64,000 nucleotides of DNA from Phycisphaerae bacterium (GTDB taxonomy: Bacteria > Planctomycetota > Phycisphaerae > UBA1845 > Fen-1342): positions 62,001 to 126,000 of the forward strand of contig JANQNU010000064.1 of assembly GCA_028279405.1 (NCBI GenBank), written 5' to 3'. Every line of letters begins with the position of its first letter. Within the stretch, counting starts at the first letter, position 1. A program made the translations under genes and the position numbers. The notes beneath the pieces were generated by a model. It had not been told where the DNA came from, made no database searches, and saw only the letters and a list, made by a program, of their open reading frames with translations. Below, in pieces: positions 1 to 64,000 of the stretch.

Positions 1-637
1 ATGCCCAGAGTGCGGGACGGAAGTTCCCGTCGCCCCCCCCATGGTACGGGCGGGAAGGCCATTCCTCAGGCAGTTGCTCTGGGCGCTCGCCGTCCTCATG
101 TTGATCCTTCCCGCGTTCACGTTGTTGACGAAACATGTAATCCCTGTGTCTGCTCAATACCGTCGCACCTTCGTGTTGATTCTCCATGAGAGCTATGAAC
201 GTTCTTTGAGCCTGACTGTTGCGGTCGTTGGTCGTTGTGTTCGGTTGGGTACAAGTGGACGGATATTGCAAGCGGAGCCTCCATCATCGGTGAGGTTATT
301 CTGGGGCTCCTGTCAGGAGGCTTTTGAATGGCGTCCTGCGGAGAGCAACGATCCGCAGCTAGGCGCTTGGTTGCAAACTCACGTTGATCCGGACCACCAA
401 CGCTTGCTAGCCTATTCCGATGAGCTTCAGCGCTTCGTTTTGGAGGCTGGAGCCGGCAAGACCAAGCCTCCTTTGTCCCCGTTCGTCGTGATGCCAAACT
501 TCTTTGTTTTCTCGGATCATCGCAGAGAATGGAATGACACAGCGTTTTTCGTAGGATTGATTGTGTGGTTCGTCGGGGCAAGGCATATCTGGCGATCATC
601 CCGAAGACCGTTGATTCGTCGAACGAACGATTCGTAG
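1..637 (+). CDS. Zinc-ribbon membrane protein, 5' end outside window
   Basis: The frame is already open at the window edge: codons from base 2 read CPECGTEVPVAPP and run into the ATG at 41, so that ATG is internal and the gene starts upstream. The CPECG matches the second knuckle of the two-knuckle ribbon in the protein at 2918-3604. After it come a hydrophobic segment (residues about 22-40 of the visible part) and, near the C-terminus, a second one (FFVGLIVWFVG) followed by basic residues. This suggests a membrane protein with two spans and a loop of about 130 residues between them. No enzymatic motif is visible. Its function is unknown. Short ribbon-plus-membrane proteins of this kind are frequent in planctomycetes. 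Confidence 0.7.
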   Translation, partial: CPECGTEVPVAPPMVRAGRPFLRQLLWALAVLMLILPAFTLLTKHVIPVSAQYRRTFVLILHESYERSLSLTVAVVGRCVRLGTSGRILQAEPPSSVRLFWGSCQEAFEWRPAESNDPQLGAWLQTHVDPDHQRLLAYSDELQRFVLEAGAGKTKPPLSPFVVMPNFFVFSDHRREWNDTAFFVGLIVWFVGARHIWRSSRRPLIRRTNDS

Positions 638-901
638 AAAGTTGGCACTCCAGGAGCGGCTTGTGCGGCTCCTATGGTCACCGGGAGTGGCTCGCCGGCC
701 TTCTCGAATACCCGGGCAGACGTGCCGCTCCTAATACGATCGGCGCCTCATCCGCGCTACGAACGTCTCAATCGCGTGTTATCTCCCCCGGATTTGTAAT
801 GGACGATCGGCGCCGCTATCATTTCGTTGGTGGGGTGTAGAGCTGTTGATCGGGCGCCCGTTATGGGCCCTCTTTGTAGTCTCGGCGTTCAGGAGCGGGG
901 A

Positions 902-2035
902 ATGAGAAGCAGAGTTGTTATCGGTCTCGGGATTGTCGTTGTCTTTGGCGTGTTGACACCGGTCGTTCATGCCGGCGCTAGCTTCCAGGGTGTTGGCGAT
1001 TTGCCGGGTTCGCGGTTTGACAGCACCGTCTCAGGCGTATCGGCGGATGGCCGTTTCGTTATCGGGCGAAGTCTCGGCAGCGAAGGCCACGTCGCGTTCC
1101 GCTGGTCGGAAGCCACGGGCATGGTAAGCCTCGGCGACTTTCCTGGAGGGAGCGCGACCAGCTTTGCAAACGGCATTTCTGGGGATGGGAGTGTCGTGGT
1201 CGGCATTGGGCTACGCGCATCCAGCATCAATGAGGCGTTCCGCTGGACCGAGCAAACCGGCCTAGTGGGGCTCGGCGATTTGCCCGGTGGGACCATTCGC
1301 AGTGGGGCTGAGGCAGTTTCGGCCGACGGGCGAGTTGTCGTGGGACAGAGTGATGCATCAAACGCAAACAACGGCGAGACTTTTCGTTGGACGGCCGATT
1401 CCGGGATGGTAGGCCTGGGCCAGTTACCTGGTGGCGACGAGTTCAATACCGCGCTCGGAATCTCGGCGGACGGAGCCGTTGTTGTTGGTACAGCGCGGAC
1501 AGCTCAGGGCCGGGTTGCTTATCGATGGACATCTGGTGCCGGCATGGAGAGCTTGGGGGATTTTCAGGGAGGGGCAACGGAGAGTCTCGCGTACGCCGCG
1601 TCGGCCGACGGATCGGTCATTGTGGGCGTGGGGCGCTCCGATCGTGGCCCAGAAGCTTTCCGTTGGACCGAAGACGGCGGCATGATCGGACTTGGTGACC
1701 TACCAGGTGAGCGTTTCGGCAGCCGAGCCAATGCGCTGACGCCGGACGGCTCGATCATTGTCGGTGAGGCAAACACCGGCGTGTTCCGCGAAGCGTTCAT
1801 CTGGGACGAGGTCAACGGAATGCGCTCCCTTCGCGATCTGCTCATCAACGAATACGGTCTCAACCTTGACGGCTGGACCCTCTTCGACGCCACCGGCATC
1901 TCCGCTGACGGACTCACGATCGTCGGCAACGGCTCGTTCGACAACCGACTCGAAGGCTGGGTCGTTCGCCTGCCGGAACCGAGCGCAGCGCTGCTACTAC
2001 TTACCGGCGCGTTAGCGATTCGACGGCGAGGTTAG
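902..2035 (+). CDS. HAF-repeat PEP-CTERM surface protein
   Basis: A 377-residue exported protein. I chose the ATG at 902 because a purine-rich GGAGCGGGG precedes it and it opens directly onto a signal peptide (MRSRVVIGLGIVVVFGVLTP, likely cleavage after VHA); the frame is open further upstream but without these signs. The body is a series of about seven repeats of roughly 45 residues with the pattern G(D/Q)LPGG...SADG..VVG....AFRWT..(G)MVGLGDLPGG, diagnostic of the extracellular HAF repeat family. The C-terminus has LPEPSAA, a hydrophobic stretch and RRR, a PEP-CTERM sorting tail. It is probably anchored or released at the cell surface by an exosortase that is not in this window. Its ligand or role is unknown. 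A second HAF PEP-CTERM protein lies at 53091-54194. Confidence 0.85.
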   Translation: MRSRVVIGLGIVVVFGVLTPVVHAGASFQGVGDLPGSRFDSTVSGVSADGRFVIGRSLGSEGHVAFRWSEATGMVSLGDFPGGSATSFANGISGDGSVVVGIGLRASSINEAFRWTEQTGLVGLGDLPGGTIRSGAEAVSADGRVVVGQSDASNANNGETFRWTADSGMVGLGQLPGGDEFNTALGISADGAVVVGTARTAQGRVAYRWTSGAGMESLGDFQGGATESLAYAASADGSVIVGVGRSDRGPEAFRWTEDGGMIGLGDLPGERFGSRANALTPDGSIIVGEANTGVFREAFIWDEVNGMRSLRDLLINEYGLNLDGWTLFDATGISADGLTIVGNGSFDNRLEGWVVRLPEPSAALLLLTGALAIRRRG

Positions 2036-2077
2036 CCCAAGTCCACGCGTCTTGTCCCCGTGGGCATGTTGCATCCA

Positions 2078-2749
2078 ATGAACCGGAAACGGAAATCAGG
2101 TCGGCTCTGGCTAACTGCCGGGGCCGGCCTTGCGTTTGTTGGCGCCGTCTTGGTTTCTGCTGTTGTTGCGAACAACGGCTGGGTATCGTTTGTGCCCACG
2201 AGCACGCTACTGCGATCAGGGAACTATAGAGAGGTCTTAAATCGATACACGAGCGAGTGGTATAGCGATCGTAAGGCAGACATGGTAGCAGCCTTCTCGG
2301 CCAATCGATTTCTGAAGGGAGAGCGATCCACTTATTTAGCTGAGCTCGTCAGTCATTCTCTTCGGGATGGCCGGTTTGACATGTCGACCCGCGCCGACTT
2401 GTTCAAGGCCGCGTTTACAGTAGGGATGGAACTTAATCGCGATTCGTGTGTATGGGCTTGGGCGCGGGTTGCGATGGGAAATGGCTCCTATGCCTTCGAC
2501 ATGCGTCCCAAGGAGATTCGGTTCGTGGAACGAAGCATTCAGTGTACAAGTAGCGATTACCTTCATAGCCTTGTGTGCTACGGGACCAGTGGGGCTACAT
2601 TCTGTTGCCCGGAGTTGGTCGGGCTTTCCAAGTCGAGTGTTTTTGTCGTCGAGATTGAGGTGATCGGGGATCCAAGTCTCCCCGCACCACCGGAGCCGTG
2701 GCTTGTGACGATTTCGGTTCCTGAAGGGGCCTTCGAAAGCGAGCCGTGA
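2078..2749 (+). CDS. Hypothetical membrane-anchored protein
   Basis: About 223 residues. The N-terminus is basic (MNRKRKSGR) followed by one hydrophobic segment (LAFVGAVLVSAVVA), so it is either an uncleaved anchor or a signal peptide. The rest is soluble, with a Cys-containing C-terminal half (FCCPELVG) but no motif I recognise. Start choice is uncertain: GTG 2060, ATG 2066 and ATG 2078 are in frame and none has a clear ribosome site; 2078 puts the basic residues directly before the hydrophobic segment. It follows the HAF protein on the same strand. Confidence 0.55.
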   Translation: MNRKRKSGRLWLTAGAGLAFVGAVLVSAVVANNGWVSFVPTSTLLRSGNYREVLNRYTSEWYSDRKADMVAAFSANRFLKGERSTYLAELVSHSLRDGRFDMSTRADLFKAAFTVGMELNRDSCVWAWARVAMGNGSYAFDMRPKEIRFVERSIQCTSSDYLHSLVCYGTSGATFCCPELVGLSKSSVFVVEIEVIGDPSLPAPPEPWLVTISVPEGAFESEP

Positions 2750-2917
2750 AGCCGAAAAGGCGAGGACTGGGCGTAGCTTCTCGGTCTCCGAAGAACATCA
2801 GAACCCTAATGGAGATCGGCAACTCGTCGGTGACGGAAACGTGACAGCGGAGCCTCAAGAGAACCGCTGCCGAATTCGAATTGGATCGGGGTACACCGTT
2901 CAGACATTCGTGATCAA

Positions 2918-3604
2918 ATGAGGAAGTGTCCGGAGTGTGGATATCTCTGCCTGCATGACCGCTGCCCCGAATGTGGGAGGCGCCTTTCAGCGTCTGACTT
3001 GTACACTCTCCAACTTCCTCGGATACCAAGAGGCCTGGTGCGGGCCGCCTGGCTCGCACTGACCATCTCCCTTGCCGCGATCGTGTTCTGGTCAGGGATC
3101 TGGGTCTATTGTGTGCCTACTCAAGGACTGCTCGTAATCTTGGACGGTGTCGCGCTTACCCGGCCACGCCTCGCCATCGGAGGAGAATTGGTTCGTCGCC
3201 TATCTGCTGGGCACGCGACGGGCGCTGAGGCGGAGCGTGCTTTGTTTGCAGTCCTAGGACGCAGAACGGAGGTAGTTGCTGCCTCGATCCGGACTATTAC
3301 GACTGGCGATCGCATCTTTCGCTTCACGTATGACGCACCCCTGCAACTTCATTCCCTGCCGGGACTAACGCTTGTGGAAACAGAGTCAGAGATCCGATTA
3401 GACGACCAAGTGCTCTGGGATACGATTATCGAGGACGGCGCGTCCCTGAGCATTGAATATGAATCGCTGTTGCGTGAGAGCATTGCGATAAGCGAGGCGC
3501 CTGTTGCCAGCTACCGGGCCTCGCATGAGCTTGTGAACGCCAAGGGGAAGGTAGTTCATCGTTGGCATACCGAGCTTGAGGTCCCGTGTACGTTCGTTGA
3601 GTAA
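2918..3604 (+). CDS. Zinc-ribbon membrane protein
   Basis: 228 residues. The N-terminus carries a complete two-knuckle zinc ribbon, CPECG (residues 4-8) and CPECG (residues 17-21), followed by one membrane segment (about 43-66, ALTISLAAIVFWSGIWV) and a soluble domain of about 160 residues with no recognised motif. The layout suggests a cytoplasmic metal-binding head and an exported C-terminal domain. The same head-plus-span plan is seen in the truncated gene at the left edge of the window. A stretch of about 170 bases without a gene precedes it. Function unknown. Confidence 0.7.
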   Translation: MRKCPECGYLCLHDRCPECGRRLSASDLYTLQLPRIPRGLVRAAWLALTISLAAIVFWSGIWVYCVPTQGLLVILDGVALTRPRLAIGGELVRRLSAGHATGAEAERALFAVLGRRTEVVAASIRTITTGDRIFRFTYDAPLQLHSLPGLTLVETESEIRLDDQVLWDTIIEDGASLSIEYESLLRESIAISEAPVASYRASHELVNAKGKVVHRWHTELEVPCTFVE

Positions 3605-3630
3605 GGGCGTTCGTACTGCTCGAACCAGTG
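3605..3630 (-). repeat. Degenerate copy of a tRNA-Val 3' end (possible att scar)
   Basis: Read on the minus strand, this stretch is CACTGGTTCGAG, CAGTA, CGA, ACGCCC. The 3' end of the tRNA-Val gene at 20842-20915 is CACTGGTTCGAG, TC, CAGTA, ACGCCC. The two agree at 23 positions with one 2-base gap and one 3-base insertion, and the order T-arm then acceptor is kept. It starts right after the stop codon of the preceding gene and marks the left side of the element that ends at tRNA-Lys. It could be the remnant of an attachment site; chance similarity through the shared T-loop consensus is the alternative. Confidence 0.4.
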
Positions 3631-3696
3631 GTCAGATACCGGGACAAGTGCCAGGGGGAGGGGGGTGAATATTTTCAGCACCCATTGAAATGTTGA

Positions 3697-3723
3697 CCGT
3701 TACTGCAACGTGACGGGTTTTTT
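3697..3723 (+). terminator. Rho-independent terminator
   Basis: A 7-bp stem CCGTTAC/GTGACGG (one T-G wobble) closes a 6-base loop and is followed by a run of six T. It lies 93 bases after the stop codon at 3604 and about 85 bases before the terminase gene, so it would insulate the mobile element from the chromosomal gene upstream. The flanking 205 bases (3605-3809) are AT-rich and carry no other gene. Confidence 0.55.
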
Positions 3724-3809
3724 CGCGAAATTGGCGTTTTTGCGCGACCCGAGATAGAATCGGTAAATGTTAGGGTGTTCGAATCACAAGGCCATGGAGG
3801 GTCAATGTC

Positions 3810-4286
3810 ATGCCTCGGGGACGAAAACCAAAACCGCGAAACCTGAAACTACACGACGGTAACCCCGGCAAGCGACCGATCGGAGAGGAACCGCAGACGG
3901 CGAATCTAACGGGCCCGCCGCCGCGATCGCTCGGTCCGGGAGGTCGTACGCTGTGGACGACTGCCGTTGACGCCTGGGGCGCGATCGGCGTCCTTCAGGA
4001 AACCGACCGTGTCGTGCTGCACACCGCGTGTGAGCTTCGAGACGAGGTCGACCAGTACACGACGATAATCAACGAGCCAGATTTCGAGCCCTACCAGCAA
4101 AGCCATCGGGGCGGTCTTATGCTGCATCCGGCTATCCGGCAGCGGGTTGCGACGAGGACGCTGTTGCTTCGTTTCCTGTCTGAGCTCGGAATGACCCCGA
4201 CGTCACGTGTCCGGCTCGGCTCCCCGACTCCGGGCAACGCGGTGGACGAACTCGATGCATTCGCTCGCAGCCGATCGTCCACCTAA
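3810..4286 (+). CDS. Phage terminase small subunit, P27 family
   Basis: 158 residues. The N-terminus MPRGRKPKPRNLKLHDGNPG followed by KRP is the typical opening of P27-family small terminase subunits (basic tail, then the LHDGNPGKRP motif), and the remainder (LWTTAVDAWGAIGVLQETDR..., then ...HPAIRQRVATRTLLLRFLSELGMTPTSR) follows the usual helical core. Small terminase subunits recognise pac or cos DNA and recruit the large subunit for packaging. A GGAGG ribosome site lies 9 bases before the ATG at 3810. No large terminase, portal or capsid gene accompanies it, so the protein could only act by redirecting another phage's packaging motor, as in phage satellites. The opposite end of the element carries the integrase. 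Confidence 0.85.
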   Translation: MPRGRKPKPRNLKLHDGNPGKRPIGEEPQTANLTGPPPRSLGPGGRTLWTTAVDAWGAIGVLQETDRVVLHTACELRDEVDQYTTIINEPDFEPYQQSHRGGLMLHPAIRQRVATRTLLLRFLSELGMTPTSRVRLGSPTPGNAVDELDAFARSRSST

Positions 4287-4377
4287 CGAACGAGCGCAGT
4301 GCATCGATCGTACGACAAGCAAGAACGCCTCACGGCAGCATATGGCGAGAGTGGTATTCGAGCTGGGAGTTCCCTAA

Positions 4378-5634
4378 ATGACCGGTCGCGATCCTCAAGA
4401 GAGCACAGCCAACAGCACCAATCCATCGGCGGCGCAGATCACCGTGGAGCCCGAAGCGGTGCAAAGACTACGGGAACAGGCGTCGGAGATCGCCGCAAGG
4501 TTGCCGTCGGATGTGGCGTCTGTTCTGCGATCGGTCTACGACCTTCACAGTGGGCGCCGAATGGTGCGATTCGTTCGTGATCGTGATGATGACGACGATG
4601 ACGGCCGCATGCGTACGTATGAGGGTCGTCAGATCAAGCCGCGCCACGAGTGGTTTGGGTTCGAATGCCACTTCACTGACGAACTGGCGGCGAACGAAGA
4701 GCTGATCCGGTTTCACCGGTGGTTCATGCGTCGCATGTCGCGTCGGCTCGGCATCAAACAGCGCCGGATCCGATTCCGGACAGGGGTTCCCACGGCGATG
4801 CTGGTCGCCGAGTTTGGGGTCGAGGCGGAAGCAGCCGTTGAATCGCTTTGCAACAAGGGATTGCTGCGTTTCGAAGAGGGACCGCGACCTGGAGGCCTTA
4901 TGAGTTGTGCCGTTGGTTGTCCGGACGGCAGCGAGTTGATCGTTCTTTCCCGGCAATACGAGGTCTACGAGATGCCATTTCACCTGCTCCGGATCTATCG
5001 GCGAAGGAATGGCACTGACGAGTTGTGCGTGCGCGACTCGGATGGAATCCCTCCGGACTGTGCGTACGACGATGACGAACCCGCCCAACGTGGTTTTCGG
5101 CGTGTTCTCATGACGCCGCTCGGGCAAGAGGTCGCCGAGCTTCTGGAGTTCGCTCCATATCCGCGAGCCCGCTTGGTGGGCCAGGCTGACAACGTAGCGA
5201 CCAAACCTCCTAGCGACGCTGGGGTTCCGGAGCGGAAAGAGCCAGTGGCCAAGGACCGTTCTGGTGTTGCGGGCAATTCCGGTCGTACGAGGATCAGCCG
5301 AGAGGCGCGCAAAGACGCGATCCGAGCCTTCCTGGCACATCGACCCGATGCCACACAGCGCGAAATCGCTGCGGCCCTGGGGATCTCGGTTGGCTACGTG
5401 AACGAGCTGATTAGCGGGGATGAAAGCCTGACGGGCTGGAAGGGCGAGCGGCGTCGCCAGCGGAAGAAAGCGGGCAGAAGCCCGGCGGAGTATCAGCCGG
5501 AGATGGTCGATCGGAGGCGCGATCGCGAGTACGACGACATCAGCGTAACAGACAACGAATCCGAGCGCCTCGAGACGATCGAAGAACTCAAGCGCCAGCA
5601 ACAGGCGGATGACGCCTCGTCTTGTGTTCGGTAG
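4378..5634 (+). CDS. HTH-containing protein of unknown function
   Basis: 418 residues, ATG with GGAG 8 bases upstream. The middle has an acidic run (DRDDDDDDG, about residue 70). At about residues 318-347 there is a clear helix-turn-helix (ATQREIAAALGISVGYVNEL), followed by a highly charged tail. The N-terminal 280 residues match no family I know. It sits between the terminase gene and an operator-like repeat cluster, so a regulator of the element or a replication-initiator role is possible; this rests on position only. A long open frame on the opposite strand (4468-5601) is judged a shadow. Confidence 0.7.
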   Translation: MTGRDPQESTANSTNPSAAQITVEPEAVQRLREQASEIAARLPSDVASVLRSVYDLHSGRRMVRFVRDRDDDDDDGRMRTYEGRQIKPRHEWFGFECHFTDELAANEELIRFHRWFMRRMSRRLGIKQRRIRFRTGVPTAMLVAEFGVEAEAAVESLCNKGLLRFEEGPRPGGLMSCAVGCPDGSELIVLSRQYEVYEMPFHLLRIYRRRNGTDELCVRDSDGIPPDCAYDDDEPAQRGFRRVLMTPLGQEVAELLEFAPYPRARLVGQADNVATKPPSDAGVPERKEPVAKDRSGVAGNSGRTRISREARKDAIRAFLAHRPDATQREIAAALGISVGYVNELISGDESLTGWKGERRRQRKKAGRSPAEYQPEMVDRRRDREYDDISVTDNESERLETIEELKRQQQADDASSCVR

Positions 5635-5645
5635 AGAGTTGCACC

Positions 5646-5735
5646 TTGTTCGGTGAACAAACGGGCTTGTTCAGTGAACACGAAATTCTCCGAACTGCCC
5701 GGAAAAAATAGAGCAACTCTCGTTGTTCAGTGAAT
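5646..5735. promoter_or_regulatory. Cluster of TTGTTC-NNN-GAAC palindromes (operator or iterons)
   Basis: Three copies of one motif lie in the gap between the 418-residue gene and the small HTH genes: 5646-5660 TTGTTCGGTGAACAA (perfect 6+6 palindrome), 5667-5680 TTGTTCAGTGAACA, and 5723-5734 TTGTTCAGTGAA (degenerate right arm). The first two are 21 bases apart, two turns of the helix. The arrangement fits a repressor or activator binding array controlling the alpA-primase-integrase genes, or iterons of a replication origin next to the primase gene. Confidence 0.6.
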
Positions 5736-5808
5736 TTCTTCTGATGGGTGAGCAGTGCTCGCAACGGGCGAGCGCGTCGAGGCTGACCCTGAAACCAAGG
5801 AATTCACG

Positions 5809-6042
5809 ATGGGGCAACGCAGCCTTTCCAAGCCTCCCCGGGAAGTACGGACCGTCGGCGTCATTGCCCGACTTCTCGGGGTCCCTGTTCATCGCGTCCA
5901 ATATGTGCTGAGAACGTGCCCGGATATCTCGCCGGCGGCGCGCGCCGGCCGTTTGCGGCTGTTCGATGCGGCTGGCGTGTCGAGGATTCGGCACGAGCTG
6001 AATCGGATCGACGCTCGCCGAGAAAGTCGGGGTGGGCGGTGA
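5809..6042 (+). CDS. Small HTH DNA-binding protein
   Basis: 77 residues from the ATG at 5809, which has AAGGA 8 bases upstream; the frame is open further upstream without a ribosome site. The sequence VRTVGVIARLLGVPVHRVQY..., then ...AARAGRLRLFDAAGVSRI, is the pattern of MerR-like winged HTH proteins of mobile elements (HTH, basic wing, then a short helix). Its stop codon overlaps the start of the next gene (GTGA), so the two are translationally coupled. Likely a regulator or excision factor of the element. Confidence 0.65.
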   Translation: MGQRSLSKPPREVRTVGVIARLLGVPVHRVQYVLRTCPDISPAARAGRLRLFDAAGVSRIRHELNRIDARRESRGGR

Positions 6043-6302
6043 CCAACTCGATAGAACCACTTGTACCGGAGCCCGTCGAGGCGATCGCCCCTCCCGAGTC
6101 GGCGCTACTCACCGTCCGAGAGGTGGCGCGGTTGCTGAACGTCGGCGAGCGCTCCGTCTGGCGCTGGTCGGACGTGGGGCTGATGCCGCCGCCGATCGCG
6201 ATTGGCCGCTCGCGGCGTTGGCGTTGGACCGAAGATCTGCAACCCTGGATCCACGCCGGCTGTCCACGGATCCGAGAACAAAAGGCGCACGCCGATGGCT
6301 AG
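6039..6302 (+). CDS. AlpA-like excisionase / HTH_17 regulator
   Basis: 87 residues starting with GTG at 6039, which overlaps the preceding stop codon (GTGA). The core LLTVREVARLLNVGERSVWR, then WSDVGLMPPPIAIGRSRRW, is the helix-turn-helix of the AlpA/excisionase family. Such proteins activate integrase or direct excision in satellites and integrative elements. The gene runs into the primase: the last 8 bases overlap the primase start. Confidence 0.8.
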   Translation: MTNSIEPLVPEPVEAIAPPESALLTVREVARLLNVGERSVWRWSDVGLMPPPIAIGRSRRWRWTEDLQPWIHAGCPRIREQKAHADG

Positions 6303-9027
6303 GCAGATTTCGGGCGACGCGACGACAACACCGTTCGAGCGGTTCGAGGCGGCGATGCGCGGTCTGGGGCGGCCATTGCAACAGGTTAGTCGCGGCAACT
6401 ACATTGCACGTTGCCCGGCACACGATGATGAGCGACCATCGCTCTCTGTGGCGGTCAATGACAACAGCACGTTGCTGCTAACGTGTTTCGCCGGCTGTCC
6501 GTTTGACCGAATCATGCTCAGCGTCGGGCTGCCGATTCAGTCGGCGTTCCCAGACTATCACGAGAGACCCGCGAACAACGGCCGCACCGACGGTGCTTCA
6601 GTGGTGTCGTCGCCCGAGACGCCGAACGTCGGCAGTGATACCGCGCCCGTTCCGGCTCCGAAGCGTGTCGTGGACGAGCCTGGGAACACGCGCCGACGTC
6701 CGACGCAATACCCCAGCCTGGAGGCGGGGGCTCGGGCGGCATCGCGTCTCGTGCAGCGCGCAAACAAGCTGTCGGAGCCGGTGACGCCGACTGTGTTCGA
6801 GTACGCGCTCGCGGGCGAGATCATCGCCGCTTCGCTGCGGTTCGACCTACCGGCGGATTGCGCGCGGTCCAAAGATGTTCGGCCGCTCTCATGTGCCGAA
6901 GATGGCTGGATGATCGCGGCACCGCCTGCACCGCGGCCCCTGTACCGTGTGGATGAGCTTGTCGATGATGAGCCGATCTACGTGGCTGAAGGTGAACCGT
7001 GCGCGGATGCTCTTCGACGGCTAGGACTGCTCGGGACCACTTCGTTCGGCGGCTCAAAGGCACCGCATCAATCCGATTGGTCGCCGACTGCGGGACGAGT
7101 GGTAATCATCATCGTGGACCGTGACTCGGCCGGCGAGGCGTATGGAGCGAAGGTGGCCCAACTCGCGCTCGAGGCCGGCGCGCGGCGAGCGTTCATCATC
7201 CGTCCGTGGGAACATCCAGCTTGGACCGATCTGGCCGAGAGTGGCGACATCGCCGACCTCTTGGAGCGACAAAACGAGACGATTGAAACGACGCAAGCGA
7301 AGTTGGCCGAACTTGTCGCACGAGCGAGGCCTGTCGAACAGGGGGCCGTCGAGGGCGACGATAGCGATGGAAAGAAGAAGCCGCCCACGACCGCGCAACA
7401 ACTCGTGAAGCTTGCCAGTTCGCTGTACACGTTCGGGAACTGTCGAGGCGAAGTGTTCGCGATCGTGCGCGGGGGGCCGAATGTCGCGATCGGGTTCAAG
7501 GGATCACAGAGCGAACTGCGGTCAGCACTGAGCTACGAGTATCTCAAGGCGACCGACAAGGTGCCCAACAGTTCGGCACTCGGTGATGCGCTCTCCGCAT
7601 TGGCCGGCGCGGCACAGTGTGTTGAACCGACGGAGATCCACACTCGTGTTGCCTGGCACGACGGCCGGATCGTGGTCGATCTGGGTGACAAGACGGGACG
7701 GGCGGTCATCGTCGGTTCTGGCGGTTGGTCGATCGTGGATCGGAGCCCGGTGACCTTCAAGCGGACCGCGCTGACGAAGGCGCTGCCGGTGCCAACCGTG
7801 GGAGGCAACGTGAATCAACTGCGTGAGCTGCTGAATGTGAACGATACGACTTGGCGGCTCATCGTCGGGTGGATGGTGGCGGCGCTCGTTCCGGATATCG
7901 CGCATCCGGTCTTGATGCTCGGCGGCGAGCAGGGCACAGGCAAAACGACCGCGGCGACGTTGATCGCCGGTCTGATCGATCCGAGCAACGCGACCCATCC
8001 GCAGCCAAAAGACCCCGAGTCATGGGCCATAGCGGCCGCGGGCTCGTGGATCATCGTTGTTGACAACATCTCGTCCATCCCGGCTTGGTGGAGCGACGCT
8101 GTGTGCAAGACCGTCACCGGCGACGGTTGGATTCGCCGAACGTTGTATACCAACAGCGAGTTGACCGTCTTGAGTTTTCGCCGATGCGTTGTTCTGACAT
8201 CGATCGACGCCGGCTCGTTTCGTGGCGATCTGGCCGACCGAATGCTGCTTGTCGACCTGGAGACAATCGGCGACGAACGCCGACGAGGGGAACGTGAGCT
8301 GCGCGAGCGCTACGCGGAACTCGCGCCTGCGCTGTTTGGCGCGCTGCTCGATCTGCTGGCACGTATGCTGACGAAGTACCATGATGTTACGCTGGAACAC
8401 GCGCCCCGAATGGCGGACTTCGCGCGCGTGCTGGCGGCACTGGACGCGGTATCGCCGAACGAACCGTCGGCGCTGGAGGCCTACCTTCAGCAGCGAGACC
8501 GGATCGCGGGCGATGTCGTGGCGGGCGATCTCGTCGCGACGGCAATCGCCGATCTCGTCGAACGAGAGGGTGGTTTCGACGGGTCGGCGACTGAACTGCT
8601 CGAGCGCGTTCGACCGCGAGCCGAGCAATCGCAACGACGGTTCCCGCAATCGGCGAGCACGCTCGGAAGCGCGATCAAACGCGTCGCGCCGGCACTCAAA
8701 CGGCTGGGCATCCTCGTCGAACACGTCCGCACGGCCGGCGGCAATCGCGCTCGTCGGATCGTCATTCGGAAAGCGCTCGGAGATAGCCGTCCCCCCAGTC
8801 CCACCGTCCCCGATCAGCCGGCGCTGGACATTAGTGAGGTTGATCGCGGGACGGCGCCGGGACAGCCAGGGTATTCGGCCGGCAGACCCTGTCCCGCGGG
8901 CGAGTCCGCTGGTGCCGACGAATCGCTGCTTCGGGACGGGCGGGACAGCCGGGACACCGATTCGCTGCCGCTTTCTGACGGCTGTTCGAACACCGCTGAT
9001 CGGCGAACGTCGCGGCGCGGGACGTAA
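6295..9027 (+). CDS. Primase-helicase (CHC2 zinc finger, Toprim, ATPase)
   Basis: 910 residues. Domains in order: a CHC2-type zinc finger (C40, H43, C64, C68; IARCPAHDDERPSLSV), a Toprim-like region about residues 215-320 (PIYVAEGEPCADALRRLG, then IIIVDRDSAGE), and a helicase-type P-loop ATPase with Walker A GGEQGTGKTT at about 543-552 and an acidic Walker B-like WIIVVDN. The C-terminal 300 residues resemble the tail of D5/phage-plasmid primase-ATPases. It should initiate replication of the excised element. The ATG at 6295 overlaps the alpA-like gene by 8 bases, so translation is coupled. A long opposite-strand frame (8020-9123) is a shadow. Confidence 0.85.
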   Translation: MARQISGDATTTPFERFEAAMRGLGRPLQQVSRGNYIARCPAHDDERPSLSVAVNDNSTLLLTCFAGCPFDRIMLSVGLPIQSAFPDYHERPANNGRTDGASVVSSPETPNVGSDTAPVPAPKRVVDEPGNTRRRPTQYPSLEAGARAASRLVQRANKLSEPVTPTVFEYALAGEIIAASLRFDLPADCARSKDVRPLSCAEDGWMIAAPPAPRPLYRVDELVDDEPIYVAEGEPCADALRRLGLLGTTSFGGSKAPHQSDWSPTAGRVVIIIVDRDSAGEAYGAKVAQLALEAGARRAFIIRPWEHPAWTDLAESGDIADLLERQNETIETTQAKLAELVARARPVEQGAVEGDDSDGKKKPPTTAQQLVKLASSLYTFGNCRGEVFAIVRGGPNVAIGFKGSQSELRSALSYEYLKATDKVPNSSALGDALSALAGAAQCVEPTEIHTRVAWHDGRIVVDLGDKTGRAVIVGSGGWSIVDRSPVTFKRTALTKALPVPTVGGNVNQLRELLNVNDTTWRLIVGWMVAALVPDIAHPVLMLGGEQGTGKTTAATLIAGLIDPSNATHPQPKDPESWAIAAAGSWIIVVDNISSIPAWWSDAVCKTVTGDGWIRRTLYTNSELTVLSFRRCVVLTSIDAGSFRGDLADRMLLVDLETIGDERRRGERELRERYAELAPALFGALLDLLARMLTKYHDVTLEHAPRMADFARVLAALDAVSPNEPSALEAYLQQRDRIAGDVVAGDLVATAIADLVEREGGFDGSATELLERVRPRAEQSQRRFPQSASTLGSAIKRVAPALKRLGILVEHVRTAGGNRARRIVIRKALGDSRPPSPTVPDQPALDISEVDRGTAPGQPGYSAGRPCPAGESAGADESLLRDGRDSRDTDSLPLSDGCSNTADRRTSRRGT

Positions 9028-9149
9028 CGAGGTATCAACTGGCAACAATTGAACGTGGTACATGCGCGGTGCACGAGGTATCCTCGGCCCGGACTGAGGC
9101 AAGTTGATCGCGGCAGCGGTCATCGAACCGCATCGATGAGAGGTGGGAC

Positions 9150-10994
9150 ATGAGCTTGGTTCGGCAGCAATACACCAAACCGTTACCGAAGGACGCGGAG
9201 CTTTTCACGCAGGATGGCCAGCAATACGCACGCTGGAGGGGGCGCGACGGGAAACGAAAGACTGCCCGAGTCACGACCGGGCGCGACGGTCAGCCGCGGA
9301 TTGTTCTGAGGTCCAACAAGCTCAGCGCGCAATACCGCAACGGCGCCGGCCGGGTCGAACGGGTTGCGACGGGCTGTCGGACCAAGGAGGCGGCCCAGAC
9401 GCTGCTTCACGAGTTGAACGTCCGGGCCGACAAGGTCCGCGCGGGTGCGTGGACCGCTGCCGAAGACTCGGTATTGGATCATCAGGCAACGCCGATCGGC
9501 GAACACGTCGATGCGTATCTCGATGCGCTCAAGAACAAACGCGGCAAGGGCGGAAAACGGGCAGTCAATCGTCAGCACTACGGCAATGTTGCAACGCGTC
9601 TTCGACGGATCGTGGCAGAATGCAAATTCACGGCGCTTCGCGACCTCAGCCGCCCGGCGATGGAACGTTGGGCGGACCTGCGAGAAGCCGAGGGGATGGG
9701 CGCGCGAACATTGAACGGCCACCTCGCAGCGTTGTGCGCGTTCGGCAACTGGTGTGTCTCGGCGAACCGCCTGGTTTCGAACCCGTTTGCACGGCCTCCG
9801 AAACGCGATGAGCGGACTGACCCGCGCCGGAAACGCCGGGCGCTGACTGAAGATGAGCTGCGACGCTTACTGCGAGCCGCCAAACTGCGGCCGATTGCCG
9901 AGCAGGGCCGCGCAAAGGTCGTCATGGCCGACAAACCTCGCGATCCGAAGAGCCGGCGGACATGGAAGCGCGAGACGCTAACCGCAGACAACCTGGAGTC
10001 AGCCTACCGCCGAGGCTTGGAAGCGCTTCAAACACGCCCCGATGAACTGGCCAAACTTGAGCGCGCCGGCGCCGAGCGAGCACTGATCTACAAAACGCTC
10101 GTGTTAACCGGGCTTCGCAAGAGCGAACTGGCAGCGCTTACGATTGGCTGTGTCGAGCTGGAAGGGCAAGTCCCGATCGTTCGGCTCGATGCAAATGCGG
10201 CAAAGTCGGGGCAGGCGGCGGAGATTCCGCTACGGGCCGACCTCGTGGAAGACCTGCGGTCACATTTGCGCGTCCGACTGCAACGCGCACAAGATGCGGC
10301 ACGCAATGCGGGCGAGCCGTTGCCGGTACACCTATCGAGTCGCGATCGGCTGTTTGTCGTGCCTGACGGGCTCGTGAAGATCATGGATCGCGATTTGCTG
10401 GCGGCGGGGATCGCGAGAATCGTTGTCGGGGAGGACGGCGCCGAACGGATCGACAAGCGCGACGAGCGCGGGCGAACAGTCGATGTTCACGCGCTACGGC
10501 ACACATTCGGCACGCACTTGAGCAAGAACGGCGTGGCCCCACGAACAGCCCAGGCGGCAATGCGACATAGCTCGATCGAGCTGACGATGAATACGTATAC
10601 CGACCCGCGACTGCTCGATCTTTCCGGTGCGCTGGAGCAACTACCGGCTTTGCCGCTCGACGATGGCAATGGCGGTGACCGAGCGTTGGCGACGGGCACG
10701 GACGATGCGCCGTCGAATTACTTGGCTGACCGGATCGATCGCGCGGGCGAGCGCAACGACGCCCATGCGTCAGCAGCGCGAACGCTTACACCAATGCTTA
10801 CACGAACGCCCGGCAATTCGGGTGCATTCGAGGCGCTGAGCGGCAAGTCGGACGAATTGCTCGATCGCCGCGATCGGCGCGCAAGTGTTGCTTGTGACGA
10901 ACGTAAGCAACACGTGGCAAGAGGGGACAAAATGAGGACGCTGGGACTCGAACCCAGGACCCACGGCTTAAAAGGCCGCTGCTCTACCGACTGA
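9150..10994 (+). CDS. int: Tyrosine integrase of the tRNA-Lys element
   Basis: 614 residues, ATG preceded by GAGGTG. The N-terminus (YTKPLPKDAELF, then GCRTKEAAQ) is of the type common in planctomycete integrases, followed by a SAM-like core-binding domain and the catalytic domain with R323 (GLRKSEL), H447 and R450 (HALRH), H473 (MRHSS) and nucleophile Y483 (NTYTD). The tail is unusual: from base 10933 the reading frame enters the tRNA-Lys gene in antisense and stops inside it, so the last 20 residues (ending GLEPRTHGLKGRCSTD) are antisense tRNA. It is clearly homologous to the integrase at 20861-22627. Confidence 0.92.
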   Translation: MSLVRQQYTKPLPKDAELFTQDGQQYARWRGRDGKRKTARVTTGRDGQPRIVLRSNKLSAQYRNGAGRVERVATGCRTKEAAQTLLHELNVRADKVRAGAWTAAEDSVLDHQATPIGEHVDAYLDALKNKRGKGGKRAVNRQHYGNVATRLRRIVAECKFTALRDLSRPAMERWADLREAEGMGARTLNGHLAALCAFGNWCVSANRLVSNPFARPPKRDERTDPRRKRRALTEDELRRLLRAAKLRPIAEQGRAKVVMADKPRDPKSRRTWKRETLTADNLESAYRRGLEALQTRPDELAKLERAGAERALIYKTLVLTGLRKSELAALTIGCVELEGQVPIVRLDANAAKSGQAAEIPLRADLVEDLRSHLRVRLQRAQDAARNAGEPLPVHLSSRDRLFVVPDGLVKIMDRDLLAAGIARIVVGEDGAERIDKRDERGRTVDVHALRHTFGTHLSKNGVAPRTAQAAMRHSSIELTMNTYTDPRLLDLSGALEQLPALPLDDGNGGDRALATGTDDAPSNYLADRIDRAGERNDAHASAARTLTPMLTRTPGNSGAFEALSGKSDELLDRRDRRASVACDERKQHVARGDKMRTLGLEPRTHGLKGRCSTD

Positions 10995-11005
10995 GCTACG
11001 TCCTC
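10933..11005 (-). tRNA. tRNA-Lys (UUU)
   Basis: On the minus strand the sequence folds as a complete cloverleaf: acceptor GAGGACG/CGTCCTC with A discriminator, D arm AGCTCAGTCGGTAGAGC, anticodon stem GCGGC/GCCGT around loop CTTTTAA (anticodon TTT), and T arm CTGGGTTCGAGTCCCAG. CCA is not encoded. The 3' end faces the mobile element, as expected for integration at a tRNA 3' end, and the integrase gene overlaps it by 62 bases. Confidence 0.95.
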
Positions 11006-11056
11006 TAGGCTGCTCAGCATCGCGCCGCTACGGTCCGTCGCGGCGCAAGACTGGAA

Positions 11057-11062
11057 ATTATA
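11057..11062 (-). promoter_or_regulatory. Possible -10 box of the tRNA-Lys promoter
   Basis: A perfect TATAAT on the minus strand lies about 50 bases upstream of the tRNA-Lys 5' end. The matching -35 region (around 11080-11085, CTGGCT) is weak. No gene is visible in the remaining gap up to 11192. Confidence 0.4.
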
Positions 11063-11192
11063 CGCGGACGATAGAGCAAAGCCAGCCGCACCCGCGAGGC
11101 CTGTCGGCTAGCAGGATGGCGCGATGACCCGTCAGCGTCAAACGCCTTCCTCAGGGACGATTCGGTCAAACGTTGCAGCATAACCCGGGCGG

Positions 11193-12335
11193 TCAGGTGC
11201 GTTCGACGAACACCTTCTGAGCGGCGGCCACGCCAGCGCCGACATCAAACCCATGTCCGAGCGAGAACAGCGTATGCTCCAGGGCACCGATACACCCGAG
11301 CATATCGACGCTGTCGATGAAGCCCATGTGCGAGAAACGCACGATCTTCCCGCTAAGATGGTCCTGGCCGCCCGCTGTGTGAATCCCGTACTTATCGCGC
11401 AGCGCCTTGCGAAGCTTCGATTCGTCCACGCCCGCCGGGACGTTGAGAGCCGTCACGGAATCCGAGGGAGACTTGGAGAAGACCTCAACGTTCATCGCTT
11501 GGGCCGCCGATCGCGTGGCGTTTGCCATCGCAGCCACGCGCTTCCACGCGTTCTCCAATCCCTCGTCGAGCAGCATGCGCAGTGCGACACGCAGGCCACG
11601 GACGAGCAGATGCGCGGGCGTATAGGGAGTGTCGTTCTTCTCCGCCGCCTTGCGGGCCTGGTTATAGTTCAGATAGAAGCTCGATTGCTGCGGATTCTGC
11701 TCGATGACCTTCCAAGCGCGTTCGCTGACACTGGCGAAGCCCAGGCCCGGTGGCAACAAAAGCGCCTTCTGCGAGCCGGTGATCGCGACATCCACACCCC
11801 AGTCATCGATCCTTAGCGGCAGCGCACCGGCGGATGTAATGCAATCAGCCAGCAACAGCCTGTCATGCGCACGGCAGACACGACCGATGGCCTCCAGATC
11901 GCAAGCGGTGGCCGTCGACGTCTCGCTGTGAACGACCATAACGGAGGTGATAGCCGGGTCTTTCTTGAGGTAGTCTTCGATCACGCCGGGCTCGACCGCG
12001 TGACCCCATTCGACCTTGTGGCGCACGGCGGGAATCCCGAACTGGTCGGCAATCTTGCCCCAACGCTCACCAAACTTGCCGCCTTCGATCGTGAGGATCT
12101 TCGAACCCGTTGGATTGCACCCGACGATTGCGCCTTCTGCGGTTGCTGTTCCCGAGCCGGTGAAGATCAGGACATCGTTGGCTGTCAGGAAGATCTGTTT
12201 CAGTTGAGTGGTGCATTCCGCGAAGAGTTCCTTGAACCACGCCGTGCGGTGATGTTCGAACGGACGTGCCATCTCGATCAATACTTCTTCCGGCACAGTG
12301 CAGGGACCGGGGGTAAACAAACGGATCTTCTTCAT
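11193..12335 (-). CDS. Class V aminotransferase (alanine-glyoxylate type)
   Basis: 380 residues from the ATG at 12335, which has AAGGA about 13 bases upstream; the open frame extends 27 codons further without support. The opening LFTPGPCTVPEEVL is typical of alanine-glyoxylate / serine-glyoxylate aminotransferases, with GSGTATAEGAI, HSETSTATACDLEAIG and the PLP lysine in ITGSQKALLLPPGLGF (about residue 189). It would transfer an amino group from alanine or serine to glyoxylate or another 2-oxo acid. The exact substrate cannot be read from the sequence. Confidence 0.88.
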   Translation of the reverse strand: MKKIRLFTPGPCTVPEEVLIEMARPFEHHRTAWFKELFAECTTQLKQIFLTANDVLIFTGSGTATAEGAIVGCNPTGSKILTIEGGKFGERWGKIADQFGIPAVRHKVEWGHAVEPGVIEDYLKKDPAITSVMVVHSETSTATACDLEAIGRVCRAHDRLLLADCITSAGALPLRIDDWGVDVAITGSQKALLLPPGLGFASVSERAWKVIEQNPQQSSFYLNYNQARKAAEKNDTPYTPAHLLVRGLRVALRMLLDEGLENAWKRVAAMANATRSAAQAMNVEVFSKSPSDSVTALNVPAGVDESKLRKALRDKYGIHTAGGQDHLSGKIVRFSHMGFIDSVDMLGCIGALEHTLFSLGHGFDVGAGVAAAQKVFVERT

Positions 12336-12614
12336 GACTGCTCTCATCCTTTCTGGGTCGGAGTCGCCCCTCACGCGCCGACGGCGGACCGAACGCCGCG
12401 ACCGTGCATGCACCAAGTCAACCGCTGTCTATTGTAGAGCCAGCGGCGCCGTCACGCGAACTCCAGAGCGTGTCTGTCAGGGGGTGTGCGCCACGGCCCG
12501 TCGCCGGCGTCCAGCGTCGGGCCGCGCTCGGGATCGTCACGATGATGGCCGGGCGCGGCTACCCGGCCATAGATTCGCAGCAGGCTGCAGGCTGCTGTCG
12601 TCGCTTGCTACCCG

Positions 12615-15218
12615 CTACGGGCAGCTTCCGCTGGTGACGGCCGTGACGAAGTTGTTGATGTCGCCAACGGAGACGGTCCCGTCGTCGTTCGTGTCGTTGG
12701 CGTCGATGAAGCTGCAGTCGGTGCCGGCCAGCGCATCCCAGGCCGCTTCGCCGCCGGTGATGGCAGTGACGAAGTAGTTGATGTCGCCGACCGAAACGGC
12801 GCCGTCACAGTTGGAGTCACCGCACAGGGTGTTTTCGCACTCGTCGGGAATCTCGTTTGCGTTGAGGTCGAGGCTGGTCGGCGCGCCGATGTACTCGACT
12901 TCAATCCGCAGGTAGGACGGCTCGTTGCAGATGTCGCCGACTTCATCGCTGGGCGCGACGGTGACCGTCATGGCGCCGTCGACGATGTTCGCGTTCCAGG
13001 TCGCTGCGGGAACGACCAGCGAGTCGAGCGACGCCGTCGCGCAGTCACCAAATCCGGAAACGTAGATCGTGCCGACACTGTTGCCGTTCAGCAGTACGTT
13101 CATGAATTCGGTCGTGAAGTTGATATCCGAGCGCGCCGCGAAATCCAGTGTGACGTCGGACGTTGCGGTACGCGCCGGGTCGATCACGAGTGACTGCGGC
13201 GTCTCGAACGCGATCGGCGTCATGTCCTGCGACGCAATGTTGATTTCAGTCTGGAAGTCACAGGCATCCGGGACGCCGTTCATGTTGCAGTCGTCGACCG
13301 TCCCGTCCAAGATCTCTTGCGCGTCGGCGATGTTGTTCCCGTTGCAGTCCGACATGGTCGTGAAGCTGACCACTCCCGGCGAGGCCTGCGTGCTTCCATT
13401 GTCGTTGTGCGCCGTCACCCGCCAGTAGTACGTGCGCCCCGGGACCAACGCCGAGAGTGAGACATACTGATTGAGACCGGTCGTCTCGTTGATCTCCGGA
13501 TTGACGAAGTTGTCGTCGTCGTCCACGACGATTGTGTAGGTCAGCGCATCGGGCGCAATCTCCCACTGGAAGAACGGCGTAAGGAAGGCGTCCGTTGCCT
13601 CGTTCGCCGGGAAGGTTGTCGAGAATGCACCCGGAACCGGCGGCGGGTTGAAGTAATAATCAATCGCATCCCGGGCCTGCACGATGCCGTAACCGTAGAA
13701 TTGATCGAACCCACTGGTTCCCCGGTCTTTCGCGCTCTGCTGGAGAATCGTGCGCACCTCGTCCGACGTGAGCGTGTCGTCGACCGACAGCAACAGGGCA
13801 GCGACACCTGCCGCGAGAGGGCTGGCGAACGACGTGCCCTGGATGACGGTCCAGTTACCGTTGGAGTAACCGGCGGTACCGGTCCGATCGGTCGTCCAGA
13901 TGGAGACGCCGGGAGCCATGAGTTCGAGCCCGGCGCCGAACGTGCTGAAGCTTGCGCGCCCACCGGTGTGGGTGACCGCGCCGACCGCGATCACCGTGGG
14001 GAAGCCTGCCGGGAACCCGACGTCGCCTTGCCCCGAGTTGCCGCTACCGGCGAAGTGAACCATCCCCGATTCGAAGTACGTTTGCGCGTACTTGGCCCGT
14101 AGCGACGACGAATCGCCGATCGACAAGCTAGCATTCGTTACCCGTGCTCCAATTGACTCGCCCCAGGTGAGTGCAGCAATCATGGAGCCCGGGTTGATTG
14201 TGATCATGTCAGAACATGGAATCTGCGAGATTGCCACGTAGGCACCGGCCGACTTGCAGGCCGGGGCGATTCCGGTGACGCCGGTCCCGTTGTTGATGAC
14301 TGCCGTCGCGCATCCCGCGACCGCGGTCCCGTGGTTGTCGCATTGGTTAAACGGGTTACCGTTGGTACTGCTGCCGGCAAACGAGTTTCCCGGAACCTGG
14401 TTGATATCGGTGTGGTTCTGTTGAACGCCGGAGTCCATGATGAGCACGATAATGTCCGCGTCACCCGTGGTCGTATCCCACGCTTCAGGTGCATCCAGGT
14501 CCATGTCGGCCGTTCCGCCAGTCTGGCCGATGTTGTGCAGACCCCATTGTTGCGGATACAACGAATCGTTCGGCGTCAGCGTCGAGCGGCCGGTGAAGAT
14601 CGCATCGGACTCGGCGTACAGCACCTCCGGTCGGCCGGCTAGTGCGTTAACTTGGGCCAGGACGTCAAAACCATTCTGGCTGGGGCTTCGAAGGTAATAG
14701 ACGTCGGGCATGTCGCCGAAATCTTCGGTGACGATCGTTCCGCTGATGTACTCGTCCAGCAATGCCTGTCGTTGGGCCAGCGGTACGTCGGCGCGAAACG
14801 CCACGATTACGTTCGGTGTGATCCATAACGGCAGGCCGTTGGGTTGCAGGAAAACCGGCGAAACGAAGTCCACGGGCATCGTGTCGGCCAGCCGCGAGAC
14901 CATTGTTTCGGTCGTCTCGGCTGACAAGTCGACGCCGGCGGTTCGCGCGACAGCCCAGCCCGGCCGAATGTTCGTCGACACGTCCGAAAGACCGACAGCA
15001 CCGGCCATCACCGACGCCACCGAAGGATCGGTCGTGTCGACCGTCGCTTCCTCGAGGATCGCGACCCGCTTCGAATCCAGCGTGAGCGGGACACGGTTTT
15101 TGCCCACAGAGTAGTAGTACTGCTTGGTCGGCTGCCCGCCGACAGCAACCGTCGCCAGGGCGACAGTTGTAACCAAGCATATCGACATCGAGACGAGCGA
15201 AGCCGGTCCGGACTTCAT
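12615..15218 (-). CDS. Secreted subtilisin-like (S8) protease with dockerin
   Basis: 867 residues. The ATG at 15218 has AGGAGG 8 bases upstream; a TTG two codons earlier is too close to that site. A signal peptide (about 1-28) leads into a prodomain-like region and the S8 catalytic domain with Asp in VLIMDSGVQQNHTD (about 261), His in CDNHGTAVAG (about 296) and Ser in GTSFASPLAAG (about 463). A fibronectin-III-like domain (about 533-616) follows, then Asn/Asp-rich linkers and a C-terminal pair of dockerin/EF-hand repeats (CGDSNCDGAVSVGDINYFVT and DTNDDGTVSVGDINNFVT). It is an exported endopeptidase. The dockerin-like tail may bind calcium and act in surface attachment rather than in a cellulosome. 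Confidence 0.9.
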   Translation of the reverse strand: MKSGPASLVSMSICLVTTVALATVAVGGQPTKQYYYSVGKNRVPLTLDSKRVAILEEATVDTTDPSVASVMAGAVGLSDVSTNIRPGWAVARTAGVDLSAETTETMVSRLADTMPVDFVSPVFLQPNGLPLWITPNVIVAFRADVPLAQRQALLDEYISGTIVTEDFGDMPDVYYLRSPSQNGFDVLAQVNALAGRPEVLYAESDAIFTGRSTLTPNDSLYPQQWGLHNIGQTGGTADMDLDAPEAWDTTTGDADIIVLIMDSGVQQNHTDINQVPGNSFAGSSTNGNPFNQCDNHGTAVAGCATAVINNGTGVTGIAPACKSAGAYVAISQIPCSDMITINPGSMIAALTWGESIGARVTNASLSIGDSSSLRAKYAQTYFESGMVHFAGSGNSGQGDVGFPAGFPTVIAVGAVTHTGGRASFSTFGAGLELMAPGVSIWTTDRTGTAGYSNGNWTVIQGTSFASPLAAGVAALLLSVDDTLTSDEVRTILQQSAKDRGTSGFDQFYGYGIVQARDAIDYYFNPPPVPGAFSTTFPANEATDAFLTPFFQWEIAPDALTYTIVVDDDDNFVNPEINETTGLNQYVSLSALVPGRTYYWRVTAHNDNGSTQASPGVVSFTTMSDCNGNNIADAQEILDGTVDDCNMNGVPDACDFQTEINIASQDMTPIAFETPQSLVIDPARTATSDVTLDFAARSDINFTTEFMNVLLNGNSVGTIYVSGFGDCATASLDSLVVPAATWNANIVDGAMTVTVAPSDEVGDICNEPSYLRIEVEYIGAPTSLDLNANEIPDECENTLCGDSNCDGAVSVGDINYFVTAITGGEAAWDALAGTDCSFIDANDTNDDGTVSVGDINNFVTAVTSGSCP

Positions 15219-15682
15219 CAGCAAGGCCTCCTGCAGCGGTTTACGCTACACCGTCCAAAAGAATTCAATGTCGGAATCCGAAGCGGCGGGTGCGCGGAAA
15301 TGTCGTCATAGACCACGTCGAACGACGTTACACCCGGCCAACCGTCAATCCCAGCCTCGAGCGGACCCGCGCGCCAATCTCCCGGTCTTGCGGCAGGTTA
15401 CATTTTTGCATGAGACCGCTCTCGAATCGGCTCTGGCTGCGCCATGCGGACCCTCCGAGCTTCGTCAACCACCCGTCGAATCCGACACCGACGCCGACCA
15501 CCCAAATTATAGCACGACGGACCGGCGGATCGAAAAATGAGTTCACAACACCCGCCAAATCCGCCTTCTCGGACGAAAAAGCGGGCTCCACTGCCTCGCA
15601 TGCGCATCGCTGTGTCCGATAACCAAAGCGTGAGCGCTGACAAGGATGCGGGCGTATCGTTGGTTCATTCGGGTGGTCAGCG
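15219..15682. other. Intergenic region between protease and DinB gene
   Basis: 464 bases between the start of the S8 protease (leader and AGGAGG at its left end) and the stop of the DinB-like gene. Short frames on both strands look like chance frames. I see no RNA gene, hairpin-plus-T terminator or repeat. Confidence 0.5.
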
Positions 15683-16231
15683 TTACTGCTGGCCGGTGGG
15701 GGGTGTGCCCCAGACCCGTTCGTTGTACGCGTCGGACCCCCCGCGCGGGATGGAGAGCGTCGTCCATTGCTGGTCGGCGAGGATCCGCGCGACTTGGACG
15801 ATCTGGCCGACGTGGTAGCCATAGTGATCGATCTGGCGGAGTGTCGCGTCGAGGAGCGTGTGCGGCTCGCCGCGGATGGTGAGCGGGCGACGAAGGTCAG
15901 TGTCCGACAACGGCGCCAGCGCCGCGAAGAGGACGGCCCAACCGCGCTCCCAGCAGTCGACGATCTCGGCCCGTGTCTGGAATTCATCGACAAACTCCTC
16001 GTCCCGCCGTCGATTTGGCTTTTCGCCGTCGGTCGTGAAGATGTCGGTCCATCGGCTGCGCATATTGCCTGCCATGTGCTTCATGATGACCGCAACCGAG
16101 TTGGTCTCGGGATGCAGTGCCGTGCGCAGTTGGGAATCATCGAGTTGGGTGATGGCGCGCTCGGCCAGCGCCTTCTGTTTCGCGAAGATCGCTTCGAACG
16201 CGGCTATGGTCGTGCGGTCGGACTCGCTCAC
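15683..16231 (-). CDS. DinB-like / DUF1572 family protein
   Basis: 182 residues from a GTG at 16231 with AGGAG 8 bases upstream (frame open to an ATG at 16312, but without ribosome site). The helical pattern and the spaced histidines (MKHMAGNMRSRW about residue 50, and RQIDHYGYHVGQIVQVAR near 145) are typical of the DinB/DUF1572 four-helix fold, in which three His bind a metal. Members include thiol-dependent transferases, but many have no known reaction. No operon partner is evident; the ABC-F gene follows on its upstream side. Confidence 0.75.
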   Translation of the reverse strand: MSESDRTTIAAFEAIFAKQKALAERAITQLDDSQLRTALHPETNSVAVIMKHMAGNMRSRWTDIFTTDGEKPNRRRDEEFVDEFQTRAEIVDCWERGWAVLFAALAPLSDTDLRRPLTIRGEPHTLLDATLRQIDHYGYHVGQIVQVARILADQQWTTLSIPRGGSDAYNERVWGTPPTGQQ

Positions 16232-16348
16232 GGTATCGTCTCCTGCCAGCGGGTCGGATGGCGCCGTCGGCGCGGTTCCGGGGACGTTCCGGTGGTGTTG
16301 CACAAAGATCATAGCGGGCTGTGCGTTCGGGCAAGCGGGGAAGGGTCG

Positions 16349-18268
16349 TCAGGACTCGGGCGTCACATCCTCGACACGCTGCTCCCAGAGCGCGCTCAGT
16401 TCGGCGAGCTCGGCCTTCGCGGCATCGAATGCCGCCTTCTTTCGGGCAAGCGCTTCGGGATCGCGGGCCAGATCCGGGTTCGCGAAGTCGCGCTCGATCT
16501 CGCCGAGCTGCTCTTCGCGCTGCATGATCTCCGCTTCGAGCTGTTCGAACGAGAGCTTCGCGAATGGGGAAGCGGGCGCCCGGGCCGGCGACGGCTTTTT
16601 CTTGTCGAGGCGTCGTGGCTTGGTGGCACGTTGCTTGTCGTTCTCGGATCGGCGGGCCTCGAGCCGGTCGATGTACGTCGAGTAGTTGCCGACCACCCAT
16701 TCGTGGGCATCAGGACGGATGACGAGCAGTCGCTGGGCCAGTCGATCCAGGAAGTAGCGGTCATGACTGACCATCAGGATCGAACCGGGGTAGGCGAGCA
16801 GGGCTTCCTCCAATGCCTCGCGCGACGGAATGTCGAGATGGTTGGTCGGTTCATCGAGGACGAGGACGTTGGGTTGTTGCAGGATCAGCTTGATCAGCCG
16901 GATGCGGGACTGTTCGCCGCCGGACAGGCGACCGATCTGTTTGTGAACATCGTCGCCACTGAAGAGGAACCGGCCGAGCATCCCGCGGATCTGCGTTTCC
17001 GACATGGCAGGGGCAGCGGCGGCGACCTCGGTCAGAATCGACTGCTCGAGGTCGAGCGCGCTAGCGTCCTGAGCAAAGTAGCCGACGTCGGTCTTGGGGG
17101 CGAGCTCGACCTCGCCTCGGTCCTGCTCGACGGTGTTCAACAGAATCTTGAGCAGTGTGGATTTACCGGTTCCATTCGGACCGGTAATGCCGACCCGCTC
17201 GCCGGCCCGAACTTCGACATCGAGTTCACTGAACAGTGGCTTGTCGCCGTAGGACTTGCTCAGTTCCCGGCCGACCATCAGGTCGCCCTTGCCGAGCGTG
17301 CCGGCGTCGAATTGCAGGCCGATCGACTGGCGGTCGCGCGGCCGCTCGGTCGTGAACTCCCCGGATTCCAGTCGGCGCTCGAGGCGCTTGCGACGTCCTT
17401 TGGCCTCGGCTGTGCGCTGGCCGGCGAGGTGCTTGTTGATAAACGCGCGCTCCTTTGCCAGGAACGCCATATCCTGCTCGAACTGACGTTCCTCGGTCAG
17501 TCGACGGACATCGCGGGCCTTGACATAGTTGCTGTAGTTGCCGGGATAGGACCGCACGCGGCCTCCCTCGAGCTCCACGATCCGCGTTGCGAGACGATCG
17601 AGCAGGTAGCGGTCGTGTGAGACGATCATCGCCCCGCCGCGATGGCCGGCGAGATAACGCTCCAACCAACGAACGGCGTCGATGTCGAGATGGTTCGTCG
17701 GCTCGTCGAGCAGCAGAAACGTGTTCTCTTCGAGCAGGAGCCGTGCCAGCGCGGCGCGGCAGCGCTGCCCGCCGGAGAGCGCGGTCATCGGGAGCTTCAG
17801 GTCGGCCGGACGAAACCCGACCCCCGCGACGATCTCGTTGAGCCGTTGCTCGATCGTGTAGCCACCCGCGGCGACGAACCGGGCGTTGATCTTGTCGTAC
17901 TCGGCCATGAGCTCGGCGAGTCGGCCGTCGTCGGTGCAGCGACTCATCTCTTCAGAGACATCGTGCATCCGCTTCTCGATCGCGAACAACTGGTCGAACG
18001 TCGAGAGGACCTCGTCGTGGAGGGTGTTGGCCGGATCGAAACGGGGCTCCTGCTCGAGTTGGCCGATCCGGAGTGAACGCGCACTGGTTGCCGTGCCGCT
18101 GTCAGGCTTGAGCTGGCCGCTGATGATACGGAACAGCGTGGTTTTCCCTGCACCGTTGGCACCGATCAGACCAACGGTCTCATTCGGGTGCAGGTCGAGC
18201 GTGAGCCGATCGAGGACCAATCGACTACCACGCTGAATGCTGATGTCCTGAAGTCGTATCGCAGCCAT
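16349..18268 (-). CDS. ABC-F family ATPase
   Basis: 639 residues with two ABC cassettes and no membrane segment. Cassette 1: Walker A GANGAGKTT (36-44), signature LSGGQR, Walker B LLLDEPTNHLD. Cassette 2: Walker A GPNGTGKST (about 360), signature LSGGEQSR, Walker B VLVLDEPTNHLD. Between them is the charged ABC-F linker (about residues 240-300). The C-terminus is Lys/Pro-rich followed by a coiled-coil (EQLEAEIMQREEQLGEIERD). ABC-F proteins act on the ribosome (translation quality control or antibiotic protection); the length and tail resemble the Uup/YheS type. A 617-codon frame on the other strand (15767-17620) is a shadow. Confidence 0.92.
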   Translation of the reverse strand: MAAIRLQDISIQRGSRLVLDRLTLDLHPNETVGLIGANGAGKTTLFRIISGQLKPDSGTATSARSLRIGQLEQEPRFDPANTLHDEVLSTFDQLFAIEKRMHDVSEEMSRCTDDGRLAELMAEYDKINARFVAAGGYTIEQRLNEIVAGVGFRPADLKLPMTALSGGQRCRAALARLLLEENTFLLLDEPTNHLDIDAVRWLERYLAGHRGGAMIVSHDRYLLDRLATRIVELEGGRVRSYPGNYSNYVKARDVRRLTEERQFEQDMAFLAKERAFINKHLAGQRTAEAKGRRKRLERRLESGEFTTERPRDRQSIGLQFDAGTLGKGDLMVGRELSKSYGDKPLFSELDVEVRAGERVGITGPNGTGKSTLLKILLNTVEQDRGEVELAPKTDVGYFAQDASALDLEQSILTEVAAAAPAMSETQIRGMLGRFLFSGDDVHKQIGRLSGGEQSRIRLIKLILQQPNVLVLDEPTNHLDIPSREALEEALLAYPGSILMVSHDRYFLDRLAQRLLVIRPDAHEWVVGNYSTYIDRLEARRSENDKQRATKPRRLDKKKPSPARAPASPFAKLSFEQLEAEIMQREEQLGEIERDFANPDLARDPEALARKKAAFDAAKAELAELSALWEQRVEDVTPES

Positions 18269-18302
18269 TGTTCTTTCATCGTGCCCCGCGAGTCCGTCAG
18301 CG

Positions 18303-20147
18303 CTAGCGCAGCCCCGGTTCGCGCAGCCGGATCTTGAGCGTCAGCTCTTCGTCTCCGCGACGTACCAGCACGTCAACCGTCCGGTCGGCTTCGAGGGCGC
18401 TCATGCATTTCATATAGTCGCGTATGCCGTCGATCGTGTGTTCCTCGATCTTGACGATGCGATCTCCGTTCTTCATCCCACCCTTGGCGGCGGCACCACC
18501 ACGTACGACGCGCTCGATCAGCAACCCGGCCTGGTCGTCGTTGTACTGCGGCATGATGTCGAGACGGATACGCGACCGTCGTCGCGGCGGCGGCCGGCGG
18601 TCGCTATCGGAAGCAAGTGAACTCGACGACGACTCCTCGCGCTCCTGCACGACGGGAGTCGGTCCATCGGTTGAATCAGCGATCAACGTGACCAGCTTTC
18701 TTCCGAACTTCAGGATCTTGATGGCGCCGGCGGGGTTGATCTCCTCCCAGTCATCCGTGGGCCGATGGTAGTCCTTGTGCATCCCCGTAAACACGAAGAT
18801 TACCGGAATGTTCTTGCGGTGAAACGGCGCGTGGTCGCTGTCGGCCCGAATGCGGGTGGGGGCGCTGTACGCCAGCTCCGCCGACGCGGCGGCGGTTTCG
18901 ACCAGTGTCTCGAACTCTTCCGCGGTCGGTACGCCGGTGACTTCGAGCAGGTCCGGTCGCAGACGGCCAATCATGTCGAAGTTCACCATCGCCTTAACGG
19001 CTTCCAGCGGGACCGTCGGTTCTCGGACGTAGTGTCGGCTGCCGAACAAGCCGAGCTCTTCACCGCTGAACGCGATGAAGAGGATGCTCCGCGCTGGGCG
19101 CGGTCCTCCGGCCAGAGCGCGCGCCAGCTCGATTAGGCCCGCCGTGCCGGATGCGTTGTCGTCAGCGCCGTTGTGGATCTGCGCCGGCCCGCTTCGATCG
19201 CGAAACGTAGGCTCATTGCCAAGATGATCGTAATGGGCACCGACAACCACATATTCATCCGGCCGGGACGCACCGGGCAGCAACCCGATCACATTGCGCC
19301 CGGTGACGTATGCCAGTCCGGGATCGATCGTCGCGTTCAGTTCCATATCCTGCGAGAGGGGTTGCCGCTCCGACTCGAGGCGACGCTGGAGCTTCTCCAG
19401 CGACGGCATTTTGGCGGCCTTGAGCAGCCGGTCAGCAAAGTGTCGCGTGACGTGGATGACGGGCAGATCGTAGGTCGCACGTGTGTTCCAGGGTCGAAAG
19501 GGGTAGAGCTCGTCGTTCGCCGAGTCCACGTCCCGGTGGTTTGGCGGGTCAACGATGATCAGGGCTTTGGCACCCTCCTTGACGGCGGTTTCGGCCTTTC
19601 GGCGAAACAGCGCATAGCGCGATTCTACGGTGCCGCCGAAGGCGGCGTCGGGATCGTCGGCACCCGGTTCGTAGCGGAAGATCAGAAGGATCTTCCCTTC
19701 AACCGAGAAGTCGCGGTAATCGTTGTACTCGTACGGCTCGGCTTTGATTCCATACCCAACGAATGCCAGTGGCCCCTCTACGCGTTCCATGCCGCTGAAC
19801 GGGAAGGGCGACCAGTCCCGATGGATGGTTGCCGCCGGCGCGCCATCGACCTCGAGCTTGGCCTTGGTATCGTCGAGCACTTTCCGTGCCGTGACCTCGA
19901 ACGGCTGGTACCAGCCGCCGTCGACGCCGCCCGGTTTCAACCCGCAGGCCTTGAAGCGATCGACGACGTAAGTCGCGGCCTGGTCGTTGCCGGGTGTGCC
20001 CGTGGCGCGGCCTTCGAGCGCATCGCTGGCGAGGAACTTGACGTGCTTGAGATACGCGTCGGCCGAGAAGGTGGTATCTCGCGCCGAGCTGTTTCCCGCG
20101 ACGCCCAACAGCATCATGACGATGGTGAGAGCTCGACTATGGTTCAT
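18303..20147 (-). CDS. Secreted M28 zinc aminopeptidase with PDZ domain
   Basis: 614 residues from the ATG at 20147 (AGGAT 5-9 bases upstream). A signal peptide (RALTIVMMLLGVAGNSSA) precedes a PA-like insert and the M28 domain: VVGAHYDHLG (His about 303), GADDNASG (Asp about 327), FSGEELGLFGS (catalytic Glu about 362), NFDMIGRL (Asp about 392) and KDYHRPTDD (His about 457), giving the full set of two-zinc ligands. After a Ser/Arg-rich linker, residues about 530-605 form a PDZ domain (GLLIERVVRGGAAAKGGMKN). It should cleave N-terminal residues from peptides in the periplasm or outside the cell. Confidence 0.9.
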   Translation of the reverse strand: MNHSRALTIVMMLLGVAGNSSARDTTFSADAYLKHVKFLASDALEGRATGTPGNDQAATYVVDRFKACGLKPGGVDGGWYQPFEVTARKVLDDTKAKLEVDGAPAATIHRDWSPFPFSGMERVEGPLAFVGYGIKAEPYEYNDYRDFSVEGKILLIFRYEPGADDPDAAFGGTVESRYALFRRKAETAVKEGAKALIIVDPPNHRDVDSANDELYPFRPWNTRATYDLPVIHVTRHFADRLLKAAKMPSLEKLQRRLESERQPLSQDMELNATIDPGLAYVTGRNVIGLLPGASRPDEYVVVGAHYDHLGNEPTFRDRSGPAQIHNGADDNASGTAGLIELARALAGGPRPARSILFIAFSGEELGLFGSRHYVREPTVPLEAVKAMVNFDMIGRLRPDLLEVTGVPTAEEFETLVETAAASAELAYSAPTRIRADSDHAPFHRKNIPVIFVFTGMHKDYHRPTDDWEEINPAGAIKILKFGRKLVTLIADSTDGPTPVVQEREESSSSSLASDSDRRPPPRRRSRIRLDIMPQYNDDQAGLLIERVVRGGAAAKGGMKNGDRIVKIEEHTIDGIRDYMKCMSALEADRTVDVLVRRGDEELTLKIRLREPGLR

Positions 20148-20309
20148 GATCGATCCTATTGTTGTGCGGATGGCGTGGCCGCGGGCCCGCAAACGGCCAC
20201 AATCCAGTCTATCCTAATTGTGTCGGTTTCGCCGGACAAGCGGGTCGTGGCGAGTCCGAGCCGCGGATGGTATAGTTCGCTTTTCGAAGTACGTGACAGG
20301 AATGACCGC

Positions 20310-20768
20310 ATGCAGCTAACCGAAATACTGCCGCTCAGCCGGATCCGCGTTCCGATCGACGCGGGTGACAAGACCGAGGTCATCACGCAGCTCGTGGACC
20401 TGCTGGCGGAGACCGGTGGGATCACGGACCGTAATGCGGCATTGGAGGCGGTGCTCAAACGTGAGTCGGAGCGGACGACCGGGATCGGCTACGGATTGGC
20501 AATTCCGCACGGCAAGAGCAATGTCTGCAAGTCGTTGGTGATGGCGGCCGGGAAGCCGGCCGAACCGATCGACTTCCAGAGCATCGACGGACGGCCCGTC
20601 ACCTTCGTCGTTCTATTGATCAGTCCTCCGGACCAGACCGGTCAGCATATTCAAGCGCTGGCGAAGATCAGTCGGCTAATGAACTTCGAGGATTTTCGGT
20701 CGGCAGTTGGCGCGGCGTCCACCCCGGAGGCCCTGTACGATGCGATACGGCAGCACGAGGCACCATGA
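20310..20768 (+). CDS. PTS EIIA-type protein (fructose/nitrogen family)
   Basis: 152 residues. The ATG at 20310 has AGGA 8 bases upstream; the same frame is open for a thousand bases upstream only because it is antisense to the M28 gene. The whole protein is one PTS EIIA type-2 domain with phospho-acceptor H67 in GLAIPHGKS and the closing LAKISRLMNFEDFRSAV. No EIIB/EIIC gene is nearby, so a regulatory (PtsN-like) role is more likely than sugar uptake. Confidence 0.85.
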   Translation: MQLTEILPLSRIRVPIDAGDKTEVITQLVDLLAETGGITDRNAALEAVLKRESERTTGIGYGLAIPHGKSNVCKSLVMAAGKPAEPIDFQSIDGRPVTFVVLLISPPDQTGQHIQALAKISRLMNFEDFRSAVGAASTPEALYDAIRQHEAP

Positions 20769-20841
20769 GTGTGCGGCCCGATTGAGCGTCGCAGCCGCGG
20801 CTTGCTTCCCGGCCTGCAAACGATAGGATAGCCCGAATCGA

Positions 20842-20915
20842 GGGCGTTTAGCTCAGTTGGCTAGAGCGCATCCTTCACACGGATGAGGTCACTGGTTCGA
20901 GTCCAGTAACGCCCA
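20842..20915 (+). tRNA. tRNA-Val (CAC)
   Basis: Complete cloverleaf: acceptor GGGCGTT/AACGCCC with A discriminator, D arm GCTCAGTTGGCTAGAGC, anticodon stem CATCC/GGATG with loop TTCACAC (anticodon CAC), T arm CTGGTTCGAGTCCAG. CCA is not encoded. A weak promoter is possible upstream (TTGCTT 20802, 16 bases, TAGGAT 20824). The convergent integrase gene ends inside it, so this is the attachment site of the element to its right. Confidence 0.95.
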
Positions 20916-22627
20916 TCATGCCCCTCCGCGACCTCAATTGCCTCACGCCGATTACCGTCGACGCCACAACGAGTTGCGCTCATCTCATCCTCCGTTCGTG
21001 TTTTTGACCGATTGTCACCAAATGACTCGTTTGCACACCCGTTTCCAGAATTTGGTCCAAGCACTGGTACAAGCGCCGAAGCGAGATTGCGCGCGATCTC
21101 TTGCGCGACCGCATCCGACGCGTAGGTCCCCGTCGCGCTCTCGCGCTCAATCTCGCCATCGCCGTCGAGCGGCCAGTTCGGCAGCTTCTCGAGCGCGCCC
21201 GATACGTTGATCAGCTTTGGATCGGTGTACACGTTGGCCGTCAACGACGGGTCGGAATGCCGCATGGCGGCTTGCGCCGTCCGCAGCGGCACGCCCGCTT
21301 GACTCAACATCGAGCAGAATGTCGTGCGCAGCGCGTGTACGTCGAGCGTTCGTCCTCGATCGTCGCGTTTCGGAATGCCCGCTGCTGACAAATCGCGGTC
21401 AAAGATCTTGACCAGCCCGGTCGGAACATGAATCAGCCGCTCGGTGGGTGCGAGTCGCACCGGGACCGGGCGCCCCGCCTGTCTCGCGGCGGTTTGCAGG
21501 GCGTGCAGGCGCTCGGTCAGGTGCCGGGACAGGTCGGCGGCGACGTCTTGCCGTAGCGGGACGGTGTTGCCCTCGCGGTTCTTCTCGTCAACAGCGTTCA
21601 GGTTGATATGTGGCGTCGGGCCATCGAGCTCACATTGCGCCAGCGTGACGCGTCCGAGCTCCTTCCTGCGAAGCCCGGTGAGCACGAGCAGCTTGTAAAC
21701 CAACTGCCGCGCTCGACCGTCCTGCTCCAGCTTCGCGACGCGATCCGGCGAATTCTTCAACGCGACGAGTCCGCGGGCATGTGCTTCTTCCAGATCGGCG
21801 TATTCGAGATCGAGCTTCTTCCAGGTTTGGCGGCTTCTGGCGTTCGTTGGCTTTTCATCGCGCTTCAGCGTCTTTCGCCCCGACTCCGCGACCGGCCGTA
21901 GCCGGGCAGCTTTCAGCAGCCGACCGAACTCCTCCGCAGTCATCGCTCGGCGTTTCCGACGCGGGTCAGCCTTTTCGTTCGCGCGGGGAACTTCAGTGAA
22001 CGGGTTGAGCGTCAGCCGAGCGACCGTCCGCCGCTTGGCCCAATTGCCGAACCCCACCCAGGCGGATCGGTGCGCGTTCCAATTCGCCGCGGACATGTCG
22101 TCCACCTCGCGTCGCTCCGAGAGCCACGCCTCTAGCACCGGACCGCTCACATCGCCGAGCGTCTTCCAGTTGCAGTCGGTTGCCGATTTCTCAAGCCGAG
22201 TCCGGGTCTGTTTGATCCGCGCCGGCGTGACATCCTTGGCCTTCAGGTGCGCAAGGTAGTCGTTGATGCTGGCCGATAGCGGTGCCGCCCGATGGTCGGC
22301 GGCCTGGAGCTGCTCGTCCGTCAGTACGCCCGCCTTGACTTGCTCGACTTCTCGCAAGAGCTCGTTGAGCCGTTGCTGCGCCGCCTCCTTCGTTCGGCAT
22401 CCCGTGGATGCCTTGACCAGCCTGCCGACAGCGTCGCGGTACTTGGCGACGTAGCTTGCGGATTGCCGGAGTTGTTTCGGCGTGCCGTCGTTTCCGGTAG
22501 TGATGCGCGCCGTCTGCTTCTTGCCATGACGATCGATCCAGCGCGCGTACTGCGTGCCATCTCTGTCGATGATCTCAGCACCCTCGGGAAACGGCTTGGT
22601 GTAGACGGGTCGGTAAACGCTTGCCAT
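20861..22627 (-). CDS. int: Tyrosine integrase of the tRNA-Val element
   Basis: 588 residues. It is homologous along its length to the integrase at 9150-10994 (shared YTKPxP, TGCRTKEAAQ, DPRRKRRAxTxxE, VLTGLRKxEL). Catalytic residues are present: Arg in TGLRRKELG, HALR in the HxxR position, MRHSDPSLTANVYTD with the nucleophile Tyr. The C-terminus (YWTRTSDLIRVKDAL) is antisense to tRNA-Val: the frame enters the tRNA at 20915 and stops at 20861. The gene lies 115 bases downstream of the end of the broken primase gene and on the same strand. Confidence 0.92.
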   Translation of the reverse strand: MASVYRPVYTKPFPEGAEIIDRDGTQYARWIDRHGKKQTARITTGNDGTPKQLRQSASYVAKYRDAVGRLVKASTGCRTKEAAQQRLNELLREVEQVKAGVLTDEQLQAADHRAAPLSASINDYLAHLKAKDVTPARIKQTRTRLEKSATDCNWKTLGDVSGPVLEAWLSERREVDDMSAANWNAHRSAWVGFGNWAKRRTVARLTLNPFTEVPRANEKADPRRKRRAMTAEEFGRLLKAARLRPVAESGRKTLKRDEKPTNARSRQTWKKLDLEYADLEEAHARGLVALKNSPDRVAKLEQDGRARQLVYKLLVLTGLRRKELGRVTLAQCELDGPTPHINLNAVDEKNREGNTVPLRQDVAADLSRHLTERLHALQTAARQAGRPVPVRLAPTERLIHVPTGLVKIFDRDLSAAGIPKRDDRGRTLDVHALRTTFCSMLSQAGVPLRTAQAAMRHSDPSLTANVYTDPKLINVSGALEKLPNWPLDGDGEIERESATGTYASDAVAQEIARNLASALVPVLGPNSGNGCANESFGDNRSKTRTEDEMSATRCGVDGNRREAIEVAEGHDGRYWTRTSDLIRVKDAL

Positions 22628-22742
22628 GGCAGCTACTCCCTCTTGGAGTGTGAAGATATCTCAGTCCGGGGCACTTGCCTACTCATCTGTTGCCTCTCGT
22701 TGTCAGGCGACGTCCAGCACTGCACCTGGTGGACGGCCCATG

Positions 22743-24938
22743 TCACTCCGCGGTCTCGTGGGTTCGGTCGGTCTGGGCAAGGTTGCCAAGATTGCCAACT
22801 TCTGGATCGTGGCCGACTTGGCAATCTTGATCGTCTTGGCCAGCCTGCGGCGGTTTGGTTTCAGATGCTGTTGAGTCAGAGTCGGAGAACGGTGGTACCC
22901 ATGACCAGCTCCCAGCGGTGCGCTTCGAGCGTACTCCGAGATCTTCTTTTGCTCGTAGTACGGTCCGCCACGCGATTCCGTCCGTCCGGCGCGCACTTCG
23001 ATCTCCTTTGAGGCGACCGGTCCGTCCGAGAGTACGTCAATCAACCACTCGCACGCGTCGTTCCGTGCTGTTCGATCACGCCGCGCATCGTCGCCTCCGG
23101 TGTAGTCGTCGGCGCGCGCCTCGATTGGCGCTGGCTCCCATTCGATGTGTGGAGCACCATGCGGGGCGACGATGCGATAGGCGAGCCCGCGCCCGAGCTG
23201 TGCGAGGTTGTTCTTCACGGGCAGGAAGAGTCGACGTTCGGGTTCGTCACGGTCTGTAGCAACCAGCCAGACCACGCGCGCGACACCGACGTAACCGATC
23301 GAGCCCAGCACGCTGTGAATCGCCTTACCGGCCGATTTCCGCAGATGGCAGATGGCGAGAATCGCAACGCCCGTGCGCTCTGCCAGTTGAGCGAGCGGCA
23401 TAAGGAGCGAGCGGATATCGACGTCTTTGTGGGCATCGACTCCAGCCATGTAGGCATTGATCGGGTCGACCACGATCAATCGTGGATTGTCAATCTTGGC
23501 CAGCTCTTCTTCGAGCAGTTGAAGGTCTGCGTCAAGACGGACTGGCTGATCGATGATCGCTCCGCTATCTGTTCGTCTGCGATTGGCGCCGATATGGTGA
23601 ATCCGTAATGCCTTGGCGCTCGCTGCATCGAGCCTTGGACGGATCGTGTCGGCAAGTCCGTCTTCGTCGTTCAACAGTAGTACGTCGCCGACAATGCCTG
23701 GCTCGGTGGGCGCGTCGGGCCAAGCTGCCCCGTTCGAAATCCGCGCAGCAACATCCACAACGAGCATCGACTTGCCGGCGGACGGGTCGCCCACGATCAT
23801 CGACAGCTTGCCGGCCGGGATGCGACCGGGCCAGATCCACTCGACCACTTGCGACTCCACCTGATCCATCCGTGTCACCACAAGTCGCTCCGTGGGACCC
23901 ATCGGCTCGGCTTGCCCACAAAGCTCCTCGATCTCAGCACAGATCTCGTCATCGGTTCGGCCGGCTTTGCGTCGTGTGGGAACAAAGTCAGCTGCATCGC
24001 CCTTTTCAGGTAGGTTGGGCAGGCGGACGATTCCAACCTCCGGACGCGGCTTCAACTTCTCCAAACGCAACGCCAGCGTTTGCGCGTACCGCTCGCCGGG
24101 CGTGTCGTTGTCCGGGAGGATCGAAACCGTCGCACCGGCTAGCGGCGCTACATCCGTGTTCGATACACCGTTGGACCCACCAGGGCAGGTGGTCGCTTTG
24201 ATGCCGATGGCACGGAGCGCGTCCGCAGCCTCTTCACCCTCGACGACAAGGATGTGTTTGGCACTTTGCAGCTTGGGCAACCGGTACAGCGGCCGCGGGG
24301 CCTCCATCGCGCCGATGAACCAGTGGCCACCGTGCCGGCTGATCGGCCGAAACGTCTTGTCCTTGCCCGGCGGATCAAACCGCAAGACGTATCCAACCAC
24401 GTCGCCATTCTTGTCGTGGTATTGCCAGCGACCGCTTGGTTCAGCGTTGAGACGTTCTTTGACAGCGGCGATTGCCTGACCCGCATCCGTGAAAGCCTCG
24501 GCGGTTTTGTGTGGACGGTCTACCTTTCTGGGGTGACCGCCAATCTCGTCCGGTGGTCGCGCCATGGTACCAGTCTCCTGGGGGCGGGGGTGTTGCTTGT
24601 ACGTTCCAGATGTTGTGGGTGAGTGCGACATCGATCGATACGGTTGCAGGTCTCTCGGATTCAATCCGAGCGCTGCAAGCACGTCCGGGGCGGGCGCAGC
24701 GCAGGCACTTGACCCACACACTGCCGTCGGGCCGTTCACCGATCGCAAAGCTCGGATCGGCGTCCGTATGGTCCACGACTGGGCAGCGACCGGTGTACTT
24801 CCGTCCGGTTTGACGGAGCGCGTATTCCGGGCATGTGCGCGCGTACGCTGAGAGGACACGCGATGTGGCTTCTTTGCGACATCTTCCGGGAGCGGTTTCG
24901 GCGGGCGCGGTTTTCGTTTGACCACACGCGATTGGTGA
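22743..24938 (-). pseudogene. Primase/RecA-like ATPase broken by two frameshifts
   Basis: Three pieces in alternating frames make one typical primase. Piece 1 (about 24938-24695) encodes the CHC2 zinc finger (GRCPVVDHTDADPSFAIG, then VWVKCLRC) without a start codon. At 24686-24697 the frame changes by one and continues with PDVLAALGLNPRDLQPY, a Toprim-like part (HILVVEGEEAADALRAIG, SILPDNDTPGE) and a RecA-like ATPase (Walker A VGDPSAGKSM, Walker B LIVVDPINAYMAG). At 22978-22990 it shifts back to give GIAWRTVLRAKEDLGVRSKR, a winged-helix end, stopping at 22743. The longest intact frame (22703-24982) therefore has foreign ends. An ATG at 24565 with AGGAG could still yield a 620-residue ATPase. 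Sequencing error cannot be excluded. Confidence 0.75.
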
Positions 24939-25148
24939 TCAGCGCAAGTCGCTACCTGCATTCGGAATCGGGAAAACGACACGACGAAGGGCTATACGGT
25001 GGTCGTAGGAGGCCGCAGCGCGTCGATGAGTTTTCTCTTGCTATCTGAAGTTCAGATGTTATCGTTGGCCCCGTCGAGAAAGACGGAGTTACTCGATAGG
25101 GGTTTCAAGGTGGGGCCTCAAAGGCTGACAATCAGTTTGGAGGGCGCA

Positions 25149-28100
25149 ATGTCGCGACGAAGGGGATTGCTGCGCGCGGGTCTTGTTCTCACGGCAACCT
25201 TGGGGAGCGCTGGCTTCACGTCGGCGATTGGCGCCTGTCCGCCAATTGAGATTGGAGATGCATCGGGGGACGATGTTCTTATTCAGGCAGATGCGGGGTC
25301 GCTGTTCGAATCAACAGCAACTGCAACGCCGGCGACGGGCGGTGGATGGTCGGCGTTCGACGCGGACGGTTCGGACGTTTCGACGAGTGGGTACACCGTC
25401 TTTTCAACGGACGGTCGAATCTACGCCACGTTATGGCACACGCTTCAAGCCGATGGCGGTAAGACCGTCAAGGCTGACGGTTCGATCATCCTGCCGATTG
25501 ACATCGTGCTGGATGAAAACCAAGGTGCGACGGTCAAGATCGACGTCAATCGAACCGTCATTCCGCCCAGCGGCGCTACAGGAACGATCGTCTTCAGCGG
25601 TTTCAGCGGGACAACTGTCAACTCCAGCGCTGGCGTTTACACCCAGAGCGTTACACAGACAGTTTTCGTTCCTGGGCCGGTTGGGCCAGGACCGCACACG
25701 ATCGAGGTCGGCGACTTCTCGTTCGGCGCGGACATTGATGAAGGAGCGGATCTCGGCGGCGATGAGCTAGCCGTTTACACCGAGATTGAGGTCTACGTCG
25801 AGTCGGCGGACAACTGCTCGCCACCGTCGCCGGAAACCCCCGACGCGGATGATGACCCGGTGGTCCCGTGTGGTGGAAACGGCGCCGTTGGTGGCGGATT
25901 CCAGCCGACGACCGGATCCGAACCCTGCGACGACGAAGACGATAGCGAAGATGATGGCGAAGGCTGCGAGGCTGGGGGCGAGGGCCAGGAGGGTGACGGT
26001 CTTTTCATGGAATTGGCGCGCGGCAACGTCTGGACGCAGATCCCGGTGTTTCGCGCGTTCGCAGCCGGTAAGACTGAGCTGAATTTCTTTCTCCGGTACG
26101 AGTCGCTGCGCGGCCACGAGAACGGACCGCTCGGCTATGGCTGGACGCACTCGTACAATCGCCGCGTCGAACAGGTGACCGGCAAAGCGATCTACTATGA
26201 CGCGAATGGTCGCCGGCACGCATTCCCGACGCCAAGCTATACGACGCCGATTGGCCGTCGGATGAAATTGCAATGGGTGATCAATCACTTTGAGATCACC
26301 TGGGAGGATGGGCGCGAAGAAGTGTTCGACACGTCCGGGCGTATCGAATCGATGAAGGACCGCCGCGGTCGAACGACGCGATTCAAGTACGGTGCGAACG
26401 GCGAACTGAGCCATATCGTCAGCCCGCACGGCCGGATCGTAACGCTGGAATACGATGGCAACGATCGGCTTTGGAAGATTACGGACCCTGCCGGCGAGCT
26501 TACCGAGCTCACGTACAACGGTAGCGGCGAACTGACGACGATCGAGGATCCGCTTAACAAGCAAGTGCTGTTCGAGTACGAAACGCACACATCCGGCTCG
26601 GACACGATCCATCGGGTCACCAAGGAAACGCACAAAAACGGTAGCGTCTACACTGCGGATTACATTGATACGGCGCCAATGCGCCGCACGATCTACGCGC
26701 TTGATGGCTCGACGCCGCATCGCGTGGTTGAGGTATCTGCGGTCGGCGGATTGCCTCACACCCGCAAGGATTCGATCAGCGCGGGACTGGTTGCGATGGT
26801 CGACGGTCGCGGCAAGCGCTGGAGCATCCGCCGTGACAACCTCGGTCGGATGACATCGCGCGTCAACTCAGAGACCGGCAAGCACGTTGACTACACCTAT
26901 GGCCTGACGGGTAACGGCCGGAATCGCATCACCAAGGTCACGGACCGCAACGGTCACTCGCGAACCATTACGTATGACCCCAAGGGATATGTCAGCAAAC
27001 GGACCGACGCAGAGTTGCATGACTTCGAGTTTGCGCGCGCAGACTCCAACTTCTACGCGTTCGTCACGAAGTACACCGAGCCGGACGGCGACGAGTGGAC
27101 CTACACGTACAACACGGACGGCGACATCACCGCGATTACGGACCCGCTGGTTGAGGTGCCGACCGACAAGAAGAGGACGTTCCAGTATGACACACGGTCG
27201 GCATTGAATTCGGTGCCGTCGGAGGTCACGACGATCGATGCCGCCTGGACGACACTGCCCGGGCGCATCGAGGAGATTCGCGCGTTCGATCGTGAGGGCC
27301 ACCAGGTCAAGCTGGAGTACGACGGGAAAGGCAATCTGACCAAGGTGACGCGCGGCGTCGGCGTGCTCGATATGGTGACCGAGTACGAGTATGACGACAT
27401 GGGCCGTCGGAAGAAGCGAACCGTGCATCGCGATGTCAGCACAGATATCGTTACCGAGTGGCAGTACGACGCCATGGGACGCGTCAACAAGATCATCGAG
27501 GACCCGGGGGTCGGCAACCTCGCCCTGACGACCGACCTGGACTACGACGGAAAGGGCCTGCTCGACAAGCTCACCGATCCGCGCGGGACGATCATCGACC
27601 TTGATTACGACTACCGTAACCGACTGATCCGTCGCGTGGTCGATTCCGGTGTTGGGGGATTGGCGCTCAAGACCGAATGGGAGGTGGATGGCAACGGGAA
27701 CGTCATCAGGCGGCGCTACCCGAACCATTTCAAAGCCGGCGGTCCGGCGCATGAGGCAACGCTCGAATACAACGCGCTGAACTACTTGACGAAGGTGACT
27801 GACGACGAAGGCTACGTGACCGAAGTTGATCGCGACGGCGTCGGCAACGCCACGGAGGTTCGCCGCGAGACCGAGACCGTAGGCGGTAGCCCGGATTGGT
27901 ACACCGTCAAGCTGACGTATGACGACATCAATCGTGTTGTTACTCGTGAGATCAATCCGTTAGGCCTCGATCTTACGACAACGATCGAATACACGGCAGC
28001 CAGTGGCTGCTCTTGCGGGGGATCGACGCCAGGGACCAGCACGCCCTACAAGATTGTTGACGGCGAGGGCAAAACGACCTTCTTGCATTTCGACGAGCTC

Positions 28101-31100
28101 GATCGTCTGACGCGTGTCATTCGCAAGGTCGGCACGCAGACCGGTGAGACCGCCGATACCGATGACGCTGAGACGGTGTTTGACTACGATGCGAACGGGA
28201 ATCTGATCAGAATCGACGGGCCGGAGAACGAGGTCGTCGTAATGGAGTACGACGAGGCCAATCGGCGCGACAAGCTGATCGGCGATCCTACGCCCGGCGA
28301 CAACCTGACAACGACTTTGAAGTATGACGATGCTGACAACATCATCGAGATCGCGATGCCCAACGGCAACGTCGTCGACTTGGTCTACGATGAGGTCGAC
28401 AGGCTCGTCAGCACAACGGACGATCTCGGTCAGCTTTTTTCACTGACCTATGATGAAAATGGCAATGTAAAATCAAGCTCGACTGCAACAACAAATCAGA
28501 CGTGGCAGTTCATCTATGATCGCGCGAACCGCGTAACGGAGGTTCGAGACCCAATCGTTGAGACGCCGACGGACAAGGTCTCAACCTACGACTACGATCC
28601 AAATGGTAATCGCATTTCTCGTGTTGATCGCCTGGGCGTTGAGACGGCGTACAAATACGACAAACTCAACCGCCTGATCGAAATGATCGAGGACTTCCAG
28701 GATCCGCCGCCGAGCCCGGCAACGAGTACATCGAACACGAGCACGTTCTTTGGATATAACGGTGTTCGTCAGACATCGATTAAGGACCACGACGACAACG
28801 AGACGAGCTACGAGTATGACGCCGCCTTGCGGCTGATCAAGGCAACCTTCCCGGATGCCGACGGAATCCGCAAGATCGTCGACTTTACCTACGACGATGT
28901 CGGCAATCTGAAGACCCGCAAGGATCAAAACAGCATCACGACGACCTACACGTACAACGATTTGCACCAGTTGACCCGTCGCGCGTACGACACGACTAGC
29001 CGGCAGGAGGATTACACCTGGGATCGTTCGGGTCGCCTGAAAACCGCCGACAACGACACGGCCGACCTCGACTTCACGTACGGCAATCTGGGGCGGTTGA
29101 AGTCAACCATTCAGGCCTATGCCGATCTAACGGCGTACACGACCGACTTGGACTACGAGCTTGCAAACAATGATGTTCGTCGGATCATCACCTACCCGAA
29201 TCTACGCGAGGTGACCGAGACGCGGGACCAGCGGTTCCGGCTGGAAAGCGTGCTGAACGGCACGACGATCGGGGCGAACTGGACCTACGATCTCGGTGAT
29301 CGGCGGACGGAGGCCGCGCTGGGGAACCTGATCGAGGGCGCGTTCCAGTTCGATGTCAACAATCGGATCACCAAGGTGAACCATGCGACGGACGTGACCG
29401 ATGTGCTGACGAGCGTATTCCACGTGAACTACGGCTACGACGCGGTCGGCAACCGCATCTATGCGGACCATGTCTCGCAGGGTGTGAGCTGGACCGGGTT
29501 CGATGAGGTGTACGAACACGACAACCGTCACCGGCTGATCAACTTCGACCGCGGGACAATCGACCCGCTTTCGCTGCCGAACAACCCATCGCTCTCGTCC
29601 TCGTTGAACGATACGGAGATCCCGTCGCAGCAGTCTTGGGATACGACAAACGGGACGCTCGACGCGCGAGGCAACTGGACCGCGTTCGATGAGACGATTA
29701 ACGGCACAACGCACGAGGTTGAACGGGAGCACACGCCGACGAATGAGGCAACCCGCAACGGCGGCCCGATCCCGGGGACGTCAATTTACGGTGGGAACCG
29801 CTACGTCTACGACGACGCTGGCAACCTCATCGAAGTACAGCTGCTGGGCGACATGAACTGTGACGGAACGCTATCGGTTGGTGACAACAACGCGTTTACG
29901 TTGGCGCTGACGGATCCGGCGCAGTATGCGCTGGACTATCCGGATTGTCCGATCGAGATCGGGGATTTCAACGGCGACGGTAGCGTGACGGTTGCGGATA
30001 TCAACTCCTTCACGGACGCGATCACGAACCGCAACGGCGAAACTGGCACTCTCTACGACTACGACGAAGAAAACCGACTGGTGTCGGTGACCGAAGCCGC
30101 CGCCGGCCCGACGCTGCTGGAGATCGAATACGATGCGCTTGGTCGCCGGGTACTGACCCGCGACCATCAGGCGGTGCTCGACCCGTGCGACCCGTCGGCG
30201 TCGACCGATTCATTCGAGACGCGGCACGTCCTGCTCGGCTTCCAGGTGATCGAGGAATACACCCGCGGGCTCTGCGACGACGAGAGCACGACGTCGTGGA
30301 CGCTGGCGCGTGAGTTCCTGTGGGGCGAGCGGTTCCCCGAGCCGATTGCGATGGTCGACCACACCGCGTGGGGCGACGTCGCAGCGGGCACCGCGGAAGT
30401 GCTGCACTACATCCGCGACACGCTTGGCAACGTTGTCGGCCTGACCGACGCCGGCGACCCGAATGTGAACCCGGCTGTCGAGCCGGAGTTGGTCGAGCGG
30501 TACATCTACGATCCGTACGGCAAGACGTACATCGAGACCTGGAACGGCAGTGCGTGGGTCCGCGGTACCACGTCCGATTACGGCAACCCGTTCCTCTGGA
30601 CGGGCCAGCGCTACGATGCCGGCGTGGAACTTTATCACTTTGTCTTCCGGAGCTACATCCCCAAGCTAGGCCGTTGGATGCAACGCGATCCGCTTGGGTA
30701 TGTGGATGGCGTTAGCTTGTACGGATACGGTGGCGCCCGTCCATATTCTTCAAGAGACGTGCTTGGTTTGTCATTCTGGGGCGGTGTGTGGGACGGCGTA
30801 AGTGCAGGCGCATCATGGACTTGGAACAGAGCTGTAGACGCTAGCGTCGCCACAGGTGGCTTCATCTACGGAGGCGCAAGGGGCGTAGCGAACGTCGGCG
30901 TCGGAGCCTTCCAGGCGCTTACCAGCCCAATGGATACCGCGTCCGCTGTCGTGAGCGTCGCAGGTGATACGTACAGGAACTTTCGAGACGATGGCAGCTC
31001 GCCCGTAGTAGCGGCAGCGGCCACAATGCTGTCTGGGACCGTTGCTACTGCGGGCGGAAGCAACTATCTTGACGCTATTGAAGGTCACAACGCGCAGGGA

Positions 31101-31652
31101 AACCAGCTAACGGGCTTTCAACGAGCGGCGGCAGCTGGCGAAGGTGCCGTGGACACTGTACTAACGGCGGTTGGAGTCGCGGGGCTGCGCGCGGCGAATA
31201 AGGCGAGAGTTGCTCGAGCGGCGCGCGCCGCAAAAGCTGCCGACGCGGCAGGTGACGCGGCAGATATTGCGAAGCTGCTCGACGATGCGCCAAAAACCCC
31301 ACCCAGCCCGCTGCCGCCGGCTTCATTGACCAACGAGGGGGCGCGAATCTGGTATCACGCGCAGCTACGCGCGTTGAGACAGTGGGGTCGAGTTGCTCTT
31401 GAAAATGGGATGCGCAAGTTAGACGTGGCATTCACTGTCTTTTCACGGCGGAACGACTTTAAGATGGAAGCAAGAAGGCTCATGAAAGATCAGGAAGCCG
31501 CGAAAGCGTTGCCCCCTCCGCAGACATGGAATGATGTTATGAAGAAATATGACGGCGATCTGGATGCGATCATCGAGGCTTCGACGAGAACCAACGAAAA
31601 AGTGGATAAGAAGTTAGGACTTTGCCCAGATGGAAAAAAGAATGGCGAATAG
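25149..31652 (+). CDS. RHS/YD-repeat protein with embedded dockerin and variable C-terminal domain
   Basis: 2167 residues from the ATG at 25149 (GGAGGG just upstream). A signal peptide ends near SAIGAC, a possible lipobox. An acidic linker follows (about 230-280), then a DUF6531-like RHS entry (about 290-380) and dozens of YD repeats (such as ITYDPKGYV, YEYDDMGRRKKR, FTYDDVGNLKTR). At about 1563-1629 two dockerin-type motifs (MNCDGTLSVGDNNAF, FNGDGSVTVADINSF) interrupt the YD array. The RHS core ends with LGRWMQRDPLGYVDGVSLYG at about 1835-1860. The last 300 residues contain hydrophobic Ala/Gly-rich helices and a charged terminal domain (about 2058-2167, KMEARRLMKDQ, TRTNEKVDKKLG). This is the layout of a polymorphic toxin; the toxin type is not recognised. 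Confidence 0.88.
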   Translation: MSRRRGLLRAGLVLTATLGSAGFTSAIGACPPIEIGDASGDDVLIQADAGSLFESTATATPATGGGWSAFDADGSDVSTSGYTVFSTDGRIYATLWHTLQADGGKTVKADGSIILPIDIVLDENQGATVKIDVNRTVIPPSGATGTIVFSGFSGTTVNSSAGVYTQSVTQTVFVPGPVGPGPHTIEVGDFSFGADIDEGADLGGDELAVYTEIEVYVESADNCSPPSPETPDADDDPVVPCGGNGAVGGGFQPTTGSEPCDDEDDSEDDGEGCEAGGEGQEGDGLFMELARGNVWTQIPVFRAFAAGKTELNFFLRYESLRGHENGPLGYGWTHSYNRRVEQVTGKAIYYDANGRRHAFPTPSYTTPIGRRMKLQWVINHFEITWEDGREEVFDTSGRIESMKDRRGRTTRFKYGANGELSHIVSPHGRIVTLEYDGNDRLWKITDPAGELTELTYNGSGELTTIEDPLNKQVLFEYETHTSGSDTIHRVTKETHKNGSVYTADYIDTAPMRRTIYALDGSTPHRVVEVSAVGGLPHTRKDSISAGLVAMVDGRGKRWSIRRDNLGRMTSRVNSETGKHVDYTYGLTGNGRNRITKVTDRNGHSRTITYDPKGYVSKRTDAELHDFEFARADSNFYAFVTKYTEPDGDEWTYTYNTDGDITAITDPLVEVPTDKKRTFQYDTRSALNSVPSEVTTIDAAWTTLPGRIEEIRAFDREGHQVKLEYDGKGNLTKVTRGVGVLDMVTEYEYDDMGRRKKRTVHRDVSTDIVTEWQYDAMGRVNKIIEDPGVGNLALTTDLDYDGKGLLDKLTDPRGTIIDLDYDYRNRLIRRVVDSGVGGLALKTEWEVDGNGNVIRRRYPNHFKAGGPAHEATLEYNALNYLTKVTDDEGYVTEVDRDGVGNATEVRRETETVGGSPDWYTVKLTYDDINRVVTREINPLGLDLTTTIEYTAASGCSCGGSTPGTSTPYKIVDGEGKTTFLHFDELDRLTRVIRKVGTQTGETADTDDAETVFDYDANGNLIRIDGPENEVVVMEYDEANRRDKLIGDPTPGDNLTTTLKYDDADNIIEIAMPNGNVVDLVYDEVDRLVSTTDDLGQLFSLTYDENGNVKSSSTATTNQTWQFIYDRANRVTEVRDPIVETPTDKVSTYDYDPNGNRISRVDRLGVETAYKYDKLNRLIEMIEDFQDPPPSPATSTSNTSTFFGYNGVRQTSIKDHDDNETSYEYDAALRLIKATFPDADGIRKIVDFTYDDVGNLKTRKDQNSITTTYTYNDLHQLTRRAYDTTSRQEDYTWDRSGRLKTADNDTADLDFTYGNLGRLKSTIQAYADLTAYTTDLDYELANNDVRRIITYPNLREVTETRDQRFRLESVLNGTTIGANWTYDLGDRRTEAALGNLIEGAFQFDVNNRITKVNHATDVTDVLTSVFHVNYGYDAVGNRIYADHVSQGVSWTGFDEVYEHDNRHRLINFDRGTIDPLSLPNNPSLSSSLNDTEIPSQQSWDTTNGTLDARGNWTAFDETINGTTHEVEREHTPTNEATRNGGPIPGTSIYGGNRYVYDDAGNLIEVQLLGDMNCDGTLSVGDNNAFTLALTDPAQYALDYPDCPIEIGDFNGDGSVTVADINSFTDAITNRNGETGTLYDYDEENRLVSVTEAAAGPTLLEIEYDALGRRVLTRDHQAVLDPCDPSASTDSFETRHVLLGFQVIEEYTRGLCDDESTTSWTLAREFLWGERFPEPIAMVDHTAWGDVAAGTAEVLHYIRDTLGNVVGLTDAGDPNVNPAVEPELVERYIYDPYGKTYIETWNGSAWVRGTTSDYGNPFLWTGQRYDAGVELYHFVFRSYIPKLGRWMQRDPLGYVDGVSLYGYGGARPYSSRDVLGLSFWGGVWDGVSAGASWTWNRAVDASVATGGFIYGGARGVANVGVGAFQALTSPMDTASAVVSVAGDTYRNFRDDGSSPVVAAAATMLSGTVATAGGSNYLDAIEGHNAQGNQLTGFQRAAAAGEGAVDTVLTAVGVAGLRAANKARVARAARAAKAADAAGDAADIAKLLDDAPKTPPSPLPPASLTNEGARIWYHAQLRALRQWGRVALENGMRKLDVAFTVFSRRNDFKMEARRLMKDQEAAKALPPPQTWNDVMKKYDGDLDAIIEASTRTNEKVDKKLGLCPDGKKNGE

Positions 31653-32013
31653 AGCTCTTAGCCTATCGCTGCAGTGGCAGCGACTAAGCGTATTCCCGTA
31701 TTGCTATGTGCCTTCTGGCGATACTGGTTTGCAGGCTTTTCTTACAATGAACGATTTTCCGGATGAGAACCTTGCTACTCTGTTTGTAGGCAATGAAGTG
31801 GTTGAGCTAGAAGAGCTTCCGGACAGCTGGAACCTATTACCTCCGCACTTCGACGCGCGGCGCGCTTTGCAGATCGGAGGCACAGCGGTTTCCCTGGCCG
31901 GTGATCGGCTCATTACTTCCCGGGATGGCAACGTCGTGAACGAGTACGCACGAGCTCCCTATTCGGCAATCGCCTTGATGGCAGAAACGGCGGCGAAGTG
32001 TTATGAGTCCTAG
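31630..32013 (+). CDS. Candidate immunity protein of the RHS toxin
   Basis: 127 residues (ATG 31630, or ATG 31642 four codons later). It starts inside the RHS gene, overlapping its stop by 23 bases, and is visibly more AT-rich than the RHS core. No signal peptide, membrane segment or known motif is seen; it is a small acidic-leaning cytosolic protein (VGNEVVELEELPDSW). The position directly after a variable RHS C-terminus is the usual place of an immunity gene, which is the only basis for the call. Confidence 0.6.
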   Translation: MEKRMANRALSLSLQWQRLSVFPYCYVPSGDTGLQAFLTMNDFPDENLATLFVGNEVVELEELPDSWNLLPPHFDARRALQIGGTAVSLAGDRLITSRDGNVVNEYARAPYSAIALMAETAAKCYES

Positions 32014-32758
32014 CGTTGCGTTTGCAGGCGTACTTTCCGGGGGGCAGTGCGCGTTCCTGGCGGACAGCATTGCGGACTGTTGTACAGTGCAAAGAGTAGC
32101 TGATTTTCGAGGTCTGGTTCGGCGGCTTTTTCTCCATGCCGTGGACGAGCTTGGTGCGGGTGACCAGAATCCTCAACCAGGGCAGCCGATCGCTTTGCTT
32201 GTTTCCGAACTGGACCTCATCAAAGAGTCTATGAAGCTTGTCGCGGATATCGTACGTGTCGACTCGCGCCAGCTTGGGCGAACACCGCATTCGGTGGAGC
32301 AATTACACGCCGAGCTCCACGAGAAGCTCGAGCCACAACAATGGAAGCAGCATGGCAAAGTAGGGCTGGCCCTTTGCCGCAGTAGCTCGTTGGCGGCTCT
32401 TTCATTGGCCAGGATTGACCAGTTGGCCCTGGCCTCCCTGGTTCGGCGACAAATCCTCCTTACGGTGACTGGAGATAGAGATCGCCGATCATTGATTCGA
32501 GTCTTCCGTTGCCTCCAAAACTCGATTGCGGCTGGTCAGTGGTCCGAACCCGACACCGTCGCACCGCCTATGGCGTTTTATCGAGAAGACCTCGGTGTGC
32601 TCGGAGCTAGCGGAGCTCTTGTGTGCGAAACGCATGTTGTCGACGAGCTGAAAGCTACGCTACATGGCACGATCGCAGCTAACGTGGACTTTAGTGCACT
32701 CGATCGTATGTTGATTGAGATCCGGGGTGCGCTATCGGGACAAGAGGCACCTGGTTAA
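32003..32758 (+). CDS. Hypothetical protein of the RHS tail operon
   Basis: 251 residues; its ATG overlaps the previous gene by 11 bases, so the two are coupled. The sequence is mostly helical and soluble (KESMKLVADIVRVDSRQLG, LARIDQLALASLVRRQILL) with no motif I recognise. It may be a second immunity gene, a partner of the first or part of an orphan cassette. It ends 83 bases before the convergent kinase gene. That gap holds a direct repeat of AGGCACCTG (about 32743-32767). Confidence 0.6.
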   Translation: MSPSVAFAGVLSGGQCAFLADSIADCCTVQRVADFRGLVRRLFLHAVDELGAGDQNPQPGQPIALLVSELDLIKESMKLVADIVRVDSRQLGRTPHSVEQLHAELHEKLEPQQWKQHGKVGLALCRSSSLAALSLARIDQLALASLVRRQILLTVTGDRDRRSLIRVFRCLQNSIAAGQWSEPDTVAPPMAFYREDLGVLGASGALVCETHVVDELKATLHGTIAANVDFSALDRMLIEIRGALSGQEAPG

Positions 32759-32841
32759 CAGGCACCTGTATGGGCGATCAGCGGTCCGCACGCTGACCTG
32801 CCCCCTCGTAGTCGGACCGGTTCCGGAGTTGGCGCCGTCAC

Positions 32842-35800
32842 CTAGCGATCATGTGCCGCGTCCGATGGCAAGGTCGCGTCGGCAGCAGCATTGCCTTCGC
32901 GGGCCCGAAGACGATCGAGTCGTTCGAGCTGTGCCCGGGCAAGGTCGTCCTCGACGACGTTCCGTCGGTTCATTGCGACGCATTTGGCGAACGCCGCTCG
33001 TGCCGCATCGCGCCGGCCTTCGAAAACAGCCATCACGCCTGTGTAATAGTGCGCTTCGCAACGTTCGTTGTCGGTGGTGGCAGCCGCGTGTAGCGCTTCG
33101 CCTGAGAGCCGGCCCGCGAAGAAGTCAAACAGGTGGTCCGTCCAGGTGCCTTCGGCCTTGGCGGATGCCTGGGCGGTCAGTACTTCGGCCGCTGCCGCCG
33201 TTTTCCCGGTTCGCCGCAGCAGGAGATACTTCCAAAGCGTCGCGTATTGCCCTGCCAAGTCCCCCAAGGCCGCGACGAATTCGTAGTCTCGCAAGGCCCT
33301 ATCGTAAGCGTGCATCGCTTCGAGCGACGTTCCTCGTCGAAGACGAGCATCGACGTTCATTGGTTCTGTTTTGATGATGTGCGCCAAGTCATCAACCGCT
33401 TCTTCGAATCGCTGCGCCTCGATGTAGAGCAGCGCTCGGAAGAAGTAGTTGTTCGGTATCGGTTGCATTTCGATCACTTTCGATCGATCACGTATTGCGA
33501 GGTCGTAATGTTGCTTGGCGGCATAGGCGGCTGCACGGTTGTGGTAGCCGCGAACGTCATCCGGCGCCAGTTCGATGGCGCGGGTGGCGTCGCGAATCGC
33601 ATCATCGGGGCGATCCGCATACAGGATCGCGGGACGGTAGATATAGATTTGCGCCTCGGATGGGTCCAGCGCAAGCGCTTTGTCGAGGTCGGCTTCGGAA
33701 CCCTCGATGTCGCCCTGGCCGAATTTTGCAACCGCCCTCAGGACGTAGGGCTGGGCGCGCTCGGGGGCCAGTGCGATTGCCTGGTTCGCATCGGTTGCGG
33801 CTTCCGCATATCGCTGGAGCAGGTTCTTCGCGATCGCGCGATTCGCCCAGTCGTCGTATATCCGGGGGTTCAGTTTGATGGCTTGGTCGAGATCGAGAAT
33901 CATCTCCTCGATTCGATTCAGTCCTCCGAGGGCCCGCGCACGATAGGAATACCCAGCGTGCCAATTAGGACGCATGGCAACAGCTTGGTCGGCGTCGCGG
34001 TGCATGAGGTCGTATCGCCGCAGTTCCTGGTATCGGATGCACCGCTCGAGCACCGGCGCGGGATCGGACGGGTCGAGTTGAACCGCGGCATCAAGTAGCT
34101 CGATCGCGCGCCGAGGATCGGGCTCCAATAGTGATCGGGCATAGTAGCCGCCCACGCTCTCCCCTGCGGGCAGTAGCCGGCGCGCCTGCTGCCGGTGGTA
34201 GGCCGCCTGCTCCGGGTCGCTTCGAACGAGACTGTATCCTTCTGCGAGCAGGACCTGGGTTCGCCAATTGTTCGGATGTGTCTCGAGGATGCGTTCCAGA
34301 TAGCTGATCGCTTCATCGTGTCGCCCGAGTTCCTTTAGTACGACGGCTCTGGCATTGATCAGTCCCAGGTGATCGGGATGCTCGGCGAGCACCGCGTCGA
34401 TTCTTTCGAGCGCGGTCGCGTGGTCACCACTCTCGTACGCCGATTGCGCCTCGCGCGCAAGCAACTCGAGGCGGTGACGCTTGGCCAGCGATTGCGCGGA
34501 CACGGCCGTTTGACGCCAGCTTGCATAGCCCGTGTAGAAGAACCCCGTAGCCACCAACAAGCAAAGCATCATGATGCCCAACGCGACCGGCAGCTTTCGC
34601 CGACGAACGAACTTGATCGCACGTGCTTGCAGCGAAGGGCGTCTGGCCTGGATCGGAAGACCGAGCATCCACCGCTCCAGATCATCCCGAAAGGCCTTGG
34701 CCGATGCGTAGCGTTTGTCCGCCGCCTTCGCCACTGCTTTCAGGCAAATCGTCTCGAGGTCGCGCGGCGTTTGCTGGATGATCCGCCGTGGTGGCACCGG
34801 TTCCTTGTTCAGGACCTGGTAGAGCACCTCGCGATCGTCCGTGCCGATGAACATCGGTCGAAATGTGAGCAGTTCGTACAGCGTTGCACCAAGACCATAC
34901 ACGTCGACGCGACCGTCGATCCGATCGATCCGCTCGTCGATCTGCTCGGGACTCATGTACTGACACGTGCCGAGCAGGGTCCGGCTTACGGTCAGCGACG
35001 TGGCGCCCGACGAGCGCGCCAGGCCAAAATCGGAGATCATCATCCGCCCGTTCGATGCGAGCAAAAGGTTGGATGGCTTGATGTCCCGGTGAATGACGTC
35101 CTCGCTGTGGGCATACTGCAAGGCATCCGCTACCGCAGCCGTCCACTCGGCGACGCGTCGATAGTATTGCCGATCGGTCTGTAGCGACGACCCGATCCGC
35201 GTTACGCCCCCGGGCGGTGCCAGGGTGGTCGCCGAGGCCTGTGGAGCGTCGGGGCTTCCTCCATCGGATGCGTGCGCTGCTCCTAACACGACGTCGATCG
35301 CACCGGTTGCATCGATTTCACCGAGGATGTCGCGCAGGGAGCGCCCTTCGATCAACTCCATCGCGTAGTAGAGGGTCCCGTCAAGCTCGCCGAAGTCATA
35401 CACGCCGATGATGTTGGTGTGCCTGAGCCGCGCTGCAAGTTCGGCCTCTCGACGGAAACGGGAGATCATGTCCGGCCGCACGGCCCCCAACAAAGCCGGC
35501 AGCACTTTCAGGGCGACGGTCCGATTGAGCTTGAGCTGTCGGGCACGGTAGACGATGCCCATGCCGCCGCGCCCGATCTCCTCGATCACGTCGTAGTCCG
35601 CCAGCAACTCGTTTAGCTTCGCGAGCGGTACACTGACGTCGACGGGCGTGTCCATCCGCTCGCGGCCCGCCCAGCGGATGTCGTCGGCCCAAACGGCATG
35701 GTCCGACGAGCACTCAACCCGTTGCCGACAGACGCCGCAGACATCCAGATGCGCTGCGAGCGCCTCGGCATCCGCCTCCCCCAGCCCATGCGACAGAAAC

Positions 35801-35874
35801 CGCTCCAATCGCTCGGCGGAGGGGCAGGATGGCATTTGTTCCGCTTCTTCAGGTGGTCGCGCGCGACTCGCCAT
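32842..35874 (-). CDS. Ser/Thr protein kinase with zinc anti-sigma motif and TPR repeats
   Basis: 1010 residues. I place the start at the ATG 35874, 5 bases after the sigma-factor stop, because the protein is sensible only from there. The N-terminus carries HLDVCGVC (His-x3-Cys-x2-Cys, the ZAS zinc motif of anti-sigma factors). The kinase domain runs from about 90 to 370: P-loop GRGGMGIVYRA, Lys in VALKVLPAL, HRDIKPSN (about 261), DFGLARS (about 281). A single membrane span (about 426-452) and then more than ten TPR units follow up to about residue 970. The protein probably senses an external or protein signal with the TPR part and controls the neighbouring ECF sigma factor. Confidence 0.9.
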   Translation of the reverse strand: MASRARPPEEAEQMPSCPSAERLERFLSHGLGEADAEALAAHLDVCGVCRQRVECSSDHAVWADDIRWAGRERMDTPVDVSVPLAKLNELLADYDVIEEIGRGGMGIVYRARQLKLNRTVALKVLPALLGAVRPDMISRFRREAELAARLRHTNIIGVYDFGELDGTLYYAMELIEGRSLRDILGEIDATGAIDVVLGAAHASDGGSPDAPQASATTLAPPGGVTRIGSSLQTDRQYYRRVAEWTAAVADALQYAHSEDVIHRDIKPSNLLLASNGRMMISDFGLARSSGATSLTVSRTLLGTCQYMSPEQIDERIDRIDGRVDVYGLGATLYELLTFRPMFIGTDDREVLYQVLNKEPVPPRRIIQQTPRDLETICLKAVAKAADKRYASAKAFRDDLERWMLGLPIQARRPSLQARAIKFVRRRKLPVALGIMMLCLLVATGFFYTGYASWRQTAVSAQSLAKRHRLELLAREAQSAYESGDHATALERIDAVLAEHPDHLGLINARAVVLKELGRHDEAISYLERILETHPNNWRTQVLLAEGYSLVRSDPEQAAYHRQQARRLLPAGESVGGYYARSLLEPDPRRAIELLDAAVQLDPSDPAPVLERCIRYQELRRYDLMHRDADQAVAMRPNWHAGYSYRARALGGLNRIEEMILDLDQAIKLNPRIYDDWANRAIAKNLLQRYAEAATDANQAIALAPERAQPYVLRAVAKFGQGDIEGSEADLDKALALDPSEAQIYIYRPAILYADRPDDAIRDATRAIELAPDDVRGYHNRAAAYAAKQHYDLAIRDRSKVIEMQPIPNNYFFRALLYIEAQRFEEAVDDLAHIIKTEPMNVDARLRRGTSLEAMHAYDRALRDYEFVAALGDLAGQYATLWKYLLLRRTGKTAAAAEVLTAQASAKAEGTWTDHLFDFFAGRLSGEALHAAATTDNERCEAHYYTGVMAVFEGRRDAARAAFAKCVAMNRRNVVEDDLARAQLERLDRLRAREGNAAADATLPSDAAHDR

Positions 35875-35879
35875 GACAA

Positions 35880-36470
35880 CTAGCGCTCCGTGTCTTGCTC
35901 GAGGCAGGCCATGCGCTCTCGGATGCGATTGATGATCTGCGTCCGCGTGACGTAGACATGCCCGACGGTCATTCCCAGTCGTTCCGCCACCTCGGCCGCC
36001 GATATGTCCTCCATCACGTAGAGCCGAAAGGCCTCCACCCGTCGCGGCGCAAAGTCCGCCGCTACCTCGTCCAGACAGAAGAGAATGTCCTGCAAACGCC
36101 ACTGCGCGTCCCACAGGGATTCCACATCGACCTGTTCGCCGGGGAGATCGTCGCGCAGCGCGGCCGTCACTTTCGAACGACGACGGCGATAATCGTTGAT
36201 CTTGTTTTCCGCGATCCGCCGAACCCACTGGCGGAACTGCCCACGGTCGCGGTCATAGTTGAACCCGTCGATATGTCGCGTGATCGACAGCATCACCTGT
36301 TGAACGATGTCGTCCGCATCATGCTTGTCCAGCGCCCTCATCCGCGCAACACGATAGACTGCAGGGGCGTAGTACTCGAAGAACTCACGCCACCCCGGTG
36401 CGCCCGGTCCGTCGCGCAGCGCGGCCAGCAGCGATGCGCGGGTCGCAGGAAAGTCCCTGGGCGTAAGCAT
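35880..36470 (-). CDS. ECF RNA polymerase sigma factor
   Basis: 196 residues from the ATG at 36470. Region 2 (FFEYYAPAVYRVARM, then DADDIVQQVMLSI) and region 4 (ISAAEVAERLGMTVGHVYVTRTQI) are clear; regions 1 and 3 are absent, as in ECF factors. The next gene, 5 bases on, encodes a kinase with an anti-sigma zinc motif, the common planctomycete arrangement of an ECF factor with a dedicated kinase. Confidence 0.88.
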   Translation of the reverse strand: MLTPRDFPATRASLLAALRDGPGAPGWREFFEYYAPAVYRVARMRALDKHDADDIVQQVMLSITRHIDGFNYDRDRGQFRQWVRRIAENKINDYRRRRSKVTAALRDDLPGEQVDVESLWDAQWRLQDILFCLDEVAADFAPRRVEAFRLYVMEDISAAEVAERLGMTVGHVYVTRTQIINRIRERMACLEQDTER

Positions 36471-36905
36471 GGCGGGCCGCCTTCCGACGAGCGGAAACGA
36501 TCGACGAAACGGTTGACGGTCGCCCGATTCTACCACCGCAGACCTCACAAAAAAAAGCGCTCGTGACGATTCGCCAACCCGAAACGGGCCGCCAATTCGT
36601 CGAACGGAATCCTGCCACGTGAACCCTTACGCAGAAATCGGACAGGTCTTAACCGGAAACAGGAATACAGCCCTCGCGATCGTCTTTTTCTCAGCCCCGA
36701 CCTTGCTACTTCACGTCCGAAAACCACCTGGCAGTCAGTTGCACGGCAACCCGGCCTCACCCTGCGCCTCCAACGATCGATGAGGTTGGTGTGCGTGATT
36801 CGTGGGTTTTTGATGTAACCTCGTTAAGGAACGCGTTGTTTCGGCGTAAGGGTCCTGTGGTCCTATTGGATGTTCGTTTTCACTTTGAAGGTGGAGGAGA
36901 AAGTT
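36471..36905. other. Divergent intergenic region, sigma factor / PEP-CTERM gene
   Basis: 435 bases between divergent genes, so both promoters should lie here. The right end has a strong ribosome site (GGTGGAGGAGA) for the gene at 36906. A poly-A run sits at 36548-36555. I see no RNA gene or conserved small frame. Confidence 0.5.
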
Positions 36906-37694
36906 ATGTCGAGAAACATGCATGGTGATCGCCCGGGCTCGCTCGCATTCGTCGTAGCCGTCATCGGCGGCGTACTCGCTGCACCGGTCTCCGCTGACGT
37001 CGTGCCGATCGATGTCGGCGCGTTCGGCCCGGGCGCGACCATCGAGACCTTCGAGGGCATCGTCGGTGTCGAAATCCCGGCGGATCCATTCTTTACGATC
37101 TTCGGAGACTTGCCGGTTCCATTCGACTTCGGGAACGGCGTTGTCCTCACCGGGTCGAACGTCCCCCCGGACGGCAACGCATCGATCGCGGACTTCTCCG
37201 TCGACCCGGGTTCAGGAGTGGGCTGGGGACTCAGTCTTCAGGGTGGTTCGATTGAGGAAGACACCGTGATACCCTCCGGGACTTCGTTCCTTACACATGG
37301 GAACATCGGACCGAGCGGGGAACTTGTCCCGCTCGAGCTCACTTTTGACGCGCCTGTTTCGCGGGTTGGCGCCTTCCTCGAGGCTTCCATTCTCGACGGC
37401 GTTCTGGATGGCTTTTTATCCTTGGAAGCGTTCGACGGTCTCGGTAACTCGCTCGGCCTCGTAACTGGATTCGCCGATGGCGCCGGACGGCTTGTCGACG
37501 ATCCCTCAATCGACCTGGGTCCTCTCGATACCTGGTTGGGCCTGGAAACGGCCGACAGCCAACCGCTGATCAAGCGCGTCGAGATCATCGGAGATTTCAT
37601 GGTGATGGACGACCTGCACTTCGAGGTCGTACCCGAACCTGCGACGCTCACGCTTCTCGCCATCAGCAGCCTACTCTGCCGGCGGCGGCGCTAG
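36906..37694 (+). CDS. PEP-CTERM exported protein
   Basis: 262 residues; ATG with GGAGGAG 6 bases upstream. Signal peptide (about 1-31, ending PVSA), then a beta-rich domain of about 200 residues (ETFEGI..., LELTFDAPVSRVGAFLEA) that resembles other secreted planctomycete domains of unknown role. The C-terminus VVPEPATLTLLAISSLL with RRRR is a standard PEP-CTERM tail. Surface localisation is expected; the function is unknown. Confidence 0.8.
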   Translation: MSRNMHGDRPGSLAFVVAVIGGVLAAPVSADVVPIDVGAFGPGATIETFEGIVGVEIPADPFFTIFGDLPVPFDFGNGVVLTGSNVPPDGNASIADFSVDPGSGVGWGLSLQGGSIEEDTVIPSGTSFLTHGNIGPSGELVPLELTFDAPVSRVGAFLEASILDGVLDGFLSLEAFDGLGNSLGLVTGFADGAGRLVDDPSIDLGPLDTWLGLETADSQPLIKRVEIIGDFMVMDDLHFEVVPEPATLTLLAISSLLCRRRR

Positions 37695-37994
37695 AAGCCG
37701 ATCTCGGTCCCTGGGGTGGGAAGAACTGGGACGGCCCGCTCCCCGACGAAGCGGGCGCCCAGTGTATCCGCCAACCCACGAGGCGGATCGGAGGGAAAGA
37801 AGCGAAGTGATCGGTCAAGTAGTGACCTAGCAAGACGCCGATGCAATGACCATGAGCGATGCGGTCAATCCGCAGGCAATCGGGACTCGGTAGCGGCTCC
37901 ACATCACCCTGACTCCTTTCGGCGGCTTGTTTGGCCGTAGCGGTTTGCGGCGTGACTTTCCAGACCGCGCGACGGCCACTGGCAGGCGCGGCGG
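37695..37994. other. Convergent intergenic region
   Basis: 300 bases between the stops of two convergent genes. A 79-codon minus-strand frame (37663-37902) overlaps the PEP-CTERM gene and looks like a shadow. No terminator with a T-run is evident. Confidence 0.45.
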
Positions 37995-38426
37995 CTAGCT
38001 ACTGGCGAATGCCAGGTAGTGGCTGTACCAGATGGCGAAGTCCGTCATGCCGATGAAGTTGTCACCGTCGAAGTCGGCGCTGGGATTGTAGTTCGGATCG
38101 CCAACGCCGCTGCCGTAGGCGGCGAGGAACGCGTTGTAGTCGTCGAGGCCGATGTCACCGTTCCCATCAAGATCGCCGGGCATCGGCGGGCCGACGAACT
38201 GCGGGCCAGGCCAGAAGCCAACTTGGACCTCGAAGCCGCTGCCCGTCATCACACCCGTGTCCGGCTGGCCGATCGTGCCGGTGACGGTGAACCCGCTGCC
38301 GGCGCTCGTTCCTCCGCCGCCATCGATTGTGTACCAGGAGAAATCGAAGCTCTGTGCCAGCGTCGCGGGGACCCAGGACATCAGCGCCAGGGCAACGATG
38401 ATGCGATAAAGTCGTTTTTGATTCAC
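37995..38426 (-). CDS. Small secreted dockerin-type protein
   Basis: 143 residues: signal peptide (1-25, cleavage after TLA), a short beta domain (SWYTIDGGGGTSAGSGFTVT, then GTIGQPDTGVMTGSGFEV), and a dockerin pair, DLDGNGDIGLDDYNAFLAAY and DFDGDNFIGMTDFAIWYSHY. The first domain type recurs in planctomycete secretomes. It may attach to partner proteins through the dockerin. The gap to the next gene (38427-38677) has nothing I can name. Confidence 0.75.
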   Translation of the reverse strand: MNQKRLYRIIVALALMSWVPATLAQSFDFSWYTIDGGGGTSAGSGFTVTGTIGQPDTGVMTGSGFEVQVGFWPGPQFVGPPMPGDLDGNGDIGLDDYNAFLAAYGSGVGDPNYNPSADFDGDNFIGMTDFAIWYSHYLAFASS

Positions 38427-38677
38427 GTTGAGCGTCCTTTCGCGAAATAGGCAGCCTATTCTCAGGCGCCCGAGTTACGGTCGTCGTCTAGCGCTCCGTC
38501 AGTCGTTCAATCGACGCATCGAGCCTTTCGAGCCAGGCCCGGCGCGTGCCGATTTCAGCGTCGTTCTTCGCAAGTTGCCGGTTTACATCCAACCGCAGGC
38601 TGTTCAACCAACATACAATTGACGGGACCGACCCGTGGACCCGCGGCGGACGTGCCACCGCGGGCCCGGTCGGTTGC

Positions 38678-41600
38678 TCAGTCGGCCAGGTCGAATGCAC
38701 CGCTCATGACGACGGTGTTGAATCCGCCGAGCGGAAACTGCCCGGTCTCACCGGTGGGCCATGGCGTCGGAACGCCGGCGTCGTCCACAGCGATGTCAAC
38801 GGTAGCACTGGCATCGATCACCGGCCCCACTTGGATGTCCTGCGGTTCACAGAATTCGCAGTCTTCGACATAAGCGTAAACGTCGAAGTCTCCGCCCGTG
38901 AACCGCTTGGTCAGCGTGCCGTAGAAGTCGCTGGTATTGGAGAACGTCTGGTCGATGTTGACTCGTACGTCGAACTCGACGAATCCGTCTCCGTTCACGT
39001 CGGCCCCTAGAGGCAGCGTGATGCTGTTGTTGGCGTCCGACGTGAGCGCAATCCGTGTGCCGTCTTCGAGCACGAGGACCGTGTCGAAGCCGTGGATGTC
39101 GAGCGTCAGATCCTGGGCGACGTTGACCGTGCCGGTGATCAGAATGCCCCATATCACGTAGTCCATCGAAAAGATCACGCCCGCGAAGTTCGACGGACCG
39201 GCTGAGCCTTCATTGCTCGGCAAGCCCGTCAACGACAGGAACTGCAGGATGTAGGCGTCCCAGTCGATGTCGTTGGCCGCGAGCAGCTCCTTCTCAAGGC
39301 CACTAACGAACAGCTGCGTGTTCGTCGCGTTGCGCCCCGCGAACCACGGCTCGCTGGTCGATGACGCTACGAGACCCTCTTCGGTGTTGGTGGCGGTCCA
39401 CGGACCAAAGTTGCGGAGGCTGGTCTCGGCGGCAAAGCCGTCCATTTCGACCACGACGTCCACATCGGCCGCCGGCGTGTTACCGTTCATCCAGGGCAAC
39501 TCGGCAGGTTGTTCGAAGAACAGACCGAGGTCGAACGGCTGACCCAGCGACACCTCGTCCGGAATCTGGAGTGATGACTTCATCGGTACGCCGGCACTGA
39601 CGCTGCCCGCATCCATGGCGATCGTCGATTCGATGTCGATCGTGCCGTCCAACGTCGCGGAGAATCCTTGGCCGAGCAGCGACACGTTGCGCGAAGGTCG
39701 GTGCGTCATGTCGATGAACTTCTCGAAGCTCATCGGCTGTAGACCGATGGCATCGTCCGTGCCCCACATACTGGTATCCGTCGTCTCGAACGTGCCAGCT
39801 ATCGGATAGGTCCAGCTCGTCACGTCCGTGAGCGTGATCGTCAGATGCACGCCGACAGAACGCAGTTGTTCGGAATCCACCGCGTAGACCAGGAAGTCGA
39901 CCGTGCCGAGCGATTCGTGGTCGAGGCCGGCGCTGTCGGCGACGATCAGCACACCGTCGTTGTCGATTGCAAAGGAACCTGCCGGCGCCGGTGACACCAG
40001 GCTCGGGTCATCGAAGTCGAGTTCGAACCCGACCATGTCGCCCGCGTCGGCATCGGTGGCGCTGAAGGACCCGATGAGCGTTCCCGCCGGGGCGTGCTCC
40101 TCAATCGTGGTCGTCAGGTCGTTGGCTACCAGCGTCGGCGCCTCATTGACCGGCAGCAGATCGATCCGAATGGTCTTGGACCCCTGATCGGACTCGCTGT
40201 CGGTCGCGACGATCTCGAGCGTGTAGGACGGCTCGGTTTCATAGTCGAGTGCCTCGGCCACAAAGATCTCATCCGTGGCGTTATCGATCGCGAAGAGGCC
40301 CGCACCGCTGCCGCCGACGATCTCAACGCTGTTGATCGTATCGCCGTCAGGATCGGTCACGACAAGCTCCAGAATTCGGGTTCCAACAGCGGTGTCTTCA
40401 GCGATCGTCACGTTGCTCGCGGTGATGACCGGCGACATCCGTAGTTGGGCGTTCTGCGACACCCAGAGCTGTGCGTGCCCGTCCTGGAAGCGACGGACGG
40501 ACGGGAAAATGTTCCCCGCATCGACCCATTCCTCGCCCAGTGAGATCAACGTGTCCTCAGCGTTGGCTTCGACCCACAGCACGTTGGTCGTCGGGCTCAT
40601 GTTGAGCACGTCGATGCGCTGCACGTTGAGCAGGTCGGCGCCGCCGGCTTGCATGTCGATCTTCTCGATCTCGCCGATTCGGCCCCGGACGGCACGTGTG
40701 TCGAGGGCGCCGATGCCGCCGATCTTGAGTGTGTCGAACCCGGTGCCGCCCCGTACCCGCCGGAAATCGTTATCTCCGACGATGATCGTGTCGTCGCCGG
40801 CGCCACCGTAGAAGGTGTCTTCGCCGCCATAGCCGATTAGCGTGTCGAAGCCGCGTCCGCCGACCATTGCGTCGTTGTCAGGGCTGCCACTCAGCGAGTT
40901 GTTGTTCTCGTCGCCAAAGTGGGTGATGGCACTCGTAAAGTCGGCACCGTAGATCAGATAGGAGGTACCGGTGTTGTTGGCACCCACATCGTCGCGCGGA
41001 GCGCCGATCGCCAGGTCGTGCAGACCGTCACCGTTCACGTCGCCCTCGGTACTGATGGCGACACCCGGGTCCGACCTGATCGTGGGGTCATAAATCACCA
41101 GTCCGTCGACGCCGAGATTCATGTTGTCGAGGTCGATCGACCGACTCTCGGCACCGCCGAAGATCACGTACGTCCGCAGCCCGCCCGGGCCGGCAGCGCT
41201 GAAGACCAGATCGTCAAAGCCATCACCGTTGAGGTCGTGACTCAGGTCGATCTTGGCGTCTAGTCCCTGGGCGCCGAACGTCTGGGAATGGATCCGGACA
41301 CCACCGAGCGGCGTATCGAAGGGAGCGTCCACGGGACCGAAGATGTCGTCGCCGTTGTTCAGTGCGTCCGGATCAGGAGCACTGAAGAACACCAGCACCT
41401 CGTCGAACCCCAGATCGAATCCTTCGCATGCCACGACGTAGTCGGCGCGCCCGTCGCCGTTGAAGTCACCGCCGCCACCCACCGGGTGGAAGAGGGACCA
41501 ACGTCCGTCGCAGGTAGTGCCGTCACACGTGAGATTGCTGGGGATAATCCGCGTGTGACTGTCCGGGTTCGGCTGGTTGAATGCCAACGCCGCCGTTCCA

Positions 41601-44251
41601 CCACTCTGCCCGAAGACGGCGTACATGGTTGCGGCGAATACCCGATTGAGGATGGCAGCTTCGGACTTTCCGTCACCATTCAGGTCACCAATCAGGCCGC
41701 CTGACCAGCCGGCTTCACCACTGTCCTGCGAATCCAGGACCAGGCCGCGATTGTTGAGATTGCGCAAATCGACCGGCCCCGGGTCCTGCTTGCCGAACAC
41801 GACATAGCCGCGGCCCTTGTTTTCGTCACCATGGTTTGGTGCCGTGATGAATACGTCCGCCAGCCCATCGCCGTTGAAGTCCTCGTGGCCCGCGACGGCG
41901 TAGCCGGAAAGATCGCCGTCCCGGGCACCGAAGGGGTTGTTGGGGCACGTCGGGCAGATCCCGCGATCGCCGACGATGATCATGCCTTCGCTGTTGAGCA
42001 TGATCGCCCGGAGGCTGTACGGCGAGGTCGTGCCGTCTTGCGCACCGCCGTAGAGGACGTAGGTACGGCCGCCCCAGATCTCTCCGTTTGCCGGCGCGTA
42101 GGGAGCTGACATGAGCATGTCTTCGATGCCGTCCCCGTTCACGTCGCCGCCGGACATGACGTTGAAGCCGAAGGCCTCACCTTGCGGGCCACCTTGGTAA
42201 CTGGCATCGAAGCCAGGATCTGCGTCGAGGCTGGCGATCTCGCGATGCGGGTAGGGGTGGCCATAGTTGCCGAACCAACCATCGATCGCGTACCCGCCGA
42301 TTCCGGCCGCGACGTCAGACAGATCCAGATTGTCGAGATCGGTCGATCCCCAGATGACGTACGCGCGCCCGCGTTGTTCGTTGTCGCCGGTTCCGGCAGA
42401 CGGAGCGCCGACCAGGATTTCGCCCAGGCCGTCGTCGTTCAAGTCGCCGATCAGCCCAACACCCCAGCCCGACAGATCCTGCTGGACTTCACCAAAGAGC
42501 GCGATTCCCTTCCGGCTCGCACCGAGTTTGATGTTGGACAGAATGATCTCGCCGGGGCCCTCAACGCGGATGTCCGCGCCCGTGAAGGCCGCCTGGAAGT
42601 CGGCATAGTCGTGCATCGTGATCGAACCGTCGGCGTCGTAGTCAAAACAGTTGCAGCCGATTCCGAGCGTTGACCCCGGTCCTTGAAGGCAGATGGGCAG
42701 CAGCCCGTAGTCGTCGAGATCGATGTCCAGATCGCCGTCGGCATCGAACGTCGGCGTATCGCACGACTGACAGGCATCCGGCAGACCGTCGCCGTTCATG
42801 TCCGGTCCGTCATCATCGAATCCCGGGCAGATGTCGCAGGCATCGCCGTAACCGTCACCGTCGCTGTCGGTCTGAGTGGCGTTGGGCGTATCCGGGCAGT
42901 TGTCGCAACCGTCGGGGACGCTATCGCCGTCGCTGTCGAGGTCACATTCGTCGGGAACCCCGTTGCCGTCGCAATCGATGCCGGGCATCAGGTTGGTGCT
43001 GGGGATCACGACATCCTCGCCACCCGGCGGCGTCCAGCGTAGTTGCGCCACCGCACCGCCGCGGTTTTCGTAGTATTCGAACTTGATCGGGTAAAGGCGA
43101 CCGGCTTCGAGTTCGATGGTGCCCGTGATGTCGCGGGCTCCGCCGTCTTGCCATGAGTCGATGATGTGCGTCCCATTCACCCAAAGGCGCCCGCCGTCGT
43201 CGACGCGCGTCGTAAACGTGTACGTGCCGGCGGCCTCCGAGAGGACGGCTCCGGTCCAGCGCACGGTGATGCGATTCGGTCGAAAGTCGGGGAACATCGG
43301 GCCGTCGCCCCAGTTGAAATCGACGGTTGGATCGATGCGATACCGTGGTTCATTCTGGAAGTCCAACGAGAGGTAGTATGCGCCGAGCAAGCCGACGCCG
43401 AACAACTCGTCGCAGTCGGAGACGCCGTTGTTCTGGCAGTCCTGGCGATTGTCGAACCCGTCGCACGAATCGCAGGCGTCGGGCACGGTGTCGCCGTCCG
43501 CGTCCTGCGTGTCATCGAACCCCGGGCACGCATCGACGGCGTCGCACACACCGTCGTCATCCGAGTCATCCGGGTTGTCGAGCGGGCATGGATCCAGATC
43601 GTCGCAGACGCCGTCGCCGTCCGTATCGCCAGTAGCGTTGTCTCCCCGACACAGGTCGCACGGGTCACCGATTCCGTCGCCGTCGATATCGGCCTGATTC
43701 GGATTGGCTATGTCGACACAGTTGTCTGCCGGGTCATAGACGCCGTCGCCGTCCGTGTCCGAAGCAGGGTTGATCCCCACCAGCGTGACGGTGCCAGCCC
43801 AAGTTGCACGGTGGTTGCCGCTGAGTCCATTTCGCAGGTACAGGCGGTACTCGCCGAGACCGCTCAGTCCGAAGGAACGAAGGTCCACCGGCCCGTGGGT
43901 GTAGTTGCCCGGATCCTCATCCCAGCTGCCCGGAAAATCCCCGGCGGACGGAAACCCAAGTGACTCTGAAGCGTGGGCGCCGCCAAACTCGACGGTTGCT
44001 CCGTTGGGTGCCTCGATGCCGATCAGCAGGTCGCCGGCCCAGTTCTGGGCACGTCGGCTGAAGTTGACGTTGATCGAAAAGGACGAGATCGACCCCTGAC
44101 CGCCGAAAGGAATGATGACCGGCGGACCTGTCTGGAGAGCTTCGTTAAACGAAACGGGAACGTCGGCCATCGCTACCGCGCCAAACGCCGACACAACCGC
44201 CACCAGCAACGTCGGGAAACACGCGAATTGCGCGCATGATCGACGCTTCAC
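38678..44251 (-). CDS. Giant multidomain surface protein (TSP3, PA14, FG-GAP, cadherin)
   Basis: 1857 residues from a GTG at 44251 with AAGGAGG 5 bases upstream, directly before a signal peptide (CFPTLLVAVVSAFGAVAMA). Domains in order: proprotein-convertase-like beta domain (about 40-160), thrombospondin-3 calcium repeats (about 160-285), PA14 (about 285-420, YTFTTRVDDGGRLWVNGTHI), more TSP3 and a dockerin-like pair (about 425-555), FG-GAP/integrin-alpha repeats (about 560-1115), an RTX-like calcium stretch (about 1115-1185, GGRGFDTLIGYGGEDTFYGG), two cadherin-like domains (about 1270-1480) and a beta-rich end of unknown type. No PEP-CTERM tail. It likely acts in adhesion or polysaccharide binding outside the cell. 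Confidence 0.85.
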   Translation of the reverse strand: MKRRSCAQFACFPTLLVAVVSAFGAVAMADVPVSFNEALQTGPPVIIPFGGQGSISSFSINVNFSRRAQNWAGDLLIGIEAPNGATVEFGGAHASESLGFPSAGDFPGSWDEDPGNYTHGPVDLRSFGLSGLGEYRLYLRNGLSGNHRATWAGTVTLVGINPASDTDGDGVYDPADNCVDIANPNQADIDGDGIGDPCDLCRGDNATGDTDGDGVCDDLDPCPLDNPDDSDDDGVCDAVDACPGFDDTQDADGDTVPDACDSCDGFDNRQDCQNNGVSDCDELFGVGLLGAYYLSLDFQNEPRYRIDPTVDFNWGDGPMFPDFRPNRITVRWTGAVLSEAAGTYTFTTRVDDGGRLWVNGTHIIDSWQDGGARDITGTIELEAGRLYPIKFEYYENRGGAVAQLRWTPPGGEDVVIPSTNLMPGIDCDGNGVPDECDLDSDGDSVPDGCDNCPDTPNATQTDSDGDGYGDACDICPGFDDDGPDMNGDGLPDACQSCDTPTFDADGDLDIDLDDYGLLPICLQGPGSTLGIGCNCFDYDADGSITMHDYADFQAAFTGADIRVEGPGEIILSNIKLGASRKGIALFGEVQQDLSGWGVGLIGDLNDDGLGEILVGAPSAGTGDNEQRGRAYVIWGSTDLDNLDLSDVAAGIGGYAIDGWFGNYGHPYPHREIASLDADPGFDASYQGGPQGEAFGFNVMSGGDVNGDGIEDMLMSAPYAPANGEIWGGRTYVLYGGAQDGTTSPYSLRAIMLNSEGMIIVGDRGICPTCPNNPFGARDGDLSGYAVAGHEDFNGDGLADVFITAPNHGDENKGRGYVVFGKQDPGPVDLRNLNNRGLVLDSQDSGEAGWSGGLIGDLNGDGKSEAAILNRVFAATMYAVFGQSGGTAALAFNQPNPDSHTRIIPSNLTCDGTTCDGRWSLFHPVGGGGDFNGDGRADYVVACEGFDLGFDEVLVFFSAPDPDALNNGDDIFGPVDAPFDTPLGGVRIHSQTFGAQGLDAKIDLSHDLNGDGFDDLVFSAAGPGGLRTYVIFGGAESRSIDLDNMNLGVDGLVIYDPTIRSDPGVAISTEGDVNGDGLHDLAIGAPRDDVGANNTGTSYLIYGADFTSAITHFGDENNNSLSGSPDNDAMVGGRGFDTLIGYGGEDTFYGGAGDDTIIVGDNDFRRVRGGTGFDTLKIGGIGALDTRAVRGRIGEIEKIDMQAGGADLLNVQRIDVLNMSPTTNVLWVEANAEDTLISLGEEWVDAGNIFPSVRRFQDGHAQLWVSQNAQLRMSPVITASNVTIAEDTAVGTRILELVVTDPDGDTINSVEIVGGSGAGLFAIDNATDEIFVAEALDYETEPSYTLEIVATDSESDQGSKTIRIDLLPVNEAPTLVANDLTTTIEEHAPAGTLIGSFSATDADAGDMVGFELDFDDPSLVSPAPAGSFAIDNDGVLIVADSAGLDHESLGTVDFLVYAVDSEQLRSVGVHLTITLTDVTSWTYPIAGTFETTDTSMWGTDDAIGLQPMSFEKFIDMTHRPSRNVSLLGQGFSATLDGTIDIESTIAMDAGSVSAGVPMKSSLQIPDEVSLGQPFDLGLFFEQPAELPWMNGNTPAADVDVVVEMDGFAAETSLRNFGPWTATNTEEGLVASSTSEPWFAGRNATNTQLFVSGLEKELLAANDIDWDAYILQFLSLTGLPSNEGSAGPSNFAGVIFSMDYVIWGILITGTVNVAQDLTLDIHGFDTVLVLEDGTRIALTSDANNSITLPLGADVNGDGFVEFDVRVNIDQTFSNTSDFYGTLTKRFTGGDFDVYAYVEDCEFCEPQDIQVGPVIDASATVDIAVDDAGVPTPWPTGETGQFPLGGFNTVVMSGAFDLAD

Positions 44252-44527
44252 CTCGGCCTCCTTCCGTCGCTCGGGTTGCACTCCCTTGCCCGGCGCTTGC
44301 ACCGCGCCGCCAGCGGTTTCACGTATCACATCACAGTGTTTCATTGCCGGTCTCCATCTGATGGGCCCAATCCGGTTGTTGGCCGGGACCCATTTGGTTC
44401 ATGTCGTTCGGACGTGCGCCGATGGCGCAAGTCAGGATTAGGGTGTTTCAAGGGTTGCCGGCTGTCCTCGGCGCACTGTGGCCGGGCCGAGGGACGCCGG
44501 GTTATCGCGCAACGGCAAGGCGGTTGA

Positions 44528-45400
44528 TCACTGGCATCCCCCGTCCGTGACCGCTTGGGCAAACGGCGTAATATCAGCGACGCTAACGGCGTCATTCCCG
44601 TTGACGTCGTTCGCCGTGATAAAGTCGCACGGGGCCGAGCCTCCCGGGAAGAGTGCATTCCAGCCGGCTTCACCGCTCGTGACCGCTGTTACGAAGAAGT
44701 TGATGTCGGAGACGGTCACGTTGCCGTCGCAATTGCTGTCAGCACAGATCGTTCCGACTCCGACGGTGAAGGAGATCTCGGCGCCGCTGACATCTGCGGT
44801 CGCCGTAAGCACCGGCGAAAAAGCCGGAGCCGGATTGACGGCCTCGAGCACGTTGGCGCGCGCGTTCTGGAGTCGAAAGACATAAGTACCCGACGTTGCA
44901 GGAGCCGTGAACGAGCCCTGTGCCAGCACCTCCGGGCCATTTTTCCCGATCGCGCCAACCACATTCACATCCTGCGCGATGTCTGTTGTGTTCGGCGGTA
45001 TCTGACCGAACGTATTCTGTCCGCCACCGATTTGAATGAGGTTCTGCTCGCCCGCCGCTCCGTGTCGCGAGCCGAGGTACCCGGTCGAGTTCGCGCCGTC
45101 GCCCGGGTTGCTGACACCTTCGGGTCGGCTGAAGTTCGCGAGTGCTGTCGGCACCCCGTCGGCGTAAGGCAGGTCGAACCGTTCGGGATTCGTTTCGTCC
45201 TGCACCAGGTCGGTTACCAGGAGCGCGAGGCCCGCGTTGTCGCCGTTGGAGACCTCGAAGGTGATCGACCAGTCGATCGGTGTCCCAGGTGACACCGTCG
45301 TCCCGCTCTGCGGCGACGTCAACGAAACCGTGACGTCATGTGCTGTAGCAACGGCTACGGCTCCAACGGTCAAAAACGCAGTGAGTAGGTGTTTGCGCAT
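44528..45400 (-). CDS. Secreted protein with dockerin pair
   Basis: 290 residues; the ATG at 45400 has GGAGG 7-8 bases upstream. Signal peptide (MRKHLLTAFLTVGAVAVATA), a beta-sandwich-like region of about 200 residues (WSITFEVSNGDNAGLALLVTD) and C-terminal dockerin repeats (CADSNCDGNVTVSDINFFVT and DVNGNDAVSVADITPFAQA). The dockerin matches that of the S8 protease at 12615-15218 in spacing and in the SGEAGW-type linker. Function unknown. Confidence 0.75.
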   Translation of the reverse strand: MRKHLLTAFLTVGAVAVATAHDVTVSLTSPQSGTTVSPGTPIDWSITFEVSNGDNAGLALLVTDLVQDETNPERFDLPYADGVPTALANFSRPEGVSNPGDGANSTGYLGSRHGAAGEQNLIQIGGGQNTFGQIPPNTTDIAQDVNVVGAIGKNGPEVLAQGSFTAPATSGTYVFRLQNARANVLEAVNPAPAFSPVLTATADVSGAEISFTVGVGTICADSNCDGNVTVSDINFFVTAVTSGEAGWNALFPGGSAPCDFITANDVNGNDAVSVADITPFAQAVTDGGCQ

Positions 45401-45798
45401 CAGAAGTCCTCCATGGCGGTCTTCACCGCAAGTAGCAGTCAGAAGTACGTGACGCTCGTTGCCCGGCGATGGCGTGGGTCGACCGTTACCGTTTCCGGCC
45501 CAGATCACGTCTTCACGCTCGACAGGCCCGTTTTCGTCCTTTTTTTGTGACCTGATCTCGTCTTCAAACCGGACACGAGCCGCGCATGAGCAGCCGGTCA
45601 TTTTTCTGGGGAATTTTGACGAAACGCGGCTGGAAGCGGTGTCGCACGTTTCTTGCGCACGGACCGTGTGTTTCCTCCGCGCTTGGTGGTCGGGCAAACT
45701 GCTCGTTGGCTCAAGTTGTCGCACCGCTAGGCTGCTTCGACTGACTGGGCCGAGGACGTCAGGCTAGAGAGATGCGACGGCGGACATGCCTGAGCGGG
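45401..45798. other. Intergenic region upstream of the dockerin gene
   Basis: 398 bases between two minus-strand genes. The leader of the dockerin gene lies at the left end. A run of seven T on the plus strand (around 45540) has no convincing stem in the direction of transcription. No gene seen. Confidence 0.45.
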
Positions 45799-47742
45799 TC
45801 ATTCGTTCGGGTCGGCGACGGGCGCACCCTTTGCCTGCCGGGCCATGTCGTGGAAGATCCGCTTCATCATTCCTGATGGCCACAGCTGGTCATGCGGGTC
45901 GAAGAGCGTGAAGTGATCGCGTTGCGGCACCAGCAGTATGTCTGGACGCGCGGCGGGGTTCGGCTCCATTGCCGCGAAGTCCGCTTGCAGCAACCGGATC
46001 GCGCCGGCGAGCCCGAAGGTGTCCCACTCGCCGCACCATATGTGGAGCTTGCCCGCCAGCTCTGGCCCGAGCACCGTCCAGCTCTTTCGCAGGATCAGGC
46101 CGATGTCGTAGCGCTCCCATGCCTTGGCAACGGCCGGGTCGATCGCGCCGGTGACGCGGTCAAAAAGCGGCGCGGGCAGCCCGTTCCAGCCGCGTGGTGA
46201 AAACACTGCATCGAAGCTGAACATCTGCCCGCCGATGCCCTGCACATGCGCGCGGGCAGCGAGCTCTTCGTTCGTGTACGCCTCGAAGGTCTGCGATGGC
46301 CGGCCGTTGTGAAGTACGAGGTACCGCTCCTGTCCTGCTTCGTCGCGATAGAGATTGGATGCAGAATAGAGGTCAACTCCCGAGAAGTCGCGGAAGTCCA
46401 CAGGATCCGGTGCTGTGGCCCAGCACCCGCCGAACATTGCGGGATGATGGATCATGATCCACAGCACGCTCCAGCCCCCGCTCGAGTGGCCGGTGAGAAA
46501 ACGCTGCCGTGCGTCTCGTCGGCCACCAAACCGAGCTTCGATCGCCGGTATGAACTCCTCAACGAGGGCTTTGCACCATGGGCCGTTGTTGGGCGAGTCA
46601 GCGAACTCGTGATGCCCGAAAGGACAGTTGGCGTCCAAATACACATATACCATCCGCGGCGTGGACGTGTCGGCACGCATCGCCGACAGTATCTTTGCCC
46701 CATCGAACCATGCATCGAAGTGATCCCCTCCGAAGCCATGAACAATGTAGCAAACAGGCAGGCTGGGATCGGTTGCAGCGTTTGGCGGTGCGACGATCCC
46801 CGCGCGCAACTCGATTTCACGTCCGAAGAACGCGCTCAGATGCGACGAAGGCATCTGCACCAGATGGATGTTTGGATCTTGGGCTTTGTCCAGCGGCACG
46901 CGGGCAAGTATTTCAGGCCACGTTCCTGGGGGATCGTGAATGAAATCACCGATGACCTCGAAGGTGGCCTCGTCGAGCCACGCCGGGCCTGCAGTCGCCA
47001 GCGTCATACCGAAGACGATCGATTTGGCATCGGGTGCCACCGCACCGATGATCTCGCGCGTTTCCCAGACGCCGGGCGTCAGGGGCTGGTGATCAGTCCG
47101 ACCAAAACACGCCGCGCTCCCGCTTTCGCCAGCCGAAATCGTCACCCGTGGCCGGTCGACACGGAACCATAGGCAAGCGTCATCGCCAGTCAGCCCCGAT
47201 CCGTCGGGGCCCGAGGGAACCCCCGCCGGGTCGACAAACATCGATGCGCGCACGCGTACGACCTTGCCGCGATAGGGTTCAGCGTCGACAAACCGCATGA
47301 GATTTCCGAACGGTCCGAGCTTGTCTTTCTCAACACCAACGGGCGGATCGGGCAGCTCGAGCCGCGCGGCCTGTCGGCTTCGTGCGCCGGGCCGACCCAC
47401 CGCAGGCGCTGCCCGCGCGTCATCAACGATCGCACGCCATCCGGTCTTCGCGACGCGCCAGCCGGGCGGGGTTTCGCCCAACGGAACTCCCTCGAAATCC
47501 ATCGTCGCGACCGGCTCAGCCGTGGAACTCGAGCCGACAGGCCGTGCAGCCGGGACCGGACGAAACGGGCCGCTGTCGGTAGCCACCTCACCGTTCGACG
47601 GGACGGGGCGCTGATGATCGCCTGGACGTTCAGAGCGGTTCTTCGAAGCACAGCCATGAGTAAACGCCAGCAACGCAGTGAAGCCGAGTATGACGTACTT
47701 CGGGCGCCGGCCGGTATGGAGCGGGCGTGGCCCCGTTCTCAT
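45799..47742 (-). CDS. Esterase-D-like exported hydrolase, probable lipoprotein
   Basis: About 647 residues from the ATG at 47742; upstream codons are less convincing. A basic start and hydrophobic stretch end in FTHGCASKN, a possible lipobox. Residues about 80-300 form a beta-rich region (MDFEGVPLGETPPGWRVAKT, then FRVDRPRVTISAG). The rest is an alpha/beta-hydrolase of the esterase D type: VCYIVHGFGGDHFDAW, nucleophile Ser in FLTGHSSGGWS, and His in PQRDHFTLF near the end. It could hydrolyse carbohydrate-bound acyl esters outside the cell; the substrate is unknown. Confidence 0.75.
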   Translation of the reverse strand: MRTGPRPLHTGRRPKYVILGFTALLAFTHGCASKNRSERPGDHQRPVPSNGEVATDSGPFRPVPAARPVGSSSTAEPVATMDFEGVPLGETPPGWRVAKTGWRAIVDDARAAPAVGRPGARSRQAARLELPDPPVGVEKDKLGPFGNLMRFVDAEPYRGKVVRVRASMFVDPAGVPSGPDGSGLTGDDACLWFRVDRPRVTISAGESGSAACFGRTDHQPLTPGVWETREIIGAVAPDAKSIVFGMTLATAGPAWLDEATFEVIGDFIHDPPGTWPEILARVPLDKAQDPNIHLVQMPSSHLSAFFGREIELRAGIVAPPNAATDPSLPVCYIVHGFGGDHFDAWFDGAKILSAMRADTSTPRMVYVYLDANCPFGHHEFADSPNNGPWCKALVEEFIPAIEARFGGRRDARQRFLTGHSSGGWSVLWIMIHHPAMFGGCWATAPDPVDFRDFSGVDLYSASNLYRDEAGQERYLVLHNGRPSQTFEAYTNEELAARAHVQGIGGQMFSFDAVFSPRGWNGLPAPLFDRVTGAIDPAVAKAWERYDIGLILRKSWTVLGPELAGKLHIWCGEWDTFGLAGAIRLLQADFAAMEPNPAARPDILLVPQRDHFTLFDPHDQLWPSGMMKRIFHDMARQAKGAPVADPNE

Positions 47743-47872
47743 GCGGTCGGCTCGCGTCGGAGCAACGGGTGCGATGCTGTGCCAGTTGCGCCAAGCTGTC
47801 CAGCCGTCGGCGTAGTACCGCGTGTGGGCTGCCACCGCGGGCCCGGCGCGAAAGGCTTCCACGGGGTTTGCA

Positions 47873-48532
47873 TCATGAGCCTGACCATTCACAGTGGCCG
47901 CCCCCTGCTCTCGATAGGCGGCTGGAGGCGGCCCGCCGGAAATAGTGGCGAGCGACCTGCTTGGCCAGACGGGACCAGAGCAGCTTCGCGTCCGTCCCTG
48001 AAAAAGCAGCGTTCTTGAATTCGTCCACGGTCCGCTGGCGGTACCCGAGGCCGGCCGTTTCGGCGACCCAAGACTCGTAGTCGCCGATGAAACGTAACAA
48101 GTCCGAGGATAGTGTTCCAGCTAGCGTCAACTCGCGCGTCGACAACGGCCGGCGGAGCGGCGGCAGTTCAGACGGTGCCCAGCACGTGCCGGTATCGCCC
48201 GGAGCCGCACAGATTTGAGGCTCGAACTGATATCGACCCAAGTACATTGCGCTGCCGCGGTTCGCAATGAGCGTTCCAAAACCCCACAGAGAGACCTCGT
48301 GTCCTGAAGGTAGCGCGATGCGGTAGCAGCTTGAACCGCTGACGTCGGCGGGGGGGCGCAGCCGCTTGAACCCGAACGCCAGCAAGAGGTTGCCCTGCGG
48401 GCGACGAATATCGCATCCCCAGCACCAGCATTGCTGATTCATCAGCTTAGCGCCGATCCGAGTGAACCGCGGGTCGTCGTGGCTTCGCGTCATTCGCGGC
48501 GGAGGCATTTGCAGCAGATCACGCATGCCCAT
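47873..48532 (-). CDS. Conserved CxCxxC protein coupled to CobW
   Basis: 219 residues. The ATG at 48532 shares one base with the stop codon of the cobW-type gene (TGATG), so translation is coupled. The feature that stands out is MNQQCWCWGCDIRRPQGNLL, a Cys-x-Cys-x2-Cys cluster that could bind metal, followed by ALPSGHEVSLWGFGTLIA. The C-terminal half is helical. The pairing with a COG0523 metallochaperone suggests it belongs to metal homeostasis. I know this kind of protein only as uncharacterised. Confidence 0.65.
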   Translation of the reverse strand: MGMRDLLQMPPPRMTRSHDDPRFTRIGAKLMNQQCWCWGCDIRRPQGNLLLAFGFKRLRPPADVSGSSCYRIALPSGHEVSLWGFGTLIANRGSAMYLGRYQFEPQICAAPGDTGTCWAPSELPPLRRPLSTRELTLAGTLSSDLLRFIGDYESWVAETAGLGYRQRTVDEFKNAAFSGTDAKLLWSRLAKQVARHYFRRAASSRLSRAGGGHCEWSGS

Positions 48533-49833
48533 CAGTGTGCCCCGGGTCCAGTCCGCTCGTGATCGTCGCCGATGCCCGACGCGCCCGTTTTCCCATCCTC
48601 GTTCTCATCATGCGAGTGGTCGAGTGGAGCCTCCCAGGATGGAAACGGGTCGGGCAAGCGACACCAGCACTCCGGTCCATCGGCCATCTCGGCGTGGGTC
48701 AAAAGACATGCATCCAGCGCTTTCGAGATCGCCGTCTGGTCCAGATCCTGGCCAATGATCACAAGCTCCTGGCGCCGATCACCCCATGGATTGCTCCAGA
48801 CCTCCTGTACCCATTCCAAAGTCTCTGCGTCGTCGGGCCATTGATCGCGAGGCAAGGCGTCAAACCAATACCCCGCTCGGTCGATGGTGAGCGAACACCC
48901 TGCCTGCGACCAGCCGCCGCAGAAATCCATTCGCGTCGCGAGCCAGATGAAGCCCTTGGAGCGGACCAGTCCCTCCACTCCCTGCTCAACGAGATCCCAG
49001 AGCCGCTGCGGATGAAACGGCCGACGAGCGCGATAGACGAAACTGCTGATGCCGTACTCTTCGGTCTCCGGCGTATGCTCGCCGCGCAGTTCGCGGGCCC
49101 AGCCGGTCGAAGCGGCGGCTTTCTCGATATCAAAAAGTCCCGTCTCGAGTATGTTCTGCGGCGCGACGCGCCCGCGGACCGTGCGGATCAGCCGCGCTTC
49201 GGGGTTAAGCTGTCGGATGATGGCTTCGATACGGGCAACTTCCGTCGGCGGTGCCACGTCCGTCTTGTTGAGCAGAATGACATTCGCAAACTCGACCTGG
49301 TCAACAAGCAGATCGACGATCATCCGCTCATCGTCGTCGCTCGCGCCGATGCCGCGCTCCGTAAGGTCGCGCTGTTCGTCGAAGTCCTTCAGAAAGTTCA
49401 AGCAGTCCACGACCGTGACCATCGTGTCGAGCCGCGCGACTTCCTCCAATCGATCACCGCCGGGCAGCTCAAAGTGGAACGTTGCGGCAACGGGCAACGG
49501 CTCGCCGATACCGGTCGATTCGATCAGCAGGTAGTCGAAACGGCCATCGGAAGCGAGCCGCGCGACTTCCTTGAGCAGGTCGTCGCGTAACGTGCAGCAG
49601 ATGCAGCCGTTCGTCATTTCGACGAGTGTTTCTTCCGTCCGGCTCAGCTCGGCGCCACCGTCGCGCACCAGTCGGCTGTCGATGTTGATCTCGCTCATGT
49701 CATTCACGATAACAGCGACGCGCAAGCCTTCGCGATTGGCGAGAATGTGATTGAGTAGCGTAGTCTTGCCGGCACCGAGAAAGCCGGAAAGCACGGTGAC
49801 CGGTAGACGCGAATCCGATTTGGAGAATGCCAC
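48532..49833 (-). CDS. CobW/COG0523 GTPase, putative zinc metallochaperone
   Basis: 433 residues from a GTG at 49833 (GGAG 8 bases upstream). G3E GTPase motifs: Walker [10 protein letters not shown] (17-25), the metal-binding CxCC motif in NGCICC (C77, C79, C80), Walker B-like [11 protein letters not shown] and NKTD. The C-terminal CobW_C domain is followed by a His/Asp/Glu-rich tail ([10 protein letters not shown]) typical of zinc chaperones such as ZigA/YeiR. It should load zinc onto client proteins under limitation. Downstream it is coupled to the CxCxxC protein. Confidence 0.88.
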
Positions 49834-49939
49834 TGTCGTACTCCGAAAAATGTGCCGGCCTCGACGCGATGGACATTGTCGCGATCGCCGGCCAGGGCTA
49901 AGCGCTCACGCAGCGCGGGTCGTTCCGCCAGGGCATCGC

Positions 49940-50776
49940 TCAGGTGGGCGAGGTCCAGTTCCTTCGTCTAAGCACCGCCAATCCGGCAAACGCGAGCGGC
50001 GCGAGTGATGTCGGCTCGGGTACCACGGAGAAGTGAACCGAGGTCTGCACGTAAACGTCCGACAGAACCGAGGCCGAGCCAAACGCCGGGCCCGTCGTTT
50101 CGGTCGCGTTGCTGAAAATCAGCTGGAGCGCATAATCACGACCCGGCTCGAGCAGACTCGCCGATATCATGTAGTCTGTCGTGGTCGCGGGCATCGCCTG
50201 TTCTTCGATGAGGAAGTTGAAGTCCGTCAAGTCGATCAGGAACAATCGCACGCGAGGGTCTTCGGCGATCGCAGCAGGGACAAACGCGTTCCAACTGACT
50301 GCGATGTCTTGGCTGGCTTCCGCCGACTGCAATGCGTCGAACGAGTCGGGGGTGAACGTCGGAATCTGCTCCGGCCAAGGGTTGACTAACGGGATGCTGC
50401 CGCTCTGACCATCGAGCAATCCGCCGTTGAGCGTGAACGTGTAGTCGCCGTTCGGAGCCGCGGCGTCGAGTGCCGCGCGGCTAGGGAAGGCATCGACGTA
50501 GTGCTCGCTCGTCGCAAAGTCGCTGCCAGCGAAGAACGTCGTAGGCAGCGAACCTGATGGGCCAACCAGCGTGGCCGGCGCAGTGAAATCACCGACATCC
50601 GCGCGCACATACGGATAGAAAGCGTTGTAAACCGACTTGGTCGGCGCGGCGTGCGATACCTGCTCGAACTCTTCCCACTTGAAAAGCCACGCCAAATCGA
50701 CGTCCGCGCGTGCAGGTGCCGTCGCAAGTACTAGGCAGGCGGGTGCAAGGAAGATAGAAGTGAGACGTGAGTGCAT
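49940..50776 (-). CDS. PEP-CTERM exported protein
   Basis: 278 residues from the ATG at 50776 (AAAGGTGA ribosome site). Signal peptide ending TAPARA, a region of about 220 residues without known motif (WLFKWEEFEQVSHAAPTKSV), and the tail VVPEPTSLAPLAFAGLAVL plus RRR. It is the first of four PEP-CTERM genes in a row on this strand, each with its own ribosome site and spaced 100-220 bases apart. Confidence 0.8.
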   Translation of the reverse strand: MHSRLTSIFLAPACLVLATAPARADVDLAWLFKWEEFEQVSHAAPTKSVYNAFYPYVRADVGDFTAPATLVGPSGSLPTTFFAGSDFATSEHYVDAFPSRAALDAAAPNGDYTFTLNGGLLDGQSGSIPLVNPWPEQIPTFTPDSFDALQSAEASQDIAVSWNAFVPAAIAEDPRVRLFLIDLTDFNFLIEEQAMPATTTDYMISASLLEPGRDYALQLIFSNATETTGPAFGSASVLSDVYVQTSVHFSVVPEPTSLAPLAFAGLAVLRRRNWTSPT

Positions 50777-50876
50777 CTTGTCACCTTTCAAGTCAATCAC
50801 GACGAGTGATTCGTCGAACGTCGACAAACCAAGACCCGCACCGCGAAGGCTTCGAAACGACGGGCGAAAGGCGGAG

Positions 50877-51827
50877 TCACCTTCTTCGACGCAGTGCAAG
50901 CAGTCCCGCACCGCTAAACAGTACGAGCGACGTCGGCTCGGGGATCACGGCGCTGAAGCCGCCGAAGCTGCCGTCTGGATTCTGGTAATAGCCCAGCACG
51001 GTGCCGTCGTTGCGCAAGTCGTAGCCGTAGGTTTCGAGCGCGCCCGGGACATTCAGTTGGGTGAGTGTTCCTTCAGATGCGTCGAAAACGAAGCTGCTGA
51101 CGTCGACATAGTTTTGAGCGGCGCTGGCCAAACCGAAGACGATCGCGTCGCCGGATTCGTTGACGCTGCTGACAATGTAGTTGTCGTCCACGGTTGGCTT
51201 GGGTAGAGGCGTAAACGTCTCGGTCGTGATGTCATAAAGGAACGGTGCAACGGCGCCGGCCGAGTCGTAGTATCCGCCTCCGACGAGTCCAAGGTCATTG
51301 AGTGCAAAGAGCTGCGTCTCGGTCGCGCCGGGATACTCGACCGTCCGCGAAAACGCGCCCGTCAGGCTGCGGACGAAACCCTTGCGGCCCGACGGCGTGA
51401 TGTAGAAACCGCTGAGCACATCGTCGTTGTTGATGCCGAAAGGGACCGTACCTAGGGCATCGGGGAAATTGTACGGCGTTTCGACGCCCGCCGAAGAACG
51501 AATGAACCCCTGGGGAAGCGCAGCGGGAACGGGGATGTTCACGCCTACGATGGTTCCGGCGTTGTTAATCGATGTCGGATATGCAAGGAATCCGGGCGTC
51601 GACCAGAACGAGGTCGCTCCGTTGGCGGATCGCCTGAATCCGTCGAGGCCACCGTCTGGAACGCTGGGCACGCTGCCGACCATGTCGCCTTGGTCATTCG
51701 AGTCGAGCAGATACCGAATCGGCCGCCCGTCGGCGGTGAGCAACTGGTATTGGTGCTGCGCCGATGCGGAAGTTGCCGCCAACGTCAGACAAGCGAACGC
51801 GAGCAAAACAGCCGGACGCGAGGGCAT
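50877..51827 (-). CDS. PEP-CTERM exported protein with HAF-like repeats
   Basis: 316 residues; ATG at 51827 with AAGGAG upstream. Signal peptide (about 1-24, ending ASA). The body has weak repeats of the type SINNAGTIVG, GINNDDVLSGFY, ALNDLGLVGGGYY, SVNESGDAIVFG, which resemble degenerate HAF repeats. Tail VIPEPTSLVLFSGAGLLAL plus RRRR. Surface protein of unknown role. Confidence 0.78.
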   Translation of the reverse strand: MPSRPAVLLAFACLTLAATSASAQHQYQLLTADGRPIRYLLDSNDQGDMVGSVPSVPDGGLDGFRRSANGATSFWSTPGFLAYPTSINNAGTIVGVNIPVPAALPQGFIRSSAGVETPYNFPDALGTVPFGINNDDVLSGFYITPSGRKGFVRSLTGAFSRTVEYPGATETQLFALNDLGLVGGGYYDSAGAVAPFLYDITTETFTPLPKPTVDDNYIVSSVNESGDAIVFGLASAAQNYVDVSSFVFDASEGTLTQLNVPGALETYGYDLRNDGTVLGYYQNPDGSFGGFSAVIPEPTSLVLFSGAGLLALRRRR

Positions 51828-51929
51828 GCTATCTCCTTGTGGATTCTTCAAGACGAACAACTCGTCGACCAGCGACGAGCCGAAACCCGCCCCCCCAAGG
51901 GCTTCGGCACCGACGCGCGGAGCCGGGCT

Positions 51930-52874
51930 TCAATCTCTTCGGCGCAGTGCGAGCAGGCCCGCTATTGCGAGCAACGAAAATGCAGCGGGCTCGGGAACAG
52001 GCGACGAACCAAATCCGAAGAAGATGACGCCAGGGTTCGTTCCGACAAGCGACCATGTGCCGTCGGTCAAGTCGTAGCGGGCGACGCCGCCGAGACGCTG
52101 CACGGCGGTGTCCGGGTCCCCGTCATCGTCGAAAAAGTTCACGGCGCCGAACAGCGCATCGAACGTGCCATCGGCATCCTCATCCACGCCCGTGAGCGCG
52201 GCAAAGCCGGAATAGGCCCCGCCGCCCACGGCACCCACGGCGCCAATTACCGATGCAGCACCCGTGTCCGAATCGAGCGCGATCAACGAATCGGTATCGA
52301 GGTCGATGCCATACAGCGTCGTGCCCACGGCGCCGAGGCTGATGATGAAAGGGTCAGCAGTGCCAAGCGGGTTACCCGCAGCGTTGTCAATCGCGTCGCC
52401 GATCTCGGTGGCGCTGGCGCTGATCGGTGAAGCAGTGCCCGTCGCAATGTCGATCCCGAACAGTTGCTGCGTGCTGAAGCCGCCGTCAAAGGGCGTCAGG
52501 AAACCGCGGTTGTCCGGGAGTACTTCGAAACCGGTCGCGCTCAGGCCGTTGTTCGCCCCGATCGGGGACTGGTTCGCCGTGGACGGGTCCACTTGGGTGA
52601 GTTGTCCGCCACTGAAGCCGAGCAGTCGCTGATCGAGCGTGCCCGCGAGCGCAGCTGGGAGCCCGCTGGTAACGGGGGACATCGGCGTGGCTGTGCCAGT
52701 AAGGGTGTCGATTTGGTAAACGTAGTTTTCGCGCGTGTCGTCGTGCCCCGGCTCCCCGGGCGGAATGCCTGGATCGCCAGGAATCAGTAGCTGGCCGGAA
52801 GCGTAGATCGTACCGGCGTTTACGGGTATGGAAATGGCAACGAGGAGGCAGAAAGCAGTCAATCTAGATCGCAT
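51930..52874 (-). CDS. PEP-CTERM exported protein
   Basis: 314 residues; ATG at 52874 with GGGAGGA 6 bases upstream. Signal peptide (MRSRLTAFCLLVAISIPVNA), then a region of propeller-like repeats around IDTLTGTATPMSPV, GIDIATGTASPISA and GIDLDTDSLIALDSDTGAAS. Tail VPEPAAFSLLAIAGLLAL plus RRR. The repeat pattern suggests a beta-propeller. Function unknown. Confidence 0.78.
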   Translation of the reverse strand: MRSRLTAFCLLVAISIPVNAGTIYASGQLLIPGDPGIPPGEPGHDDTRENYVYQIDTLTGTATPMSPVTSGLPAALAGTLDQRLLGFSGGQLTQVDPSTANQSPIGANNGLSATGFEVLPDNRGFLTPFDGGFSTQQLFGIDIATGTASPISASATEIGDAIDNAAGNPLGTADPFIISLGAVGTTLYGIDLDTDSLIALDSDTGAASVIGAVGAVGGGAYSGFAALTGVDEDADGTFDALFGAVNFFDDDGDPDTAVQRLGGVARYDLTDGTWSLVGTNPGVIFFGFGSSPVPEPAAFSLLAIAGLLALRRRD

Positions 52875-53090
52875 GGAAATCCTCCCGAGAGTCCGACGGG
52901 TGGGTCGGGTCATTGTTGTTCTGGTCGGTGGCGAATGTAACGATGTCGGAAGCAGGGACCACGGCGGCAACCGGCACGCCGAACGTTCGTGCAATGAGCC
53001 TGAACGCTTTCACATCAACTCCCTCCGACTGTCCGATCGCAAAGGCCGGCGCTCCTACGCCGATTGATTACTTGCGGCTTCTACTGAGCA

Positions 53091-54194
53091 TTAACGCCGA
53101 CGAAGCGCGAGCGCGCCGACCGCAAGCAGCGCGAGCGAGACCGGCTCCGGAACGAGCACGAACGCCCGTGTCGCGCCGTTGAATGTGCCGAAGCCCGTAA
53201 TCCAACCCTGTTCGTTGATGCCCTCCGCCGATCGGAGCACCCAGCCCGAGTTTGCGGGCAGCAGATCATTCAGGTCGGTCATCACGCCGTTCTCCCAGAG
53301 GAACGCACGGTCCGACAGGCCGCTGATGTTGGTCACGAAGCCGACGATCTGGCCGGCGTCGTTCACGTCCTTCGCCTCGGCAAACGTGCGGCCGAGCGAT
53401 CCCAGATCGGTGATGGTCGGCGTCGGGCCGCTCAGGTCCCAGCGCACCGCCCGGCGAATCGGCGTGCCGCTGCGCGTCGTTCCCGAGACCGCGGCGCCGA
53501 CAGCTACGTCGATATCACTGATCGCAAACGCCTCACTGAACGAATCAGGTTGAAGCGAGCCAAGGTTGACGACCGAACTGTCGCGCCACAGCGTCGCCTG
53601 CGCGATGCTGCTCGGGGTGCTCTGTCGTCGCGAGAAGCCGACGGCATCGCCGGCGTCGTTGATGCCCCAGGCGCGGCCGAAGGTATTGGCCTGGCCATCG
53701 ATTGAACCGAGATCGGACGCGACGCCGTTCGTCCAGCGTGTGGGCCGACTGGCTTGACCGTTGCTCGAGATGCCAACGATCACCCCGGCGTTGTTGATGT
53801 CATGCGCTACGCCGCCGCTCGTGCCGGCGATGCTCAGCAGTTCCGTCATGCCGTTGACGGCGTCCCAGCGGAAGGCGCGCGAGTTGTTGTTGTCGCTCTC
53901 GCCAACAATCACGCCGGCGTTATTGATCGCGTAGCCGCGGCTGAAGCTGTTGCTGCCGGGCAGCACCCCAATGTTCTGCGCCGGTCCGGGGCCACCCCAG
54001 GAGTAGGCGTTTAACGGAAGCGAAGACGCCGTCGTGCGCGAGTTGCCCGTGACGGCGCCGCTCGCGTTGATGTCGAGGGCGAAGTTCCCCGTACCGCCGG
54101 CAATCGTGTCGACGGCGATCACCTGAAAGCCGGCCACGGCCGTTTGAACCGACACGGCAGTCAAAAAACACAGCATCGTCAATCTGAAACGCAT
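53091..54194 (-). CDS. HAF-repeat PEP-CTERM protein behind a Fur-type operator
   Basis: 367 residues; ATG at 54194 with GGAGGA 5 bases upstream. Signal peptide (RFRLTMLCFLTAVSVQTAVA). The body is made of HAF repeats (SWGGPGPAQNIGVLPGSNSF, YAINNAGVIVGESD, FRWDAVNGMTELLSI, DINNAGVIVGIS, WGINDAGDAVGFS). Tail VPEPVSLALLAVGALAL plus RRR. Its promoter region carries palindromes also found before the Fur-family gene, so it may be induced by metal starvation. Ligand unknown. Confidence 0.82.
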   Translation of the reverse strand: MRFRLTMLCFLTAVSVQTAVAGFQVIAVDTIAGGTGNFALDINASGAVTGNSRTTASSLPLNAYSWGGPGPAQNIGVLPGSNSFSRGYAINNAGVIVGESDNNNSRAFRWDAVNGMTELLSIAGTSGGVAHDINNAGVIVGISSNGQASRPTRWTNGVASDLGSIDGQANTFGRAWGINDAGDAVGFSRRQSTPSSIAQATLWRDSSVVNLGSLQPDSFSEAFAISDIDVAVGAAVSGTTRSGTPIRRAVRWDLSGPTPTITDLGSLGRTFAEAKDVNDAGQIVGFVTNISGLSDRAFLWENGVMTDLNDLLPANSGWVLRSAEGINEQGWITGFGTFNGATRAFVLVPEPVSLALLAVGALALRRR

Positions 54195-54229
54195 GAAGTC
54201 CTCCGTATCCGATAGAGCGCTGGCACATC

Positions 54230-54294
54230 GATGCATTTGCACATGCATTCGCATCTGCGCTTCCGGGAAGCGTAGCACACGCAAATGCATTTGC
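54230..54294. promoter_or_regulatory. Fur/Zur-type operator cluster before the HAF PEP-CTERM gene
   Basis: A perfect 14-base palindrome GCAAATGCATTTGC lies at 54281-54294, with TGCATTTGC at 54232-54240 and TGCATTCGCA at 54244-54253. They are 36-100 bases upstream of the start codon at 54194. The same words occur at 61061-61076 before the Fur-family gene. A separate perfect inverted repeat CGCTTCC-G-GGAAGCG lies between them (54258-54272). The remaining bases of the 54195-54516 gap show no gene. Confidence 0.6.
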
Positions 54295-54516
54295 AAGTGC
54301 GCCCGCTCATGATTTCCGAGCGGCGCGTTGGGTGTCGATACACCGCCGGTAGCGCGCATCCGTCCGACCAGACCCACGCGTTTCCGACGCTCGGTAGCCG
54401 GAAACGCGCCAACGCGACGTCGACATCATCGTCCTATAAATTGTTGTCGCTGGGTGCTGATTCTGACGGCCAGTGTCGAGGGCACCGGCCGCGCGCTCCA
54501 CAATTGACGTCTTTGG

Positions 54517-56061
54517 TTATTTGGCCAGGCGTTTGAGGCGGTCGGCCAGCTCGAGCGCCGCGTCTGGGAGGCCCGTGGCCGAGGCTTCCATCTGTAGCCG
54601 GAAGTGCCGCACGGCGTCGATTGCGCCGGGACTATTCCCGGTGCTCGGAATGCCACGAAGGACGCACGCGGCTACGTAACGGGACAGGTCCGATTCGATG
54701 CGGTCGAGCGCATTCAGTGCCCGCCTTCTGGCCGCGGTACGTTGTGCTTCATCCGGTGCTCCGCTCTCCACGGTGCACACGGCTTCGAAGAGGTTCCCGC
54801 TATGCCGATCGATCCGATCGTTCAGCTCCGCCGGCGGCGGAAAGTAGCTGTATGCGGAGGCTACAACGCAAATGAGCAGCCCACCCGCCATCGCAAGCCG
54901 GATGCCGATCGGGTTCACGGGACGTGCCTCCGGCTGGACCGCACCGCCTGACCGTCCGCTACCTCTCCGATGCCCGATGCGAAGCAATAGCCCAGTAACA
55001 GACAATGCACCGAGGATGAGTAGTGCGATGCCGTTACCTGCCGGCGTGCGCCCGAGTTGCTGAGCAACACCGCTACCGGGCGATTCACCGCCAAAGTGGT
55101 ACGGTTTCGTCAGCATATCGAACGCGTGGGCGTCCGCTTCGCCTGGACGCGGTGCCTCGAGTAGAAAATTCCCGACGACGGCCAACGCCAGCGCCAACGC
55201 AATCCAGGTGGATGTTGCCAGTACGCCGACGCGCCCGAAACGATGGATCATCCATGTCATTGTTCCCGGGTTCCAAGCGGCCCCCAGCATGAACGCGATA
55301 AGCGTCGCGCCCACCAACGCGCCAATCCGCCAGAACTCGCCCGCAAACACCACCGCCAGCTCGGGCTGAACGTGCGCGAATGACAACGGCACCGCCAACT
55401 CGAACATCGTCGTTACGGCTGACTCTCCGAGGTGGGCTTCGATCGCTCCTGGTTCGAGAAAGGCCGCGAAAGACGCCGACGCTCCCAGGCCCACGCCAGC
55501 GTAGATTGCAAGCGGACCGGCGCAGTGGCGTGCTGAAGCCCGCAGCGCGACCAGTAACTGCGAACCGCTACCATCGTCCGGCGTCATGACGTCGTTGTTC
55601 GGGCCCGTTCGCGCTCCCTGCACAGCAATGCTCACCGAGAATGCGAGGAGGATCGTGCTGACGAGCGCTACGGCAGTCGGCACAAGCCCCATCAGGTCGG
55701 CGGCGTAGCCAAGCGACCACGGCGTAAAAGCTGGCGCCATTACGACGAGAAGCAAAACGATTGCAGGCCGAACATTCGCGCGGAGCAACGCGGTTGCCAC
55801 GGGCAGCGTCCCCAGCGCCCCGACGGGCGCGAGCAATCCCAGCAGCATGGCGCGCGGTGCGCATTGCAGCAGCGGCCCGGCAAGAGCGGCCGTGATCCAC
55901 CGACGCCCGCCGCGCGTTTCGAGGATTCCTGCAAGCAATACGCCCACCAACAGACCGGGCGCCGCATCCAGCAACGATTGCCCAAATCGCAGTACGAATG
56001 TCCAGAGCGAAAACGGGCCGAAGATGACCCCGTCCCCATGCGCCAGCATCATATCCAGCAT
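54517..56061 (-). CDS. Permease, UPF0718/ArsP-like
   Basis: 514 residues with eight or more hydrophobic segments. The pattern LLVGVLLAGILETRGGRRW, LGLLAPVGALGTLPVATALL and VVMAPAFTPWSLGY fits the UPF0718 permease family, although the usual Cys-Gly pair of that motif is replaced by GALG. The last 110 residues are soluble and helical. It starts 14 bases after the MoxR gene with GGAG upstream and is the last gene of the Fur-led operon. The transported substrate is unknown; a metal or metalloid is a reasonable guess from the operon. Confidence 0.65.
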   Translation of the reverse strand: MLDMMLAHGDGVIFGPFSLWTFVLRFGQSLLDAAPGLLVGVLLAGILETRGGRRWITAALAGPLLQCAPRAMLLGLLAPVGALGTLPVATALLRANVRPAIVLLLVVMAPAFTPWSLGYAADLMGLVPTAVALVSTILLAFSVSIAVQGARTGPNNDVMTPDDGSGSQLLVALRASARHCAGPLAIYAGVGLGASASFAAFLEPGAIEAHLGESAVTTMFELAVPLSFAHVQPELAVVFAGEFWRIGALVGATLIAFMLGAAWNPGTMTWMIHRFGRVGVLATSTWIALALALAVVGNFLLEAPRPGEADAHAFDMLTKPYHFGGESPGSGVAQQLGRTPAGNGIALLILGALSVTGLLLRIGHRRGSGRSGGAVQPEARPVNPIGIRLAMAGGLLICVVASAYSYFPPPAELNDRIDRHSGNLFEAVCTVESGAPDEAQRTAARRRALNALDRIESDLSRYVAACVLRGIPSTGNSPGAIDAVRHFRLQMEASATGLPDAALELADRLKRLAK

Positions 56062-56075
56062 GCGCTCACTCCGCG

Positions 56076-57077
56076 TCAGATACGCTCGTCCCGCGACGGA
56101 AGGTCGGTCGGCACGGCCACCTTTGAAAGCACGTCTTGCACGAGCTCGGCCTCACCGCCCCGGTGAATGGCGACCCGCACATTCAACAGCGGACCCGCGA
56201 CCGCCTGAACATCATCCGGCGTGACGAACGCGCGCTGTTCAAGGAATGCCCGGGCCTGCGCCAGTCGCTGCCACATGAGTAGTGCACGTGGACTCAGCCC
56301 GTGCGCGAAACGCGCCGCCGACCGTGTCACGGTGGCCAACTCGACCAGATAACGTTGCAGTGCGGGCGCGACCGCCAGTCCTGCCACGATCGCTTGCATC
56401 TCCTGCAACTCTCCGGCTTGCAGCGCCGGGACCTTTCTCTCGGTCGGGAATGTGCCCTCCCGGACGGCCGCTGCCAACAGGCGCTGCTCATCCTCCGGAG
56501 CCGGATAGCCGACGCTGAGCCGGATCGCAAAACGATCGAGCTGCGCCTCCGGCAACGGATGTGTTCCGTGGTGCTCGATCGGGTTTTGCGTGGCAATCAC
56601 GAAGAAGCCGGCGCTTAACGGATGACGTTCGTTGTCGACCGTCACCTGGCGTTCCGCCATCGCCTCCAGCAACGCACTCTGCGCCCGCGGCGTCGCGCGA
56701 TTGATCTCGTCCGCCAACAGCACATCCGCAAACACCGGACCGGGCATGAACTCGAACTCGCGCAGCTTCTGATTGAACACGTTGAAGCCGGTGATGTCGT
56801 TCGGCAGCAGGTCGGGGGTGCACTGGAGCCGGGCGAAACGGCCGCCGATGGCGCTGGCCAGCGCGCGCGCCAACGTCGTCTTGCCCAGTCCGGGAAGGTC
56901 TTCAAGCAGAATGTGTCCCTGTGCAAGCAGCGCGGTGAGCACATGTTCGACCACCGCTCCCTTGCCCTGAAGCGCAGCGTTGAGCCGGGTGCGCAGGCCG
57001 GCGATGCGCTGACCAAAGTGCTCTTGCGCCACGGAGTCCGAAGCCGCACCATCCTGATCTACGCGCGTCCCCATCAT
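56076..57077 (-). CDS. MoxR-family AAA+ ATPase
   Basis: 333 residues. Walker A LPGLGKTTLA (about 60-69), Walker B VLLADEINRA, sensor 1 VIATQNPIEHHGT, and the MoxR signature LPEAQLDRFAIRLSVGYP are present. The ATG overlaps the stop of the transglutaminase-like gene (ATGA). MoxR proteins act as chaperones for the maturation of partner complexes and are commonly encoded with DUF58 and transglutaminase-like proteins, as here. Confidence 0.9.
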   Translation of the reverse strand: MMGTRVDQDGAASDSVAQEHFGQRIAGLRTRLNAALQGKGAVVEHVLTALLAQGHILLEDLPGLGKTTLARALASAIGGRFARLQCTPDLLPNDITGFNVFNQKLREFEFMPGPVFADVLLADEINRATPRAQSALLEAMAERQVTVDNERHPLSAGFFVIATQNPIEHHGTHPLPEAQLDRFAIRLSVGYPAPEDEQRLLAAAVREGTFPTERKVPALQAGELQEMQAIVAGLAVAPALQRYLVELATVTRSAARFAHGLSPRALLMWQRLAQARAFLEQRAFVTPDDVQAVAGPLLNVRVAIHRGGEAELVQDVLSKVAVPTDLPSRDERI

Positions 57078-59398
57078 GATGCCCCCAGTCGATCGCGCAA
57101 CCGACGGACGGACAGCTCGCGGATGAACTGTCGACAGACGCGCTCGGTGGCTCGTTCATCATCCGGCGTCCGGCAGCGCACGGTGCCATAGAGTACTTCG
57201 TACAACGTTGACAGAAACGTCTCATTCGCCGAGTCGCCACGCCAGCGATACCACGCTCGCGGTGTGACCGTCGATGGCCGACTCCGTCCGCTGAGCATGC
57301 TCCGCAGGTCGGCGAGCCGCAGGGTGCACAGTACGCGCTGCTCGGCCGACCAGAACGGCCACCACATGAGCCACCCGGTCAGCAGCCGTTCATGGATCGA
57401 GCGCCTTCGCCACCACAGCACCACGCTGAACGCTGCCCCCACAAGTGACTGCAACGGGTGAGCGTAACACCAGCTCCACAAACCACGAAATGTCGAGGCA
57501 AACCGCGTCATCAACGTCTCGCGATACCATGGCACCTCGTACCCCGGCGTGGCGTCGACGGTCAGCCACATTCCCGGTGCACAGCGCACCTCGACCCAGA
57601 AATGAGCGTGATCGGCACGCACCGCCGTATGGCCAGACCGAGCCACGTACGCGTCCGGATCGGCATAGAACCCGGACACCACGCGCGTTGGATAGCCGAG
57701 ACTTCGCAGGGCCAGCGCCGCCGCGGTCGCGAACTGGTACGCGGGGCCGCCACGGGCCTGATGCAGGAAGTGGTGAATAGGGTCCTGACAGTCCGGCGGT
57801 ACCGTCGCGTCACGATCATGCACGCAATGCGTGCGGAGGTGGTCGGCGAGCGACTCGATCTGCAACCAACCACGCGGCAAGTGCTCGAACCGTCGCGCCA
57901 GCGCGGCCGCACTGTCCTGCAAGTGTAACGGGACCGAAAGACAGGCGTCGTCACTTTCGACCGCCGGAAACAGGTCGTCCCGCGACGCCAGCTGCGTGCG
58001 GTCAACCGTAGACGAGGTGACGTCCAGGAGCGTGCCTGACGGCATACACTTATCGGTGCGCAGAATCCCCTCATGCACCCATTTGATCGTGTTGCGCGCC
58101 CAACGGTCCGCGTAGCGCCCGCTGTGCTTTCCGAACCGGAAACATGCCGCGTGCGCGGGCAGCGGCAAGTGGTCCGTAGAGAATCGACCAATGCGTAGCT
58201 GATGCCGCTGATCCCCACGGAAGAGCGGATCGGAGCGGTTCGTGGGAAGCCATAACCAGGACTTGTCGGACGCACGCGTCTGTAGTTCGCACGCATCGTT
58301 TCGTTCGGGAGACTTGCACCATGCGACGCCGTCGAACCGGTCATAAACGGTTAGCGGCAAATGCAGCGGCACGCGGCCTTCGACGTAGAGCAACGCCGTC
58401 GCCTCCGGCCCGGACCGGCTCTTCTGCGGGCGCCCTTTCCGATAGAGCGAGAACCGGCGACCGGGTTCGCCCGCGTCCCTTGCAGCGTGGTCTGGAGTGC
58501 GAATCAGGTACTCCATTGCGACGAAGATCGTTCGCGCCGTCTGAGGGCGCGGCCGCGCTTCTCCATACGACTCGGTCATGGCGTCATATAGGGTCGGTAA
58601 GTTGGATTCGAGGACGTATTCCGTGTCCACCGATCCGGTGCTGCGCGCGTTCGGACCGCCGATCGCCCAGTCGCCGTCGCCGATACCCAGCAGCGCCAGC
58701 GGGTTCCCGCCGCCGCTACCGCCTGATGAGGGTGCCCATTCCCCCCAGACGTCGGGCAGCCCCTGTGCCACGCGCGTTGACATCGCGGTCACGCCGCCGA
58801 GCAGCAGAACCAGGCAGACAACCGGGAAGAACGGAACGCGCGCCGTCTCCCGCGAACTCGATGCCACGACGATACGCTGCCAGTGCCGATGCACCAGCCA
58901 GGCCACGCCCAAGCCTGCAAAGCTCGCCGCCAACGGCGCGATCGCTGGATGCTCGCCGAGCGCAACTGCCGCAATCACCAGGAAGAGCGAAACGCCCAGC
59001 GCGAGTACGCCGGCTCGTGGCAGCCGCGGCAGCGCGGCAGCGAAGAACGCCAGATTCGTCAATGCGATGATCGTGACTTGTTCCAGCGGACGACAGTAGG
59101 TCTCAGCCCAGATACGACCGAAACCCTCGACGAACGGTGCGACCAGCAGTAGTACCGCGATCACGAGCCCAGCCCGCGTCAACTGGGTATCGGGGGCACC
59201 GCAACTGAAGAGATGCCGTCGCAGATCAAGCCAGCGCAGCACGATGGCGCCCGCGGCGAAAGCGAGGATGACTGCCGGCGGCCAGAACCACGCGGTCCCC
59301 GGCTCGGTGCAGGCCAGGCGCGCCGCCAACGCTGCTACGGTGACGGTAATCAGCGCCAGCTCGTTTCCCCAGGGCAGTGACCGTGTGTTAGGCCACAT
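57074..59398 (-). CDS. Membrane transglutaminase-like protein without the catalytic Cys
   Basis: 774 residues from the ATG at 59398, which overlaps the DUF58 gene by 11 bases. Several N-terminal membrane segments (about 15-200), a large exported part, the transglutaminase core at about 590-680, and a membrane span further on (about 705). The core has the His and Asp sites (ADHAHFWVEV; WLTVDATPGYE) but the nucleophile position reads GGPAYQFATAA where active members have G-x-C-x-x-F-A: the Cys is Ala. It is therefore probably a non-catalytic binding domain. The layout matches TgpA-like proteins of DUF58-MoxR clusters. Confidence 0.8.
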   Translation of the reverse strand: MWPNTRSLPWGNELALITVTVAALAARLACTEPGTAWFWPPAVILAFAAGAIVLRWLDLRRHLFSCGAPDTQLTRAGLVIAVLLLVAPFVEGFGRIWAETYCRPLEQVTIIALTNLAFFAAALPRLPRAGVLALGVSLFLVIAAVALGEHPAIAPLAASFAGLGVAWLVHRHWQRIVVASSSRETARVPFFPVVCLVLLLGGVTAMSTRVAQGLPDVWGEWAPSSGGSGGGNPLALLGIGDGDWAIGGPNARSTGSVDTEYVLESNLPTLYDAMTESYGEARPRPQTARTIFVAMEYLIRTPDHAARDAGEPGRRFSLYRKGRPQKSRSGPEATALLYVEGRVPLHLPLTVYDRFDGVAWCKSPERNDACELQTRASDKSWLWLPTNRSDPLFRGDQRHQLRIGRFSTDHLPLPAHAACFRFGKHSGRYADRWARNTIKWVHEGILRTDKCMPSGTLLDVTSSTVDRTQLASRDDLFPAVESDDACLSVPLHLQDSAAALARRFEHLPRGWLQIESLADHLRTHCVHDRDATVPPDCQDPIHHFLHQARGGPAYQFATAAALALRSLGYPTRVVSGFYADPDAYVARSGHTAVRADHAHFWVEVRCAPGMWLTVDATPGYEVPWYRETLMTRFASTFRGLWSWCYAHPLQSLVGAAFSVVLWWRRRSIHERLLTGWLMWWPFWSAEQRVLCTLRLADLRSMLSGRSRPSTVTPRAWYRWRGDSANETFLSTLYEVLYGTVRCRTPDDERATERVCRQFIRELSVRRLRDRLGAS

Positions 59399-60608
59399 CT
59401 GCACACGCCCCCCAAGTACGACAAAGCGCCGCCGGAACGTCGGACGGGCCTCCGATCCGGACAACCTCGGCGGATAGCGCCGGACACCCCTCGGTCCGGT
59501 GTCCGCCAAAACCGGCCGCATGCAAGAGGAATCCGCGCAGGGGGCCGGCGGTTACGCCCGTGCGCCTCGTCCAACCAAGGTCGGTGCCGATGAAGATCGT
59601 TGTTGGTGTCGGGTTCGTTTCAGCGCCGACGCCGTCGGTGCTCAAACGCACACGCGACAATGCATCCAGAATGAACTTGCGCTGCCGGTGTCCGCCTGCC
59701 ATTCGGATTCGTGTGGGGCCCGCGCGGAGTGCGACCTCGGAGCCGCAGTCCAGCCAACCGATCGCCAGGCTGGCCGCGATCCGCACTGCCCATTCAAATG
59801 AGCCCTCATGTTCGTCGCCCACGTGCGTCCGCGGATCGCAATCCAGCACGATCTCCCAGCGCGAACTGCCGACTGCCTGAAACTCTCGAACCATGAAACG
59901 GTCCTGCCGAGCCGTCTGCGGCCAGTGAATCCACCGCATCGGATCGCCTCGTCGGTACGCACGCACCCCCGTCGTATCACCCTCTACGCCAGCGCGACGC
60001 GTCTCGACGCGTCCGGTCGGGCTGCCGGTCCCCGCACCCACAGGTGGAGCCGCGACCGGAAACACCCGCGGCCACACGAGCAATGCACTATCTACCCGCA
60101 CCCGTCGCGACGCCGTCAGAAACCCAAACGGAAAACCCGTCTGCAACCGGATCGGTCCGTGCGGAAATACGCCGCGCTGCCGAGGCCGAAACGCCATCGG
60201 CAATTCAACGGATGACAGTGGTCGCAGTGCCGGCAATGCCTGAACATCGTTGTCACTCGCATCCAACAGCATGCCCCAAGCCGGCAAAAGGCCCCGGTTT
60301 CGCAGGGTCAGCCGGCAGTCGACGCGTTCGCCTTCATGAACGCGGTCCGCCGTCACGAATAGCGTTCCGCGCCCGCCGAGAATCACGATCCAAGGCCACA
60401 CCGACCCGAGAACCAATGCTGCGATCAGTGCGGGCACCAACAGGAGCAGCCGAGGGTGCAGCGTTAGGCCGATCGCCGCGACGACCAGCGTACAGAGCGC
60501 CAGGATCGCGAGCGTACCGCTACCGCACACAAGTCGGCCCAGGAAACGCCAAGTACTGGTGATGCGCGAGTACGAGCGTCTTTTCTCGCCGATGATGGTC
60601 GGCGTCAT
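59388..60608 (-). CDS. DUF58 (vWA-like) membrane protein
   Basis: 406 residues from the ATG at 60608, overlapping the Fur-family stop codon (ATGA). Two hydrophobic segments near the N-terminus (about 20-75) are followed by a beta-rich part and the DUF58 core (GVRAYRRGDPMRWIHWPQTA, then residues leading to MVREF). DUF58 proteins have a von Willebrand A-like fold and work with a MoxR ATPase, here encoded two genes downstream. Confidence 0.85.
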   Translation of the reverse strand: MTPTIIGEKRRSYSRITSTWRFLGRLVCGSGTLAILALCTLVVAAIGLTLHPRLLLLVPALIAALVLGSVWPWIVILGGRGTLFVTADRVHEGERVDCRLTLRNRGLLPAWGMLLDASDNDVQALPALRPLSSVELPMAFRPRQRGVFPHGPIRLQTGFPFGFLTASRRVRVDSALLVWPRVFPVAAPPVGAGTGSPTGRVETRRAGVEGDTTGVRAYRRGDPMRWIHWPQTARQDRFMVREFQAVGSSRWEIVLDCDPRTHVGDEHEGSFEWAVRIAASLAIGWLDCGSEVALRAGPTRIRMAGGHRQRKFILDALSRVRLSTDGVGAETNPTPTTIFIGTDLGWTRRTGVTAGPLRGFLLHAAGFGGHRTEGCPALSAEVVRIGGPSDVPAALCRTWGACADVA

Positions 60609-60982
60609 GAGGTGCAGCACCGGCACGTACCGTAGAGGACGATTTCGTGATCCGTCATGCGAAATCCGCTCGGCACGAGCTTCTTGAGGCCCGCGACGCA
60701 ACCCTTTAGGTCGTACACGGAATCGCACTCACAACATCGAAAGTGATGATGGTGCCGTTCGGCGGCGGCCCGCAGTTCATAGCGCGGCGCTTCGCCTGGC
60801 AACTCAACCGGGTGAATCGCGTGCTCTTCCTGCATCCGCTTGAGCGTGCGATAAACGGTCGCCAGATTGAGCGAAGGCACTCGTTCTCTGGCGGCGTCCA
60901 GTACCTCTAGCGGCCCAAGCGGTCGTCCCGCCGCGCCGAAAACAGCCTCTATCGCAACCCGTTGCGCCGTCTGTCGTTGCAT
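60605..60982 (-). CDS. Fur/Zur-family metalloregulator
   Basis: 125 residues; ATG at 60982 with GAGGAG 9 bases upstream. Winged-helix domain (NLATVYRTLKRMQEEHAIH), the hinge metal site ERHHHHFRCCECDSVYDL (H77-H80, C83, C86) and a second Cys group near the C-terminus (C120, C122, C123). The Cys pairs indicate the structural zinc site of Fur/Zur/PerR proteins; which metal it senses cannot be read directly. It is the first gene of a five-gene operon with overlapping ends. Binding palindromes lie just upstream, so it is probably autoregulated. Confidence 0.9.
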   Translation of the reverse strand: MQRQTAQRVAIEAVFGAAGRPLGPLEVLDAARERVPSLNLATVYRTLKRMQEEHAIHPVELPGEAPRYELRAAAERHHHHFRCCECDSVYDLKGCVAGLKKLVPSGFRMTDHEIVLYGTCRCCTS

Positions 60983-61036
60983 CCTGCAAATCTCCTCTAC
61001 TGCGTCCGCGCAGCGTATCGCAGCTCGACCAATACC

Positions 61037-61065
61037 ATAATAAACTTCCCCAGAACTACTTGCAA
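61037..61065 (-). promoter_or_regulatory. Candidate promoter of the Fur-led operon
   Basis: On the minus strand TTGCAA (61060-61065) and TATTAT (61037-61042) are separated by exactly 17 bases. Transcription would start near 61030 and leave a leader of about 48 bases before the ATG at 60982. The -35 box lies inside the palindromic TGCAAATGCA, so binding of the regulator would block RNA polymerase. Confidence 0.5.
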
Positions 61066-61110
61066 ATGCATTCGCACGTGCTACTATGTGGATAATGCGA
61101 ATGCGTTATC
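61060..61110. promoter_or_regulatory. Fur/Zur-type operators between the fur-like and merC-like genes
   Basis: Site A, TGCAAATGCATTCGCA at 61061-61076, matches the sites at 54230-54294. Site B, GATAATGCGAATGCGTTATC at 61091-61110, is a 20-base imperfect palindrome (7 of 10 pairs) with a Zur-box-like outline. They can serve the minus-strand Fur operon and the plus-strand MerC gene. The rest of 60983-61371 shows only short, unconvincing frames. Confidence 0.6.
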
Positions 61111-61371
61111 ACTGCTCTGTGGAGTTGGAGGAGGGCGGGTTCCTGGCGGCCGGGGGCACGATGAGAGGCGCGAGCGGTAAGGCTACTGGATTGATGCCGC
61201 CACGGAGCTCGCAACGAATGTGTCGCCAGCGACAGCGGGGCAACCCGCTGCGCTGGCCGACACGTATGACGGAGGGCTCCGGTATTCGGGCAGTTTCAGG
61301 AACTCGATCCGGTGCCCGGTCGGGGATAGATTCACTTGGCCGTACACAGGCAACGTGGACGCGAGAAACAA

Positions 61372-62157
61372 ATGAGTAGTGCGAGTGACGGTGCAACCCG
61401 CATCTCCGATTTCGTTCGTCCGAACGTCCAGTTGGGAACCGACTCTCCGAATGTACCGGAGGCCTCGCGGCTCCCGTTGGGCGAGGATCGACGTAATGTG
61501 CCGGCCTGGCGCGACTGGCTGGGTGTGGCCGCCTCGGTTGCGTGTGCCATTCATTGTGCCGCGATGCCGCTGGTAGTCAGCTTCTTGCCGTTGCTCGGCC
61601 TGGATTTCCTCGCCGAGCCGGCATTTCACCAATGGATGGTCGCGGTCTGCGTTGCGATTGCGATCGTTGCCTTCATTCCTGGCTGGGGAAGGCATCGGCG
61701 TTGCGCGCCGGGGGCGATCGCCGTCGTCGGCTTGGCGCTCATATCGGCCGGAGCGTTCTCAGAGCACCCGGACTGCTGCCCGGCAGGGAGTGCAGCTGCA
61801 CTCGGCGTTCCATCGACTGTCTCGGCGGCGCCGCACGAGTCAAGTTCGGCAGGATCGGTCAACGCAGACTGCGAACTTTCGGCACCAACCGGTTGCACAT
61901 CTGCTTGCGTTCTCGCTTGTTCCGACAGCAGCGAGCCGGAGTCGGCCGATCAAGCGGGTACAGATGAGCCGGGCGTATCCGCGGCACGTTCGGTGGCTGT
62001 CCCAATCCCAACACAATGGTTCATGCCGGTCGGGGGCCTGCTGCTCATTGCGGGCCACTTGCTGAACCACCGTTGCAATTGCCGCTGCGCTTGCACAGCC
62101 ACGAGCGATGCCAGAACACGTCGCGCGTTCGACGGGGACGATCAGCTGCAGCAATAG
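61372..62157 (+). CDS. MerC-domain membrane protein
   Basis: 261 residues. After a charged N-terminus of about 50 residues come three hydrophobic segments containing VACAIHCAAMPLVVSFLPLL, with the CxxxC pair and the FLPLLG pattern of the MerC domain. The C-terminal part is Cys-rich (HPDCCPAG, GCTSACVLAC) and ends with a hydrophobic stretch and HRCNCRCAC. MerC proteins carry mercuric ion across the inner membrane; in non-mercury contexts they are often zinc-regulated, which the operators upstream support. The start has only a weak ribosome site. Confidence 0.75.
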   Translation: MSSASDGATRISDFVRPNVQLGTDSPNVPEASRLPLGEDRRNVPAWRDWLGVAASVACAIHCAAMPLVVSFLPLLGLDFLAEPAFHQWMVAVCVAIAIVAFIPGWGRHRRCAPGAIAVVGLALISAGAFSEHPDCCPAGSAAALGVPSTVSAAPHESSSAGSVNADCELSAPTGCTSACVLACSDSSEPESADQAGTDEPGVSAARSVAVPIPTQWFMPVGGLLLIAGHLLNHRCNCRCACTATSDARTRRAFDGDDQLQQ

Positions 62158-62329
62158 CGGAAGATCCCGTAGGTAGGCCAAGGCTTACGCCGATATTCGT
62201 GCGCCGAACCACGTAGTACCCGCGCCGTATACCGGGGTTCGTATGCCAACGAGCGCGGCCCCTGGGCGATCACACCTCTTCGGATCACCGCGGGATTCTC
62301 GTCTCGCCATGCTAGAGGGATTCGCAGTG

Positions 62330-62593
62330 TTAGAACCCTCGTGGAAACCAAATGCTGCGCACGGTGACGTCGCCAATGTTCGGGATCACATGGCCTTCAT
62401 CAAGTGTAGAGAGATCGACGTTCTCGATCATCTCCACTATTTCAGGGAGACCGTTCCCTCCGAAGACCTTGGCATTGACGATTAGGAGCGCGTCATCGCG
62501 GCCATAGGCGGTAACGCCACAACCATCGCCCACACCTAGTGGCAGAACGCTCGCCCCAACCTCGAATGTGATCCAATAGCGGACGAACTTCAT
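62330..62593 (-). CDS. Small conserved protein of unknown function
   Basis: 87 residues, MKFVRYWITFEVGA to a C-terminal WFPRGF. The sequence is compact, well balanced and hydrophobic-core-like (VTAYGRDDALLIVNAKVFGG, LPEIVEMIENVDLSTLDEGH), unlike a chance frame, and I recognise it as a recurring hypothetical protein. No operon partner. The 172-base gap to the left (62158-62329) has no feature. Confidence 0.6.
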   Translation of the reverse strand: MKFVRYWITFEVGASVLPLGVGDGCGVTAYGRDDALLIVNAKVFGGNGLPEIVEMIENVDLSTLDEGHVIPNIGDVTVRSIWFPRGF

Positions 62594-63125
62594 CAGGTCT
62601 GCCTCGGGGCTTTGTTTCTTGCGCGAGCTCGTGCAGCGCCCGCCACCGTGTAGGCAAATGATCTCGGAAACGGGTCACCAACAGCGTCGCAGGACGGGTA
62701 GTCCCCCGGTCGGTGAACGCGGAGGAGTATGCTATCACTGCGCTCGTGTGCGAGGCAACGTTGTTTCGGAGCATGCGCCGACGGGACGTGCGCGGTTTGT
62801 TCAGTTGATTTTGTCTGCGGTTCGAGCATCACGTGGTGCCGCCGGCGCAATCGCGCCGTCATCGTGGAGGTCGACCAGCAGCGCGACTCGTTGTCGATCG
62901 ATGGATGATTCGTGCAATGTCGTGCGGCGCCTGAGAATATTCTCTCCCCGTCGACGAATGATCATGTATGCGAATAAGGGGAACTGCGCGTTCGGTACTG
63001 GCGCGGAGTTCTTGATGTTCCAATCGGCGCTTTTTGCATGATTTGCGAGACGGATGCCGATCGCGATCAGTCCTGTCTGGTGTGCTTGCGTGAGCAAGCT
63101 TACATGTCCTGGCGGAGGGCAGGAA
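62594..63125. other. Intergenic region without confident gene
   Basis: 532 bases upstream of the DUF1989 gene. Several frames of 80-150 codons exist on both strands (such as minus 62593-62862), but they are Arg/Ser-rich and mutually overlapping. I see no RNA gene. The DUF1989 promoter should lie near the right end, where the sequence is more AT-rich. Confidence 0.4.
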
Positions 63126-63743
63126 ATGAGCCGAGTGGAATCGATTCGCCTCGAGCCAAGTACCGCGCGTGCGTTGAGTTGCTCGTCCGGCGGCGAACTT
63201 ACCGTCATCGATCCATTTGGGAGACAGGTGGCCGACCTCGTCGCTTTTTCAATGCACGACACGAATGAGTGGCTGAGTTCTGGCCGAACCTTCGATTATT
63301 CGGGGACGCTTAGACTGACCGAAGGGCACACGCTCTACTCGAATCGCAGCAATGGCATGCTCGACATTGTGAGTGACAGTGTCGGACGACATGATTTTCT
63401 GTTCGCGCCTTGTAGCCGCGAGATGTTTCGTCTGCAGTACGGGGATTCCGATCATCCGAACTGCCTCAACGAACTTGCGTCGGCGCTGGGCGCGTATGGC
63501 ATTACCGCTGACCGGATTCCGACGCCGTTCAACATCTTCATGAATGTTCACATCGAGCCGGGAACCGGGAGCCTGGAGGTTCAAGAGCCTCTGTCCATCC
63601 CGGGCTCACGGATCGTCTTTCGTGCGAGGATGGATCTCGTCTTGGCCGTTTCGGCATGCTCCGCCGAGAGAACGAACGCGGGCGAACTCGGCCCGATCGA
63701 CCTCACATTGGCGGACGATAGGGAGAGCACCCAATGCAAGTAA
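63126..63743 (+). CDS. DUF1989 / urea carboxylase-associated family protein
   Basis: 205 residues from the ATG at 63126 with GGAGG/AGGA upstream. The motifs GGELTVIDPFGRQVADLVAF, HTLYSNRSNGMLDIVSD, GRHDFLFAPCSREMF and TPFNIFMNVHIEPGTG are those of DUF1989 proteins, which occur with urea and amine metabolism genes. The conserved Cys of the FAPCS motif and nearby His could bind a metal. It overlaps the next gene by 10 bases. No urea carboxylase gene is in view. Confidence 0.8.
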   Translation: MSRVESIRLEPSTARALSCSSGGELTVIDPFGRQVADLVAFSMHDTNEWLSSGRTFDYSGTLRLTEGHTLYSNRSNGMLDIVSDSVGRHDFLFAPCSREMFRLQYGDSDHPNCLNELASALGAYGITADRIPTPFNIFMNVHIEPGTGSLEVQEPLSIPGSRIVFRARMDLVLAVSACSAERTNAGELGPIDLTLADDRESTQCK

Positions 63744-64000
63744 CGCAAGAAGCGGGACGCCACGATCACAAGTGCGGGCGTGTGGCGATGGTGGCCGTTG
63801 CTGTCGAGTGTGGGGCGGCCCTATTGCTTACGTTCGGGTTGCCGCCGACGACTGAGGCCGGGCCGGCTGATCCATCGTTCGAGACACGAACTGCGCGATT
63901 CGAGGGCATCGTCCAGCGCTTGATGCGCGATCTGAAGACACCGGGCCTTTCGGCGATCATCCTCAAGGACCAGCAGGTGGTCTGGGAAAAAGCATGGGGT
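63734..64000 (+). CDS. Serine hydrolase (beta-lactamase family), cut by window edge
   Basis: The ATG at 63734 overlaps the DUF1989 gene by 10 bases, and the frame is open to the last base (89 residues). After a hydrophobic segment (VAMVAVAVECGAALLLTFGL) comes FEGIVQRLMRDLKTPGLSAI followed by ILKDQQVVWEKAWG, which is the typical opening of class C beta-lactamase/penicillin-binding-like serine hydrolases. The catalytic SxxK lies beyond the window. It is probably exported and coupled to DUF1989. Confidence 0.65.
   Translation, partial: MQVTQEAGRHDHKCGRVAMVAVAVECGAALLLTFGLPPTTEAGPADPSFETRTARFEGIVQRLMRDLKTPGLSAIILKDQQVVWEKAWG

Follow-up and report, generated by a model that had tools for sequence, protein, structure and literature searches.

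The locus analyzed here raises the question of what kind of mobile element would place a small terminase gene (terS) and a tyrosine integrase gene on the same strand next to a planctomycete tRNA-Lys. The original prediction, made for the 64-kb stretch of DNA under study (the window), was a minimal PICI-type phage satellite of about 7.3 kb, with seven genes on one strand between a terminator and tRNA-Lys. Answering the question requires the ends of the element, the nature of its genes and the sequence upstream of terS, as well as its relationship to other mobile elements in the same genome and in related genomes. The features discussed below are collected in Table 1.

Table 1. Features of element A, the neighboring element B, the sister element C and the resident prophage. 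Positions are those of the window unless a contig is named; negative numbers lie to the left of the window on the host contig, C46.
Feature	Position	Strand	Basis or remark
Element A	C46:54098-72977; window portion 1-10977, continuing left to -7902		att pair
attL copy	-7902 to -7859 (C46:54098)		44-nt perfect repeat
RHS/YD-repeat protein, 2,247 aa, with dockerin-like stretch	-6926 to -183, outside window
Small zinc-ribbon/membrane protein gene	-139 to 637 (3' part, 1-637, inside window)	+
Exported repeat protein, PEP-CTERM-like end	827-2035	+	ORF and sequence; similar sequence in L081
Two small membrane/zinc-ribbon proteins	2060-2749 and 2918-3604	+
HK97/P27-type cos-like packaging site, just upstream of terS	3653-3734	+	Profile, pairwise match, pattern survey
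terS, P27/HK97-type small terminase, 158 aa	3810-4286	+	PF05119 E 1.6e-10; PHROG 83 E 7e-26
HTH protein, 418 aa, probable regulator	4378-5634	+
Three operator-like palindromic copies of TTGTTCNGTGAACAA, the last one weak	5646-5737
MerR-like small HTH protein	5755-6042	+	Weak profile match; 47% homologue in element C
AlpA-like HTH regulator/excisionase	~6039-6302	+	PHROG 66 E 3e-8; 68% homologue in element C
CHC2/Toprim primase with VapE-like ATPase domain	~6295-9027	+	PHROG 6088 E 1e-21
Tyrosine integrase	9150-10994	+	PF00589 E 4e-17; clade of tRNA-targeting integrases
attR core, inside tRNA-Lys	10934-10977		44-nt perfect repeat
tRNA-Lys(TTT), target gene	10933-11005	-
Element B integrase	20861-22627	-
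Element B AAA_25/RepA-like replication protein	22703-24982	-
Element B RHS protein, 2,217 aa	24999-31652	+
Sister element C, 21 kb, same genome	C21:12811-33833		At tRNA-Gly
Prophage	C87:16210-53668		47-nt att repeat in tRNA-Val(TAC)

The last codons of the integrase gene are the antisense of tRNA-Lys. A whole-genome search with the 44-nt att core GAGGACGCTGGGACTCGAACCCAGGACCCACGGCTTAAAAGGCC, which constitutes the 3' end of the tRNA, returned exactly two copies, and these form a perfect direct repeat. The window holds no second copy of the tRNA-Lys end; the sole one lies 7.9 kb to its left. Because the two copies are 18,836 bp apart, the element (element A) measures about 18.8 kb and not the 7.3 kb first estimated, with 18,880 bp including both cores and a predicted excised circle of 18,836 bp. 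The left end is real, since a gene located there (-7715 to -7383) is homologous to the left-end genes of other elements: a 33-aa segment of its product is 64% identical to that of element C, and L414 and L415, both bounded by att copies, have homologues of 59 to 61% identity at their left ends. Just outside attL (C46:53973-54097) lies a fragment of about 125 bp from the 3' end of an integrase gene, with 95% identity to that of element A, and element C shows the same remnant pattern outside its own attL (C21:12650-12810, approximately 80% identical). These integrase remnants suggest that a related element formerly occupied each of the two tRNA sites. We also sought an empty site in relatives by means of the flanking kinase gene, and its homologues there did not lie beside any tRNA gene.

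All core genes of element A are on the plus strand and read toward int, and the MerR-like, AlpA-like and primase genes overlap by a few nucleotides, in an operon-like arrangement. Of the seven genes originally proposed, six are supported, namely those for terS, the HTH protein, the MerR-like and AlpA-like proteins, the primase-ATPase and the integrase; tRNA-Lys(TTT) was likewise where it had been expected. The C-terminal part of the HTH protein is 39% identical to the equivalent gene in element C. The operator repeats are also real: TTGTTCNGTGAACAA is perfect at 5646, carries one mismatch at 5667 and recurs as a weak, half-matching copy at 5723, and no further site with one mismatch or fewer was found in the 5.6-Mb genome. 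As originally reported, element A contains no detectable capsid, portal, tail or large-terminase gene, nor did we find head, tail or lysis remnants within the att pair, with Pfam and PHROGs applied to the core and Pfam to the cargo. This cargo adds approximately 11.5 kb and consists of a large RHS/YD-repeat protein, an exported repeat protein and small zinc-ribbon/membrane proteins, so that "minimal" is not an apt description of the element. A homologue (61%) of one of the zinc-ribbon/membrane proteins (-139 to 637) is encoded close to an RHS gene of the relative L426.

The small terminase of element A (terS_A) is full-length and retains the conserved residue at each of the ten alignment columns that do not vary among 52 sequences. 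A terS sequence profile gave no true match to PDB chains, and a fold comparison was therefore required. The best fold match of the AlphaFold model (mean pLDDT 81.8) was the HK97 small terminase, with a Z score of 9.0 over 93 residues, compared with 5.6 for the next unrelated row. A Z score of 9 is modest by itself for a helical protein; it is the gap to the next row, along with the PHROG 83 sequence match, that makes the HK97 fold assignment convincing. The concern that terS might be too degraded to fold was thus dispelled. In a tree of 80 terS sequences, terS_A is sister to the terS of the C87 prophage (SH-aLRT 93) and sits on the longer branch; the two proteins are 41% identical, and the branches between them add up to 1.9 substitutions per site.

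We compared the sequence upstream of terS_A with that upstream of the C87 prophage gene, the genome's sole other P27 terS. This revealed an 82-nt colinear match at window positions 3653 to 3734 with a score of 29; 2,000 dinucleotide shuffles reached no more than 20, and 486 genomic windows no more than 25. Outside this block, no DNA similarity between island and prophage beyond chance and no operators common to both were found. The block consists of a G-run, GACCG and then CGCGAAATTGG (3724-3734). When the underlying pattern (a G-run followed 45 to 75 nt on by CGCGAAAT) was searched for in 3.95 Mb of fetched sequence, 29 matches were obtained against 1.7 in shuffles, a count that measures association and not genome-wide frequency, as the fetched sequence is enriched for terS loci. 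All matches were on the terS strand and preceded terS by about 0.1 to 6.6 kb, and most had GACC in between. A cos profile was also built exclusively from non-planctomycete P27 phages, among them HK97 and Pantoea phage AH07, each joined over its record ends. It matched window positions 3652 to 3735 end to end (E 1.5e-4), and this site ranked second among all targets. The C87 prophage site gave a weak and partial match to this profile (E 3.5) and is instead supported by the pattern and the pairwise match. A borderline match (E 0.055) was also seen on the minus strand of L413 (positions 9251 to 9305), in a 7.3-kb element without terS.

In AH07, GACC and CGCGAAAT flank the junction of the record ends, CGCGAAAT lying approximately 17 to 24 nt after the left end, and HK97 TerS binds 15 to 29 bp downstream of the cos cut (PMC11331095). 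On these data, the block is best read as an HK97-type cos site, with CGCGAAATTGG as its predicted TerS-binding part. The terminator originally placed at 3697 to 3722 falls inside this conserved block, and a cos-like site is the more likely meaning of the sequence.

A helper prophage with a matching P27 terS and large terminase had been proposed as something to look for, and the C87 prophage, with its sister terS, has both. Its genes include int, an excisionase-like gene, RusA, a methylase, a RecE-like exonuclease, tape measure, neck, capsid, portal, protease, terL and terS, and by eye an HNH-like gene beside cos. Its terS is the closest to terS_A of the 80 compared and its cos region is also the most similar, and on these sequence comparisons the prophage is our leading helper candidate. 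The predicted prophage circle is 37,412 bp and two island units would be 37,672 bp, a ratio of 1.007, although this near-equality may be due to chance. The prophage occupies tRNA-Val(TAC) and the island tRNA-Lys; in another genome, an integrase of the island family (L428) is found at tRNA-Val(TAC).

Element C has the HTH, MerR and AlpA genes, the primase N terminus, the integrase (67% identical) and the left-end gene in common with element A, and we found neither terS nor cos in it. An anti-phage defence cluster in its cargo comprises DUF499, DUF3780, DUF1156 methylase and PLD-helicase genes, which encode PADLOC-listed defence proteins. Element C also carries a zeta-toxin-like gene and a GIY-YIG-like gene (PADLOC PDC-S14). 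A search for the same arrangement at other tRNA genes of related genomes, as originally suggested, was successful for the integrase, which is present in 31 of 114 genomes across the order, at tRNA-Lys, Gly, Thr, Arg, Pro, Val and Glu. Most family elements, element C among them, have no terS, indicating that packaging is not a fixed trait of the family.

In the integrase tree, the element A integrase falls within a nine-member clade (support, 100) that includes the att-bounded elements L413 (7.3 kb), L414 (9.3 kb) and L415 (10.1 kb). None of these three islands contains head or tail genes, and the structural genes in close relatives that would have spoken for a prophage were not seen within the clade. 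L415 (positions 8393 to 18518) encodes a GpA-type large terminase alone, with no other virion gene. Outside the clade, L441 (7.4 kb, bounded by a 43-nt repeat) carries Prim-Pol, AlpA and P27 terS; a compact 7.4-kb terS element therefore exists, but in a cousin and not in element A. Across six att-bounded relatives, PHROGs searches detected no head-shell, tail or lysis families among the best 25 of 31 matched, and the named matches were terminases, replication proteins, a kinase and a sigma factor. Related integrases (about 38 to 50%) also occur on IMG/VR contigs, several of them 32 to 40 kb, and given contigs of this size, integrases of the broader family may be used by full phages too; the integrases from viral contigs were placed in clades other than the nine-member clade. 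Three of the IMG/VR contigs (L453, L455 and L457; 37 to 40 kb, with about 11 kb read per contig) encode integrases 42 to 49% identical to that of element A.

Several other loci were noted during the survey. The window itself contains an element with an integrase of the same family at tRNA-Val(CAC) (element B, 20842-31652), for which a second att copy was not found. Islands at L186:4728-12402, L180:6772-14627 and L257:291-4341 carry P27 terS together with an HK97-type major capsid gene, and local profiles detected neither terL nor portal in them; by analogy with Ccm of cos SaPIs, this capsid gene may act to change capsid size. A compact island-like locus in another family of the phylum (L195:5192-13840) contains int, a methylase, AlpA, P27 terS, an ERCC4-type nuclease and a primase.

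The best explanation for the locus is the one first proposed, a phage satellite of the PICI type, to which the cos-like site, the resident prophage with its sister terS and the compact tRNA-borne relatives can now be added. Specifically, element A is probably an 18.8-kb integrative satellite that is packaged at its own cos by an HK97-type helper. This reading builds on features observed directly, namely the att pair, the gene content, the cos-like site, the modeled fold of terS, its kinship and that of cos to the C87 prophage, and satellite-like close relatives. Points against it are the terS identity of just 41% to the prophage, a length that exceeds that of typical PICIs, the lack of terS in most of the family and the occurrence of related integrases on phage-sized viral contigs. 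The integrase inserts the element at the 3' end of tRNA-Lys and restores the tRNA, as the 44-nt att copies show. The AlpA, MerR-like and HTH proteins would control excision together with the operators, and the primase/ATPase would replicate the excised circle. Element A would make no particles of its own; during the activity of an HK97-type helper, the island TerS would bind the island cos and recruit the helper large terminase, leading island DNA into helper capsids. Speculatively, the DNA could be packaged as a dimer, as two units (37.7 kb) come within 1% of the C87 prophage genome length.

Could element A instead be an ordinary tRNA-borne integrative island, replicating and moving independently of phages, with cos-terS captured as cargo and at most occasional transduction? 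Such an origin would agree with the lack of terS and cos in the sister element and most family members and with the large share of the element that is cargo. It fits poorly with a terS that is full-length and keeps its invariant residues and modeled HK97 fold despite deep divergence, that adjoins a complete cos-like site, and that has counterparts in other family members with terS or a lone TerL; we consider it improbable. Far less credible still is a decayed HK97-type prophage in which the whole stretch from terS to the regulator genes has disappeared. The order cos-terS-...-int is what a single internal deletion would be expected to leave, and related integrases are found on phage-sized viral contigs, but element A has intact genes, perfect att copies and no structural remnant by the searches above, and the islands most closely related to it are att-bounded and have neither head nor tail genes. 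Its core is also common to element C, which has no packaging gene, and the prophage reading is weakened by the finding of a close relative that shares this core but lacks structural genes.

If element A is a satellite, its helper might be another HK97-type phage of the host and not the C87 prophage, which is a sub-case of our preferred explanation and not an alternative to it. With 41% terS identity and 1.9 substitutions per site between the two proteins, more closely related phages could have gone unseen, and PICMI satellites have known virulent helpers (PMC10803314); against this stands the rank of the C87 terS and cos region as the nearest of those compared. We give a different helper somewhat less than an even chance. 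More broadly, element A could represent a planctomycete lineage of tRNA-borne satellites that swap packaging modules (TerS with its own HK97-type cos, a GpA-type TerL by itself, or neither) and have defence or very large secreted RHS cargo, with element A entering the capsid of the co-resident 37.4-kb helper as a dimer; this fuller conjecture is tentative, and we hold it to be rather unlikely. In the open literature searched, we found no description of phage satellites in planctomycetes. As one genome contains the probable satellite with its cos-like site, its sister element and a plausible candidate helper, helper dependence is directly testable. The cos-like site of P27/HK97-type phages offers a sequence mark for packaged satellites in other phyla that needs no experiment, and the family shows terminase genes exchanged among otherwise similar islands.

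PICIs are defined by the joint presence of an integrase, a replication module and a master regulator, by genes orthologous to known PICI genes, by the absence of phage structural and lytic genes, by att sites never used by prophages, by a size of ~12 to 15 kb, and by helper-dependent induction and specific packaging (PMC6092414). Element A combines an integrase, a replication module and a master regulator, and no structural or lytic genes were detected in it (Pfam and PHROGs for the core, Pfam for the cargo). At 18.8 kb, with relatives of 7.3 to 21 kb, its size is outside the PICI range; because not every defining property is present, it is a variant of the satellite kind, compared here by gene content and not filed as a PICI. 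Like SaPIs and Gram-negative PICIs, it has an att-site integrase, AlpA/MerR-type regulators and a primase-replicase without structural or lytic genes, and terS is present in some PICIs as well (PMC6092414). Unlike these 12- to 15-kb islands, it has all genes directed toward int, a terS with its own HK97-type cos, and a large secreted RHS cargo. The cos-type SaPIs SaPIbov4/5 contain a phage cos site through which a helper can package them (PMC5052747), as element A contains a cos-like site, but they keep only the 3' end of a pac-type terS and have the capsid-size gene Ccm, whereas element A encodes an HK97-type TerS in full and has no capsid-like gene. The PICMI satellites of Vibrionaceae are alike in their int-alpA-primase core, in the defence cargo of some and in their small size, the type element being ~6 kb (PMC10803314). 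They integrate next to fis, and their six-gene type element lacks terS, whereas the element A family uses tRNA genes (tRNA-Lys for element A) and element A has terS and cos. The HK97 packaging module (HNH-cos-terS-terL) resembles element A in TerS family, in fold as modeled, and in the layout of cos upstream of terS; element A differs in having no TerL, HNH, portal or capsid gene, and TerL and an HNH-like gene are present in the C87 prophage.
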